Shown: one piece after another, positions 1-64,000 of the stretch
Position numbering within the stretch: the stretch's first letter is position 1
Layout of the letters: the number at the start of each line of letters is the position of its first letter
Assembly (NCBI RefSeq): GCF_040183065.1
Contig: NC_091118.1
Span: forward strand, 212,591,029 to 212,655,028
Length of the DNA stretch: 64,000 bases
Source of the DNA: Periplaneta americana
Lineage: Eukaryota; Arthropoda; Insecta; Blattodea; Blattidae
Reading direction: 5' to 3'
Notes under the pieces: generated by a model
Database searches by the model: none
Seen by the model: only the letters and a program-made list of their open reading frames with translations
What the model was told of the DNA's origin: nothing
Made by a program: the position numbers and the translations under genes

Positions 1-126
1 TCTATTCATTCCAAAAACACAATTCTCTGAAACCCCACCATGATTTTTTGGACACAGTGTACTTAAAAATAAATTCAGCTTAAAGTGTACTACCACTTTA
101 ATCATTTGCTATATTTTTAATTAATT

Positions 127-657
127 TATGCTCGACCATGCCGAAATGTAGTAATTATACAGCTGGTAGCAACCCTTTAATTGACCTCATTAAAGTTCAG
201 GTGTACCACCAATCAGAAAATACCATTGTAGCAATATGAAAGCGCAAGTATCGATTATTCTCGGATATGCAATCGAAAGACAACAATAAATCAGTAAATC
301 ACCTATATTTGAAATAAAGTCAGTTCTGTTACTATAATAATTAGGGTTAATTGTAAATAATCTTCAAATAAATTCAATTTGTCATCTCGTTTTTCAAGGT
401 CAATGTCGACATCCGTTTCTCGGAAAAAATCAATACTTTCGCGTCTGTGCACATCTCACAATTTACGAGGTATTGCACAAGGTCAGTTCTCCTCCTCAGT
501 CAGATAAGAATAACATGAATACTTATGAATGATTTCAAGTTAGAAATATGGTCGAGCATAAAAAGTCGTATGAAAATTATGAAACTTGCTTGCGCTCATT
601 TCATAAACATACTCGCGTCTTAATTACTACCATTATAGGCTCGTTGCATAATGTACT
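127..657. repeat. Dispersed non-coding repeat (TATGCTCG family), copy 1
   Basis: This block recurs with the same start (TATGCTCGACCATGCCGAA) and the same end (CATAATGTACTATT) at 56891-57544, where it interrupts a LINE, so both copies show the element ends. The motif TTATGCTCGACCAT at the left end reappears inverted (ATGGTCGAGCATAA) about 100 bp before the right end. No coding frame is seen. The family is unknown; a non-autonomous DNA transposon is the simplest reading. Confidence 0.6.
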
Positions 658-1184
658 ATTCTGATACTCTAAAATTAAAGATATTTTGTTTCTCTTTTAC
701 CCTCCTGGATTCTAATGTTAAAGCAGTGGTTTCAAAAGTGTCATCGCTGCTTGAAGCTCATATTTCATTTGGTGGACCCCAAAATGTCCTGCCTATTACA
801 CATTTGCACAATGTAGTGAATAAAATATCCGTAATAAATTGACAGCAATATTAAATTCCAGTTTTAACTCTGAAATACATAAATGCAAAGTTATTTTACG
901 TTATATTATGTCGTTGGTGTGAAAAATTAAACCAGTTTTTTATACTTACCATAAGGTACTAATCAGTGGGGTGGTTGATGTTGCTTTGCGAAGTCTAGCT
1001 CAATTGTGGTTGCACATCTACCTCAACATTAAGTTTACTTCTAAGAAGACCAGAGATGAAAATGTACCCTCACACACAAGTGAAGAGTAGAAATGGCAAA
1101 GTTCTAAGTACCATTGTTTGAAGGTCCATTATTCCATATGTGATGTTTACTGTTAAAGTCATCAACTATGATAAACTTGCGATC
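658..1184. other. No gene recognised
   Basis: AT-rich sequence with no persuasive exon, RNA or repeat end. It is possibly intronic to the gene whose last exon lies at 2561. Confidence 0.5.
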
Positions 1185-1895
1185 AGATGGGATCAATTAT
1201 TCTATATCATCCATTACTAGGTTTAGGCCTAAGAAAACTAAATAAACTAAAAGAACTCCGAAAGGAAATAACATTTCAGCGGATACCTAGTCATTGTGAT
1301 ATACCTGGAAACGAGAAAGTCGATAATATTGCAAAACAGACAACATATTTGCAACCAAGACCTCTTCAATTGATATCGCTATCCAGTGCTTTTGCTTCAG
1401 TAAAGTCTCATTTTACAAACCTATGGATCAACAATTGGCTCTCTTCTCACAAAGGAAAAATTTTACAGTCTGTACAAAATAAACCTGGAAATGTACAAAA
1501 ACCTGCCCAGACATGTTCAAACATTTTTAACAAGAGCCAGAACAGGTCACATTGCCACTCAATTGTACCTACACCGATTTCACATTTCTGATAATCCTAC
1601 TTGTCTGTGGTGTAATAATCATGAAGAAGATCTGGAACACATTCTTCTATACTGTCCATCTATAAACCGCAAAGAAGTAAATTAAAATCATCAGTACCAG
1701 TTGCAGAAGACACAGCCCTGCAGTATATATTGACTACACCCCAAATCTGGCTACTAGCAACAGACATCTATAATGAACACCGATCAAAATACCCCTCATT
1801 TCTCGTGAAAAACAACAACTAAATAGACTACATTGGACTTTATGTTGTCAGCAAACACCTGGATACATTAAGAAGATTGATAAGCACCATTGTTT
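1185..1895 (+). mobile_element. LINE-C fragment (RNase H and C-terminal zinc knuckle)
   Basis: Translation gives an RNase H end (FQRIPSHCDIPGNEKVDNIA) and then a CCHC-like knuckle (CLWCNNHEEDLEHILLYC). These mark the end of ORF2 of an I/Jockey-type non-LTR retrotransposon carrying RNase H. Two overlapping frames are needed, with the switch near 1490-1500, and the N-terminal RT is missing, so this is a dead 5'-truncated copy. A second copy of the same family, minus strand, lies at 39495-39910 and shares the last roughly 40 bp. Confidence 0.8.
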
Positions 1896-1959
1896 GGTAT
1901 TGGAAGATCCCACTGTAAAATGCAGATGTTCTAACTCCGGATGCCTTTGCAGTGTTGTA

Positions 1960-2215
1960 TGTGCCTCACCAGGTATTACTGGTTCCAAACCTTCTCCACA
2001 GCACCCCAACGAAATTCTCAACACACAACTCAATTTCAAAACACACACACTCTTTGACTCTACACTATACCACACGAACGCACCCTCACAGGAAACCGAA
2101 CAAGAGGCACCAAGACCAACAGTGATCAGTTTTGAGGATGACCCATAAATAGGTCGAAACATGTAAACGAGGTACATTAGAATTTAACACAAGAAAGTCT
2201 TATCATACATATTCC
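1960..2215 (+). mobile_element. Penelope-like element 3' fragment
   Basis: The translated tail (HPNEILNTQLNFKTHTLFDS) matches the same segment at 18184-18414 and 39070-39350, where a longer stretch resembles the C-terminal GIY-YIG region of Penelope-like elements. After the coding tail comes a GAGGA-hairpin-GAAA stretch at about 2132-2165, a decayed hammerhead-ribozyme-like motif known from this family. The last 45 bp are shared with the copy ending near 39410. Confidence 0.6.
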
Positions 2216-2560
2216 GAAGTGATACAGTGTTAAAAGTTGTGTAATCAAGATGTATAAAATAAAAGGGTTTTCCCTCAACCCAATATGAGCAAATGCTGGA
2301 CTCATTTCACTGGCATTATCACCTTCATCTCATTCAGATGTTCATAAAGCGTTATAAAATAACCTACTAAAATAAAAAATAAAAATAAATAAAAAAATAT
2401 TCCAGCAAGTTGATACAAATCTGGGAATGTGATAAAGTTAAGCTTAGTTTGAAAAACACCTTGGTTCCATGGACTCCTCAGGAGTGTTACTCAAATTTTA
2501 AGTTTTTGTAAACTCGTTTCTTGCAATAATTATCAATTGCCTGTATTCTTTGTTACATAG

Positions 2561-2751
2561 GTTGTGATCTGGAGAATCTGACACACGAAACCCACAAAGA
2601 AAAACATTCTCTGGCAGTTGATGCGGATTCCCCGTCCAAGAAGAAGCCTTGCATAGAAGGAACAAAGAGAGTGAATGCATTTGCTCTCATGATGAAACAT
2701 TCAAGAGTCAAGAAAGGAGAGGTTTCGAAAAAGAAAGTCTTGTTTCCCTAG
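2561..2751 (+). CDS. 3'-terminal coding exon of an unidentified lysine-rich protein
   Basis: A polypyrimidine-poor but usable acceptor (TTTGTTACATAG) is followed by an open frame of 62 codons after a split first codon, ending in TAG at 2749-2751. The peptide is basic and hydrophilic, with clusters SKKKP, RVKKG and SKKKV and a short hydrophobic patch NAFALMMK; it ends KKKVLFP. The composition suggests a nuclear protein with a C-terminal localisation signal, but I do not recognise the family. Upstream exons must lie left of 2400 or outside the window. The codon mix and terminal stop look like host coding sequence, and no part of it recurs in the window, which argues against a repeat. It could still be a chance open frame. 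Confidence 0.5.
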
Positions 2752-3552
2752 ATGAAAGATAACTAACTATATTTAAAGAGTAATTCTGTGCATATGCCAT
2801 GCAGCAGTCTATAAAATTATGCAGATTCTTACAAATACGATTATTATTTGACTTATTTTTTTCTTTTTCTGTTCTGAAAAGTGTGTAATTGTAAGAGATA
2901 TATAGCATTACATTATCGAAGTTCAAGATGTATTGTACCATTTTCTAATGTATGAGTAGGAACTTCTATGTCCCTGTGCTTTTTGATAGTAAGAATCATT
3001 TGATAATTGTGCATGTTTTGAAAGTAGAAACCGTTCCAAGGAACTTCGACCGCAGATCATGATGCACTGTTAAGCTGCAGTTATACACATTTCTACTGTG
3101 CTTTCAGATGTGAAACAATTTCCATAACAGGCATTGAAATTAATAATGAAAATACTTGCACCATGTGTCTCCATTAGGCTCACTCTCGTTCTGTTGGCAA
3201 ATGCGTTAACCTTAATATGGAATTTATTCAACATTAATTTCCTAAAAGTCTCTTACTTCTAAAATAAATTATGTTAATATTGGACCATTATCATCGTCTT
3301 GTCAATATGCAGGTCATCACTGCTGTTGTCATTAGAGTCTTGTAAATATTATTACAAGTTTTAAAATTACCATTTATATATGAAGAGTCAGGGGAAAGAA
3401 ATGTCGATGTCCATAATAAGATGTTCTGAGAAAATGACCTTTTAACACGTGAATTTGAAAGACATATTGAGGACCGATAAGCTAATACATAGAAATTAGG
3501 AATAATCAGGGTCCGTCTGTGCTTATCTGCTTAACAGATATTAATTGTTAGA
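2752..3552 (+). other. Probable 3' UTR, then unassigned sequence
   Basis: This follows the TAG of the preceding exon. An AATAAA at 3263-3268 could be its polyadenylation signal. From about 3300 to 3552 nothing is recognised. Confidence 0.4.
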
Positions 3553-3562
3553 ATACTTGTCA

Positions 3563-3612
3563 CATTCATTTATTCAGTTTAACGTTTTCGGCTTAAATAA
3601 GCCATCTTCAGA
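3563..3612 (-). ncRNA. Hammerhead-ribozyme-like motif (Penelope type)
   Basis: Read on the minus strand: CTGAAGA, a hairpin GGCTTATTTAAGCC, GAA, the palindrome AACGTT, then A. This fits the hammerhead core (CUGANGA, stem II, GAAA, short palindromic stem III, UH). Stem I is poor, so activity is doubtful. Penelope-like elements are known to carry such minimal hammerheads. Confidence 0.45.
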
Positions 3613-3620
3613 ATGGTAAT

Positions 3621-6520
3621 ATGCGTTACAAGAGCGGTATGTTGAAGTTTTCGTGTTCGAGGAAAAGTTTGAAAAAGCGAAACGTAGTTGAGCTTTTTTA
3701 ATTTCCGAGAATTGAAAGAAAACATACTGCTCGTGTATCGTACATTATTTTGTGCGAAGATCGTTTATTACATACCTGAAAGAGGAATTTCTAATTAGTT
3801 GCAATGAAATCTCCATCTTGGTTTCTGTTCAATGACGGCAAATTTGCAAAACAAAAATATCTATCTTCAACATTGCTGCTTTAAAATGTTTTCTGTGTTT
3901 ACTATACTCCAGCAGGCCGTGATATACGTCTGTCTTCCCCCCCCCCCCCAGTCTATAAATGCGAACTTACAACAAACGGTAAGGTTATGCAATGATTTAT
4001 TTTTCATTTTAATATTTTAACAATATTATTTATATAACATATTGCAGTAATAACATCGGCAAGTTGATTTGTTGATTTTTTCACGGCTTCCTTAATGTTA
4101 CTTGCATCACGAATGCAGTAACTTTAGTGGAGTTGTAGAGTTTACTTAATGTTTGCAAATATTTAAAAACAATAATTAACAGTGCAATTTAGGTGAAATT
4201 GCAGTGGTAAGTTTCCAATTTATAATTATTACTATATTGAACGTCTCTAAAAATAATATGTTAAAAGCCTAAAGCAGTAAAATGAATATGTCACTTAAGT
4301 GGTAAGAAGAGGGAAATTGTTATGTGTGTTAGGTTGGGAATACTGAATGTGGAATTTTAGACTTTCCGCGGATTGGTTTTGTGCGGAAACCAAGCAAATA
4401 CGCACGATTTTGCACAAAGGTTTTATGCCTAATTACATGAATGGAATTGGTAGATGTGTGTATAGTACAATATAGATAGATTAGTTAATTATAAGTCTCT
4501 GCCATGACGATATTGAACATAAATTGATTAAAATGTTAAAACAAGGGCTATATGAGCCATGGTCATACGATTGTTAAAATACTAAAATGTTAAAACATGT
4601 GCAGTATTGCTACAAATGCAATATGTTGGACCATCTGTGGCATTTCCAGTGCTGACTAGAGTGAAGATGATTAAACTGTAAAGCGGAAAGAAAATATGTA
4701 TCAAAATGTGGCCTATATAACAAACATAATGAGGAGATTACATATAAGAACAAAGAAATGTACATATGTGAATCTTAATACTGTTAAAACTATAGCAAGC
4801 TTAATATAAGTTACATAAATCTGGTTCAGTGGCATTCCTCGGGGGAGGGAAGGGAGGAACGTCCTCCTCACATTTTTCTTCTTTTGAAAGTAAATACCAA
4901 ATAAAATATATGTCTTGAAATTCGAGGAAGATTCGATAATTTTTAAGTTCACAGCTATAAGAAAACCTCGGTTGATCGAGTTTTAAACAACGCGCACTCA
5001 TGTGCTGCTAGAAAACTGTGAGAAGGATGCGAGATTGTTTGTGTGGAGGAAAGGCAATCCATTCCTCCTTTACTGCAGTTAACACACATAGACAACAGTG
5101 CACTAGCGGCCAGAGAAAGAAGCAGAGTTTTAAAGCAAGTAAATGAACGGAGAGGGAGGAGATCCTCCTCTGAATCAGCGCATGGGCGGGAAATAGAAAC
5201 CGACTGGTCGTGCAGCAAGCTCACTAACGATGCTGCATTCAACCAGACTATAACACATCATCTAGGAGGAGACACAATAAAAACAGTTTTAACGCAAAGC
5301 TATGAAAGACACCATATAAACTTTTTTTAAAATTATAAATCAAAATATATTATTCATTGCACTTTATATAAGCTATATTAATGGTTTGAAACTTTCGAGG
5401 ATATTTGAAAGTTGAAGTTGGATTTATATAAAACAGAGAGGACGTAGTTGTAAGTTAGTATTGCAGATCTTTTGGCCTCTGAAATTCACTTCCATTCATT
5501 GTCTACTAGACAGGGCAACAGCCAAGTTGTCAGTTTTGTACAAATATATTTGAAATTGAAAGTACTCCAAACTACATTATTTTTAACATAAAAAATTAAT
5601 CGGCCATCGGCAGCTTTGAACAATAATGGTAGTATGACTTTACAAGAACTGACATTCTTCAAAAGCATGTGATACTGAACTTGTAAAATGTACATGTGGC
5701 AACACAGACCACGTGGGTGGGTGCAGTGTTCTCGCTTGCCCCCCTCCGTTAAATTCAATTCAGTTATTAGCATGTGGTGACTCGACAGCTCGTAGTACCC
5801 CTGAGTGTACTAAAAAAAATGTCAAAAGTAGACATTGACAATTTTTCCCCCTGACCCTTGATATTATATTTCTTTCAGTTGAAACTATCCATCATTCAAC
5901 CCCCCTCACAGAGATACTTTCTCTTTTCTTTTTTCAATCAGTGAAATTGACCTTCTGTATTCAGAACAAAATTTTTTACCTTGCAGAAATGTGAAAAACA
6001 AAAGAAAATGGGACCAAGTTACATCTCAAAAACCACCAGTGGTTGACATACTACAGTTCGAGAGTTGTCCTGCATTATCTGTTCTGAAACATATTGAGTA
6101 ATTTTGAATTCCCGCTAAAAACTGCATCATATCTGATTATTACAGCTTACATAGAACTCTTAATTCATGTTTTGTCTCGTGCTATTCTATCACACGTTGC
6201 TGAGGAAAGATTGAAATAAGTAATATCCAAGTTAGAAGACCTACGATTTTTTTTACTGTGCCTGGAAAATATATATGACAAATACGTCTTTATTTCTAGG
6301 CTGCATCAGAATATTGTATAAATATTGATATAATAAAGTATATAGAGTTGATCTCATTGTAAATTGGTTGTATCTTTGCATTTGCAGACTCCTTATTTCA
6401 TTTTGGTGACATGAAAATATACAAATCTAAAACAATGGCTTCTTTGGACAACAGAGCATAATAAGTAAGAATTTTATATGTAATAGAAATGTTCCATGGG
6501 AAACATGTAGTATATAAATT
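3621..6520. other. No gene recognised
   Basis: This is 2.9 kb of AT-rich sequence without an exon, RNA gene or repeat that I can name. It holds a C10-11 run near 3940 and a G-rich block with short GGAGGA repeats at 4840-5200. That block is open in both directions for about 95 codons, but the peptides are low in information and match nothing I know. Confidence 0.5.
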
Positions 6521-6575
6521 TATTTATTTAATCTGACAGGATTAAGGCCTTAAGGCCTTCTCTTCCATATTGTAT
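6521..6575 (-). repeat. 3' tail of an L2/CR1-like LINE
   Basis: TTTATTTATTTAATCTGACA followed by AAGGCCTTCTCTTCC is the reverse complement of the tail seen on the longer copy ending at 61435 (GAGAGAAGGCC...CAGGTTAAATAAATAAA). Confidence 0.45.
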
Positions 6576-6590
6576 GTAATAGATTTTATT

Positions 6591-7222
6591 TATCCTTTGA
6601 AAAGGTAGAAAAATTCAAGTACCTTGGAACAAATATAAACGACACTTGGGAAAAAATTAAATGCAGAATAAATATGGGAAATGCCTGTTATTCGGTTGAG
6701 AAGCTTTTATCATCCAAATAACTCTAAAAAATAACTGAAAGAATTTATAAAACAGTTATATTACCGGTTGTTCTGTATGGTTGTGAAACTTGGACTCTCA
6801 CTTTGAGAGGGGAACAGAGGTTAAGGGTGTTTGAGAATAAGGAGCGTAGGAAAATATTTGGGGCTAAGAGGGATGAAGTTACAGGACAATGGCGAAAGTT
6901 ACACAGTTCCCAACTGTATTCATTGTATTCTTCACCTGACATAATTAGGAACATTAAATCCAGGCATTTGAGATGGGCAGGGCATGTAGCACATATGGTT
7001 GAATCTAGAAATGCATATAGAGTGTTAGTTGGGAGACTTGAGGGGAAAAGACCTTTGGGAGGGCAAGGCATAGATGGGAGGATAATATTAAAATGGATTT
7101 GAGGGAGGTGAGATATGATGATAGAGACTGGATTAATCTTGCTCAGGATAGGGACCAATGGCGGGCTTATGTGAGGGCAGCAATGAACCTCTGGATTCCT
7201 TAAAAGCCATTTGTAAGTAAGT
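6591..7222 (+). mobile_element. LINE-A copy 1 (RTE-like, 5'-truncated)
   Basis: Contains the C-terminal part of the [39 protein letters not shown], then the conserved end ending in a GTAA repeat tail. The reading frame is shifted near 7060. It is shorter than the copy at 50151-51094 and is dead. The LINE-A clade is inferred from the [17 protein letters not shown]-type RT; RTE is my best guess. Confidence 0.85.
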
Positions 7223-8039
7223 AATATATTTTATAACATGTAATTAAAGAGGGGAATATACATGATTTAATCAAAATATATTTTTATTGCAGGAAAGAAA
7301 ATAGATATATATAAAACAAACATATTTTGTCATTTAAACATACTGCATTGTTATCAAGATATGGCAGCATTGAGTTATTTCAAAGCCAGTCTACCAATTA
7401 CCCATAGCTAAAATTGGAACTAACAGTCGGTGTTGTTTTGTGGTTAAAAAGATACATATATTTATGAGGCATTTGAAAATGGATGTGCTTTTATAGTACA
7501 ATGTCTCTCTCTTTTTTTTTTCTTTCCCCTCCCCCCTACCTCTGTATTATGCTTTGTCCAATGAGGTAATCCAGAGCCATTTTCAGTTACAAGCCGGAGC
7601 ACGGGTAGATTTGGCAATGCTGAGTGGAGGTGGTCAGAGGTGAAATAAGACATGACGTTTGACGTTTTAGTGCTTTGGTTGTCACGTGTACATTTTCGAC
7701 ATTAATTTATACAAAATTAAGTTCAAATGATCAAGATTCAGTGTATTGATGTACGTAATTTATTATGGAATCCAAAATGGTATTTTGAGTTTCAGAATAT
7801 TGCGTACTTGCATACAGCTACTTAAAACTTAAAAAAATTAAAAGCATATGTTTTTTTTATTGATGGCACAAGGGAAAATAAATAAATAAAGAAATGTTAC
7901 TTGTACCAAAAATAAATAAAACAACGACGCACTTTCGCAATACCCTATTCCAATCAACCATTATGTAGCTAGTAAACTGACAATGTTTTGCCGCTTTATG
8001 TTGTTTCATCTCTGACGTGAAATATCAAGGATATCATAT
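7223..8039. other. No gene recognised
   Basis: AT-rich, with a CT-rich run (7501-7542). Nothing else seen. Confidence 0.5.
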
Positions 8040-8051
8040 ACATTTTAATCT

Positions 8052-8432
8052 AAATCTACGTATTACTCTGTGAAGAGATTTATTAAATCTACATACTTAG
8101 ACTTCAACAAACAAAATTTGATAACTCAATCCCAAGGGAAAAAATGGAACTCTCTGCATCAAAATCCACAGTTAATTCCCGATTTACCACGAAAATCGTC
8201 TGTAGCTGCATTTAGATTGGCAACAGGCCATGATTGTTTGGCCAAACACCTGCATAGAATTGGAATATATCAGTCCCCTAACTGCCCATTGTGCAACTCA
8301 AACCAAGAAATGGATTCGGAACATCTCAAAATCTGTGCTTCAGTCGCTAGTCATGATAATATCTTTGAAAAATATTGGAGTGCAAGAGGTCAAATGACTT
8401 TATTGTCAAATGCCTGGCATTAGAAAACAACA
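8052..8432 (+). mobile_element. LINE-B copy 1 (3' end only)
   Basis: One open frame covers the last roughly 117 residues of ORF2 ([20 protein letters not shown] and the knuckle [18 protein letters not shown]), ending in TAG and an AAC repeat tail. A 12-bp target-site duplication ACATTTTAATCT at 8040-8051 and 8433-8444 fixes both ends. Confidence 0.9.
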
Positions 8433-8617
8433 ACATTTTAATCTCATGTAGTAAAGTGTTACCTTAAAAACCATGGTTCAAACTGCTCTGGTAACATTTA
8501 ATAATCATGTGAAATGTAATACACATTTAATTATTCCATTTGTTTCTAGTGCGGTAAGTAATTGTAACAGTACTGTCATTTGTTTGTATAGCAACCAGAG
8601 AATGTGAAGTATTGCTG

Positions 8618-8850
8618 TGGCTAATGAGAAAGACAGGCTACGGTACGTCACATTCTTAGTCTTAATATGGCCAACATTGAACAAGTTTATATATAAATGC
8701 ACATTTAACATGAGTTTGATATAGCAATTCCTTCGTTTTCTAAAACTTTGAACATGTATTTATATTAAGTGATTGTCACAATGGCAATTACTAGACCAAG
8801 ATAACCATGTGACTCTGATTCGCACTGTAGCCTGTTTTTCTCATTAGCCA
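8618..8850. repeat. MITE-like inverted-repeat element
   Basis: TGGCTAATGAGAAAGACAGG at the left end returns inverted as CCTGTTTTTCTCATTAGCCA at the right end (about 27 bp arms with 2 mismatches). The 233-bp interior is non-coding. It is probably a miniature DNA transposon; no clear TSD was found. Confidence 0.5.
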
Positions 8851-9086
8851 CGGGTATTATCAACTTATGAAGCAGGTGAACAACAATAAGTAGGGAAAAA
8901 ATGCTTAATCGTCCATAAAAGTGATTTTGGGTATACTGGAGATTCAGAGAATGTTAGTGGATGGAGTGAACAGCATGCACAGCATCATCTTGATTTGAGA
9001 CAAACAAAAGACTATGTACAAGAATATGAAACAGGAGCTGATGCAATAAACACTGGCACATAACGTGCAATCAAGTAGGTAACTAT

Positions 9087-9797
9087 CAGGGTGATTCATA
9101 AATACCTGTAAAAACTTTGTGGGTGTAATGTAGAGATAAAACTAAAATGTTCTATATAACTTTTCCCGCAAATCCTTACTTTCATAGGTATAAAAAATAG
9201 TGACAGCGGTAGATGTTTGTTATTCATACACCCTCAGTACAGTTAATTTCGACCTGATAAGACTTTGTTTACTGTACGTAAGTATGTACTGATACTAGAA
9301 TTTTACAGACTCCGTTCAACTCATTCCGAACTGTTTCATAGCTGTTTTGATGTCACTGCTGTAGTTATGCTACGTTCAGAATTTGAGTGGCATAAACGAG
9401 TGCCCTCAGACGACCCCAAAGGTAGAAGTCTGGTGATCTGGCTGGCCAAGCAACTGGTGTTGCACGATCTAGCATACCGTACACAACTGAAGCCCACTGA
9501 ACTAACGACAAAATGAATGCGCACCTATGGAACGGTGATGGTAGGAACTGCAACACTGCCACACAACTAAACATGTCTGTGTACAGTAAACGAAATCCTA
9601 TCACGTCGGAATCAATGAAAATGTGACAGCTGAAGGCTTTACTGGCCCATGTTTTTGATGCGTGGCAAGATATGGCAATATGCATCATAACTCTGAAAGT
9701 AAGGATTTGCGGGAAAAGTTGTACAGAACTTTTTAGTCTCATTTTTACCTCTACATTACATCCACAAAGTTTGTACAAGTACTTATGAATCACTCTG
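9087..9797 (-). mobile_element. Mariner-like element with long terminal inverted repeats, internally deleted
   Basis: Arms of about 110 bp start CAGGGTGATTCATAAATACC and end with its mirror ...TATGAATCACTCTG, flanked by TAT on both sides. Inside, on the minus strand, a remnant reads PVAWPARSPDFYLWGRLRAL, the W-P-x-R-S-P-D-[LF]xxxD/YFLWG signature of mariner-type DDE transposases around the last catalytic residue. Only the C-terminal third of a transposase remains, so the element is not autonomous. Confidence 0.7.
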
Positions 9798-10502
9798 TAT
9801 AAACAGCTGCCAGTACATATTTGGACACCCACTGCATGCCACTGACTGCTGTTAATTAAGGAGAGACTGGGTGATGTCAGGGGAAATGATACTTGCTGCA
9901 ATACCAAGAAATGCTTCTGTGACTGATTGTATTGAGGGCTACATCATTGAGCCACTAGCATAACTGTTAGTATTACTTAAAGTACTGGTACCCTTAATGA
10001 CCGAAGGATAATGGGCCTGACGTGCAGTTGAGATGTTTGATTTCCTTCCCTGCCCCTCCCTTCTCCTTTTCACTCTTAGTAACAAATAGCTCCACTGTCA
10101 ATTATAAGGTTAGGTAGAATTTGTTGAAACAGATACGAGCAGCCCCACTATCCGTCACTAGGTTAAATAGAGGTTATTGAGATAGATTCAATCTGGTATA
10201 CTGTAACATAAAGAGAGCGGTAAAGAAATATGTGGAATAAAAATAAGCTTTTAGTGAATCTTCGATTCCCCAATGCACAACACACAACAGAAAAAAAAAA
10301 AACTTGCTTAAATGATTGAGTTAATTAGTAGGGCTTAAAAAGGACGCATCAGCTACCATGGCTATTTGCGGCCTTATCTAAAATTCTTCAAAACTTAAAT
10401 TATTGAAAATAATCACAAAATTGTAGCACACAGATAGACATGTGATCACTATAAAAGCTGTAACCCACATAACCTGTTATAAATACCTTCGTGTCTTATA
10501 TA
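9798..10502. other. No gene recognised
   Basis: Spacer between a mariner-like element and a SINE. No exon or repeat identified. Confidence 0.5.
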
Positions 10503-11061
10503 AAGTATTTATATTTTAGTTGGTTATTTAACAATGCTGTATCAACTACTCAGTCATTTAGCATTGATGAAATTGGTGACAGCGAGATGAGGCCGAGTGC
10601 CTGTGTGTTGAATCTTGTCTCACTGTGAAAAGAGAGAGAAAGGAGATATGTCTTACCTCGTCTGTGTTGTTATTGCGATGGGGGGAATGAAGTGATGCCA
10701 GTGGCGGAAGGGACTAGTTGATACATTTTGTAGCGCAAAATAAAGTATCTCTCTATGTACTGTGTAGTTCCGTCACTGAGCTTGTCTTTCAAGAAACCGA
10801 GTTCCGGTAGCCTGTACAATAACAAGGTTTTGAAAGGAATCCTGAAAATTTACAACCCTCCTATAATCTTCACCCTCATTTGAAGGGACTTGGTTTTATT
10901 GCTAGTGAGACAAGATAAACCTTACCAGGTATACGTGACATTCATCTTATAGTTGGGGAAACCTCGGAAAAAACCCAACCAGGTAATCAGCCCAAGTGGG
11001 AATCAAACCCACACCTAAACGCAACTCCAGATTAACAGGTAACTGCCTCAGCAGACTCTTT
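10503..11061 (-). mobile_element. tRNA-derived SINE (S1 family) interrupted by a MITE-like insert
   Basis: The two ends match the S1 SINEs at 43059-43322 and 44566-44858: a tail GGTTATTTAACAATGCTGTA and a head with the complement of a box B (GGGAATCAAACCC). A 9-bp TSD TCTTATATA lies at 10494-10502 and 11062-11070. Between about 10605 and 10925 the SINE body is split by foreign sequence that has its own inverted repeat, ATCTTGTCTCACT at 10612-10624 and its complement at 10904-10916. Confidence 0.7.
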
Positions 11062-11070
11062 TCTTATATA

Positions 11071-12134
11071 GCCAACAGATCATTTCCACAGGCTTTAATC
11101 ACATGACCCAGTGATATCACCATCGTTTTGCACTAGATGGGAAAGCAGATGTTATCAATAGTATTTGATAATCATACCTTACGAAAGCATTAGCTTTCTC
11201 CCCCCCCCCCAAACTATGGTCCAGGGCAAATTACCCACGCAAAGCATACCAAAAGCCTAAACAAACCAAACCTAACTTGTCATTGATAGCTTTATTTCTT
11301 GCTAGATATTGGCAGCACCGATTTAAGAGCCCTCTGTTCGATATACTCACAACTATAACCGAGATATCCAAGACAGAATATAATTGTGCGAAATGTTTAT
11401 TAAGTACAATTATGAAAATGTAGTGTATTAAACATGATATACTTAACATATGCCGTGTGTACATTTGTGAAGTTATTCCATCTCTCAGTTTCATTTTATC
11501 ATTTAAGGGGAGATTCCATTGAAAACTTTCAAAATTTTCCAAAAACTTTTTATTGGATATTTCACGTCTTTAGAATGTATATTTTCATACCCCAAATGGA
11601 TTCAGTTCAATTCTGATTACAAATATGTTTAAGGGGGCGTGGCATTTAAAGAGCTGTCAAAATTATTTTTTCATCAAATAATTTTTTAATAATTTATGAA
11701 TACAAATCTAGTAACTTTTTCTTCAAAAGTTGGCTCCCTAAAATTACTAGATGAATGTAGTGGAGGCAAGAGTGGAGGAGAATTTTAGTAGGATTGTGTT
11801 ACATAAATACTCATTTTACTTTCAAATCCATTTTTCCTCAAGTTTATTTTTCTTGATTCAACACCAACCTTTTATACCAAATATTAATCAATTTGGATGA
11901 AATTTTTACTGCAAGTATTTATGAGCTAGCTGCATGTTTCTATGCATTTATTTTGTAAGAAATCTGGTAGTTTATTATATTGATAGGTTTTAATGAATTA
12001 TAGAAAAAATAACATATTCCAAAATTTACAAAAAGTGTTAAAGAGAATAAAAGTGATAGTTCATAAAAAAAATGAATGCATAGAAATGTGTCTCTATGTC
12101 TTGTAAAAAAAAAAAAAAAAAAAAAAAAAGAAGC
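11071..12134. other. No gene recognised
   Basis: AT-rich spacer. A short TTAGG-like repeat is present at 11231-11290 on the minus strand (GACAAGTTAGGTTTGG) and an A26 run at about 12104-12129. Confidence 0.45.
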
Positions 12135-12147
12135 AACACAAATCAGA

Positions 12148-12889
12148 GGCTTAAATAAGTAAATCCCGAAAAGACAAAGTATATGATTATGTCTCATGAC
12201 GAGAATATTGTACGAAATGGAAATATAAAAATTCGAAATTTATCTTTCTAAGAGGTGGAGAAGTTAAAATATCTGGGAGCAACAGTAAGAAATATAAATG
12301 ATACTCGGGAGGAAATTAAACACAGAATAAATATGGGAAATGCCTGTTATTATTCAGTTGAGAAGCTTGTATCATCTAGTCTGCTGTCAAAAAATCTGAA
12401 AGTTAGAATTTATAAAACAGTTATATTACCTGTTGTTCTTTATGGTTGTGAAACTTGGACTCTCACTTTGAGAGAGGAACATAGGTTAAGGGTGTTTGAG
12501 AATAAGGTGCTTAGGAAAATATTTGGGGCTAAGAGGGATGAAGCTACAGGAGAATGGAGAAAGTTACACAACACAGAACTGCACGCATTGTATTCTTCAC
12601 CTGACATAATTAGGAACATTAAATCCAAACATTTGAGATGGGCAGGGCATGTAGCACGTATGGGCGAATCGAGAAATGCATATAGAGTGTTAGTTGGGAG
12701 GCCAGAGGGAAAAAGACCTTTAGGGAGGCCGAGACATAGATGGCAAGATAATAATAAAATTGATTTGAGTGAGGTGGGATATGATGATAGAGAATGGACT
12801 AATCTTGCTCAGGATAGCGACCGATGGCGGGCTTATGTGAGGGCGGCAATGAACCTTCGGGTTCCTTAAAAGCCAGTAAGTAAGTAAGT
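12148..12889 (+). mobile_element. LINE-A copy 2
   Basis: A 13-bp TSD AACACAAATCAGA (12135-12147 and 12890-12902) brackets the copy. An open frame from 12255 to 12869 encodes the last 204 residues of ORF2, from EKLKYLGATV to NLRVP, with the [12 protein letters not shown] basic motif. One stop (TAA at 12249-12251) precedes it in the same frame. It is 5'-truncated but young-looking. Confidence 0.9.
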
Positions 12890-13135
12890 AACACAAATCA
12901 GATATATGTGGTCATAGCAAGATCAAAGATTCAAAAAGCTTTCCAAGAGGACCTTTTAAATGATTCAAAATTAAGTTTTGTGCTGCATTCTACATGTGTT
13001 GTAGCATAGTTACACCAGTTTTTGTCTACGAGCTGTTGCCGATCATTGCTTAAGAACGACACTGCAATAGATAGACTAACACTACTTATAATAGACTACA
13101 CAAATAAAATGCAATGTTCTAGGAATTAGACACAA

Positions 13136-13141
13136 TTTATT
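13136..13141 (-). terminator. Polyadenylation signal of the EF-Tu gene
   Basis: TTTATT on the plus strand is AATAAA on the minus strand, about 37 nt after the EF-Tu stop codon. Confidence 0.5.
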
Positions 13142-13177
13142 AGGAACTAAAGAATATTTTTTTACACTCAAAACAGA

Positions 13178-14584
13178 CTACTGATGTTTTTCTATAATTT
13201 CAATTTTGCTGAGATTTGATTTGACAATAGTGATATTGTTTAACCTTTGCACAATGATCCCCGTGCCGACTGTTCTATTGTTTTCTCGTATTGTGAATGA
13301 CTGTCCCGGGCTCATGACCATTTGCCTGAGCAGGGTCAGGTACACCGTGCCGTGCTCTCCGGGCATCAGCATTTCACCGTCACACAGATCAACGCGGCAC
13401 GGCACATTCCACGTCTTGCTGAACAGCTGCTGGATGTACTTCGACGTCACTGGCTTGCTCCGTCCACCCTCTGCCCTCGACAGTAAGTACATTTTGGCTT
13501 CAAAATGGTTACCGATACTCTGGCTGCCAGCTGCACATAGGAGCATGCCTCTCTGAACAGCCTGAATACGAACCCCTCTCAACAGCGCGCCTATATTGTC
13601 ACCTGCTTTAGCTTCAGACACAGACTTCTTAAACACTTGCACGTCTGAAATGGTAGTTTTGATCTCTACATCAAAACCGAGTAGGTCAGCTTCTGCGTTT
13701 CTTTTCATCACACCTCTACCGAGTGTCCCAATAACAACAGTGCCTCTCCCTGGAACAGTAAAGGCGTTGTCTATAGGCAGTAGGAAAGGTGATTCAAAAT
13801 CTCTTGTAGGAATTGTAAAGTAATTATCGATAGCTTCTAACAAATGCTCTACAGATTTTTCTCCAAGTTCTGATTTATCGCCGTTGAGCGCCAACAACGC
13901 AGAACCTCGTATCATCGGTGAATTAACTCCATCGAAACCGAAATCTTCCAGTGTTTCGCGCATTTCTAGTTCTACAAGTTCAAGAACGTCACTTTCCACT
14001 AAATCGGCCTTGTTTATGAAGACGACGATCTTATCCACGCCTACTTGTTTGGCAAGCAACAAATGTTCTCGTGTTTGAGGCATCTGACCATCGGTGGCGG
14101 CCACAACCAGGATAGCACCGTCCATCTGTGAAGCTCCAGATATCATATTTTTAATATAATCAGCATGTCCCGGACAATCTGTGTGGGCGTAATGTCTTTT
14201 TTTGGTTATGTACTGGATGTGCGTTGCATTAATTGTAATACCTCTCGCCTTCTCTTCGGGGGCTTTGTCTATTTCGTCATAGCTTACGAAGTTGGTTAAA
14301 CCATCTTTGGATAATAATTTTGTGATTGCCGCAGTTAAAGTTGTTTTCCCGTGATCCACATGTCCAATCGTGCCCACATTACAATGCTCTTGTTTTTTAT
14401 TACTAGAATAATGTCTCTTGTGCGATTGAGGAATTATTGAAAAATTAAAGAAATAATTGGACGTTGCTAGAAATCCCAATCGTTCAAAAATCACATTATT
14501 TCTTTCATAACCACATTTAGAAATATACTGTTTTATAAATTTGTAACCCCTTCTTGACAAACAACACATCATTACCGCTGCCAT
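13178..14584 (-). CDS. TUFM: Elongation factor Tu, mitochondrial (intronless, 468 aa)
   Basis: This GTPase delivers aminoacyl-tRNA to the mitochondrial ribosome. The first roughly 60 residues are rich in Arg, Lys, Ser and hydrophobics with almost no acids, as in a matrix-targeting presequence. The G domain follows with GHVDHGKT (74-81, P-loop), RGITIN (114-119, switch I), DCPGH (136-140), NKAD (191-194) and GSAL (227-230). Domains 2 and 3 follow, including [10 protein letters not shown] and [10 protein letters not shown]. Length is usual for the family. One continuous frame, no introns; the ATG at 14584 is the first in frame. It lies head-to-head with PIGO, start codons 459 bp apart. An oddity is GTLGRG where most EF-Tu proteins have GTLERG or GRVERG. 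Some insects carry a second, divergent mitochondrial EF-Tu; which paralogue this is cannot be settled here. Confidence 0.95.
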
Positions 14585-15043
14585 ATTTGAAAACTAATTT
14601 GTCACAGTATAGCCAAAGTGTGAAAAATTATAATAGGTTTTGTGCTTTTATTTTCATGAAAGTCATAAACATTAACTATATTACCATTATATTCAAATCT
14701 AACAGTGTGTATTTACCTAATTATAAGACGATTTATAATATTTAAAAACTACGGGTTTATAAAAAATTATGTTTCAATGTTACAGGTCCTGTTCCATACC
14801 GACATCGTAATCGACCATGCAATCGATACGATAGCAATGACCTAACCACAGTCTAGTTCGTGACCCAACCCCTCAGCACGAAACCGATGATAACCTTTCA
14901 TTGAATCAATTGTTATGGGTATTCTGGATTAAGTTGTAAGGTTTTGAGTTCTGATAATTGTGATGGTATCACATAGCATTTCGTGAAATGAAATGTGAAC
15001 GTTGAAGTTTTCAAATATTACAAATGTTGCGTCCTAAAACAAA
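14585..15043. promoter_or_regulatory. Shared promoter region between EF-Tu and PIGO
   Basis: The region lies between two divergent start codons and is therefore likely bidirectional. It contains AATCGATA at 14821-14828, one base off the insect DRE (TATCGATA), a promoter element typical of housekeeping genes. No TATA box is obvious. Both genes are housekeeping, which fits such a promoter. Confidence 0.5.
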
Positions 15044-15906
15044 ATGGAAAGACAGTGGAAATATTTTTTATTGTTGTTATGGTTTTCGTATTTGTTTGTA
15101 TGTGGGGTGCTCCTGTTTACTCGAGGTTTCCTTCTTAATAGAGAGGTGATGCCTCAACGTTCATCATGCAAACAAACCAATATACTATGTAGTACTAAGA
15201 ATCATGGTGTTAATTATATTTATAATTCATCTTTTAATGACAATCCAGGCGAAGAACCACAAGAATGTTTACAAGAGGAACTCTGGATGGGATCTAGTGA
15301 TTCTATAGACTACAAGTCAACTTGTGGCTTGGGAAAGACTAAAGTGGTGTTGATTATTATTGATGCCTTGAAGTTTGATTTTGTTTATTTTGATGAAAAA
15401 CTTAAAAATGAGGATTGCCTTCCTTATCAAAATAAGTTAACAGTCATTCATGATTTATTGTCAAAGAAACCAAACAATACAAGACTCTTTAAATTTATTG
15501 CTGATCCTCCAACTACCACCATGCAGAGACTGAAAGGCTTGACAACTGGAAGTTTGCCTACTTTTATTGATATTGGTTCTAATTTTGCTACACCAGAAAT
15601 AAATGAAGATAATGTCCTAGATCAATTAAGATCACAGAATAAGAGCATTGTTTTTATGGGTGATGATACTTGGTCTGGTTTATACCCAAAACGATTTATC
15701 AGAGAATATTCTTATCCATCATTCAATGTATGGGACTTAGACACAGTTGACAATGGAATAATGAATCATCTCCTACCAGAAATTGTGAAGAAAGATTGGA
15801 GCCTTCTTGTAGCACATTTCTTGGGTGTGGATCACTGTGGACATCGATATGGTCCGAATAATCCTGAGATGGCAAGGAAATTGAATGAGATGAATGATAT
15901 GCTCGG
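15044..15906 (+). CDS. PIGO: PIGO exon 1
   Basis: Encodes residues 1-287 plus two bases of codon 288: signal-anchor and most of the catalytic phosphatase-like domain. Donor CTCGG|GTACGT. The frame runs on past the donor to a stop at 15988, which is intron read-through. Codons are AT-rich, unlike exons 3 and 4. Confidence 0.95.
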
Positions 15907-18900
15907 GTACGTACAGTGGGCCTACTCTAATGCAATGTTTCTCAGCTTTTTTTTGATGATCAGACACCTTTTCCTCACTTCGCTTTAGTTCGGCCCCCTG
16001 GCATAAGATATAGCGTACAACAGTGTTTCTCAACTGGGAGATCACTGTCTTTTGGAGTGCCAAAGGGCAGTCAAGGAATGAAATGTGTGAAATTTCCATT
16101 CTACATTTTTTAAGCTGGCTATTTTTTTTTTTCTATACAGCAACCTCTTGTTGGTATTAATGTCCCCAAGTTTCATTAGAATCAATTAATACTTTTTGAG
16201 TTACTACATTTTTTTTTCAAAATGTGAGTTATTTACTCTCACAAAATATAGGTTATAGATCTGAAGAAAATCTTTGACATGCATATAAATTAACAGAAGA
16301 GTCATAATTCGAATTTTAAAGGAATAAGTGACTTGAAAGTCAGCTTAAAAAAATATTTTTTTAGTGTCAAGGTAATAATTTTATTTTTACTTTTTTAAAT
16401 ATTCAATTTATCCAAAAAAGGCTTTGTAGTTTTGTTAACTAGCCTAGCTATACTTTTCTGAATATACAGTAAAATATGGTAGTTTGAATGTGAGTAAATG
16501 CAGGAAAAAAAAAAGTGTGAAAATGACTTTAAAACGTCGATTTTCCGTGACCAGAACTGTTTGTAATTATTGTGAAATATAATTAAAGCATGAATTTTAA
16601 GAACGATTATGTTCATAAAATTTTATAAAACAGTTATATTACCGGTTGTTCTGTATGGCTGTGAAACTTGGACTCTCACTTTCAGAGAGGAACAGAGATT
16701 AAGGGTGTTTGAGAATAAGGTTCTTAGGAAAATATTTGGGGCTAAGAAGGATGAAGTTACAGGAGAATGGAGAAAGTTACACAACACAGAGCTGCACGCA
16801 TTGTATTCTTCATCTGACATAATTAGGAACATTAAATCCAGACGTTTGAGATGGGCAGGGCATGTAGCACGTATGGGCGAATCCAGAAATGCATATAGAT
16901 TGAAGTTGGGAGGTCGGAGGGAAAAAGACCTTTAGGGAGGCCGAGACGTAGATGGGAAGATAATATTAAAATGGATTTGAGGGAGGTGAGATATGATGGT
17001 AGAGACTGGATTAATCTTGCTCAGGATAGGGACCAATGGCGGGGTTATGTGAGGGCGGCAATGAACCTCCGGGTTCCTTAAAAGCCAGTAAGTAAGTAAG
17101 TATGTTAATAAAATTGTCTAATATATAAAAGAAAGGTCAATGATTTTTTTCTGTAAAAATTGAAATTGAGTCCCCCCCCCCACGATCTGTTGTTTTCGGT
17201 TTAAGACACTTTCAGCTGTCACTATCATCCTCATCACCACTGCTAAATTATATAGTACACAGTGAAATATATCCCATGGAAATCCTGGCAGTTGATAACA
17301 ACAATGCATTGTCAAAGGGAGGCATTGGATTGTGATTGTATTGTATTTATTAACATTCCATGGTATTCGTACATTGCTCACAGCTAGAATATGGAACAAG
17401 TCAAACGAAAAAAAAAAATCTTGATAGTATTATACAGTCTTAATTAGGCCTATTCACAGTCTAGTTGAAATATAATATAGTTTATTAGTACAATACAAAG
17501 TTTTAGTATCAGTACTTAATAGAACACAGAAATATTCATGAAGTGTTATTGAATGTCATGAATTCACCTAAGAATAGAAGGCGTGAGAAATTAGGTACTT
17601 TTTTAATTTGGCCCTAAGTAATCTTATGTTTTGATTTTCATTTTTTATATCCATTGGGAGGCTATTAAAAATTTTTACTGCCATATAACTCACTCCTTTT
17701 TGATAGCACGATAGACTTGCTGATGGATTATGAAAGTCATTTTTTGACGCATATTTATGCTATGAACTGTTGAATTAGTTACAAAGTTTTCACAATTACA
17801 TACGAGGAAGATTATTAGTGAAAAAATATACTGACAAGCCATGGACATTACTTGCAGTTTTTTAAAATAGTCCTACACGATTCCCTAGATTTTGCACCTA
17901 CTATTATTCTAATTACTCTTTTTTTTTTTTTTTGTCGTAGGAATATACTGTTACTATCTGTGGAATTTCCATAGAATATTATTCCAAATTTCATTACTGA
18001 GTGGAAGTATGCAAAGTATATTGTTTTTAAGATATTGATACTTGCTATCTCTTGCATAGATCTAATAGCAAAACATGCTGAATTTAAATAATTGATTAAA
18101 TGGCGATCTAACTCATGTTAATTGTGTAAGCATGTGCGGCTTACAGCTGTTTCGGTGCTTCTTCACATCATCCTCAGAGCCTACTAGATCTCGGCGTCAT
18201 CTCGAACTTCGCTGCTTGTTGTGTGGGTACCTTCGATTGTTGATAAATGTTGAAATGTGGAGTCAAATAGTGTGTGTGTTCTGAAATTGATCTGTGTGTT
18301 GAGAATTTGATCAGGGTGTGTTTTAGTGTGTCTGTATATTTCATATTGTTCTGGTGTGTTGAGTTTTTGGTTTTTGGGTTGTATGTGTAGGATTTCCATG
18401 TCTGTATTTAGCAAAGCAGCGAAGTTCGAGATGACGCCGAGATCTAGTAGGCTCTGAGGATTGTGTGAAGAAGCACCGAAACAGCTGTAAGCCGCACATG
18501 CTTACATAATTAACACGAGTAAGATCGCCATTTAATCATTTATTTATATTCAAGTGTTAAAAGTAGTGTACGAAAGATTCAACATGGATGCTGAATTTAG
18601 TTTGGAGGTAATTTCTTTAATGTGATTTTTCCAATTTAACACATTATCGATTTGTAATCCAAGAAATTTGGTTGTTGTTGTTTCTATTAGGGACCTGCTA
18701 TTAATCATTAGGTTTGATATTTACGAGGTTGAATTTTAGCAGGACTTAAATTGGATTATGTTAGTTTTGTTACAATTTAATACTAATTTATTGGCTGAAA
18801 CTAATCACATATTTTGAGGAGAATTGCATCTGTTGAAGATTGAAATGTGTTGGAGTTATTGGCTGTAATTACTATACTTGTGTCATCTGCAAGCGATGCA

Positions 18901-21900
18901 GTTAGGAGAGAAATATCACATATTTTTATTTAATTGTGCCTAGCTGCATTTTTATATAGAATATTTGTTTTTTTTTTCTTTGGTTTCAGATAAGACTATA
19001 GTAATTATTGCCATAAAAAATTTAACTCTTTCTATTTACAGATTAGTAATGGACACAGTTGATGATGACACAATGGTGATTGTGGCTGGTGACCATGGGA
19101 TGACAGGAACAGGTACCTACTCTGAATTTCAGTATTATGTTCTTTGACGCCTAAAAGAGCTAAAATTCGATAAATATACAGGGTGCTCTAAAATTCCCCT
19201 TACAAACTTCTAGGACTTGTTAAGGGGACTGAGTAGATAATATTTTGAATTGGAACCCATGTCCGGAAACGTACCGTTTCTGTGCTACAGCCGTTTGAAA
19301 GCAAGCACTGCCTGAACGTACGTCACGTGTCTCAACAAGTAGTAGCTTCGCGATTCGTCCGCCTGCAGCGTTACATGATGAGGGGTGCTTACGTCAGATC
19401 ATGTGATGTCAATTGACGTTTATCCTAGCTCTCGGTTCAGCATGACGGCGCACCTCCTCACTTTTCACTTGCCGTTCGGGAACATCTGGACCGACGATTC
19501 GAACAAAGATGGATAGGCCGAGGTGGTCTAATTGCATGGCCTCCACAATCACCGGATTTGACTCCATTGGACTTTTTCCTCTGGGGTCGTATGAAGAGTT
19601 TGGTTTATGAGACCCCTGTAGAGACAGCAGAAGATCTGGTGGCATGAGTTGTGGTCGCTGCAGGAGAGATTGCAGATACACCAGGTGTGATAGAGCGCGT
19701 TTACCAAAACATCATTCGTAGGTACAATGCGTGCAACGAAGTTGGTGGTCGCCACATCGAACTGCATTTGTAGTTGATTTGAGTGTTAACCATCATTTGG
19801 AAAGGACAAAAACAGCTTAAGTTGAACAAAAGTGTTTGTGACAAATGATTCAGTTTCCATTTTGTTTGTTTGGTTATTAATGAGTTGAATTGTAAAACAA
19901 GTGATGTACTGGGTCACGCCTCATAATAAAATAAATTACTTGTACCGGACATGGGTTCCAATTCAAAATATTATCTGCTCAGTCCCCTTAACAAGTCCTA
20001 GAAGTTTGTAAGGGAAATTTTAGAGCACCCTGTATATACGTAATATGATTAAGTAGATGTAAAACATCAGCAAGAATACAGAGTAGCCACAGTCTAGTAT
20101 ATACAGTCACGAAGCTTGAGGTGATGAGAGTACTAGGAACAATAGACTGTGCCAGTACTATTTCGCATTGTCCGTGATGAGGTGATAGTAGCGATCCTAG
20201 TGTTTAGCAACTATCTACAGATGCATATTCCCTACATATTGAGCTTCGTGACTGTATATACTAGACCAGCCGTGGCGAAAATGTGACTCACGAGCACATC
20301 ATGGCTCCCAATGATAGTTATGCGCTTCCTACCTCCCACAACCCCCACCCTCTCACTCACTGGAGTCAAACTCCGTTCCATTTGTATTTGTCTCTGATCT
20401 GTGAGTGGCATATCGTTGCAGTGTCTCTCTCGAAACCATGTACCTCTACAAAAACGAAAGTTCCAAGTAGGATAGGAGGACGCATTTTTTGCTGCCAATA
20501 TAAGGAGAATATTAAATGTATGATTTGTTCATAAGTATTACGAGGAAAACGGTTGTATAACATAAAACGGCATTATACTACATGTTACTGATGAAACATT
20601 AAAAGATTAAGAGTCATCATCATCATCATCATCTCTGTATGTCGATCCTTTTTTCAGCAAATGTACGAATAATGCGGTTAGATCTTCAATTTAAAGTCAC
20701 AGATTTGCAATGTGATGTTAAATGAAAGCTAGATGTAAAGACTTGACAAATGTTTAACTTTTCAAATCTTTGCCAAAAAATAAATATGTGAAGCTTCGTT
20801 CTTTCACTTGCTCTGTTAAAGCCATGTTCGCTACAACTTACGTTTGTGAAAAATTATTTTCAACAATGAAAATAGTAAAAACCAAATTTATATTACGACT
20901 GACAGACAAATACTTTCGTGATCAACTACGACTGGCAGTAAGCGACATAATTGCTTATTTTGAAACTCTGTCGCAGAGACATTCTGAAGACAGTTAATTT
21001 TAGGTTGTGATAATGTATCCTATGTTTTCTTGTTCATTTCTTTCTTCGTTACACGTACTAAACATTAGTTTGTAGCCTTGTAGTGCATAAAATTATATTT
21101 AAGTGCTTGACGTAAGGAAAACGAAAATCCGTTAATAAGTCAGACAGTTGCTTCACTTCCCCTTCGGGTGTCCGCCTCCCTCCATAGGTGCTACGCACGT
21201 TGCAGGTTACACAGTGGCTCGGCGCACGATCGCATTTTCGCCACGACTGTACTAGACTGTGGAGTAGCCAAAGAAAATGCATACACTGTTTGTTCATCAA
21301 TCACTTTGGAACAAATTGAAATAAAGATCTCATTTTCGGGGATATTGTAGCTTAATGTTGTTAGTTGGCAGTGATCAGATAAAGGCGCAGGTGTAGTGTG
21401 AAAACAAAATGGCGGATGCTGTCGTTCGAACAATGGAAGGCGATTTTGAAGTGGTATTTTAAGTTTGAAAACATGATCGCTGCTCAAGTTTAGTAAACGT
21501 GCTTTAGAGTAGTTCAAAATACTGTTCTACATTTAACCATGCACAATAAAAACATCTATTGTCATAGCAACCGATTTTATCACTCAATATATCCAGCAAT
21601 GTTGCCACTACTTTATTTACAACTCATGTATATTACCTTATTTTAACAATTTTAAACATTTAAAGTTTTAAGTTTTTATAAAGTTTTATACTCATATTTA
21701 GGATTTATTTATTTATTTAATCCACTCTACAATGTAATTACAGAGTAGAGAAAAAAATAACAGTAGTAATACATATAATACTGTAATGGTAATTTAATCT
21801 TAAACTCCAACAGTTACAATCCAATACTACTCAACAAATGATATCAAGCAAATATTACATGTAAATCTCAGTAAATAAAAACAATAGTTAGATTATATTA

Positions 21901-24900
21901 AAGTAATAAAGCCAGTGATGAAATGCAAATAACTAGTCACAGATTAATAACAATAATACAATAACTGATAAGGGACTAGACCTACGTTAAGTCAGAATTA
22001 GGAGTGAGTTCGTAATGATAATTGATATGAAATAATTTAAGAAAGAAGACCAAAAATGCAATATGCAAACCAGTTAAAACCTATTTATTAGCGAAATATT
22101 TATGGAGTGTTTTGAACACTACCGGTATTTATTTCTCTCAAGAGTGTGGTTCTATCCTGAAAGATGTCAATATTGCTCAGTTTATTATAGAAGGAACAGA
22201 TTCTGAGAAGTGGAGAGTACTTACAGTAGCGTGCAAATTAATCCGAACACGACATATTTTTACATTTTCTGTCACTGTTGGCCTCACAGCTGCTCATACC
22301 ACTTTAACTGACATCTGTAGTACGTGTAATTCCATTGTTGAAGGTCTGTCGTTATTATTTTTTTTTTATAATATGTGACATTTTGCCTGTCGCTTTGTAC
22401 TTATAAGCATTTCAGTTGTGTTGAAGACTTAATACTGCAATCCTGTGTACATTCTGTCGTCTTCACAAATGGATACAACTCCACGAAAACGGTCTAAAAT
22501 TATAACATTAGCAGAGCATTCTTCTATGACACAGAGGCAAATTGCTGCAGAATGTCACATCGGTTTGGCTACTGTTAATTCGATCATAAAACGATATAGG
22601 GAGACTTGATCCATCACATCCCAGAAAAAAGGAAACTGTGGCCGGAAAAGGAAGACTTCACCTGCAGATGATTGTTTAATTGTCAGGAAAAGTAAATTAA
22701 ATCCTAGACTAACTGCTGTCGACTTAACCCGCGAGTTAATGGCTACCACTGGGGCGAATATTCACGTCACAACAGTGCGGCGTAGGCTTTTGGAAGCTGG
22801 ACGAAGGGCTTGTAAGCCTATTAAGAAGCAACTGCTAACCCCTGTTGTGTGCGAAAAACGCTTAATGTGGGCAAAATTACATCAACACTGGACAGTGAAT
22901 GACTGGAAGAATGTACTTTTTTCCGATGAGTCTCATTTCGAGGTCCACGGCCACCGTGTTTCTTACGTACGGAAAGGAGCCGAAAAAGTAACAGCAGCTC
23001 ATCTCCAACAAGCACCCAAATACCCCCCTAAAGTAATGTTTTGGGGTTGTTTTACACATGAAGGGCCTGGAGCATTAATACCTATCAAGGGAATGATGAA
23101 TTCTGGCAAATATATTCACTTATTGGAAACCAGAATCGTACCCCAGCTGCAAAAATCATTTCCAGATGGCAGAGGTGTGTTCCAACAAGACCTGGCACCA
23201 TGCCATACGTCTCGAAAAACTACAGAATTCTTCAACAAGAAGAATATTCAGGTACTCCCCTGGCCAGGCAACTCACCCAACATCAACCCCATTGAGAACT
23301 TGTGGTCAATTTGTAAAAGAAGAATGCAAAAAATGGATTGTTCTACAAAGGAGAAGATGATTTCTGCCCTCATTGGTGTATGGTTTCGCGATGAAGAAAT
23401 GAAGAATATTTGTGGGAAATTAGTGGAATCCATGCCAAATCGTCTCAGAGCTGTTATTAGGAACAAGGGAGGCCACATAGATTACTGAGGTATGTCTTAG
23501 ATCCTTTTTTTTTATCCTGTTTGAGTGTTTTTTGCATAAGTAATTACGTTGTTCGGATTAATTTGCACGCTACTGTATAATAACATGTCCTAGCATAGTT
23601 TATATTAAATGTTTTACTCTTCCTACAGTTCTCTCTTGGTACATGTATTGCTATCCTAGACAGTAGATGACTATTTACAGAACTTGTAGTATTAATACAT
23701 AATACTACAAACGTGCCTCGCCTAGGTACCAAGAGGCCATTCAGAATAGGTGTCTATAAGCAATAAAGCTTGATTGAAAACTGTCACTTATATAAATAGA
23801 CATAAGCATTTTCCGTGATAAAGTTAACCAATAATAGAATTTAATTTACAGTAGACCTATGATAAACAACAATTGAAGCACAATTTATTTTTTTGTTTCC
23901 TTATGGTGTTTGTGCAGGCGATCATGGTGGAGATAGTGAGGCAGAGGTGACTGCAGCAATGTTTGTGTACTCTTCAAAGCCCCTCCTGTCAGCCGACATA
24001 GCTCCACGCACTGCCACAGTCAACCAGATAGATCTAGTCCCGACACTTGCTGCTATACTGGGTCTCCCAATTCCGTATGCGAATCTAGGAACGACCATAC
24101 TCGAGGCTCTGCCTTCCCAGAACAGAGGCATTCTCTCTGACTGGAGATTTGCTTTGAGAGTTCTGTGGGAAAACGTGCAGCAAACTACAGAATATCTGAC
24201 GCAGTACTCCGAGAAAACGAATCAGCTGTCACAGGAAAAACTAAGTCTACTGCAGCAGAATTACGCCACGATCAAAGAAAGCATTAAATCTTTGTCCAGC
24301 ACTGAGCAGTATAAAAATGTTTTCTCATTGGCAAGGGAATGCTTGTCACAAGCAAGGCAGATGTGTGAAGAGGTTTGGGTGCAGTTCGACGCTGTGCTGA
24401 TGACCAGCGGCTTGCTGCTGATGTTTGTGACCATCTTCTTCAACCTTGTGCTAGTCGACAGCGTCCCAGGCGATAAGCTGAAAGCACTGATTGACGGAAC
24501 ATATCTTTACATCGTGTTTGGCTGTCTGGTTGTCTCTGTGACAGCGATTTCCGTTGCTTACTGCCTGGGTTTGGTCGATAAGATAGAAGTGTCGATGTTC
24601 TTTTCAACGGGGATGCTGTCGATAGCCCTGATCTTCATGGCCATTATTCGAATCTCTAACCAGTGGCAGTCCCAGGTGAGCATGAGCGACTGGCAAAGCA
24701 CTGCGTCCCGTCTGCTGCTGCTGCTGAGCCTCTGTGGGATGTTTTCTAACAGCTACATCGTGGAAGAAGCCTCCGTGCTGTCCTTCCTGTTCCTCACTGC
24801 AGTGTGGTTGCTTGTCTTTCATTCAAAGCCGGAACCAGTCACTAAAATAAAGGCATCGGCTTCGTGGTACAGTAAAGCTCTGATCACACCTCAGAGGTTG

Positions 24901-27900
24901 AAGTTGCTTATGTTGGTGACACTGCTGAGCGTTCTGGTGCGCATGTCTGCGTATTTCTGGCAGTGCCGGGAAGAGCAGGTGGGTTGCGAGTCGTTCACCA
25001 CCCAAAAACTGCATTCTCTGGCTCGCCTCTTCAGCATCCAGTACTGCAACTCCCAGTGTCTGATTGCATCGATTTGCTTGGCTCTCCTCGCAACGGTGGC
25101 TCGCATCTGGCTGCGCAGCTGCGGCAACCTGGTTGGTTTCTCCCCTTCTGTCATCTTATCGCGGTATGGGCCTACGATTGTCGTCGTCTGCACGGGCGGT
25201 TTCTGGGTCTTACACACTTTGCCGAAGGATGCGAAATCGAGGATGTTTCTACCTTGGCAGATCCAGATGCTGCCTTGGATCGTGTATGCGATTGTTTGTG
25301 TCGCCCTCATCACCGTGTTTGCTCAGCCGTTGAGTGTCTACGTGGTTCCTAGGAAGAGGGAGAGTGTTATTGTGCCGATATATGGCCAGACCAACATCAT
25401 CCCGCACCTCTTCAACCAGATGAAAGACTCCATGCAGGCCCGCAGCAAGTCCGGTGATGATCTCCCCATTGTGTACGGTCTGGCAACAGTGTACAGTGCC
25501 GTGCTGGTGAATGTGGGTGTGTTCGTGTGCCTTCTTCTGGCTCTGCTCCTGGGGGACTCGCTGGCGCCTTCTATGGTGTTGCAGGGCACCACCGCAACTC
25601 TCTTGGTTGCCATCCTAGCAGCAGTGCAGTACGAGAGATCGCTTTATACAGGTGAGATCAAAGTTTCTGCAACGCTTGTAAGAAGGGGATATGCTTTAGA
25701 ATCAATCATTCTTCATTTTGAATCTTGCATACACTACTTTTAACACTTGAATATAAGTAATTAACTAGCGGACTTACTCGTGTTAATTATGTAAGTCTGT
25801 GCAGCTTACAGCTGTTTCGGTGCTTCATCACACCATCCTCAGAGCCTACTAGATCTCGGCATCTCGAACTTCTCTGCCTGTTGTGTGGGTGCGTTTGATT
25901 GTTGAAAAGTGTTGAAAAGTGGAGTCAAATAGTGTGTGTGTACTGAAATTGATCTGTGCAAAACACATCCTGATCAAATTCTCAACACACAGATCAATTT
26001 CAGTACACACACACTATTTGACAACACTTTTCAACAATCAAACACACCCACACAACAGGCAGAGAAGTTCGAGATGACGCCGAGATCTAGTAGGCTCTGA
26101 GGATGGTGTGATGAAGCACCGAAACAGCTGTAAGCCGCACAGTCTTACATAATTAACACGAGTAAGTCCGCTAGTTAATCAATTATTCATTCTGATGGTG
26201 AATAAAGTACAGGACTACTATAAATGATTAATTCGATTTCAAAAGACTGTATTTGATACGTGAAGAGAACAACAACCATTATTATAGCTGTAATACAGTA
26301 GAATTCCTCGTATCCGGCAACTATGGGGAAAAAGCCAGTGCCGGATAACGGATTTTGCCGGATAACTGATTTTGCCAGATAATTGGAAAATACGTTTATA
26401 GGTTATGTAAAGACACAGTGTACTGTACGAACATTTTTTTCCACGTTGAAATTTAGTAATTTATAGATATTTAAAAATAAAGTTCTGAAATACGTACAAT
26501 GTTTATTTTTAGTACTGAATACGGTAATGTTGTTGTTGTTGTTGTCTAACGCCAGGCGTTTGACAATAAAGTCATTTGACCTCTTGCACTCCAATATTTT
26601 TCAAAGATATTATCATGACCAGCCACTGAAGCACAGATTTTGAGGTGTTCCGAATCCATTTCTTGGTTTGAGTTGCACAATGGGCAGTTAGGGGACTGAT
26701 ATATTCCAATTCTATGCGGGTGTTTGGCCAAACAGTCATGGCCTGTTGCCGATCTAAATGCAGCTACAGACGATTTTCGTGGTAAATCGGGAATTATGAT
26801 GCAGAGAGTTCCATTATTTCCCTTGAGATTGCATTATCAAATTTTGTTTGTTGAAGTCTAAGTATGTAGATTTAATAAATCTTTTCACAAAGTAATACAT
26901 AGATTTAGTAACAGGTCTGTAAGTAGCAGTGCTGCCTTTCTTTGCTAAAGCATCCGCATTCTTGTTTCCCAGGATTCCACAATGGGATGGTATCCATTGG
27001 AATTCAAGTATTTTGTTGAGTGATATTAATTGAGAGAGCATTTTAGTTATTTCTGCTGTTTGAGATGAAGGTGTGTGTTTAGAGACTATTGATAGAATAG
27101 CTGCTTTGGAGTCTGACAATATAACTGCATTCCTAAATTTATTGATGTGGCATAGAAGATTCCTGAGACTTTCACTTATTGCAATGATTTCTCCATCAAA
27201 ACTTGTTGTTCCATATCCAAGAGATCTATAAAGTGAGAAGAGACAGCACGTAACACCTGCACCGGCACCTTGTTCTCTGGAGATCAAGGATCCGTCGGTG
27301 TATAAATGAAGCCAGTTTTGTGGAGGGTACCTAATATCCTGGGAAATGAGAATGCAGATGCACTAGCAAAGAAGGGCAGCACTGCTACTTACAGACCTGT
27401 TACTAAATTCACGTGTGAAAATATTTATTAAATCTACATACTTAGACTTCAACAAACAAAATTTGTTAACACAATCTCAAGGGAAAAAAATGGAACTCTC
27501 TGCATCATAATCCACAGTTAATTCCCTATTTACCACGAAAATCGTCTGTAGCTGCATTTAGATTGGCAACAGGCCATGACTGTTTGGCCAAACACCTGCA
27601 TAGAATTGGAATATATCAGTTCCCTAACTGCCCATTGTGCAACTCAAATCAAGAAATGGATTCGGAACACCTCAAAATCTGTGCTTCAGTGGCTGACCAT
27701 GATAATATCTTTGAAAACTATTGGAGTGCAAGAGGTCAAAGACTTTATTATCAAACGCCTGGCATTAGAAAACAACAACAACTCACATCTTTTTCCGACT
27801 CTTCCATTTCACATGAATCATTTTTTTTTTTTGACCTAGTCAAAAGTGCCGTTGTTTTGGTATTTCCGGTTATTTGGGTACCGGATACGAGAGATTTTAC

Positions 27901-30900
27901 TGTACTTTGGAAAATACATTCTTTGAAATCTGATGAATCATTTATAGCAGCCTTGTAGTACATTGTTTCACATTTATCACCATCAAAATAAATGATTCTA
28001 AAGCGTATCCCCTCCTTATAACAAAGAAGATTTAAATTCAAGGTACGAAAAATGCAGCACTTGTCTAAAATGACCAATTTATACATTAATCAATGTTTCC
28101 CATAAAATGTTGTGCACGACAGTTACATGTTAGAAACTTTCGTTTATGTGGTGAGACTCAAAATAGTCTTCCTAGCAGTGTCCCACATAACAGATTTTGT
28201 AGAGGAGAACTGAGTCTTTTTGTTTTTTGTCACTAGAATCGTCTGACAGCACCAATTCCCTCAGCGCTCAGCAGTTTTGTGGCTGCCTCCTCACTAGCAG
28301 TGAGGCATGGCCGTATCTTCCCTGTGACACTGGATGAATCCTTCCATATACAATAGAAAACGTACAGTTCTGTCTTTGATAATCACTTTATGAAGCTTTG
28401 CTAGTATTAGTTTTCATTAATTAGACATAGACATAAATTTAAAAGATTGCCTACTGGAAACTTGGAGCAAATAATTAGTCAGTGCCATATTTTATGTACT
28501 TTCAAAATGTTTCATGCAAGTACAAATAAATAGTACGCAACCATCTATGTGTATGTTGTCTGTGTGCGAGTAGGTAAAAAATGTAGTCAGTAAGGATAAA
28601 CTTAGCAACGAAAATCCTTAACGTGATTCCTTGAGAAAGGAAATAGAGCTTGTGGAAGAACCCTCTCTGATTGGGAGTGCCCAAACAAAATTTTCATTCA
28701 TCTGATTTTCTCTCCACGAAGTTATAGTACCTGCTTTGCAGACGGGAGTCTATGCACCAGGATGTTAATTATGCTGTAGGACATTTTGTGGATCATAACA
28801 ATAATAATAATGTCTGTCACATAGTTGGCACAAATTTCCTCATGATGCATTTTACTTGTTTCTCGACAATTCATTAAGGGGACACGCTACTGAGATTTCT
28901 AATCCACAATTTTGATTGTAAGTTTTTGAAATTTTAAAATCGAATAGATGTTGATGAGTTACATGTGCACAATTATTTTCGAAATTTTATGTTGAAAAAT
29001 GTACTCGGAAAAAATAAAATATAAAAAAGTGTTCATAATTTTAGTAAACAAATATCTGGGTCTCATATAAAGATAATTTCTTTCTTAAACTTTTAAAATG
29101 ACGCTAAGACTACCTACAATGAAATGGTGCATGGGTTTGTTCCTAGTCAATACAGTTCATCAGTAAAAAAAAAAAAATTAACTTTTAACATTGACCAAAA
29201 TTGACGAAAACTCAGTACCGTGTCCCCTTAATGGGGTAACGGGTGAAATTTTGGTTGTTTTCAGTCAAAAATCGCATTTTCTTTTTCTTGTGAAAAATGA
29301 ATCAGCAATATCTTATTTATATGTTGAGCAAGTTTCCATACTCTGTGCGCTCGAAAGCATACAGATTACGCAAGGCAACCTTGAACTTCAATTCCATGCA
29401 AATTTTACAAGCTGTTTTCTCACACTTTTTTTTTCAGCACATTTCGTAAGGTTTGAAGTGTAAAGGCTCTTACAATTTTGACGATAGGAACATGAAATTT
29501 TTACTGCATGTTCTATATACTGTGGTTAACAAAATAGCACATGGGTTTTATGATTAAATTAATCCTTTTTTAAATAAAAAATGAAATATTTATAGTTACA
29601 GTGGATAATTTCTATTTTTAAGTATGCAATGGTTATAAATTTTTTTCTCCTCTTTTATAGTAAAGATATAGGAAAACTAATTCCTTAAGTCTTTTTCTGA
29701 ATATGCCACTGGTCATGCAAAAAAAATTTTCAAACATTTTACTGAAAAATTGAGCAACATATTTCATTTTTTTATTTTTAGTGGGTTATTTTACGACGCT
29801 GTATCAACATCTCGGGTTATTTAGCATTTGAATGAAAGCACGGTGATAATGCCGGTGAAATGAGTCCGGGATCCAGCACCGTTAGTTACCCAGCATTTGT
29901 TCATATTGGATTGAGGGAAAACCCAGGAAAAAACCTCAGACAGGTAACTTGCCCCAACTAGGAATCGAACCCAGGCCACCTGGTTTCGCGGTCACACTCG
30001 CTAATCGTTACTCTACAGGTGTGGACAACACATTTCATTTTGAAATATGCAAATTTTTCAAAATATTTTTGTAGCAGCAGTAACAAATATAAATGATACT
30101 CTGGAGGAAATTAAACACAGAATAAATATGGGAAATGCTTGTTATTATTCGGTTGAGAAGCTTTTATCATCCAGTCTGCTGTCGAAAAAATCTAAAAGTT
30201 AGAATTTATGAAACAGTTATATTACCGGTTGTTCTTTATGGTTGTGAAACTTGGACTCTCACTTTGAGAGAGGAACATAGGTTAAGGGTGTTTGAGAATA
30301 AGGTGCTTAGGAAAATATTTGGGGCTAAGAGGGTTGAAGTTACAGGAGAATGGAGAAAGTTACACAACGCAGAACTGCACGCATTGTATTCTTCACCTGA
30401 CATAATTAGGAACATTAAATCCAGACGTTTGAGATGGACAGGGCATGTAGCACGTATGGGCGAATCCAGAAATGCATATAGAGTGTTAGTTGGGAGGGCG
30501 GAGGGAAAAAGACCTTTGGGGAGGCCGAGACGTAGATGGGAAGATAATATTAAAATGGATTTGAGGAAGGTGGGATATGATGATAGAGACTGGATTGATC
30601 TTGCTTAGGATAGGGACCAATGGCGGGCTTATGTGAGGGAGCAATGAACCTCCGGGTTCCTTAAAAGCCAGTAAGTAAGTAGTAAGTTTTGTTAATAACT
30701 CGGAAAGTAATTCGCTCACAAAAATGAAACTTTATCACATCATTATCTATCAAATCGTGATTATGCGTGGAAATAATTAAGGACGTACCTTGAAAAATGT
30801 AGAAAATAGAAATTTCACCCATCACCCCCCTTAAATAAAGTATTATCACTGAGAAAGTAAAAATGGCTGTATTGAGGGTGGATGAATTGTAATGACTTCC

Positions 30901-33900
30901 CTTATTGCAGCTCAGCTCTTCCACGTGCCGTGGTCCTCGGTGATGTGTTGGGGCTTCCTCACCGTGTACTTCTTCTATGGAACGGGCCACACGCCCACGT
31001 TTCCTGGTATCCGGTGGGAGGCGGCGTTTGTGGGCACGGGTGGGCAGTTCGTGAGCAATGTAGTGCCCGGCCTGCTGGTGGTGCTCAACACGTTCGCGTC
31101 GCACGTCCTGCTGAGTCTGCTGCTGCCTGCACTCCTCGTGGTGCCCTTCACACTGCACGTCATGTTCCCCCGGCTGCTAGGCGCCGGCAAGGACGACGCC
31201 AAGAGCAAGGACTTGCGGCGCGGCGAGCTGTTCCTGTTCGAGAACGACGACCTGCTGCTGCACGCGCTGTTCCTCCTCTGCACCAAGTTCATCTTGTTCT
31301 TTGCAGTCAGAGTAAGTGCATCTGCAAAAACAAATAGATCATCCTGGGTATTAATACCTCAGCTGAGTCAGTGCTGACTCAATCTTGTCAATAAGCACAG
31401 AATATTTAGATGCCCACCAAAAAATCTACAGGCCCACTTTCTTAGGTAACTAATTTACTGCATTTTAAAGGCAGCTGGCATGATTTGTTAAGAAACCAGT
31501 TAGAATGCATTCTGTTGAGTTAAAGAAGGGATAGATGCTAAGAGGGATGAAGTTACAGGAGAATGGAGAAAGTTACACAACACAGAACTGCACGCATTGT
31601 ATTCTTCACCCGACATAATTAGGAACATTAAATCCAGACGTTTGAGATGGGCAGGACATGTAGCACATATGGGCGAATCCAGAAATGCATATACAGTGTT
31701 AGTTGGGAGGCCAGAGGGAAAAAGACCTTTAGGGAGGCCGAGACGTAGATGGGAAGATAATATTAAAATGGATTTGAGGGAGATGGGATATGATGATAGA
31801 GAATGGATTAATCTTGCTCAGGATAATGGCGGGCTTATGTGAGAGCGGCAGTGAACCTCCGGGTTCCTTCAAAGCCAGTAAGTAAGTAAGATAGATGCTA
31901 ACTAATCCCTTAACCCAGTATTTAAAAGTCCCGGTGTTAAGGTGAGTGAAATTGAGGGGCTGGGTGCAAGAAGGGCATTTTAGAGGATGTGCCCTTTTTG
32001 AGTAAAAGGCTTTATTGTGTTCTCTGATCTTCTATGCATATGATCATCAAGTTGTAGTTCAATACTGTGATTGCAGAGGTCGGGAGTAACCAAAATGTAA
32101 AGGTGTCCATAGGTAACATCATTACGGTTTGAATTTTCAACATCAGTTTTCTTAAAACTTGCATTTGAGAGAAGTGCCTTTGTTGCACCCAACCCCTCAA
32201 TTTATATTTTATATTTAAATGGCAAAATCTTTTATCACCAAGACAAGCCGGTTTTCGACAACTAGACTCTACCAATGAACAAGTCATATGCCTCGGCCAA
32301 GAAATAAAAGACAGTTTTAACAAGAAAGAAGATACCTTGGCAATATTTATTGACTTTCAGTTAGCATATGACTCTGTTTGGAGAAATAAATTATTACTAA
32401 AACTCCAGAAATTAGGTATCTCCAGCAATATGTTCAGACGGATATCAGAATTCCTTAGTCAAAGATTCATTGCACTAAATTCAATAACTCACTTTCTAGT
32501 TACAGACAAACATATCGAGGTCTACCTCAGGGCGCTGTCCTCAGCACAACTTTATTCAATATCTATATAAATGACTTACCCTCCCTATTAGAGGAATCAA
32601 ACATGAAAACAGCACTATTTGCAGATGATATAGTTTTGTGGACTTCCGGATCTTACAGACATAGAGACAAAATTCAAAATTCTGCTCTTAAAGCTCTAAA
32701 TCAACTACATGAATGGAATACATCAAATTTGATGACACTCAATTTAAGCAAAAGTAACTACCAAATATTTTCACCCTGTAAAAAACAAAGAGAATTCAAT
32801 ATCCAATACAATGGCCAACACCTTCCTAGGACTTATGAATCCAAATATCTTGGAGTTATTTTCGATAGTAAGTTAACATGGAGCAACCATTTGAAATACA
32901 TTTCTGAAAAAGCTCGTAAAAGATTCTCCCTTCTAAAAAGACTAGCAGGAAAGAAATGGGGATGCACTAGGATTACTTTGAACACTACATACAAAATCTT
33001 TATACAGCCAGTGCTGACATACTGCGGAGAAATTTTAATTACTTCACCTTTCATAAACGAAATAGAATATGTTCAAAACCAAGCTCTCAGACTCGTTACT
33101 GGTGGAATCAAAACAACGCCAATAGATTCTATGAGATTCCTCACTAATATTAACAGCATCAAAATGACAATAGAAGAAAAAGCACTGATTCAATATGAAA
33201 AACTTATTAGATTACCAGGAAACAATTGGCATTCATACAGTCCTCTCTGTAGATTGAAAACTCAAAAAAGTTTCATATCCATTGTTCAAGAATTAAAACA
33301 GAAAATCAATATTCCGAATTTAAAAGAAAACTTACAAATTAAACCAAACCCTTTAACTCTATTAAATATAGAATATAATCTAAATTTAACAGAAGAAATC
33401 CTAAAATCAGAAGTAAACACTGAAATACTGAGACAATTAATATTAGGTACCCTCCACAAAACTGGCTTCATTTATACACCGACGGATCCTTGATCTCCAG
33501 AGAACAAGGTGCCGGTGCAGGTGTTACGTGCTGTCTCTTCTCACTTTATAGATCTCTTGGGTATGGAACAACAAGTTTTGATGGAGAAATCATTGCAATA
33601 AGTGAAAGTCTCAGGAATCTTCTATGCGTCATCAATAAATTTAAGAATGCAGTTATATTGTCAGACTCCAAAGCAGCTATTCTATCAATAGTCTCTAAAC
33701 ACACACCTTCATCTCAAACAGCAGAAATAACTAAAATGCTCTCTCAATTAATATCACTCAATAAAAGAATTGTATTCCAATGGATACCATCCCATTGTGG
33801 AATCCTGGGAAACGAGAATGCGGATGCTTTAGCAAAGAAGGGCAGCACTGCTACTTACAGACCCGTTACTAAATCTACGTATTACTCTGTGAAGAGATTT

Positions 33901-35824
33901 ATTAAATCTACATACTTACACTTCAACAAACAAAATTTGATAACACAATCCCAAGGGAAAAAATGGAACTCTCTGCATCATAATCCACAGTTAATTCCCG
34001 ATTTACCACGAAAATCGTCTGTAGCTGCATTTAGATTGGCAACAGGCCATGATTGTTTGGCCAAACACCTGCATAGAATTGGAATATATCAGTCCCCTAA
34101 CTGCCCATTGTGCAACTCAAACCAAGAAATGGATTCGGAACACCTCAAAATCTGTGCTTCAGTGGCTGGTCATGATAATATCTTTGAAAAATATTGGAGT
34201 GCAAGAGGTCAAATGACTTTATTGTCAAACGCCTGGCATTAGAAAACAACAACAACATATTTTATACAATTTTTAAGGTAGAGACTTAATATCTTATATA
34301 CTTAATCTGCTTTGTATAAGTATTCTTGCTTATAAATTTGAATATGATCAGATGAAAGGTTTATGAATTATTCAGAATTAAGAAAATATAATTTGCATAT
34401 TTTCAAAATCTATCTCCTCTTACAAAATTTAAGTGTCATGCATCACTCTTTTTTTACAGCATCTCTGATATGGTTAGGAAAGAACTATGTATTCAGAATT
34501 TCAAATTTATATCTATAAATGAGAGAGATGATATGTGTCAGAGGAAGAGCAGTTGTTTGTATGCATCTGAAGTCTGTCTAGTGTAATATGTAGCTAATCG
34601 ACGATGTATGCAATGGAAGGGGAAAGGAACTGGCCACCCTACCCCATTATCTCCTTGCCTACTTGCCTCATAAGTGAATGCTTCTTGGTATCACTTGTGA
34701 GGTTCAGACCTGTCTTCGGACAATTGACTAAACAATGAGAAAGAAAACTTTAAAAATGATATGCAACTTCAAGAAATCCCAAAAAGACAAAGTATATGAT
34801 TATGTCTCGTGACCATAATATTGTACGAAATGGAAATATAAAAATTGGAAATTTATCCTTTGAAGAGGTGGAAAAATTCAAATATCTTGGAGCAACAGTA
34901 ACAAATATAAATGACACTCGGGAGGAAATTAAACGCAGAATAAATATGGGAAATGCCTGTTATTATTCGGTTGAGAAGCTTTTATCATCCAGTCTGCTGT
35001 CAAAAAATCTGAAAGTTAGAATTTATAAAACAGTTATATTACCGGATGTTCTATATGGTTGTGAAAATTGAACTCTCACTTTGAGAGAGGAACATAAGTT
35101 AAGGGTGTTTGAGGAAAATATTTGGGGCTAAGAGGGATGAAGTTACAGGAGAATGGAGAAAGTTACACAACATAGAACTGCACGCATTGTATTCTTCACC
35201 TGACATAATTAGGAACATTAAATCCAGACGTTTGAGATGGGCAGGGCATGTAGCACGTATGGGCGAATCCAAAAATGCATATAGAGTGTTAGTTGGGAGG
35301 CCAGAGGGAAAAAGACCTTTGGGGAGGCCGAGACGTAGATGGCAAGATAATATTAAAATGGATTTGAGGGAGGTGGGATATGATGGTAGAGACTGGATTA
35401 ACCTTGCACAGGATAGGGACCAATGGCGGGCTTATGTGAGGATGGCAATGAACTTCCAGGTTTCTTAAAAGCCAGTAAATAAGTAATCACAGTAGACAAG
35501 AAAGATGACATGTTCCTTGAACTAATAATTTCTGCACCCTGTCAGTCATCTCCATTCTGTTGTCTCCTACCTCTGAACAGTAACTGTTCGGCAGTAACAC
35601 ATAGGTATTACCGTGTTGTGTTGCAGATGTTCGCGTGCATGCTGGCTGCCACGATCCATTGCCGCCATCTCATGGTGTGGAAGATATTCACGCCCAAGTT
35701 CATCTTCGAGGGCCTCGGCCTGTTTGTTGTGCTTGTTTGTGTGTCCGTTAGCTACCTGCTGGTTGTCCGAGTCACAGCACAGATAGAGGCACTCATGCTG
35801 TGGCTGAACAAGGACAACAGGTGA
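15044..35824 (+). CDS. PIGO: PIGO, GPI ethanolamine phosphate transferase 3 (complete, five exons)
   Basis: The enzyme adds phosphoethanolamine to the third mannose of the GPI anchor in the ER membrane, with PIGF as stabilising partner; this is the bridge later joined to protein. Exons 15044-15906, 19042-19112, 23918-25651, 30911-31311 and 35627-35824 join in frame to 1088 residues; the human protein is about the same. Residues 7-27 form the N-terminal membrane anchor. The luminal alkaline-phosphatase-like domain shows D107 (IIIDALKFDF), the threonine nucleophile (PPTTTMQ, 157-159), GDD (206-208), VDHCGHRYG (262-270) and GDHGM (304-308). The C-terminal half is a series of membrane helices. 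The junctions reproduce the conserved MNDML-x-DDDT and GDHGM-DHGGDSE spacing. Introns are 3-5 kb and largely transposons. The first ATG of the long frame is used as start. Confidence 0.95.
15907..16622 (+). other. PIGO intron 1, left part
   Basis: Ordinary AT-rich intron sequence with T-runs near 16120 and 16210. It ends in the 15-bp target copy TATGTTCATAAAATT (16608-16622) of a LINE-A insertion. Confidence 0.5.
16623..17100 (+). mobile_element. LINE-A copy 3
   Basis: C-terminal ORF2 fragment from [16 protein letters not shown] to the GTAA tail. The frame shifts near 16905. The TSD TATGTTMATAAAATT (16608-16622 and 17101-17115; one mismatch, M = C or A) marks both ends. Confidence 0.9.
18138..18181 (-). 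ncRNA. Hammerhead ribozyme motif, left arm
   Basis: Minus strand: GGCT, CTGAGGA, a hairpin closed by GTG/CAC, GAA, palindrome ACAGCTGT, A, AGCC. GGCT pairs with AGCC as stem I. All core positions of CUGANGA...GAAA...UH are kept. Confidence 0.6.
18450..18493 (+). ncRNA. Hammerhead ribozyme motif, right arm
   Basis: Same motif as in the left arm, now on the plus strand: GGCT 18450-18453, CTGAGGA 18454-18460, GAA 18478-18480, ACAGCTGT 18481-18488, AGCC 18490-18493. Stem II has only three good pairs. Confidence 0.6.
19042..19112 (+). CDS. PIGO: PIGO exon 2
   Basis: 71 bp between TCTATTTACAG and the donor ACAG|GTACCT. Encodes LVMDTVDDDTMVIVAGDHGM plus TGT, carrying the metal ligands D305 and H306. 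Phase 2 in, phase 1 out; the spacing to exon 1 matches human PIGO residue for residue. Confidence 0.92.
19179..20032 (+). mobile_element. Mariner-like element with long inverted repeats, internally deleted
   Basis: Arms of about 90 bp begin CAGGGTGCTCTAAAATTCCC and close with the complement ending CACCCTG, flanked by TATA on both sides. The interior reads WPPQSPDLTPLDFFLWGRMK and further to GGRHIEL, the C-terminal third of a mariner-type DDE transposase, with a stop at 19645-19647. The same design as 9087-9797 but a different family. Confidence 0.8.
20088..21261. mobile_element. MITE with a hAT element nested in its right inverted repeat
   Basis: Left arm CACAGTCTAGTATATACAGT... (20088-20117) returns inverted from 20241. 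The right arm is broken at 20266 by the hAT element and finishes as TGTG at 21258-21261. The target copy GAGTAGC stands at 20081-20087 and 21262-21268. Without the insert the MITE is 183 bp and non-coding. Confidence 0.65.
20267..21249 (+). mobile_element. hAT transposon, internally deleted
   Basis: An exact 8-bp TSD TACTAGAC (20259-20266 and 21250-21257) and terminal repeats CAGCCGTGGCGAAAATG / CATTTTCGCCACGACTG identify a hAT element. The frame 20770-20997 encodes the C-terminal dimerisation end: FATTYVCEKLFSTMKIVKTK followed by RLTDKYFRDQLRLAVS. The rest of the transposase is lost, so it cannot move by itself. Confidence 0.8.
21269..22221. other. PIGO intron 2, no gene recognised
   Basis: AT-rich. 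A TTTATTTATTTATTTAATCC stretch at 21706 resembles LINE tails on the minus strand, but no coding remnant was read. Confidence 0.45.
22224..23575 (+). mobile_element. Tc1-like DNA transposon, near-intact
   Basis: Inverted ends CAGTAGCGTGCAAATTAATC... and its complement finish at 23575, each flanked by the TA target (22222-22223, 23576-23577). Total 1352 bp. The single transposase gene fills most of it. Confidence 0.92.
22469..23488 (+). pseudogene. Tc1 transposase with one internal stop
   Basis: The frame from ATG 22469 to TGA 23488 spans 340 codons and is broken only by TGA at 22607-22609. The N-terminal helix-turn-helix region (MDTTPRKRSKIITLAEHSSM onward, then RQIAAECHIG) and a basic stretch (KKGNCGRKRKT) precede the DDE domain. 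Its acids are D in LFSDESHF, D in VFQQDLAPCH and E in NINPIENLW. Thirty-four residues separate the last two, which makes it DD34E as in Tc1. The low number of defects points to a recent insertion into PIGO intron 2. Confidence 0.9.
23578..23917 (+). other. PIGO intron 2, right end
   Basis: Unremarkable sequence up to the acceptor GTTTGTGCAG. Confidence 0.4.
23918..25651 (+). CDS. PIGO: PIGO exon 3
   Basis: 1734 bp between acceptor TTTGTGCAG and donor ACAG|GTGAGA. Begins DHGGDSEAEVTAAMFVYSS, completes the phosphatase-like domain (IDLVPTLAAILGLPIPYANL) and continues with at least eight hydrophobic segments. Long antisense frames here follow from its GC-rich codons. Codon use is much more GC-rich than exon 1. 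Confidence 0.95.
25803..25846 (-). ncRNA. Hammerhead ribozyme motif, left arm
   Basis: Minus strand GGCT, CTGAGGA, T, GGTG-loop-CACC, GAA, ACAGCTGT, A, AGCT. Stem I pairs three of four bases. Confidence 0.55.
26093..26136 (+). ncRNA. Hammerhead ribozyme motif, right arm
   Basis: GGCT 26093-26096, CTGAGGA 26097-26103, stem II GGTG/CACC (26105-26108, 26117-26120), GAA 26121-26123, palindromic stem III ACAGCTGT 26124-26131, A 26132, AGCC 26133-26136. All core bases and stems are intact, the best copy in the window. Confidence 0.65.
26186..26525. other. PIGO intron 3, no gene recognised
   Basis: Short inverted motif CCGGATAA around 26340-26370; otherwise plain AT-rich sequence. Confidence 0.4.
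26526..27337 (-). mobile_element. LINE-B copy 2, left half of a head-to-head pair
   Basis: Minus strand frame encodes RNase H ([27 protein letters not shown]) and the knuckle. The 3' AAC tail lies at about 26529. It breaks off at the codons for NIRYPPQNW, where the opposite-strand copy begins. Confidence 0.85.
27338..27783 (+). mobile_element. LINE-B copy 3, right half of a head-to-head pair
   Basis: Starts at [18 protein letters not shown] and ends in the AAC tail. The frame is broken near 27407 and 27555. With copy 2 it forms an inverted repeat of about 440 bp per arm. Confidence 0.85.
27784..28873. other. PIGO intron 3, no gene recognised
   Basis: About 1.1 kb without recognisable coding or repeat ends. 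Confidence 0.45.
28878..29226. mobile_element. TTAA-type MITE (piggyBac-like target), first of two
   Basis: Ends GGGGACACGCTACTGAG and its complement CTCAGTACCGTGTCCCC (one mismatch), each flanked by TTAA at 28874-28877 and 29227-29230. Non-coding, 349 bp. Confidence 0.6.
29771..30026 (-). mobile_element. tRNA-derived SINE (S1 family)
   Basis: Box B complement GGAATCGAACCC near 29960 and the S1 tail TACGACGCTGTATCAAC. 15-bp TSD AACAYATTTCATTTT at 29756-29770 and 30027-30041 (one mismatch). Confidence 0.8.
30074..30690 (+). mobile_element. LINE-A copy 4
   Basis: From AVTNINDTLEEIKHRINMGN-type codons through the open frame 30135-30608 to the GTAA tail. A frameshift lies near 30185 and a premature TAG at 30606-30608. 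Confidence 0.88.
30911..31311 (+). CDS. PIGO: PIGO exon 4
   Basis: 401 bp from acceptor CCCTTATTGCAG to donor CAGA|GTAAGT. Encodes AQLFHVPWSSVMCWGFLTVY through three or four membrane helices and the polar loop GAGKDDAKSKDLRRGEL to FILFFAVR. Very GC-rich, strongly biased to C- and G-ending codons. Phase 1 in, phase 0 out. Confidence 0.95.
31542..31889 (+). mobile_element. LINE-A copy 5 (shortest)
   Basis: Last 350 bp of LINE-A. TSD GATAGATGCTAA at 31530-31541 and 31890-31901. An 8-bp deletion removes part of the DRDQW codons near 31823. Confidence 0.9.
31949..32203. repeat. MITE-like element
   Basis: AAATTGAGGGGCTGGGTGCA at the left returns inverted as TGCACCCAACCCCTCAATTT at the right (one mismatch in 20). 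255 bp, non-coding. LINE-B copy 4 begins immediately to its right. Confidence 0.55.
32214..34256 (+). mobile_element. LINE-B copy 4 (longest; RT, RNase H, knuckle)
   Basis: TSD ATATTTTATA at 32204-32213 and 34257-34266. Domain order: RT fingers/palm (SPRQAGFRQLDSTNEQVICL, FIDFQLAYDSVW), catalytic LFADDIVLW (32617-32643), thumb, RNase H ([37 protein letters not shown]) and C-terminal [18 protein letters not shown]. Frames: 32337-32570, 32603-33493 and 33490-34242, with shifts near 32515 and 33440. The endonuclease ORF part is absent. RNase H places it with I-type LINEs. Confidence 0.9.
34267..34772. other. PIGO intron 4, no gene recognised
   Basis: Plain intron sequence. Confidence 0.4.
34773..35486 (+). 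mobile_element. LINE-A copy 6
   Basis: Same ORF2 end as other copies, with two frames (34796-35071, 35109-35468) separated by a stop at 35069-35071 and a deletion near 35112. It ends about 140 bp before PIGO exon 5. Confidence 0.88.
35627..35824 (+). CDS. PIGO: PIGO exon 5 (terminal)
   Basis: Acceptor TGTTGTGTTGCAG, phase 0. Encodes MFACMLAATIHCRHLMVWKI, FTPKFIFEGLGLF and a last membrane helix, ending LNKDNR and TGA at 35822-35824, in line with the human C-terminus. Confidence 0.95.
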   Translation: MFACMLAATIHCRHLMVWKIFTPKFIFEGLGLFVVLVCVSVSYLLVVRVTAQIEALMLWLNKDNR

Positions 35825-35860
35825 CATGTCGGCCTTCAAATCTTAGCAACAATAGTAGAA

Positions 35861-35866
35861 AATAAA
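35861..35866 (+). terminator. PIGO: Polyadenylation signal of PIGO
   Basis: AATAAA 36 nt after the stop codon, implying a very short 3' UTR. Confidence 0.7.
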
Positions 35867-35986
35867 CTTTATACACAGTAAACTACCAAGTCGTCATGTC
35901 TTGTCCAGTGGCATTCCTCTCCTCATATTCCTATCTTTTGTCATATTTTCAGTAAATAGAGTCGCCAAATGATTCTTCTAATAATA

Positions 35987-36014
<28 letters not shown>

Positions 36015-36017
<3 letters not shown>

Positions 36018-36295
36018 AAAGGTATCCCCGTAACATGCCATGAAGGCACTTGGGGGCATGGAGGTAGAGCCCCATGCTTTCCATGACCTCGGCACTAGAA
36101 TGAGGTGGTGTGGTCGGCACCACGCTCTGACCTCCTTTTACCCCCATAAAGACCCAGTACTCAATTTTATAGGAGGCTGAGTGAACCTCAGGGCCGTTCT
36201 GAATGTTTGGCAACGAGAAAAAATCCTGTCACCACCTGGGATCGAACCCCGGACCTTCCAGTCCGTAGCCAGCTGCTCTACCAACTGAGCTACAA
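36015..36295 (-). mobile_element. tRNA-derived SINE (S2 family) between TAA microsatellites
   Basis: Minus strand begins TGTAGCTCAGTTGGTAGAGC (box A) and carries GGGGTTCGATCCC (box B), then a body unrelated to S1. Both ends abut (TAA)n runs (35978-36016, 36291-36319). Confidence 0.7.
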
Positions 36296-36327
36296 TAATA
36301 ATAATAATAATAATAATAACTTATTTT

Positions 36328-36729
36328 GATTAAGGGTGTTTGAGAATAAGGTTCTTAGGAAAATATTTGGGGCTAAGAGGGATGAAGTTACAGGAGAATG
36401 GAGAAAGTTACACAACGCAGAGCTGCACGCATTGTATTCTTCATCTGACATGATTAGGAACATTAAATCGAGACGTTTGAGATGGGCAGGGCATGTAGCA
36501 CGTATGGGCGAATCTAGAAATGGATATAGAGTGTTAGTTGGGAGGCCGGAGGGAAAAAGACCTTTGGGGAGGCCGAGACGTAGATGGGAAGATAATATTA
36601 AAATGGATTTGAGGGTGGTAGGATGTGATGATTGAGACTGGATTAATCTTGCTCAGGATAGGGACCAATGGCGGGCTTATGTGAGGGCGGCAATGAACCC
36701 CCGGGTTCCTTAAAAGCCAGTAAGTAAGT
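36328..36729 (+). mobile_element. LINE-A copy 7
   Basis: Starts within [10 protein letters not shown] and runs to the GTAA tail. TSD AATAAYTTATTTT at 36315-36327 and 36730-36742. Stop at 36633-36635. Confidence 0.88.
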
Positions 36730-36742
36730 AATAATTTATTTT

Positions 36743-37355
36743 AGCTGGCAGAGTTAAGATCATAAGGCCTTTCTCTTTTACTCAACGTACAAAAGGTATA
36801 CATATAGTGGATGGACTATTTAACTTAATAAAGTAATTAATACATGTCATAATAATTACTTTGAGCATTTACAGTAAAACCCTGGATTACTAGCATAACT
36901 CGTTTTGTAAATGTGCTCTGAACCCAAAACACTAAACTTGCATATCAAAGTGACTTTCTTCATAAAAACAATGCAAATTCTGACTAATTTCTTTTACAAC
37001 TTTTATTCGTATAAAATACAACATAATTTAGGTAAAAGTCAATACAACAGTGTAATACAAATTACTTTACTGTAATTTTATTTCTTAGTGTCTTTCACTT
37101 GCTTTACTGATTAGTAAACTTCTTGAACATTTAAAGAAAATATTTTCACTATCATTAACGGAATCCCTTGACTGACTGTAATCTTTTGCTTTAACTATTG
37201 TCAATGCATTTCGAAGTGGTAGATCAAGTTCAAGCAATGAACTGCATTTACCACGAGTGCTTACCCCCATTTCTGGACTATTATCCTCAACTAAAGTCAG
37301 TTGGAATAGCCGGGATTACCAATGTTTCAGTTCAGTGACTCGTACGTGGTTTGTA
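36743..37355. other. Intergenic, no gene recognised
   Basis: Its left edge resembles an L2-like LINE tail on the minus strand (AAGGCCTTTCTC). Otherwise nothing. Confidence 0.4.
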
Positions 37356-37369
37356 TGTGACCTTGATCT

Positions 37370-37727
37370 ATAATAATAATAATAATAATAATAATCCGTG
37401 GCGCTACAGCCCGTGAAGGGCCTAGACCGACCAGCCGGCTGCTGGCCTCATGTCCGAAGCAGAGGTGGACGATCATTCAACAAGAATGGAGGTATCGTGT
37501 GGTTAGCATGATGATCCCCCCAGCCGTTATAGCTGGTATTCGCAACCGGATTTCGCTACCTATCATAGCTCCCCAAGTGCATCACGATGCTGGGTGAGCA
37601 CCGGTCCCATACACTGGCCGAAATTTCATGAGAAAATTTCTTCCCCCATGAGGACTCGAACCAGCGCGCATTCCGTAACGCGAGTCCTAGGCAGGATGCC
37701 TTAGTCTGCGACACCACGGCGTGGGAC
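37370..37727 (-). mobile_element. tRNA-derived SINE (S3 family)
   Basis: Exact 14-bp TSD TGTGACCTTGATCT (37356-37369, 37728-37741). On the minus strand the head carries GGTGTCGCAGACTAAGGC (box A-like) and CTGGTTCGAGTCC (box B), as in a leucine-type tRNA. The far end is a (TAA)n tail. Confidence 0.8.
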
Positions 37728-37741
37728 TGTGACCTTGATCT

Positions 37742-39069
37742 GCCAGTTCGAATGTGCTGATTATATTATAAGAACCCATCCAATAACACCTGCTTTTGCC
37801 TCACAATAACAGCGTTAATAAAGGACACAAGATTGTTGGAGGCAAGCATGGACAGCTTTGAATTTTAAAGTGGGTCGCATCTTAACAGTGAACACGTGCT
37901 GTTTTTTTCACGTTCTTACATATTCATGACAAACCTAATTTCGAGCAAAATTGATTGAGAACATAATTACAAATAAATGACCTTTTGTACTTCTTGGGGT
38001 TTAAAATACGATCATGTAGGTGTAAGAAACGTGTAACTGAAATAAAATAACATAGAAAGTATAGGAATTTTACCAGACTTTATAAAAAAAAACGAACAAG
38101 CGTGAAACGTATAAAAGAAATTTTTCTTTAAGAAAGAAGAATCCAAAAAGGATAGCTGCCCTTGCAAAAGGGGTACTGAGCGGTAACAGCACCTAAATTA
38201 ATTGTAGATCAACAATATTCTATTTTAAATTTAAATTTTATTTTAATTTATTTTTGGGGGGCAGCTATCCTTGACATGAATAATTTATTTTTCATATATA
38301 GAACTGTACAGATGGTTATTTACAATTAACAAGGAATGTTTTAAAACATTAATGGCTATATCTTGAAGTTCCAAAAGATTGATATGGAAACGATGAAAGA
38401 AATTGATACAAAATCTTGATATAGTGCCCCTTGCACAAAAGAGTAAGCCAATTACTTCCCAGCGACAAACGGGTATGTGGTATTTCTCTTACAGATAAGG
38501 AAAGCAGGGTTCATAATGTCTATTCTTTTCCATAAAACAAATTACACAGAGGAATTTAAAGTAAACCATATTTCATAAAAGCAATGAATGTGTGTGAGAA
38601 AATCAATTTGAGATTCAAAATTTAAATTGAAAAATAATTAATCGAAGACCTTCCTGGAATAAAAGGATGTAACATCAAGTTAATGACATAATGTGACTTG
38701 GTGCAAAAAAGTAATTTTGAAGCATTCATTTATAACAATAAATGATTGCATCCAGTACCTGAATGAACTTGTATTCTTGATATGTTTCTGCTAGTAAATA
38801 TAGGTGTAACAAAATATGTCACTGAAATTATTTTCCTTCCCCATGAAACATGTAGGCCTATTACAAATTTGTTGGTTACACCCTTATTCCAGTGAGGTCT
38901 TCAATCAAACAAGGATTTAGTTTAACATTTTATTTAGTACATTTCTGGTAACAATGTAAACGACAAAATGTATAATAAAATAAATTTCTTTATAAAGCGA
39001 AATGTTGACCAGCATATATATATATAAGACTTCATAATGTTCTGTCTAAAGCAAAACTGAAGTATCGAA
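37742..39069. other. Intergenic, no gene recognised
   Basis: Contains a 14-bp inverted pair AAGGATAGCTGCCC (38148) and GGGCAGCTATCCTT (38258), possibly a degraded MITE. Nothing else is supported. Confidence 0.4.
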
Positions 39070-39415
39070 ATGAAATTTTGGTTATACATCACAAATGCTA
39101 ACCACACCCACAGAGACATCAACACAGACATGGAAATACTACACATCCAACCAAAAAGCCAGAAACTAAACACACTAGAACAATATGAAATATACAGACA
39201 CACGAAAATACACCCCAACGAAATTCTCAACACACAACTCAATTTCAGAACACACACACTCTTTGACTCTACATTACACCACATGAACACACCCTCACAA
39301 GAAACAAAACAAGAGGCGCCAAGACCAACAACGACCATTCTGAGGACGACCCATAAAAGTAATCAAGGTACGTTAGAATTTAACACAAGAAAGTCTTATC
39401 ATACATATTCCGAAA
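39070..39415 (+). mobile_element. Penelope-like element 3' fragment
   Basis: The frame from 39070 encodes ANHTHRDINTDMEILHIQPK, the GIY-YIG-side C-terminus, then the same tail as 1960-2215. The two share the final 45 bp. A CTGAGGA remains near 39342 but its hammerhead is decayed. Confidence 0.65.
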
Positions 39416-39494
39416 TTTTGGTATTAATTAAAAAAGGATGTTGACGTCTGAGAGTACATGAAATGAATTTTCCTAAAAGTGCTTTTGGAATTCA

Positions 39495-39910
39495 CAATCA
39501 ATCTTCTTAATGTATCCAGCTGTTTGCTGACAACATGAAGTCCACTGTAGTCTGTTCAATTGTTGTTTTTCATGAGAAATGAGGGGTATTTTGATCGGTG
39601 TTCATTATAGATGCCTGTTGCTAGTAGCCAGAGTTGGGGTGTAGTCAATATATACTGCAGGGCTGTGTCTTCTGCAACTGGTACTGATGATTTTAATTTA
39701 CTTCTTTTGTGGTTTATGGATGGACAGTATAGAAGAATGTGTTCCAGATATTCATCATGATTATTACACCACAGACAAGTAGGATTATCAGAAATGTGAA
39801 ATCGGTGTAGGTACAGTTGAGTGACAATGTGACCTGTTCTGGCTCTTGTTAAAAATGATTGAACATGTCTGGGCAAGTTTTTGTACATTTCCAGGTCATT
39901 TGGAATTCAC
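39495..39910 (-). mobile_element. LINE-C fragment
   Basis: Minus frame 39888-39556 encodes NLPRHVQSFLTRARTGHIVT, the knuckle CLWCNNHDEYLEHILLYC and an end close to that of the copy at 1185-1895. Confidence 0.85.
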
Positions 39911-40982
39911 AAGTTTAGATAATCAAATAGTGACATACAAACAAATAAAAAGTTGGAGATACAGGTAGGAATAAAATTCCTGATGCAGTGACAAAAATGG
40001 ATAAGAGACAATAGATAACTCGAAAGAAGTTTGAAGAAATAGGAACGTTACTGTGAGGCAGTGGCGGCTGATTGACTGAGGCCAGGCCTCATCACTTGGC
40101 TTAACTGAAATCAAATTTTGTGTTTTTATATAATGTATTAGTTATTTGAATGAAGTATATATCGCTGTAGAAGCATTTGAAAACTTTGTGGTGTATATAG
40201 ACCTGTTTTGCAGTAAAATTTGTTCCTGAGGCCAGAATCGCTCGTGCCGGGTCTGGCATATGCATTTCATGTCCTTTCGCGGGCTTTGAGTTTGCGCTTA
40301 AAACGTTGTAGCTGAGGCACAATTCGTCTGGCCTGGTCAGGTTTCACTTCTCCCATCCATGGGCCGGCCTCAAGGGTAGAGTGGGGTGGGAATAGCAGTG
40401 GTGACTTGTTTTCCTAAATAGGCCATAAATAACAAAATTTCAGCTCTTTGGCAGGCAGAGACCCACTCGATTCTCTCCCCTTATGTCTTAGTTTATGACA
40501 TAAGCGAGGGTGTTGTACTATTGTACTTCATAGTACAGTAGTGAATCTGGGCCAATGTTGTTATGTATTTCGAGAAAATATAAACAGAAACAAATGAGAG
40601 AAATAATGCTGGTGCAGTTAATTCATTGTTAGAGTGTCCTTTTTCGAGAAGAAATAATACTGAAAGAAAAGAAGTTTTAAATAAAGAGAGAGACTACCGA
40701 GATACCTACGACATCGCTGATAATTTTTCTGACACATAATCTTAAAACGCGAGTTTCTATTGCATCCTGGTATGGGCAACATAAATGGTTAAGTGGTAAT
40801 GTGATGCAAAATAAACTTCTCTTGACCTTGTTTGTTGCTGTCAAAGGAAAAAAATAAAAAGAAAAGAAAGAAAGAAAGGGGAATTTCAACACATAATATG
40901 GGTTGCTTCATCACACTGAAACAATCACTGAAACTCAGAGCATAACAGCTTATTTGGTGAGTGAAATTGTTATTTTTCATTA

Positions 40983-41013
<31 letters not shown>

Positions 41014-42110
41014 TACAGTAATAATGATATTAGTAATATAATAACAATAATAATTAATATCATAAACATTTCCTATCGGAGGCACTTAAACTAGTTTCAT
41101 CTGACCTCACTGAGAATTTCGATCATCGGCCGCTATTGCTGTGAGGTATGACAAAATACTCCTAAACTATCTACTGTTTTAACATGGATCAGAGAGCAAA
41201 ATATGATCTGGAATAAGTGACTAATTTAATCCCCTTTGAAGCATCAGCAGTCGAAAAGCAGTTCCCAAGGTACAGTATTTACAACTGGCTCCATCCAGTT
41301 CAGAAAGTAGAATGTGAGGAAATTTCTTCTTTAATTCCACCTCATCTACATACTGGATGATAAGCGATTCCAATAGCCTCACAAAAAAAAACATAAGTCT
41401 TTTATTATCAGCATGCCTTTTTTTTCTCAGGAAATGCTCAGGCGACAGGACTTGTCTGCTTCTCTGTCACCAAGTATATATAGTCGTTCTGTTCAGTGAC
41501 AGAATGTAGCCGACACAGAGTAGATAGGAATCATGGGATATCTAGTAATGGATAGGCCTCTCTTTCCTTTGTAGAAAGGCAGTCACATGGTGTGAGTGGC
41601 ATTGAATGCAATTCGTGAAAACTGTCCGCAGGTACTGTATGTCCAGCAATGTTTCCTGCATTGTTGTCCATAATTGTCACATTCCAGCATGGTGGGACAA
41701 ACTCGAATGGACTATTCCACATGATGCCAAAGATTTTCCATAAGGTTCATTTTTGACAAAGGTTTACCTAGGAAAACAGTTTGTCAGATTTTATAACCGT
41801 GCATGAACTAATTTTAGCAAAACTAATAAAATCAGTTAAGAGTCAACTCTGCGTCATAAATTCAATAATCAGTCACGAATATTCAGAACGAGATCAAGTG
41901 CCTACTGTTGTGTATGCAACATTATTACTCTTCTTCACGAGGATTGGTTCGTCTTTTGTAAAAGAAATAAAGGTAATTTATACGATGTAATTCGGCTCCT
42001 ATTATTTATAAACGGATATTAGGCTTTTTCTATACCGGTTATGTGTTTTTACTGCTTTTATTACGCACGTTCATGATTTCTTTAAAAAACAACATTGAGG
42101 ACAATAAGCA
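39911..42110. other. Intergenic, no gene recognised
   Basis: CAGTGGCGGCTGATTGACTG at about 40059 looks like the tip of a DNA transposon, but no partner end was found. A (TAA)n run lies at 40985-41015. The minus frame 41722-41531 (63 codons) matches nothing I know. Confidence 0.4.
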
Positions 42111-42311
42111 ATTCTCCCTAGCAACGGTTGTTTGAAAAAAAACAACATGGCACCTTAGCAACGAGTGACGTCATTAATGAAACGTGGTGGCAGTGTGATG
42201 GTGGATCAGCTGATTAGATAGGGATGCTGGCGATATCTGAAACTATTACATATTCTCAAATGAAGAAGATCCACATAACGTAATAATATCGTACTTTAGA
42301 AGTTTTTCAGT
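42111..42311 (+). promoter_or_regulatory. TBC1D5: Likely TBC1D5 promoter with RFX-type and CRE sites
   Basis: CCTAGCAAC (42117-42125) and CACCTTAGCAAC (42151-42162) resemble RFX X-box halves. TGACGTCA (42166-42173) is an exact CRE, placed 3 bp after the second. The first TBC1D5 ATG follows 140 bp downstream. Confidence 0.45.
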
Positions 42312-42342
42312 ATGCTAAATGAAGAAGAAGAAAATTCCCAAG
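42312..42342 (+). CDS. TBC1D5: TBC1D5 exon 1 (coding part)
   Basis: [10 protein letters not shown] plus one base; first ATG after an in-frame TAG at 42297. Donor CAAG|GTTAAT is weak at +4 to +6. It joins exon 2 in frame (D codon split). Confidence 0.6.
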
Positions 42343-45300
42343 GTTAATATAGTGCTGCAAGAATTTGAATTGAATAGGCTATTGGCCCCTACATTATAAG
42401 GTTATGACTATGTTGAGGTGCAAAGGCTAAAGTAGTGTTTATATATTTTATTTGTAGATCAATCAGTACGTAATGCAAATGAAGAAGAAGATATCACGGA
42501 AAGGAGTTCATTGTCTACACCAGAAGAAACGTCGTGTGATTCATCGGAAAAGAGTGCTTCAATTCAGAAATATGAGTAAGTAAACGTCACTGTGACACTT
42601 GAAACCTTGACATCTAGGCTTTAGAATTCATTTGATTACTTCCATCAAATGTTTCATGTGACGTTTATGTTAAATTGCAGAAACTTCAGCTTCGGTTTTG
42701 ATCCTTTAACAAATCAGTGATCCCAGAACAGTAATTAAAGACGTAGTTTATACCTTTGTACAAAACCACCCCCTTTTTACTACGTCGCTGTTACTCCTGC
42801 ACATCGTTAGTGTGTGGTGCTCTCAATAATGTTTTCTGTAAATATAAAAGTGGCCAACTCCAAGGTTTCAGAAGTACATATAAATTATATTTGACCTATG
42901 TAGTTAAGCCTAGTATTTCAGACCAGTACATACAAATAAGAAAAGGGGCTGAGAATCAATTGAAGTTGAACAACCATGTAAAATAATTTTAATAACACAT
43001 AATACAAGATTGAGCATCACACTTCTCCGAGAGGTATCGAAAGTCAGTTCACTATAAACTAACCGCTGGCATAGCTCGGTCGGTTAAAGCTCTTGCCTGC
43101 CGATCCGGAGTTGCGCTCGAGCTCGGGTTCGATTCCCGCTTGGGGTGATTACCTGGTTCGGTTTTTTCTGAGGTTTTTCCCCAGCCGTAAGGCAAATGTC
43201 AGGTAATCTATGGCGAATCCTCGGCCTCATCTTGCCAAATATCATATCGCTATCACCAGTTCCATCGACGCTAAATAACCTCGTAGTTGATACAGCGTCG
43301 TTAAATAACCAAGTAAAAAAAAACTATAAAGTAATCTTATCTTATAAAGATAAAAAGTTTCGGTGAATGTAGAATATCTAACGCCCACTGAACGAATATT
43401 TCACTTTCATCACTGCCAATGTTGCGCTATAATCTTATATGCAAGGTAGGCTATAACAAAAACCTAAACTAACCAAACCTAACCTGTCAAAGAAGCAACA
43501 AGTTATACTAAATATGTGTAAAATTGGCCTATGTCTCTATAGTGGGCGGGACATAAGTAACATTGACCAAAGTTTCTAAACATCATACAATGGAAGAGTT
43601 GAAACCAAAGATTTATAGATAAGTTATGAATTAATAGGCTATAGCATTGCATTCATGTTATTAATAGGAATTTCCGACGAGTGTTAATTATTTTCAGTCT
43701 TTCATTATCTCTGTAATATTATAATAGTCTATACAACCGGAAAACCATACCTCAACTTTCTTACAAAGATAGGCCTAATGGGATTATTACAATAATATAG
43801 GCCTAATGGGAGACTGGAAACGGCATTCAGTGGGAATTCCTGTTAGTGTACTAGTAAATCTCCAGGAAAGCTACACCCAAGGCACAATTTTCGTTAGCTT
43901 CATTGGAATCCATGAGATGTATATAGAAATAAACACGTGGTTTTAATTTGCAGCCGCAAATACTTTCAACATAAAAATCGTTTGATACTTACCTGTAAGT
44001 TACATACTAATGCACTCTTGTAGCCTTCTCCCCCCATATTACTAATATTACCAACACAACATGCGAGAGGTCCAGGGTGAATAGACTAGGGAAATGGTCA
44101 GTTTTCCTAATATTGCGTCTTGGACCTCTAGAGTGTTTTATTTGTATGTATATACATTATACACATTGGTTCTGTCGAGTTTGGCAGAACTGTAAAATAA
44201 AGTGAAAGCACTAATAATTAACTTAAACGTTTTTATGCACTGCATGAACGTCTAATACACAGTAAAAGCTGACTGTATGGTGTGTTGTTTTTGCTAGAGT
44301 CATCCTTAATCACTACTTTTTACAAGATGAAAATGAGAGATTTATTACATTATTCAGAGACGAACTAAACAGAAATAGCATTTGTTTGCAACAAGATTGC
44401 CCAAACTGCCAGAGACATTCTGTGGTTGTTGAGAAATCTTTTTCCTGAATGTTTAATTTCTCGGTTTGGCGATAACTGGCCGGCTCGATCCCCAGACCTT
44501 ACAGCTGCTGATTTTTTTCTGTGCGGATACCTCAAGGAAAGGGTGTTTCAAACCAGACTACGATGTGTCCCAGCCACTGGCTTGGCTCAGTGTCCCAGCC
44601 ACCGGCTTGGCTCAGTCGGTTAAGGCACTTGCCTGCTGGTCTGAAGTTGCGCTCAGGCATGGGTTCGATCCCTGCTTGGGTTGATTACCTGGTTGGGTTT
44701 TTTCCGAGTTTTTCCCCAACCGTAAAGTGAATGCCAGGTAATCTATGGCGAATCCTCGGCCTCATCTCGCCAAATACCATCTCGCTATCACCAATCTCAT
44801 CGACGCTAAATAACCTCGTAGTTGATACAGCGTCGTTAAATAACCAACTAAAAAAAGAACGATGGTCCAGGATCTGAAGAACAGGCTACAGGCAAATGTC
44901 CCAGGTTTATTGCAACGTGTCATGAACAACTTTTGGGTGAGATTGCAACAAACCATAACATCCCAAAGGGATCATTTTCAAAAAATAATACGTCAGTAAA
45001 CTGCATTGTTCCAGCCATATTCTATGTTATTTTGATATTTCTAACCCCTATGGTCACTTTAGAACAGCGTGCTGAAATCCGTCAGAATCAGCTCCCGAAC
45101 CCTTCTTCTTCTACGTCATGGCTAGGATCAGTTTTCTCTTGCCTTGTATTCTAATACTTTTCTTGTTAATCTGGTACTGTCCATTCAAGTTGTTCAAACC
45201 AGTACTATACAAAATATGTGAAGTAGCCTACCATCTCACCGGAAGTAATGCTTTAACGACAAATATATATCATATATCATATCATATCATATATCATATC

Positions 45301-48300
45301 ATATCATATCATATATCATATCATATCATATCATATATCATATCATATCATCACTTCGTTATAATGTCCATGTTTATAATGCCATGCTCCACACAAAGCA
45401 CTTCACTAGTCTCTTCCTTAGTTCCTTTTCCAGAGGTCCCCAGAAGATGCTCCCTTTTCTATTAAAAGCTCCCTTTGCCATTGCAATCCTCCTTTTGACT
45501 TCCTGGCAGCAGCTCATGTTACTGCTTATAGTACACCTCAAGTATTTGAAGCTGTCCACTTGGTCTACTGCCTCATTTAATATTCACACGTTTACCGTCT
45601 TTATTTTTCTTCCTATGACCATGGTCTTCGTCTTATTTGCATTTATCTTCATTCCATACTGTTCACAGCTGTCATTTAGCTTCAGTATCATATCACTTAG
45701 TATCATCTCCTCTTGTGTCAACGCCATATCATCAGCAATCTTACGCTTGCTATTATTTTTGCATATATTTTATATGGGACATCAAGGAGACTTATACTGC
45801 AATATTTATTGCAATCATTTTCATTTCTGTCCCTGTTTTTAGAAACAGAACTGCCGGACCCTGTATCATTAAATTAAGAAACGTCAGACATTTAACGACT
45901 TCTCTAATAGTTCCTCCTTGGCATTAAGCTTATGGGAGCTATTGTTATGCTTTGAGCATTACCCATCTTCATCATGAATAATTTCGAGGGAAAAATTGTT
46001 CCGGGGCCGGGTATCGAACCCGGGACCTTTGGTTAAACGTACCAATGCTCTACCAACTGAGCTACCCGGGAACTCTACCGACACCGATCCAATTTCTCCC
46101 TCTATATCCACAGACCTCAAAGTGGGCTGACAACCTTCAAGCAATCAACATTGAGTGCACACTAACTCTGTGTGACTTAAATTGTGGTTTTCTATTAACG
46201 AACAGTGACGTATATTAACTGAGCATTACCCTTCTTCATTAAGCTTTGCCTCTTTTTGCCGCGAAATGCACTCCAGAATTAAGTTCGAGGCTGTGTAGCC
46301 TACTCACCCCGCTGTGTTTGTGCAGGGAGGAGTGGGCCCAGCTGTACAGGCGGGATGACCCAGAGCTGGGGGAGCTGCGTCGCAGGGCTGTTCTGGGGAA
46401 CCTCCGAGCCTCCCGCTTCCGCAGTGTGTGCTGGCGTGCCCTCCTGGGAGTTCTGTCGCCTGACACATCCCAGTGGCTGACCCAGCTGCTGCAGCAGCGT
46501 CAGCACTATGCCAGAGTGCTCAAGGAGCTGTCCCTAGACCCGTGGGACAGGAGCCAGCCTGAAGACGATCCTTTGTCACAGAAGGCTGAGGTAAATGGTG
46601 TGACTTTTTAATTATCTTTCTTCTCTAGTAAATTTGGCAATAATTCCTTCCACTTTGGTGCAAATGATGTCACTCCTGGGTACAAACCGACTGGACCCAG
46701 ATCCGATTTCCAGCAGGAAAATGAATATCCATGATCTGAAATTTTCAATTTTCTGAACTACTCAAACTAGAGAACTGAAAATTTGTATAGTTATCATACT
46801 GCATATAAATAGTCCCTGTGCAAAGTTTGATCTAGTTTGGTTAAGAATTGTGTGGGTAATTATGTTGTTGTTTTCTAATGCCAGGCATTTGACGATAAAG
46901 TCATGTGGGTAATTATGTTGTTGTTTTCTAATGCCAGCCATTTGACGATAAAGTCATGTGGGTAATTATGTTGTTATTTTCTAATGCCAGGCATTTGATG
47001 ATAAAGTCATGTGGGTAATTATATTGTTGTTTTCTAATGCCAGGCGTTTGTCGATAAAGTCATGTGGGTAATTATGTTGTTGTTATTTTCTAATGCCAGG
47101 CATTTGACGATAAAGTCATGTGGGTAATTATGTTGTTATTTTCTAATGCCAGGCATTTGTCGATAAAGTCATGTGGGTAATTATGTTGTTATTTTCTAAT
47201 GCCAGGCACTTGACGATAAAGTCATGTGGGTAATTATGTTGTTATTTTCTAATGCCAGGCATTTGACGATAAAATCATGTGGGTAATTATGTTGTTATTT
47301 TCTAATGCCAGGCATTTGTCGATAAAGTCATGTGGGTAATTATGTTGTTATTTTCTAATGCCAGGCATTTGACGATAACGTCATGTGGGTAATTATGTTG
47401 TTATTTTCTAATGCCAGGTGTTTGACGATAAAGTCATGTGGGTAATTATGTTTGTTATTTTCTAATGCCAGGCACTTGACGATAAAGTCATGTGGGTAAT
47501 TATGTTGTTATTTTCTAATGCCAGGCATTTGACGATAAAGTCATGTGGGTAATTATGTTGTTATTTTCTAATGCCAGGCATTTGACGATAAAGTCATGTG
47601 GGTAATTATGTTGTTGTTTTCTAATGCCAGGCATTTGACGATAAAGTCATGTGGGTAATTATGTTGTTATTTTCTAATGCCAGGCATTTGACGATAAAGT
47701 AATGTGGGTAATTATGTTGTTGTTTTCTAATGCCAGGCATTTGACGATAAAGTCATGTGGGTAATTTATGTTGTTGTTTTCTAATGCCAGGCATTTGACG
47801 ATAAAGTCATGTGGGTAATTATGTTGTTGTTTTCTAATGCCAGGTGTTTGACGATAAAGTCATGTGAGTAATTATGTTGTTGTTTTCTAATGCCAGGCAT
47901 TTTGACGATAAAGTCATGTGGGTAATTATGTTGTTGTTTTCTAATGCCAGGCATTTGACGATAAAGTCATGTGGGTAATTATGTTGTTGTTTTCTAATGC
48001 CAGGCGTTTGACGATAAAGTCATGTGAGTAATTATGTTGTTGTTTTCTAATGCCAGGTGTTTGACGATAAAGTCATGTGAGTAATTATGTTGTTGTTTTC
48101 TAATGCCAGGCATTTGACGATAAAGTCATGTGGGTAATTATGTTGTTGTTTTCTAATGCCAGGCATTTGACGATAAAGTCATGTGGGTAATTATGTTGTT
48201 GTTTTCTAATGCCAGGCATTTGACGATAAAGTCATGTGGGTAATTATGTTGTTATTTTCTAATGCCAGGTGTTTGACGATAAAGTCATGTGGGTAATGAT

Positions 48301-51300
48301 GTTGTTATTTTCTAATGCCAGGCATTTGACGATAAAGTCATGTGGGTAATTATGTTGTTATTTTCTAATGCCAGGCATTTGACGATAAAGTCATGTGGGT
48401 AATTATGTTGTTGTTTTCTAATGCCAGGTGTTTGACGATAAAGTCATGTGGGTAATTATGTTGTTGTTTTCTAATGCCAGGTGTTTGACGATAAAGTCAT
48501 GTGGGTAATTATGTTGTTGTTTTCTAATGCCAGGTGTTTGACGATAAAGTCATGTGGGTAATTATGTTGTTGTTATTTTCTAATGCCAGGCATTTGATGA
48601 TAAAGTCATGTGGGTAATTATGTTGTTATTTTCTAATGCCAGGCATTTGACGATAAAGTCATGTGGGTAATTATGTTGTTGTTTTCTAATGCCAGGTGTT
48701 TGACGATAAAGTCATTTGGGTAATTATGTTACCTGTTATAACAATGCTGATAAAATATAAAAATCACATTTTCGAAGTTAATGTTGGTTTGAGAGAATTT
48801 TGTTGTTAAGAAGTGGTGGTAGAGTAATAAAAGTATTTTTTTTTTTTGTGTGTTTATTTGATTTTTGTGATTTTACTTGTTTTGTGGTAGACATGGTTTG
48901 TGCTACAGTTGTCTTTGGATGATTATGCTTCTTCTCGGTCTATTTTTCGATGTCCAATGGATATCAGTTTTAACGTCAGATTTGTGAATATGTAATTAAT
49001 AAAGAGTCGATGGTTTTGGGATTTTCAAAGGGACCATCACTGAACTTCGATAATTTTCTGTGAAGACACGGCTTATTGTCCGATAAATATATATGTGAAA
49101 TATTGAAGGATTTCGATCATTGCTTACTGTCCGATAGATGTGTATGTACAAATTGTGGAACTATGGAAGAAACGAGTTTTCGAGGGTCAGGGTCGAGGGT
49201 TAGTGACAGATTAGGTTTAGTTTGTTCAGGCTTTTTGGTATGCATTTCAAGTACGTTTTTGGTAGTTAAGTAGATACAGCAGATAGAAAGCGTGTTTCTG
49301 TAAGCTTGAAGGTTAGTGACAGGTTAGGTTTGGTTTATTGAGGCTTTTATTAGTAGCCTGTACATACGGTTTTTGGTAGATAGGTACCGTAGTACACAAA
49401 TTACAGGTATAATTGTGCTACGTTAATGAAAATTGCCGAAACAATTACAAGTAAAAATTAAAATATGAGCTATAAACTTCTAAAGGAAGTCTTGACATTA
49501 ACATAAGAAGAATAACATTTTTAGTAGAGAAAAAGATACTTAGGATTTTTCCTAAGCCGAGAAAAATGAGTTTAAAAGTTTGGAACTGTATAGATGAAAG
49601 TGAACACATGCAATTTCTTCCAACTCTAACAGATGATTGGACAGCTCTATGGGGATGGAAATTTATGGAGAGCTATTTTAGACCTTAAGCAAGAGTGACT
49701 ATAACGCCAAGGAACATGAGAGGCAATTTACTGATAAGTACGAATGCTCTACTGTTACCAACTACTACTACTACTGCTGCTGATGATAATAATAATAATA
49801 ATAATAATAATATGTTGTTGGTGGTGTTGTTTTCTAATGCCATGCGTTTGACAATAAAGTCATTTGACCTCTTGCACTCCAATATTTTTCAAAGATATTA
49901 TCATGGCCAGCCACTGAAGCACAGATTTTGAGGTGTTCCGAATCCATTTCTTGGTTTGAGTTGCGCAATGGGCAGTTAGGGGACTGATATTTTCCAATTC
50001 TATGCAGGTGTTTGGCCAAACAATCATGGCCTATTGCCAATCTAAATGCAGCTACAGACGATTTTCATGGTAAATCGGGAATTAACTGTGGATTATGATG
50101 CAGAGAGTTCCATTTTTTCCCTTAAGATTGTATTATCAAATTTTGTTTGTTGAGGGAGATGCATTGTCACCTCTACTTTTTAACTTTGCTCTAGAATATG
50201 CCATTAGGAAAGTTCAGGATAACACAGAGGGTTTGGAATTGAACGGGTTACATCAGCTTCAGTGTCTATGCGGATGACGTGAATATGTTAGGAGAAAATC
50301 CACAAACAATTAGGGAAAACACGGAAATTCTACTTGAAGCAAGTAAAGCGATAGGATTGGAAGTAAATCCCGAAAAGACTAAGTATATGATTGTGTCTAG
50401 TGATCACAATATTGTACGAAATGGAAATATAAAAATTGGAGATTTATCCTTCGAAGAGGTGGAAAAATTCAAATATCTTGGAGCAACAGTAACAAATATA
50501 AATGACACTCAGGAGGAAATTAAACGCAGAATAAATATGGGAAATGCCTGTTATTATTCGGTTGACAAACTTTTGTCATCTAGTCTGCTGTCAAAAAATC
50601 TGAAAGTTAGAATTTATAAAACAGTTATATTACCGGTTGTTCTGTATGGTTGTGAAACTTGGACTCTCACTTTGAGAGAGGAACATAGGTTAAGGGTGTT
50701 TGAGAGTAAGGTGCTTAGGAAAATATTTGGGGCTAAGAGGGATGAAGTTACAGGAGAATGGAGAAAGTTACACAACACAGAACTGCATGCATTGTATTCT
50801 TCACCTGACATAATTAGGAATATTAAATTAAGACGTTTGAGATGGGCAGGGCATGTAGCATGTATGGGCGAATCCAGAAATGCATATAGAGTGTTAGTTG
50901 GGAGGCCGACGGGAAAAAGACCTTTGGGGAGGCCGAGACGTAGATGGGAGGATAATATTAAAATGGATTTGAGGGAGGTGGAATATGATGATAGAGACTG
51001 GATTAATCTTGCTCAGGATAGGGACCAATGGCGGGCTTATGTGAGGGCGGCAGTGAACCTCCGGGTTCCTTAAAAGCCAATAAGTAAGTAAGTAAGAGGT
51101 CTAAGTATGTAGATTTAATATATTAATGTTGTCGTCATTGCTTCCAGAGCATCTGGCATCAGTACTTCTGTGACAAGGAGCTGAGAGCAGTTATCAGGCA
51201 GGACGTGGTTCGGACCTTCCCAGGGGTGGACTTCTTCAGGAAAAACATGATACAAGATGCGATGGTCAACATCTTGTTCTGCTATGCTCGAGAAAACCCC

Positions 51301-54300
51301 ACCATGTGTTACCGTCAGGTGAGCAGAGTTTATAGCTTGATATACATTTAAATGGTTGGATGCAAGCTGCTGGGTTTATCTTCTTCTTTGAGCGATATAG
51401 TTGTGCTGTGCCAGCATGAAAGTTCATTTTAGTTTTAATAGAATTTGAGTTTGGTACATCTGAATTATTCCGGCTAGGAATTAAGAAGGTGTGGACCTAA
51501 TAATCGTTGTACCCTTGCAGGGCATGCACGAGATACTGGCCCCATTGCTGTTTGTTCTGCACTGCGACCATCAGGCCCTGCTGCACACCAAAGAACAAGT
51601 GCCGATCAGGTAAATTCAGTTCTTGTCTCTTGCTCTAAATGAAAGAAAGGAACAACTGGATAATACCCACGGCAGACCAATATCGATAGCCGAAGCAATT
51701 CGCTGGCCACTAGTCACCGGGCCGTACCGAGCCGTATCAAACAAAATATAATCGAAATGGTGGTAGTCAAATTCGCGACTATATTCTTAAATAATTCACT
51801 CCATTAGTCAAGTTCAAGGTTTTATGTAGTACAACGGCGGTTTTTTGAATGCATTAAAAGAAAATGAAGATGTAGTAAGATCATAAACTAGGTTATCACA
51901 AGGAAATTAACAGGAAAAAAGGTGTGTTTCACGGAATACCATTAAAATGACGGAAAGTAAATTTCCGGTTAAAGTTCGCCAAAGCGTAAAGTACGTAATT
52001 ATGACGGCGTTGCTGTTTTATTTCTGGCCTATAGAAAAATACCTAGCCTTTTACGAAAAAAAATTTTAGGGACCATGAAATTATTCACCACTTTTATTAT
52101 AGGCCTATTAATTTTTTATCAATATTACGAATCAAAAACAGTCATATTATATAATTTTAACTACTACATGGACGAATGAAATCAAGCTAACCTAACCAAA
52201 GCTAACCTAACCTAAGCTAACCTAACCTAACCAAAACTAACCTAACCTAAGCTAAGCTGACCTAACCTAAGCTAACCAAAGCTAACCTAACCTAACCAAA
52301 GCTAACCTAACCAAAGCCAACCTAACCTAACCTTTGTAAATGCAAGGTCTGTAACCAAATCAAGAAGATATCTCAATAATTTAATCTGCAATGTACACTC
52401 AAAAATAAATTCAAGTAAGGATCACGCTCCCACTACATGAGAGGTCCACGCATGCGCTACAGCAAAACTGTTTCTGTCCCGAGCCTCTCATCTAAGGCAC
52501 TCGTCATAATTTACTCGCAACATTTACGCAAATACACATTGTCGCTAACAGTGGTGCTATCTCTCAATAATGTTCAGAAGGAAGGAGGTAGACAGAGAGA
52601 GAGAAAAAAAGAAATATAGCACAAAACTATTTTGTCTCGAGACTCTCATCTAAAACACGTAATAAGTCACATAATCTACTTGCAATATATTTGCGCAAAT
52701 ACACTTTGTAGCTAACACTGGTGCTATCTCTCAGTAATGTTCAGAACGAAGGAGGCAGAGAGAGAGAGAAAAAAATTTCTCCCGCCAACTACGCCACACA
52801 CCAACGTCATGTTCTTATGTTGGTGACATTGTGTATTTACTTAAATTTGGTGGTAAATGTAACGGCACGGTTCAAAGTGACCGTGGTAATTCTCCAGTAT
52901 AGCGGAAAGAAATTAATACAGAACCTAAGGCAGAATGTAGGCCTAGTTCAGTTCACACCGGTACTCGAATTGTTATGTCTGTAAAGTAATAACATCTGCC
53001 ATCATATGGGTTACTGCACTCAGCACATAGTCTACTTACATTGTTATAGAAGGGAAATGTGTACCTGAAAATAAAAACAAGAACGCCATCTCCTTTACTT
53101 TTACATTGTTCTAAGCATAAAAAAAAAAAAATGTATGTACAGAGTGTCTCTAAAGTAGACTGACAAATTGTATTAGCCACAGAGTAAAGAAGAATGCCCG
53201 TCAGAACCTCACAGTCCTATTTTAAATATTTTTCAAGTTATCATTCTGTGAATCTCTTAAAGTCCAGTCACAATAATGAAAGTCAGACAATGTTTGAATT
53301 GCCAAAAGATGAGAAAGAGTATGTGTTATTTGTAGGAAAGACATTCTCGGTGTTTTGTTTCTTTTCAACCTAACTCAAGCGTGATTAGGCAGTGTATGAA
53401 GAAATATTCTCTGAGTCCATGGCAAGATAGAAGTTCAACAGTTCCATGCCAGGTATAGTCCTGTCTTATTTCCGGCAGCCAATCATGTTGCAGGTCGGCT
53501 ACATTTAAACGTGTGTGTCTTGTGATTTACTGATGATGACGTTATGCATTTCCTAAGGCTCGATAAATGCTTAATATGTTGCTTGTTGTTTTCTAATGCC
53601 AGGCGTTTGACAATAAAGTCATTTGATCTCTTGCACTCCAATATTTTTCAAAGATATCATCATGACTAGCCACTGAAGCACAGATTTTGAGGTGTTCCTA
53701 ATCCATTTCTTGGTTTGAGTTGCACAATGGGCAGTTAGGGAACTGATATATTCCAATTCTATGCAGGTGTTTGGCCAAACAATCATGGCCTGTTGCCAAT
53801 CTAAATGCAGCTACAGACGATTTTCGTGGTAAATCGGGAATTAACTGTGGATTATGATGCAGAGAGTTCCATTTTTTCCCTTGGGATTGTGTTATCAAAT
53901 TTTGTTTGTTGAAGTCTAAGTATGTAGATTTAATAAATCTCTTCACAGAGTAATACGTAGATTTAGTAACGGGTCTGTAAGTAGCAGTGCTGCCCTTCTT
54001 TGCTAAAGCATCCGCATTCTCGTTTCCTAGGATTCCACAATGGGATGGTATCCATTGGAATAGAATTCTTTTTTTGAGTGATATTAATTGAGAGAGCATT
54101 TTAGTTATTTTTGCTGTTTGAGATGAAGGTGTGTGTTTAGAGACGATTGATAGAATAGCTGCTTTGGAGTCTGACAATATAACTGCATTCCTAAATTTAT
54201 TTATGTGGCATAGAAGATTCCTGAGCCATTCACTTATTGCAATGATTTCACCATCAAAACTTGTTCCATATCCAAGAGATCTATAAAGTGAGAAGAGACA

Positions 54301-57300
54301 GCACGTAACACCTGCACCGGCACCTTGTTCTCTGGAGATCAAGGATCCGTCGGTGTATAAATGAAGCCAGTTTTGTGGAGGGTACCTAATATTAATTGTC
54401 TCTAAAGACAATTGTTTCAGTGTTTCTGTGTTTACTTCTGATTTCAGTATTTCTTCTGTTAAATTTAGATTATATTCTATATTTAATAGAGTTAAAGGGT
54501 TTGGTTTAATTTGTAAGTTTTCTTTTAAATTCGGGATATTGATTTTCTGTTTTAATTCTTGAACAATGGATATGAAACTTTTTTGAATTTTCAATCTACA
54601 GAGAGGACTGTATGAATGCCAATTGTTTCCTGGTAATCTGATAAGTTTTTCATATTGAATCAGTGCTTTTTCTTCTATTGTCATTTTGATGCTGTTAATA
54701 TTAGTGAGGAATCTCATAGAATCTATTGGCGTTGTTTTGATTCCACCAGTAACGAGTCTGAGAGCTTGGTTTTGAACATATTCTATGTCGTTTATGAAAG
54801 GTGAAGTAATTAAAATTTCTCCGCAGTATGTCAGCACTGGCTGTATAAACATTTACATTGTTATAGAAGGGAAACGTGTACCTGAAAATAAAAACAAAAA
54901 CGCCATCACCTTTACTTTTACATTGTTCTAAGCATAAAAAAAATGTATGTACAGAGTGTCTCTAAAGTAGACTGACAAATTGTATTATCCACAGAGTAAA
55001 GAAGTATGCCCGTCAAAACCCCACAGCCCTATTTTAAATATTTTTCAAGTTATCATTCTGTGAATCTCTTAAAGTCCAGTCACAATAATGAAAGTCAGAC
55101 AATGTTTGAATGACCAAAAGATGAGAAAGAGTATGTGTTATTTGTAGGAAAGACATTCTCGGTGTTTTGTTTCTTTTCTACCTAACTCAAGAGTGATTAG
55201 GCAGTGTATGGAGAAATATTCTCTGAGTCCATGGCAAGGTAGAAGTTCAACAGTTCCATGCCAGGTAGAGTCTCGTCTTATTTCCAGCAGCCAATCATGT
55301 TGCAGGTCGGCAACATTTAAACATGTGCGTCTTGTGATTTGCTGATGATGACGTTATGCATTTCCTAAGGCTCGATAAATGCTTAATATAATCGCCCGCC
55401 GTTTTGGCTCTTTCATTGGTGTTCACGGAAAGCACACGAGGACGTTATTTGCCACTCAATCATTTGCTCAATTACAGTGCGTTTGATTTATTATCATAGG
55501 AGCTACGACATGATCATGTTTAACGGTGTGGTAGCTTAGCAACGAAAGAACAAAAATGGCGAACGATACTACCTACCTAGATTTTATAGAGCCTTCACTT
55601 CCTAAGACGTAAACAAAGAAGAGGAGTCATGCTGGGAATAACAGCGTCACGACTATAATATATGTATGATGTACATAAACACACTGCCTAATCACAAGCA
55701 TATTTACTTATTTATTTATTATTTTTATTTAATTGAACATACCAAAAAAATTTGTGGGTTTATTTTTGAGATACCCTGTATAATCTTAAGCTGCAAATGA
55801 TACCGTGAGGATTGTACAGTGAAATTTTAATGTCAAAGAAGTACGATCTGCACCTCCAGTTAAAAACTTCGGACAGAGGTTTTGGGAATAAATTTACATG
55901 AATTTCTGTGTACTAATATGGTTTAAAACATAATGAATAGATGTATACCACTCGGTTCAAAAAATTTCCAGAATATATTTTTTCGTTGAAATGAATAATG
56001 TTATATGGTATATTTATGTTTCTGGTGTTGGCATCATTCGTGATGTCACTTCCGTACAAATTTCATGATCATAGTCATTGTTGTTGAGTAGCAATTGTCT
56101 GTTTTTGTTTGTGTGATATTCGTTCGTTGCATTTCAGAATGAAGACTGTGTGAATAACAAAGATAACCAGCACTCTGGTCGACCTACAGAAAAACGTTTA
56201 TGTCAGGCATAGACCTGCGTTGTTTTCATTGCTGCTTCACCATAAGCTTCTTGAAGCATTCTTAATATCTCTAAAAAAACACGTTGCTCTGTATCCTACA
56301 TTCTGAAATGCGACGAAACAATATTACATAAACAACAGCCAATTGCCACACAACAACAATGACTATGATCATGAAACTTCTGCAGAGGTGACGTCATGAA
56401 TTATGCCAACACCAGAAACAGAAATATGTTTTTACAATTTTCCATGGCCACTTTTGGGATCATTTAACCCATTTTGCTTCTTGCCTCCCAGTAAAGAGCA
56501 CTCAGATTCTACACTGCTGCACTTCTTTCTTCAGTTTAGTGCATTGAAGCAGATGTTCTTTGTTCATTGACGATACTGGTATGCTGCACAGTGGATTTTC
56601 TTCAGTGTTGTAAATTCCAATCTTACAAAGATGTGATGCAAGGCAGGCATGTTCTGTATTCAGCCTGAAAATAGCTACGGCTTTCCTGAGTTTTAGGCTG
56701 TATGTCTTCCAAAGTTGATTTATTTCTGTCCATTTTTCCCCTTGTGATTCCTGATTATATTTGTAGCATTTCTGCTTCTAATTTATTTTTAATTTTGATA
56801 CCTAATGTGTGAGCACTCGTAGTTTCATTTTGTCTAAGTAATTTTGTGCATATAGAGTGTTAATTGGGAGGGCAAAGGGAAAAAGACTTTTATGCTCGAC
56901 CATGCCGAAATGTAGTAATTATACACCAGGTAGTAGCCCTTTAATGCACCTCATTAAAGTACAACTATTCATTATAGTTCAGTTGTTCAGCCAATGAGAA
57001 ATCACCATTGTACCATTATAAAACCGCAAGTATCGATTATTATTCTCGGATATGCAATCGAAAGACAATTAGCGAAAAGTCACGGAGGCTGGAAATCCAA
57101 TACTGTCGCAGAAGGTTATGTTCTGTTACTATAATAATTAGCGTTAATTGTAAATAATATTCAAATAAATTCAATTTGTCATGTCGTTTTTCAATTCTAA
57201 ATCAATTTCCAGGTTATATCAATATTAATGTTCATGTTATTCTCTAGATTATATCAAGATCAATGACATTCGTCCCTCGGAAAAAATCAGTACTTTCGCG

Positions 57301-60300
57301 TCTGCGCACATCTCACAATTTAGAAGGTCAGTTCCACTCTTCACTTAGATAACCATAACATGAATACTTATGAATAATTTCAAGTTAGAAATATGGCCGA
57401 GCATAAGAAGTAGTATGAAACTTGCCTATAATGGTGATTAAGACGCTCGTATGAAAATTATGAAACTCGCTTGCGCTCGTTTCATAAACAAACATACTCG
57501 CGTCTTAATTACTACCATTAGAGGCTCGTTGCATAATGTACTATTGGGGAGACTGAGACGTAGATGAGAGGATGATATTAAAATAGATTTGAGAGAGATG
57601 GGACATGATGGTAGGGACTGGATTAGTCTTGCTCATGATAGGGACCGATGGCAGGTTTATGTGAGAGTGGCAATGAACCTCAGGGTTCTCTAAAAGTCAT
57701 TTGTAAGTAAGTAAGTAATTAAGTAACTTTGTGCTCTTTTTTTTGTTCTAGTTCATCAGCAATGTCATTACCATTTATGCCAAAGTGTGATGGTATCCAC
57801 TGAAAACATTTTAGTTTGTGCATTTTCAAGAAGTTTTATTAATTTCCTTAGAAAGAAATATACCAATAACAAAATTCATTTCGGTGTAAAAAATATATTC
57901 CGGAAGCTTTTTGAACCCAATATATACAATGTACTGTACAGTAGTAATTTTGTCTAACACTGTATCAAGGAACAGAAGTTCATTGACTAGTTTTATTAAA
58001 TTTGTAATTCTGTTTAATTTTTCAGTGATGTAATTGCAGAAGTTCTTGATCCAGCTTTTCTTGAAGAAGATGCTTAGTGAGTATGATATCAGTTACTTGA
58101 ATATTGCCTTACTGTTTCAATATTACATCTAAATGCACTTCCTAAATGTGTGCAGATTGCACTAAGAAATCAATTTGTACTCACTCACTCATCCTCCATG
58201 CTCTTTAGTGGAGAAAAGTTATGTAAACAAAGGGGACAGCAGACTGCAATTCTCTCTATCTGTAACTCAGTAACCTTTACAGTATTATATAATTTGACTT
58301 CGCTTTTACACCACCAACTTCCATCCAAAATCATTGATCCCAAAAACATGTCTTTTTGTTGTGGGTGCAGTAAAGATACTCTGTCCACCAGGTGTGTCTC
58401 TAGTGTTGAAGTAATGGACATTTTCTTGCTTGCAGCACGCTGTTTTGTAGAATCATGAGTGGAATTGAGTCTTGTTATCGAATAAATGACCTCACACCAA
58501 CTCCTACGGGCTACTTCCCTGCCAACCTTCAGTCTCCACAGGGAAATGTGAGTTGATAAATTATGTAAATTGTCCTCACTGTTTTGGTCAGGAAATTAAC
58601 TTGTTCAACCTTATATAAAGCAGCTCAAAAGGAATCAAAGTTTTAAAACATGTTGAACTCGATAAAAAATTCAGGTACCACATAAAAATTTTAAAGTGCC
58701 ATGCAACATGACACCCGAGATTTGTCTACCTCTGATGGTGATTATTCGTTTATTCAAAAGCCACGTCTTTCACTGTAAACCCAGCATTCTCCAATCTTTC
58801 CTATTTTCTGCCTTCCTCATAGTCTCCGCATATGATCCATATATAGGGGCGTGATATTATGGTGATTATTTTATCCTGATTTTGGTGATTAAAATGGTTT
58901 GATTTCAGTGAATATTTCGTAAAAAAAAACAAGCGATTTCCTGCATATTTCGCATCCTAAAGAAACTTAAAAAGTAGTAAAATAATATTGTTTTAATTAT
59001 TATTGTTCAGTCCCTTTGAAACTAACAGAAAATTGTTTGCATCATTAATTAAATTCATAATTCAATTTCGTTCGACTGTGAGGGGGTGACGACACTGCCC
59101 TCTTGATCTCACGAAGGAAGTTGTTGCGGGAAAGAGAAATGACTGTTTTCTGCTTGTGCAGCTCCCTGGAAGTAGTTCCTGAAACTATGCTTACACCGTT
59201 GCTAGATATCAACGTATGTAATGCTGGATGATGAAATATGTAGAAATGTTCTTGTGTATTTTATAATGAAGAAACTTTATTTGAAAAAAAAAAGTAATTT
59301 TTCATGCGAATTCTTCTTGTTTTTTGTTGTTGTTGAAAATATTGTGTTTGTGAAGTAATTTCGTCAATTTATATCAATTTCACAAAAATTTGCGGGTATA
59401 TTTCTCTTAACTCCAAAAACTTAATAAGATTGTCCATTTCCAATGGATACCAGCACACTGTGGAGTCATGGAGAATGAAACCGCAGACACACTTGCCAAG
59501 AAAGGCACAACAATAAAACAAAAGTCTAAATTTAATTTCTCATATTCCTCAATAAAACGCTTGATCACTACAAAATTTTCTCATTCATACCTACAAGAAA
59601 TAGAATCAAATGCTAAAGACAAAAAATGGATTACACTACTTTCCAACCCAGATATAATCCCCCAGAGACCAAGGAAAACAGCAGTTGCAGCCTTCAGACT
59701 AGTGACAAATCACGACTGTCTAGCAAGTCATCTCTACAGAATAGGTATCTCAGCTTCACCCATATGTGTCCTGTGTAACGATCCAGCAGAAATGAATGAA
59801 GATCACTTGAAGATCTGTGAAGCATTAAGATCAGAAGAAACTACAGTTCAAAAGTATTGGAAGCACGACTGCTAATGGCTTCATTGCCAGATGCAAGGCA
59901 CTAGACAACAACAACATTTCTCTTAATTTTGGGCTTTCATTAAGGGATTGCAATTTTCCATGTATAAAATTAAGTTTTTAATACATTTCGCGTAAATTGT
60001 TAATACCAAAAAATCACACACCTATTACTATTATTGTCTACTTGAACAAGTAAGATATTTTATGTGCAGTGAGTAATTTGTGATTGTCACTGTGTTGATA
60101 AGATCTGTGCCATGTTTCAGGGCTCGGACTCCCGGTCGGAGAACGAAGTGGTGGCCCAGCTGAACTGGATTCGGGACAACCTGCTGGCCCCGACCGACCC
60201 GCAGCTGTACGAGCATCTGCAGCAGCTGGACATACCGCTCCCACTCTTTGGAATGTCAGTGAACTACCTCTAGTATTAACTAGAAATCTATTTGAGAAAA

Positions 60301-61706
60301 ATTCGTTCTGGCACTGGGAATCGAACCTGGGACGTCTCAGCTATGCACCAGGGCACGATCCACTATGCTGGCCGAACTCTTTCTATTACTTAGAAATGTT
60401 TAGTTTAAGATGTTTCCCGATATTCAAAGTGACCTGAAATTTTTTGCTACATGTCGCTCATAAGTAGGACAATCCTAGTAGGACATCAACGTCTATTATG
60501 CAATATTACTCCTGCTCTTCTAGTCAAGTTAAACGACACAATAACCCCTTTTGCTTCCTGTGTTGAAAACCTTGGAGTTTACTTTGATACGCATTTAAAC
60601 TGGAATAACCAAGTAACCCATATTATCAAAAAAGTGCTTTCCATACTACATTCCTTAAACAGCATTCGAAAATTCCTCCCGCTGTCACTCAAGAAAATAC
60701 TAGTGGAAACACTAGTAATGCCCCACTTCGATTATTGTGATTCTCTACTGACTGACCTCAATGTCAACCAGTCGCAAAGATTACAACGTGTTCATAATTC
60801 TTGTGTTCGCTTCGTCTGCGATGTCCGTCACGCTGACCACATTACCCCATCCTTCCAAACTCTAAACTGGCTACGGCTTAACGAACGTAGAAATTTTCAT
60901 TCTCTTGTTCTCCTTTTCCAAGTCCTTCACACCTCTACACCTACCTACCTTGCCTCCCGTTTCAGTTACCTGTCATCACATCACAATCTCTACACGCATG
61001 CAAAATAGCCGCATACTAGCCATACCAACACACAAGACATCATCGTATTCATCATCATACACAATCTCGCTCTCGCGCTTGTGGAATACCCTACCCAGTG
61101 ACATCAGAGACTGTCGGAATTTAGTAGCGTTCAAAAGCAAACTTATTAAGCATTTTCTTACTGCGTAGAGTAGGTTTAATTTTTACTTAGTTAATAAAAA
61201 AAAATAAATTTCTCTCTTCTTAACTTTTACAATAAACTGTCTAGCTTTTATTAGTCAGTTAATCTTTTAGTACTTTGATTTTTATTGTATTTGTAAATTT
61301 AATATTAATTATAATTATAATTGTAATTGTATTCTTAATATTGTAGTTGTAATCCCCTGGTAGAGGGGGAGAGAAGGCCTGATGGCCATATCTCTGCCAG
61401 GTTAAATAAATAAAATAAATAAATAAGTAAGTAAACAAAAATCCAACGTTTTGGAACTATCTGTTGGCTTCCATGACAAGTAAAGTCCCCTGCACATTTA
61501 AAATTATTCAAGTTTCGAAATGAGCACACGATGTATAGAAATGGGCATAATTGGCTGGTGTGTTGTTGCAGACGCTGGCTGCGTCTTCTGTTTGGCAGGG
61601 AGTTCCCCCTGCAGGACCTGCTAGTGCTGTGGGACGCCATATTTGCAGAAGGCGACAACTTCGAGCTGGTCAACTACGTGGTGGTGGCGATGCTCGTAGC
61701 CATCAG
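42312..61706 (+). CDS. TBC1D5: TBC1D5, Rab GTPase-activating protein (5' part, nine exons, continues right)
   Basis: TBC1D5 inactivates Rab7 on late endosomes, binds retromer and takes part in autophagy through LC3 and ATG9. Exons 42312-42342, 42458-42575, 46326-46590, 51148-51318, 51521-51609, 58026-58076, 58436-58547, 60121-60254 and 61572-61706 join in frame. Every junction has GT/AG sites and the product follows human TBC1D5 in order: [34 protein letters not shown] (arginine finger R160), [20 protein letters not shown] (glutamine finger Q195), [20 protein letters not shown]. In human the fingers are R169 and Q204, nine residues later. The N-terminal EEWAQL keeps the W-x-x-L of the human LC3-interacting motif. 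Later exons lie beyond 64000. The N-terminus (acidic, Ser/Thr-rich) is the least certain part. Confidence 0.92.
42458..42575 (+). CDS. TBC1D5: TBC1D5 exon 2
   Basis: Acceptor TTTTATTTGTAG, donor TATGA|GTAAGT. Encodes an acidic, Ser/Thr-rich linker ([20 protein letters not shown]). The phase leads exactly into exon 3 to give KYEEEWAQL. Confidence 0.75.
42576..43050 (+). other. TBC1D5 intron 2, left part
   Basis: No recognised element. Confidence 0.4.
43059..43322 (+). mobile_element. tRNA-derived SINE (S1 family)
   Basis: Head with ATAGCTCGGTCGGTTAAAGC (box A) and GGGTTCGATTCCC (box B); body ends GTTGATACAGCGTCGTTAAA plus an A-rich tail. TSD ACTATAAA at 43051-43058 and 43323-43330. Confidence 0.88.
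43331..44284 (+). other. TBC1D5 intron 2, no gene recognised
   Basis: A short TTAGG-like repeat on the minus strand at 43451-43492 (GACAGGTTAGGTTTGG). Otherwise no recognised element. Confidence 0.4.
44285..45000 (+). pseudogene. Mariner-type transposase fragment, split by a SINE
   Basis: Reads [16 protein letters not shown] (44355-44400) and [20 protein letters not shown] (44462-44520), the segment around the last catalytic acids of a mariner-like DDE transposase. It resumes after the SINE as [20 protein letters not shown] to about 44990. The frame shifts near 44405 and the N-terminal half is missing. Confidence 0.75.
44566..44858 (+). mobile_element. tRNA-derived SINE (S1 family) inside the transposase
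   Basis: TSD ACGATG at 44560-44565 and 44859-44864. The first 20 bases of the head (TGTCCCAGCCACTGGCTTGG) are repeated once, giving a short 5' duplication. The rest matches 43059-43322. Confidence 0.85.
45257..45352. repeat. ATATC/ATC microsatellite
   Basis: About 95 bp of (CATAT)n and (CATATAT)n units, possibly expanding the 3' side of the adjacent LINE-F. Confidence 0.8.
45360..45760 (-). mobile_element. LINE-F fragment (RT)
   Basis: Minus strand: [20 protein letters not shown] (RT catalytic region), [17 protein letters not shown], then [20 protein letters not shown] and [19 protein letters not shown]. This is the middle of an RTE-type ORF; both ends are missing. Confidence 0.75.
45973..46219 (-). 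mobile_element. tRNA-derived SINE (S4 family) with a well-preserved tRNA head
   Basis: 20-bp flanking repeats TGAGCATTACCC(A/T)TCTTCAT at 45953-45972 and 46220-46239. The minus-strand head near 46070-46000 folds as a tRNA: acceptor TCCCGGG/CCCCGGA (6 of 7 pairs), D stem GCTC/GAGC, T arm CCGGG-TTCGATA-CCCGG. The anticodon loop has C33 instead of U33, so a working tRNA is unlikely. Confidence 0.65.
46326..46590 (+). CDS. TBC1D5: TBC1D5 exon 3
   Basis: Acceptor GTGTTTGTGCAG, donor GCTGAG|GTAAAT. Encodes [20 protein letters not shown], then [17 protein letters not shown] and a Q-rich stretch to QKAE. GC-rich exon in AT-rich surroundings. Confidence 0.93.
46852..48728. repeat. Minisatellite, 53-bp unit, about 35 copies
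   Basis: Each unit is GTGGGTAATTATG (13 bp) followed by 40 bp that begin TTGTTGTTTTCTAATGCCAG and end GATAAAGTCAT. The 40 bp are the reverse complement of the last 40 bp of LINE-B. The array starts and ends with the 13-mer. Units differ by single bases (GCATTTG, GTGTTTG, ACGA/TCGA) and a 3-bp indel. Confidence 0.95.
48729..49800 (+). other. TBC1D5 intron 3, no gene recognised
   Basis: Two related TTAGG-like segments (49198-49290, 49310-49400) form a local duplication of about 100 bp. A (TAA)n run ends at about 49811. Confidence 0.45.
49811..51120 (-). mobile_element. LINE-B copy 5, split by LINE-A
   Basis: Minus strand end of ORF2 from the tail (49811) to TTGTTTGTTGA (50150); the sequence resumes as GTCTAAGTATGTAGATTTAA at 51097-51120. 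The left flank is a (TAA)n run. Confidence 0.85.
50151..51094 (+). mobile_element. LINE-A copy 8 (longest in the window)
   Basis: Includes more of the RT than other copies: [20 protein letters not shown], a shift near 50255, [13 protein letters not shown], then an open frame from 50279 to 51073 (264 codons) through [12 protein letters not shown] to NLRVP, and the GTAA tail. Confidence 0.92.
51148..51318 (+). CDS. TBC1D5: TBC1D5 exon 4
   Basis: Acceptor CATTGCTTCCAG, donor [32 protein letters not shown] through [14 protein letters not shown]; holds the arginine finger and, at its last codon, the glutamine finger. Confidence 0.95.
51521..51609 (+). CDS. TBC1D5: TBC1D5 exon 5
   Basis: Acceptor CCCTTGCAG, donor [31 protein letters not shown] then LHTKEQVPI. 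Confidence 0.95.
51610..52184 (+). other. TBC1D5 intron 5, left part
   Basis: No recognised element. Confidence 0.4.
52185..52333. repeat. Interstitial CCTAA-like (telomere-type) repeat
   Basis: About 150 bp made of CTAACCTAAC units mixed with CCAAAG and CTAAG variants. CCTAA/TTAGG is the usual insect telomere repeat; the degeneracy fits an old interstitial stretch. Confidence 0.7.
52485..52768. repeat. Diverged tandem duplication (about 155 bp)
   Basis: CTCTCATCTAAGGCACTCG...TCAGAAGGAAGG (52485-52590) is echoed at 52643-52752, both followed by GA repeats. The copies differ by several substitutions and short indels. Confidence 0.6.
53036..53577. repeat. Direct duplication, left copy (542 bp)
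   Basis: Matches 54853-55389 from TTACATTGTTATAGAAGGGA to GCTCGATAAATGCTTAATAT with a few percent differences. It ends exactly where LINE-B copy 6 begins. Confidence 0.92.
53578..54852 (-). mobile_element. LINE-B copy 6
   Basis: One open minus-strand frame (54852-53698, 384 codons) from the RT thumb ([20 protein letters not shown]) through RNase H ([37 protein letters not shown]) to the knuckle, closed early by TAG within [11 protein letters not shown]. Little decayed, so fairly recent. Bracketed by the 540-bp duplication. Confidence 0.93.
54853..55389. repeat. Direct duplication, right copy (537 bp)
   Basis: Begins directly after the 5' end of LINE-B copy 6 and ends at GCTTAATAT, the same point as the left copy. 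Confidence 0.92.
55390..55947 (+). other. TBC1D5 intron 5, end of the mariner-like MITE and spacer
   Basis: The right part of 53140-55778 runs to 55778; the remainder is plain intron. Confidence 0.4.
56850..57719 (+). mobile_element. LINE-A copy 9, split by the TATGCTCG repeat
   Basis: A 15-bp TSD TAAGTAAYTTTGTGC at 56835-56849 and 57720-57734. Only the last roughly 216 bp of LINE-A, diverged more than the other copies. Confidence 0.85.
56891..57544. repeat. TATGCTCG-family repeat, copy 2
   Basis: Interrupts LINE-A between GGGAAAAAGACTTT and GGGGAGACTGAG. About 120 bp longer than copy 1 (127-657), with insertions after 57190 and 57410. CCAATGAGA and ATTATAAAAC near 56991-57024 give it a promoter-like look. 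Confidence 0.75.
58026..58076 (+). CDS. TBC1D5: TBC1D5 exon 6
   Basis: 51-bp exon between TTTAATTTTTCAG and [28 protein letters not shown], matching human SEEMKTVLNPEYLEHDA. Confidence 0.9.
58077..58435 (+). other. TBC1D5 intron 6
   Basis: Short intron; the 102-codon plus frame reading into exon 7 is out of frame with TBC1D5 and is not supported. Confidence 0.5.
58436..58547 (+). CDS. TBC1D5: TBC1D5 exon 7
   Basis: Acceptor TTGCTTGCAG, donor [32 protein letters not shown] then [18 protein letters not shown]; follows human AYAVFSQLMETAEPW with a looser tail. Confidence 0.88.
58735..58855 (-). mobile_element. LINE-F 3' end
   Basis: Minus strand [20 protein letters not shown] then a stop, the C-terminus typical of the family of 45360-45760. 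Confidence 0.65.
58856..59399 (+). other. TBC1D5 intron 7, no gene recognised
   Basis: AT-rich; nothing recognised. Confidence 0.4.
59411..59915 (+). mobile_element. LINE-G fragment (RNase H type, related to LINE-B)
   Basis: TSD ATTTCTCTTAA at 59400-59410 and 59916-59926. Frame 59468-59875 encodes [36 protein letters not shown] and the knuckle [18 protein letters not shown]; about half of the residues equal LINE-B. Ends in an AAC tail. Confidence 0.88.
60121..60254 (+). CDS. TBC1D5: TBC1D5 exon 8
   Basis: Acceptor CATGTTTCAG, donor [31 protein letters not shown] then [20 protein letters not shown], aligned with human VNQIQDHLLKKHDIELYMHL. Confidence 0.93.
60290..60390 (-). mobile_element. 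Short tRNA-derived SINE
   Basis: Minus strand box A-like AGCATAGTGGATCGTGCC and box B CAGGTTCGATTCCC. Imperfect flanking repeats around 60277 and 60391. Family not seen elsewhere in the window. Confidence 0.55.
60445..61435 (+). mobile_element. L2/CR1-like LINE fragment
   Basis: Frame 60451-61008 encodes RT C-terminal [57 protein letters not shown] frameshift near 60990 leads to the end [20 protein letters not shown]. Tail GGTTAAATAAATAAA. Confidence 0.88.
61572..61706 (+). CDS. TBC1D5: TBC1D5 exon 9
   Basis: Acceptor GTTGTTGCAG, donor [31 protein letters not shown] then [20 protein letters not shown]; the most conserved block of the gene. Ends in phase 2, so a next exon is required to the right. 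Confidence 0.96.
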
Positions 61707-61789
61707 GTACCAGTGTGAGTTCGCCAGACATTAAGTATATTGTGAAGGAAACAGTGTATGCTTTAGGGCAGGCATCGGCAAGAATGCAA

Positions 61790-62301
61790 ATATGGGAAAT
61801 GCCTGTTATTATTCAGTTGAGAAGCTTTTATCATCCAGTCTGCTGTCAAAAAATCTGAAAGTTAGAATTTATAAAACAGTTATATTACCGGTTGTTCTGT
61901 ATGGTTGTGAAACTTGGACTCTCACTTTGAGAGAGGAACATAGGTTAAGGGCGTTTGAGAATAAGATGCTTAGGAAAATATTTGGGGCTAAGGGGGATGA
62001 AGTTACAGGAGAATGGAGAAACATAATTAGGAACATTAAATCCAGACGTTTGAGATGGGCAGGACATATGGGCGAATCCAGACATGCATATAGAGTGTTA
62101 GTTGGGAGGCCAGAGGGAAAAAGACCTTTAGGGAGGCCGAGACGTAGATGGGAAGATAATATTAAAATGGATTTGAGGTAGGTGGGATATGATGGTAGAG
62201 ACTGGATTAATCTTGCTCAGGATAGGGACCAATGGCGGGCTTATGTGAGGGCGGCAATGAACCTCCGGGTTCCTTAAACGCCAGTAAGTAAGTAAGTAAG
62301 T
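61790..62301 (+). mobile_element. LINE-A copy 10
   Basis: 16-bp TSD ATCGGCAARAATGCAA at 61774-61789 and 62302-62317. ORF2 end with two internal deletions (near 62020 and 62068) and a stop at 62179. Confidence 0.9.
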
Positions 62302-62566
62302 ATCGGCAAAAATGCAATCGTGATTACTCATAATAGTGATGTCGCAGGGGCAGCTAAGCAAACTGTCTCTGCATCACCCTCTCCCTTTCTTTCAACTCCC
62401 CTACAACTCCGGTACTCGAGCATCTATCAGTGGCGGATTGCCTGCTTAGATTTAGATTGCTTCTCTCTCATAATCTATGTTTGTTCAGAAAGATGTCTTT
62501 AAGGAAGAATGTGATAAAAAGTATTTTTTGTTGTGCACATGGCGACAGTGTAAAGTACCTCGCATG

Positions 62567-63690
62567 TCACAATCAATCAATCAATCAAACTCCTGTATCT
62601 CCTCATGAGGAGCATAGGGCATTCACAAAGTGCCTCCATCGGACCCTATTTGTAGCCAACTTCTTCACTTCGCTCCATGTTTTCCCCTCCCTAGCAATTT
62701 CCTCCAAAACTGTTCTCTTCCATGTATTTTTTGGCCTTCCTCTTGTTCTACTACCCTGGGGGTTCCAATCCAAAGCCATTCTTTCAACTGCTCCATCTTC
62801 TTTCCTGATTGTGTGCCCTATCCAATCCCACTTTCGTCTTTTGATTTCTATTGTGATTTCTTTCTGATTTGTTATCTTCCATAGTTCTGAGTTTGTGATT
62901 ATGTGTGGCCATCTAATTTTTAAAATTCTTCGTAAACATCTATTAACAAATGTTTGCAGTTTGTTTTGTATAATTTTACTTATTTTCCATGTCTCACAGC
63001 CATATAATAAGACTGATTTCACATTACCGTTAAAGATTTTAATTTTTGTAGATCTAGATATAATATAAGATTTCCATATTGGGTACAACTGGACAAATGC
63101 ACTATTTGCATTTTTATTCGGTTCTTTACATCCTCAAAATCTCCACCATCCTTGTCAATTATACTACCCAAATATTTAAATTCTTGAACAGTATCAATGT
63201 TATTATTATAACTTTATCTGTCTTTTTACTATTTAATCTCACTTCTTTAATTTTCTTTACGTTTATTTTCATATGAGCCCCTTTTGTTACTTCTAATAAA
63301 GTATTAACTTTATTCTGCTTATCACCAAAACTATAGGAGAGCAGACAGATATCATCAACGAAATCCAGATCTTCCAAGGTATCATTTAATCCCCATCTTA
63401 TACGTCTTGTAACATTGCCAACAGACCTTTCCATAATATCATTCATAATAATCAGAAATATGATCGGAGAGAGAATACAACCCTGGTTTCACTCCATATG
63501 TAGTTGTTATATTTTCTGACAGCATACCTTTATGTATGACATTACAAGTATAATTTTCACACATAAGTTTAATTAGTCTACAAATTTTTTCTGGTATACC
63601 AAATTTTATTATTGTTCTCCATATATAATCTCTGTTAAGCGAGTCAAACGCTTTCTCAAAATCGATAAATAGTAAATGCATGTCACAATG
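62567..63690 (-). mobile_element. LINE-D fragment (RT)
   Basis: Minus strand: LLFIDFEKAFDSLNRDYIWR (RT palm), FVDDICLLSYSFGDKQNKVN (catalytic, F-V-D-D), VLLYGCETWKISKIIQNKLQ and C-terminal RRKWDWIGHTIRKEDGAVER. The frames 63681-63439, 63446-63159 and 63088-62603 are shifted against each other. Tail (TTGA)n at 62567-62590. RTE-like C-terminus. Confidence 0.88.
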
Positions 63691-64000
63691 ATTAACACGA
63701 AATCACAGATAAGCATGTACAGAACCGGGGAAAAAAAATGGCTTGCTTGAATTTTCTAAGTTCCAAACTCAATGCATTGCAGATGCTGTTTTCTCCAAAG
63801 CAGTGGGACACAAGAGATTGCTTTGGCAGTTGTGAAAATTCATTTTACGTTGATTGTTGTTATTGCCCAAAAGGTATTAGAAATGATGCGATAAAAATTT
63901 ATATGTTCTTAATGCAGGGCTGCCAAGTGTCAGCCTTTTTCTAAGGTTTGTCAGCTTATCAGTGCACAATACCTGGTAGTCAGCTTTTTTCACAAGTGGT
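63691..64000 (+). other. TBC1D5 intron 9, no gene recognised
   Basis: Right edge of the window; no exon of TBC1D5 found here. Confidence 0.45.

Follow-up and report, generated by a model that had tools for sequence, protein, structure and literature searches.

A minisatellite in a cockroach intron whose unit joins a LINE 3' end to its probable target-site duplication

The host intron and its tandem array

The 64-kb stretch of Periplaneta americana DNA analysed here (hereafter the window) contains a tandem array that lies within an intron of a TBC-domain gene, possibly TBC1D5 (Table 1). That the array occupies an intron of such a gene had been proposed in a preliminary description of this DNA and is borne out by the flanking exons. 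The two exons that border the intron, joined to the next exon, match the RabGAP-TBC domain (PF00566 of Pfam, E 1.9e-16), a further exon at 61477-61734 matches the same domain (E 1.5e-06), and the matches of the gene among sequences of solved structures are to the TBC1 family members 22B, 20 and 17 and to GYP1. On its own, the first exon had no match in either domain or structure searches.

Table 1. Coordinates of the features discussed, as positions in the window
Feature	Position	Strand	Remarks
LINE-B c8	8050..8435	+	Perfect 12-bp duplication ACATTTTAATCT (8040-8051, 8433-8444)
LINE-B c26	26531..27337	-	
LINE-B c27	27336..27782	+	Head to head with c26
LINE-B c34	31901..34257	+	Longest copy examined, with stretches of reverse transcriptase and RNase H; the start reflects the query and is not a proven 5' end
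Intron holding the array	46591..51147	+	TBC-domain gene; GT...AG, phase 0, borders read by eye
Minisatellite array	46852..48728	+	35 units of 53-56 bp, then a closing 13-mer
Left target-site duplication copy (putative)	46853..46866	+	TGGGTAATTATGTT, 11-14 bp by assignment of the GTT overlap between tail and target
LINE-B 3'-terminal 40 bp, first unit	46865..46904	- (LINE sense)	ORF2 end ...NAWH-stop plus CAA tail
LINE-B part, last unit	48676..48716	-	48716 (T) is the LINE-B base; G at 34 of 34 internal junctions
Right target-site duplication copy (putative)	48717..48730	+	14-bp exact block, followed by flank ACCTG...
LINE-B c49	49819..50153	-	Same intron as the array
LINE-B c53	53573..54854	-	Between direct repeats of about 540 bp

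Minisatellites consist of units of roughly 10-100 bp that are arranged head to tail over about 0.5 kb or more, and variation in copy number between individuals is usual for them, not essential. The array fits this description, with a 53-bp unit repeated head to tail in 35 copies over 1.88 kb. Tandem Repeats Finder reports a period of 53, 35.3 copies and 95% matches over 46851-48730, and cutting at a recurrent 13-mer, of which there are 36 starts, gives 35 complete units, 30 of them 53 bp long, three of 54 bp and two of 56 bp. Both counts agree with the approximately 35 units estimated earlier, and the 36 starts, the last of them at 48716-48728, likewise confirm that the array begins and ends with the 13-mer; the label "satellite" is too strong for a single array of 1.9 kb.

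Among the 36 starts the 13-mer is exact in 29, carries one mismatch in six and has a one-base insertion in the remaining one (47757). When up to two mismatches are allowed, it matches 36 times in the window, 35 times inside the array and once outside (at 51991, with two mismatches), where chance alone would give about two matches. No second copy of the whole 53-bp unit occurs in the window outside the array, and an exact scan of the viral_contigs collection for the unit junction, which carries little weight for this eukaryotic genome, gave no match.

LINE-B in the unit and elsewhere in the window

Each unit combines about 13 bp of local sequence with some 40 bp from the 3' end of a LINE, which lies in the opposite orientation to the TBC gene; we retain the name LINE-B from the preliminary description, without assignment to a clade. 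The window has six other LINE-B copies, whose 3' ends agree with the 40-bp half to 90-97.5% over 38-40 bp, and this half terminates in ...CATTAGAAAACAACAA, the 3' end common to those copies. It corresponds to the end of ORF2 (MTLLSNAWH, stop) and a CAA tail, and in the copy c34 the ORF2 end and stop are followed by AAAACAACAACAACA. What had been called a "LINE tail" is thus LINE-B 3' end as stated, but it is mostly coding sequence with a short CAA tail and almost no 3' UTR. The earlier division of the unit into 13 bp of target and the last 40 bp of LINE-B in inverse orientation holds for composition and orientation, but not for the exact split, which is offset by one base and involves a duplication of 11-14 bp. 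Folding of the tail and of the unit shows no unusual stability (z of -0.33, 0.12 and -1.29), which leaves a structured recognition site for the reverse transcriptase unsupported.

The six other copies are all longer, at about 335 bp or more as against 39-42 bp for the remnant in the array, and they are pairwise 94-98% alike over the stretches that they have in common. The longer ones encode both a reverse transcriptase (RVT_1, E 2.9e-14) and RNase H (RNase_H, E 3.2e-10 and 3.6e-12), the combination by which LINE-B was judged to be a non-LTR element, together with a zf-RVT match (E 5.8e-4) that falls below the curated cut-off. Exact scans for the LINE-B tail in the viral_contigs and genome_contigs collections, which cover viruses and prokaryotes and say little about a eukaryote, gave no match, and a scan of viral_contigs, within the same virus and prokaryote collections, for LINE-B protein gave 11 pattern matches, none of which was confirmed.

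With the borders used, a clear short duplication was found in c8 alone among the six copies. None was evident at the borders used for c26, c27, c34 and c49, perhaps because the 5' borders of these four are nested or wrongly set. The ends of c53 meet direct repeats at 53036-53577 and 54853-55389 that are 95% alike over ~540 bp, and these are possibly a very long target-site duplication. The copies c26 and c27 both have 3' tails, and their 5' ends meet within 2 bases. A related LINE family at 59411-59918 (~59.9 kb) has a CAA tail, and in one frame it can be read to MASLPDARH-stop, an end similar to that of LINE-B ORF2.

An ATG directly precedes the TTG-type tail at seven of eight junctions, counting the six LINE-B copies, the array and one related family, and is absent in c27. 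This shared motif is weaker evidence than it appears, because the second target repeat of c53 lacks the G, which may there come from the tail.

Target repeats, junctions and the origin of the array

The longest exact block common to both ends of the array is 14 bp, so that direct repeats of 14 exact bases stand at both borders of the LINE sequence. In 200,000 shuffles of the flanking bases, the longest repeat in contact with both LINE borders was 12 bp, a length that occurred once. The last three bases of the block, GTT, could come from either the target or the LINE tail, which puts the duplication at 11-14 bp and the insert at 39-42 bp; under any assignment of the overlap the two add up to 53 bp, the length of the unit. 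The 13-bp target duplication proposed earlier accordingly stands as a direct repeat at both LINE borders, but the true block is 11-14 bp and is shifted by one base, since the first G of the proposed 13-mer belongs to the left flank and is replaced at the right end by a T, as in LINE-B.

That single base bears on the history of the array. Read in LINE sense, the corresponding sequence is TCAAATGACTTT in five of the six other LINE-B copies and TCAAAGACTTT in c27. The last junction of the array is CCCAAATGACTTT, in which ATGAC is preceded by the A of the LINE (T on the + strand), and all 34 internal junctions have C in LINE sense (G on the + strand), the ten bases around them reading GTCATGTGGG in 29 and differing by one neighbouring change in the other five. 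With the LINE base at its last junction, the right end of the array has the appearance of the original 5' junction of the LINE, with an overlap of CA, and this supports, without proving, an origin in a target duplication. It is also possible that the base arose by chance mutation, as about one third of changes at that position would yield the LINE base.

Our reading of the origin is based on the tandem array itself, on the match of the 40 bp to a LINE, on a direct repeat that lies exactly at both borders of this LINE sequence, and on a last junction that keeps the LINE base. To this reading, in which a truncated LINE-B insertion and its target duplication were amplified into the array, we assign a probability of roughly 0.85. 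A LINE-B cut to its last 39-42 bp would have inserted into the intron, presumably by target-primed reverse transcription, with duplication of 11-14 target bases. The resulting pair of target copies would then have acted as short direct repeats, so that one copy together with the insert, 53 bp in all, may have been duplicated by slippage, by unequal exchange or through a brief template switch, and from two units onward ordinary minisatellite turnover could have carried the array to 35. The earlier proposal that a LINE insertion with its own target-site duplication had been amplified to about 35 units is retained in its core, with the boundaries of the duplication and the description of the tail revised. 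Some observations count against our reading: a clear short duplication is seen in c8 alone among the six other copies, the remnant is far shorter than any of these, and the G at the internal junctions, which also adjoins the target in the left flank, is not expected from crossing-over inside the duplication. Probably the join made in the first duplication lay one base beyond the target repeat, or else the G may have arisen or spread early.

A longer founder LINE was rejected, as 48729-49818 contains no significant LINE-B match; searches of this segment and of 44852-46851 gave three weak matches (E 0.048, 0.088 and 0.64), none of them significant. The proposed origin predicts an empty site that reads AAGAATTGTGTGGGTAATTATGTTACCTG, with one copy of the 14-mer, and an array that is unique in the genome.

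Three other histories were weighed. The array could be a piece of a dispersed 53-bp satellite that formed elsewhere and moved into the intron, its matching ends merely reflecting the phase of the cut. We consider this improbable, in that a satellite cut in phase would not predict a LINE-B base, in place of the unit's own base, at the last junction, and the window holds no further whole unit. Slightly less probable still, the direct repeat would not be a target-site duplication at all, and the 40 bp would be repair filler or the product of a template switch between pre-existing short repeats, amplified afterwards; the remnant is indeed very short, and microhomology joining would fit the overlap of CA at the 5' junction of the LINE, but the fragment stops at the LINE 3' tail and its junction is like other LINE-B junctions, as target-primed insertion predicts. 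We give the least credence to repeated LINE-B insertions into one target, or repeated template jumping during one insertion, for although the literature describes tandem elements that form by several insertions into a shared duplication (in the passages cited from PMC12628747 and PMC9659126), such a course would need the identical truncation point 35 times, where varied points would have favoured it and the constant one speaks against it, and template jumping on LINE RNA would not copy a genomic 13-mer into each unit.

The units themselves retain some record of later change. Among the 35 there are 21 distinct sequences, with a mean pairwise difference of 2.68 alignment columns (gaps counted), or ~5%, and adjacent units are barely more alike than random pairs (p 0.073). 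Along the array, the tail variant GTTGTTTTC / GTTATTTTC occurs in clusters (11 runs, p 0.008), and the states of the first CpG site, which are CA in 25 units, TG in eight and CG in two, are scattered (p 0.36). This site is CG in five of the six other LINE-B copies and CA in c8, so that CG is likely to be ancestral, and the TG and CA states fit CpG deamination on either strand, as if the site had decayed both ways; we infer that it was methylated. Local duplication together with recurrent CpG change, or else gene conversion, would explain the combination of clustered tail variants and scattered CpG states. The second CpG of the unit is absent from all six other copies and thus was probably the founder's own.

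Known routes to tandem arrays and possible consequences

The route proposed here, from short direct repeats to a minisatellite, is already published; in this case the repeat is a target-site duplication, and the locus is a single and unusually legible one. In the model of Haber and Louis (1998) and Taylor and Breden (2000), as presented in the portions of PMC3389668 drawn upon here, a stretch flanked by repeats of 5-10 bp is duplicated by slippage or unequal crossing-over. The intronic array resembles that model, so far as those portions describe it, in that a stretch between short direct repeats has been duplicated and the array ends in an incomplete unit, and it is bounded by a short direct repeat that is also present in each unit. 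It differs in the length of the repeat, 11-14 bp in place of 5-10 bp, and in that the origin of the repeat can be identified as a LINE target-site duplication. The same portions of PMC3389668 (Ahmed and Liang 2012) count 7,276 human tandem arrays derived from transposable elements, of which 300 are flanked by direct repeats of 5-20 bp and 6,817 are explained by neither of the models considered, the majority of them having two units. Those flanking repeats are not tied by name to target-site duplications, the terms "target site" and "TSD" occurring 0 times in the main text (PMC3389668).

Satellites derived from LINE 3' ends are also on record, the extracts used from PMC9659126 naming the common cetacean satellite from L1, chicken HinfI from CR1 and one from HeT-A, and discussing target-site duplications as substrates for repair and recombination. 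These share with the present array a tandem unit taken from the 3' part of a non-LTR element, but they are, in those extracts, named satellites, whereas here there is one short intronic array whose unit includes target sequence. When transposable elements insert twice into one target (McGurk and Barbash 2018, as quoted in the cited part of PMC12628747), a target-site duplication likewise comes to lie between tandem copies; for the cockroach array, one insertion followed by duplication at the DNA level suffices. A small literature search of titles and the beginnings of abstracts, which is no proof of absence, found among the papers listed none on a minisatellite with a unit composed of a LINE fragment and its own target-site duplication.

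If the empty site is confirmed, the locus would be a compact record of how a minisatellite starts, with the founder insertion, the target copies, the LINE junction and the units all still readable. Very short LINE insertions with intact target duplications may be over-represented among the founders of minisatellites, because slippage should be easier where the gap between the target copies is small.

In the transcript of the gene the array lies antisense to LINE-B and, being inverted, would contribute to the intron RNA only the complement of LINE-B sequence. Judging from the sequence, it is conceivable, if very unlikely, that such an intron transcript, complementary to the 3' end of LINE-B mRNA in 35 places, could be a source of small RNAs against LINE-B, and hence an accidental silencer to which the insertion of the element itself gave rise. 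If LINE-derived bases alone are counted, 11 of the 35 units match one of the window's LINE-B copies perfectly over at least 25 consecutive bases, and the longest such run is 29.

Other repeats share the window with the array. Another abundant LINE family, whose tail is GTAAGTAAGTAAG, is spread over about 6.6-62.3 kb (families D2-D4, D9 and D11, with 9-10 copies per repeat family in the window), and a degenerate CTAAC array at 52184-52333 resembles an interstitial telomere repeat of the insect type (TTAGG).
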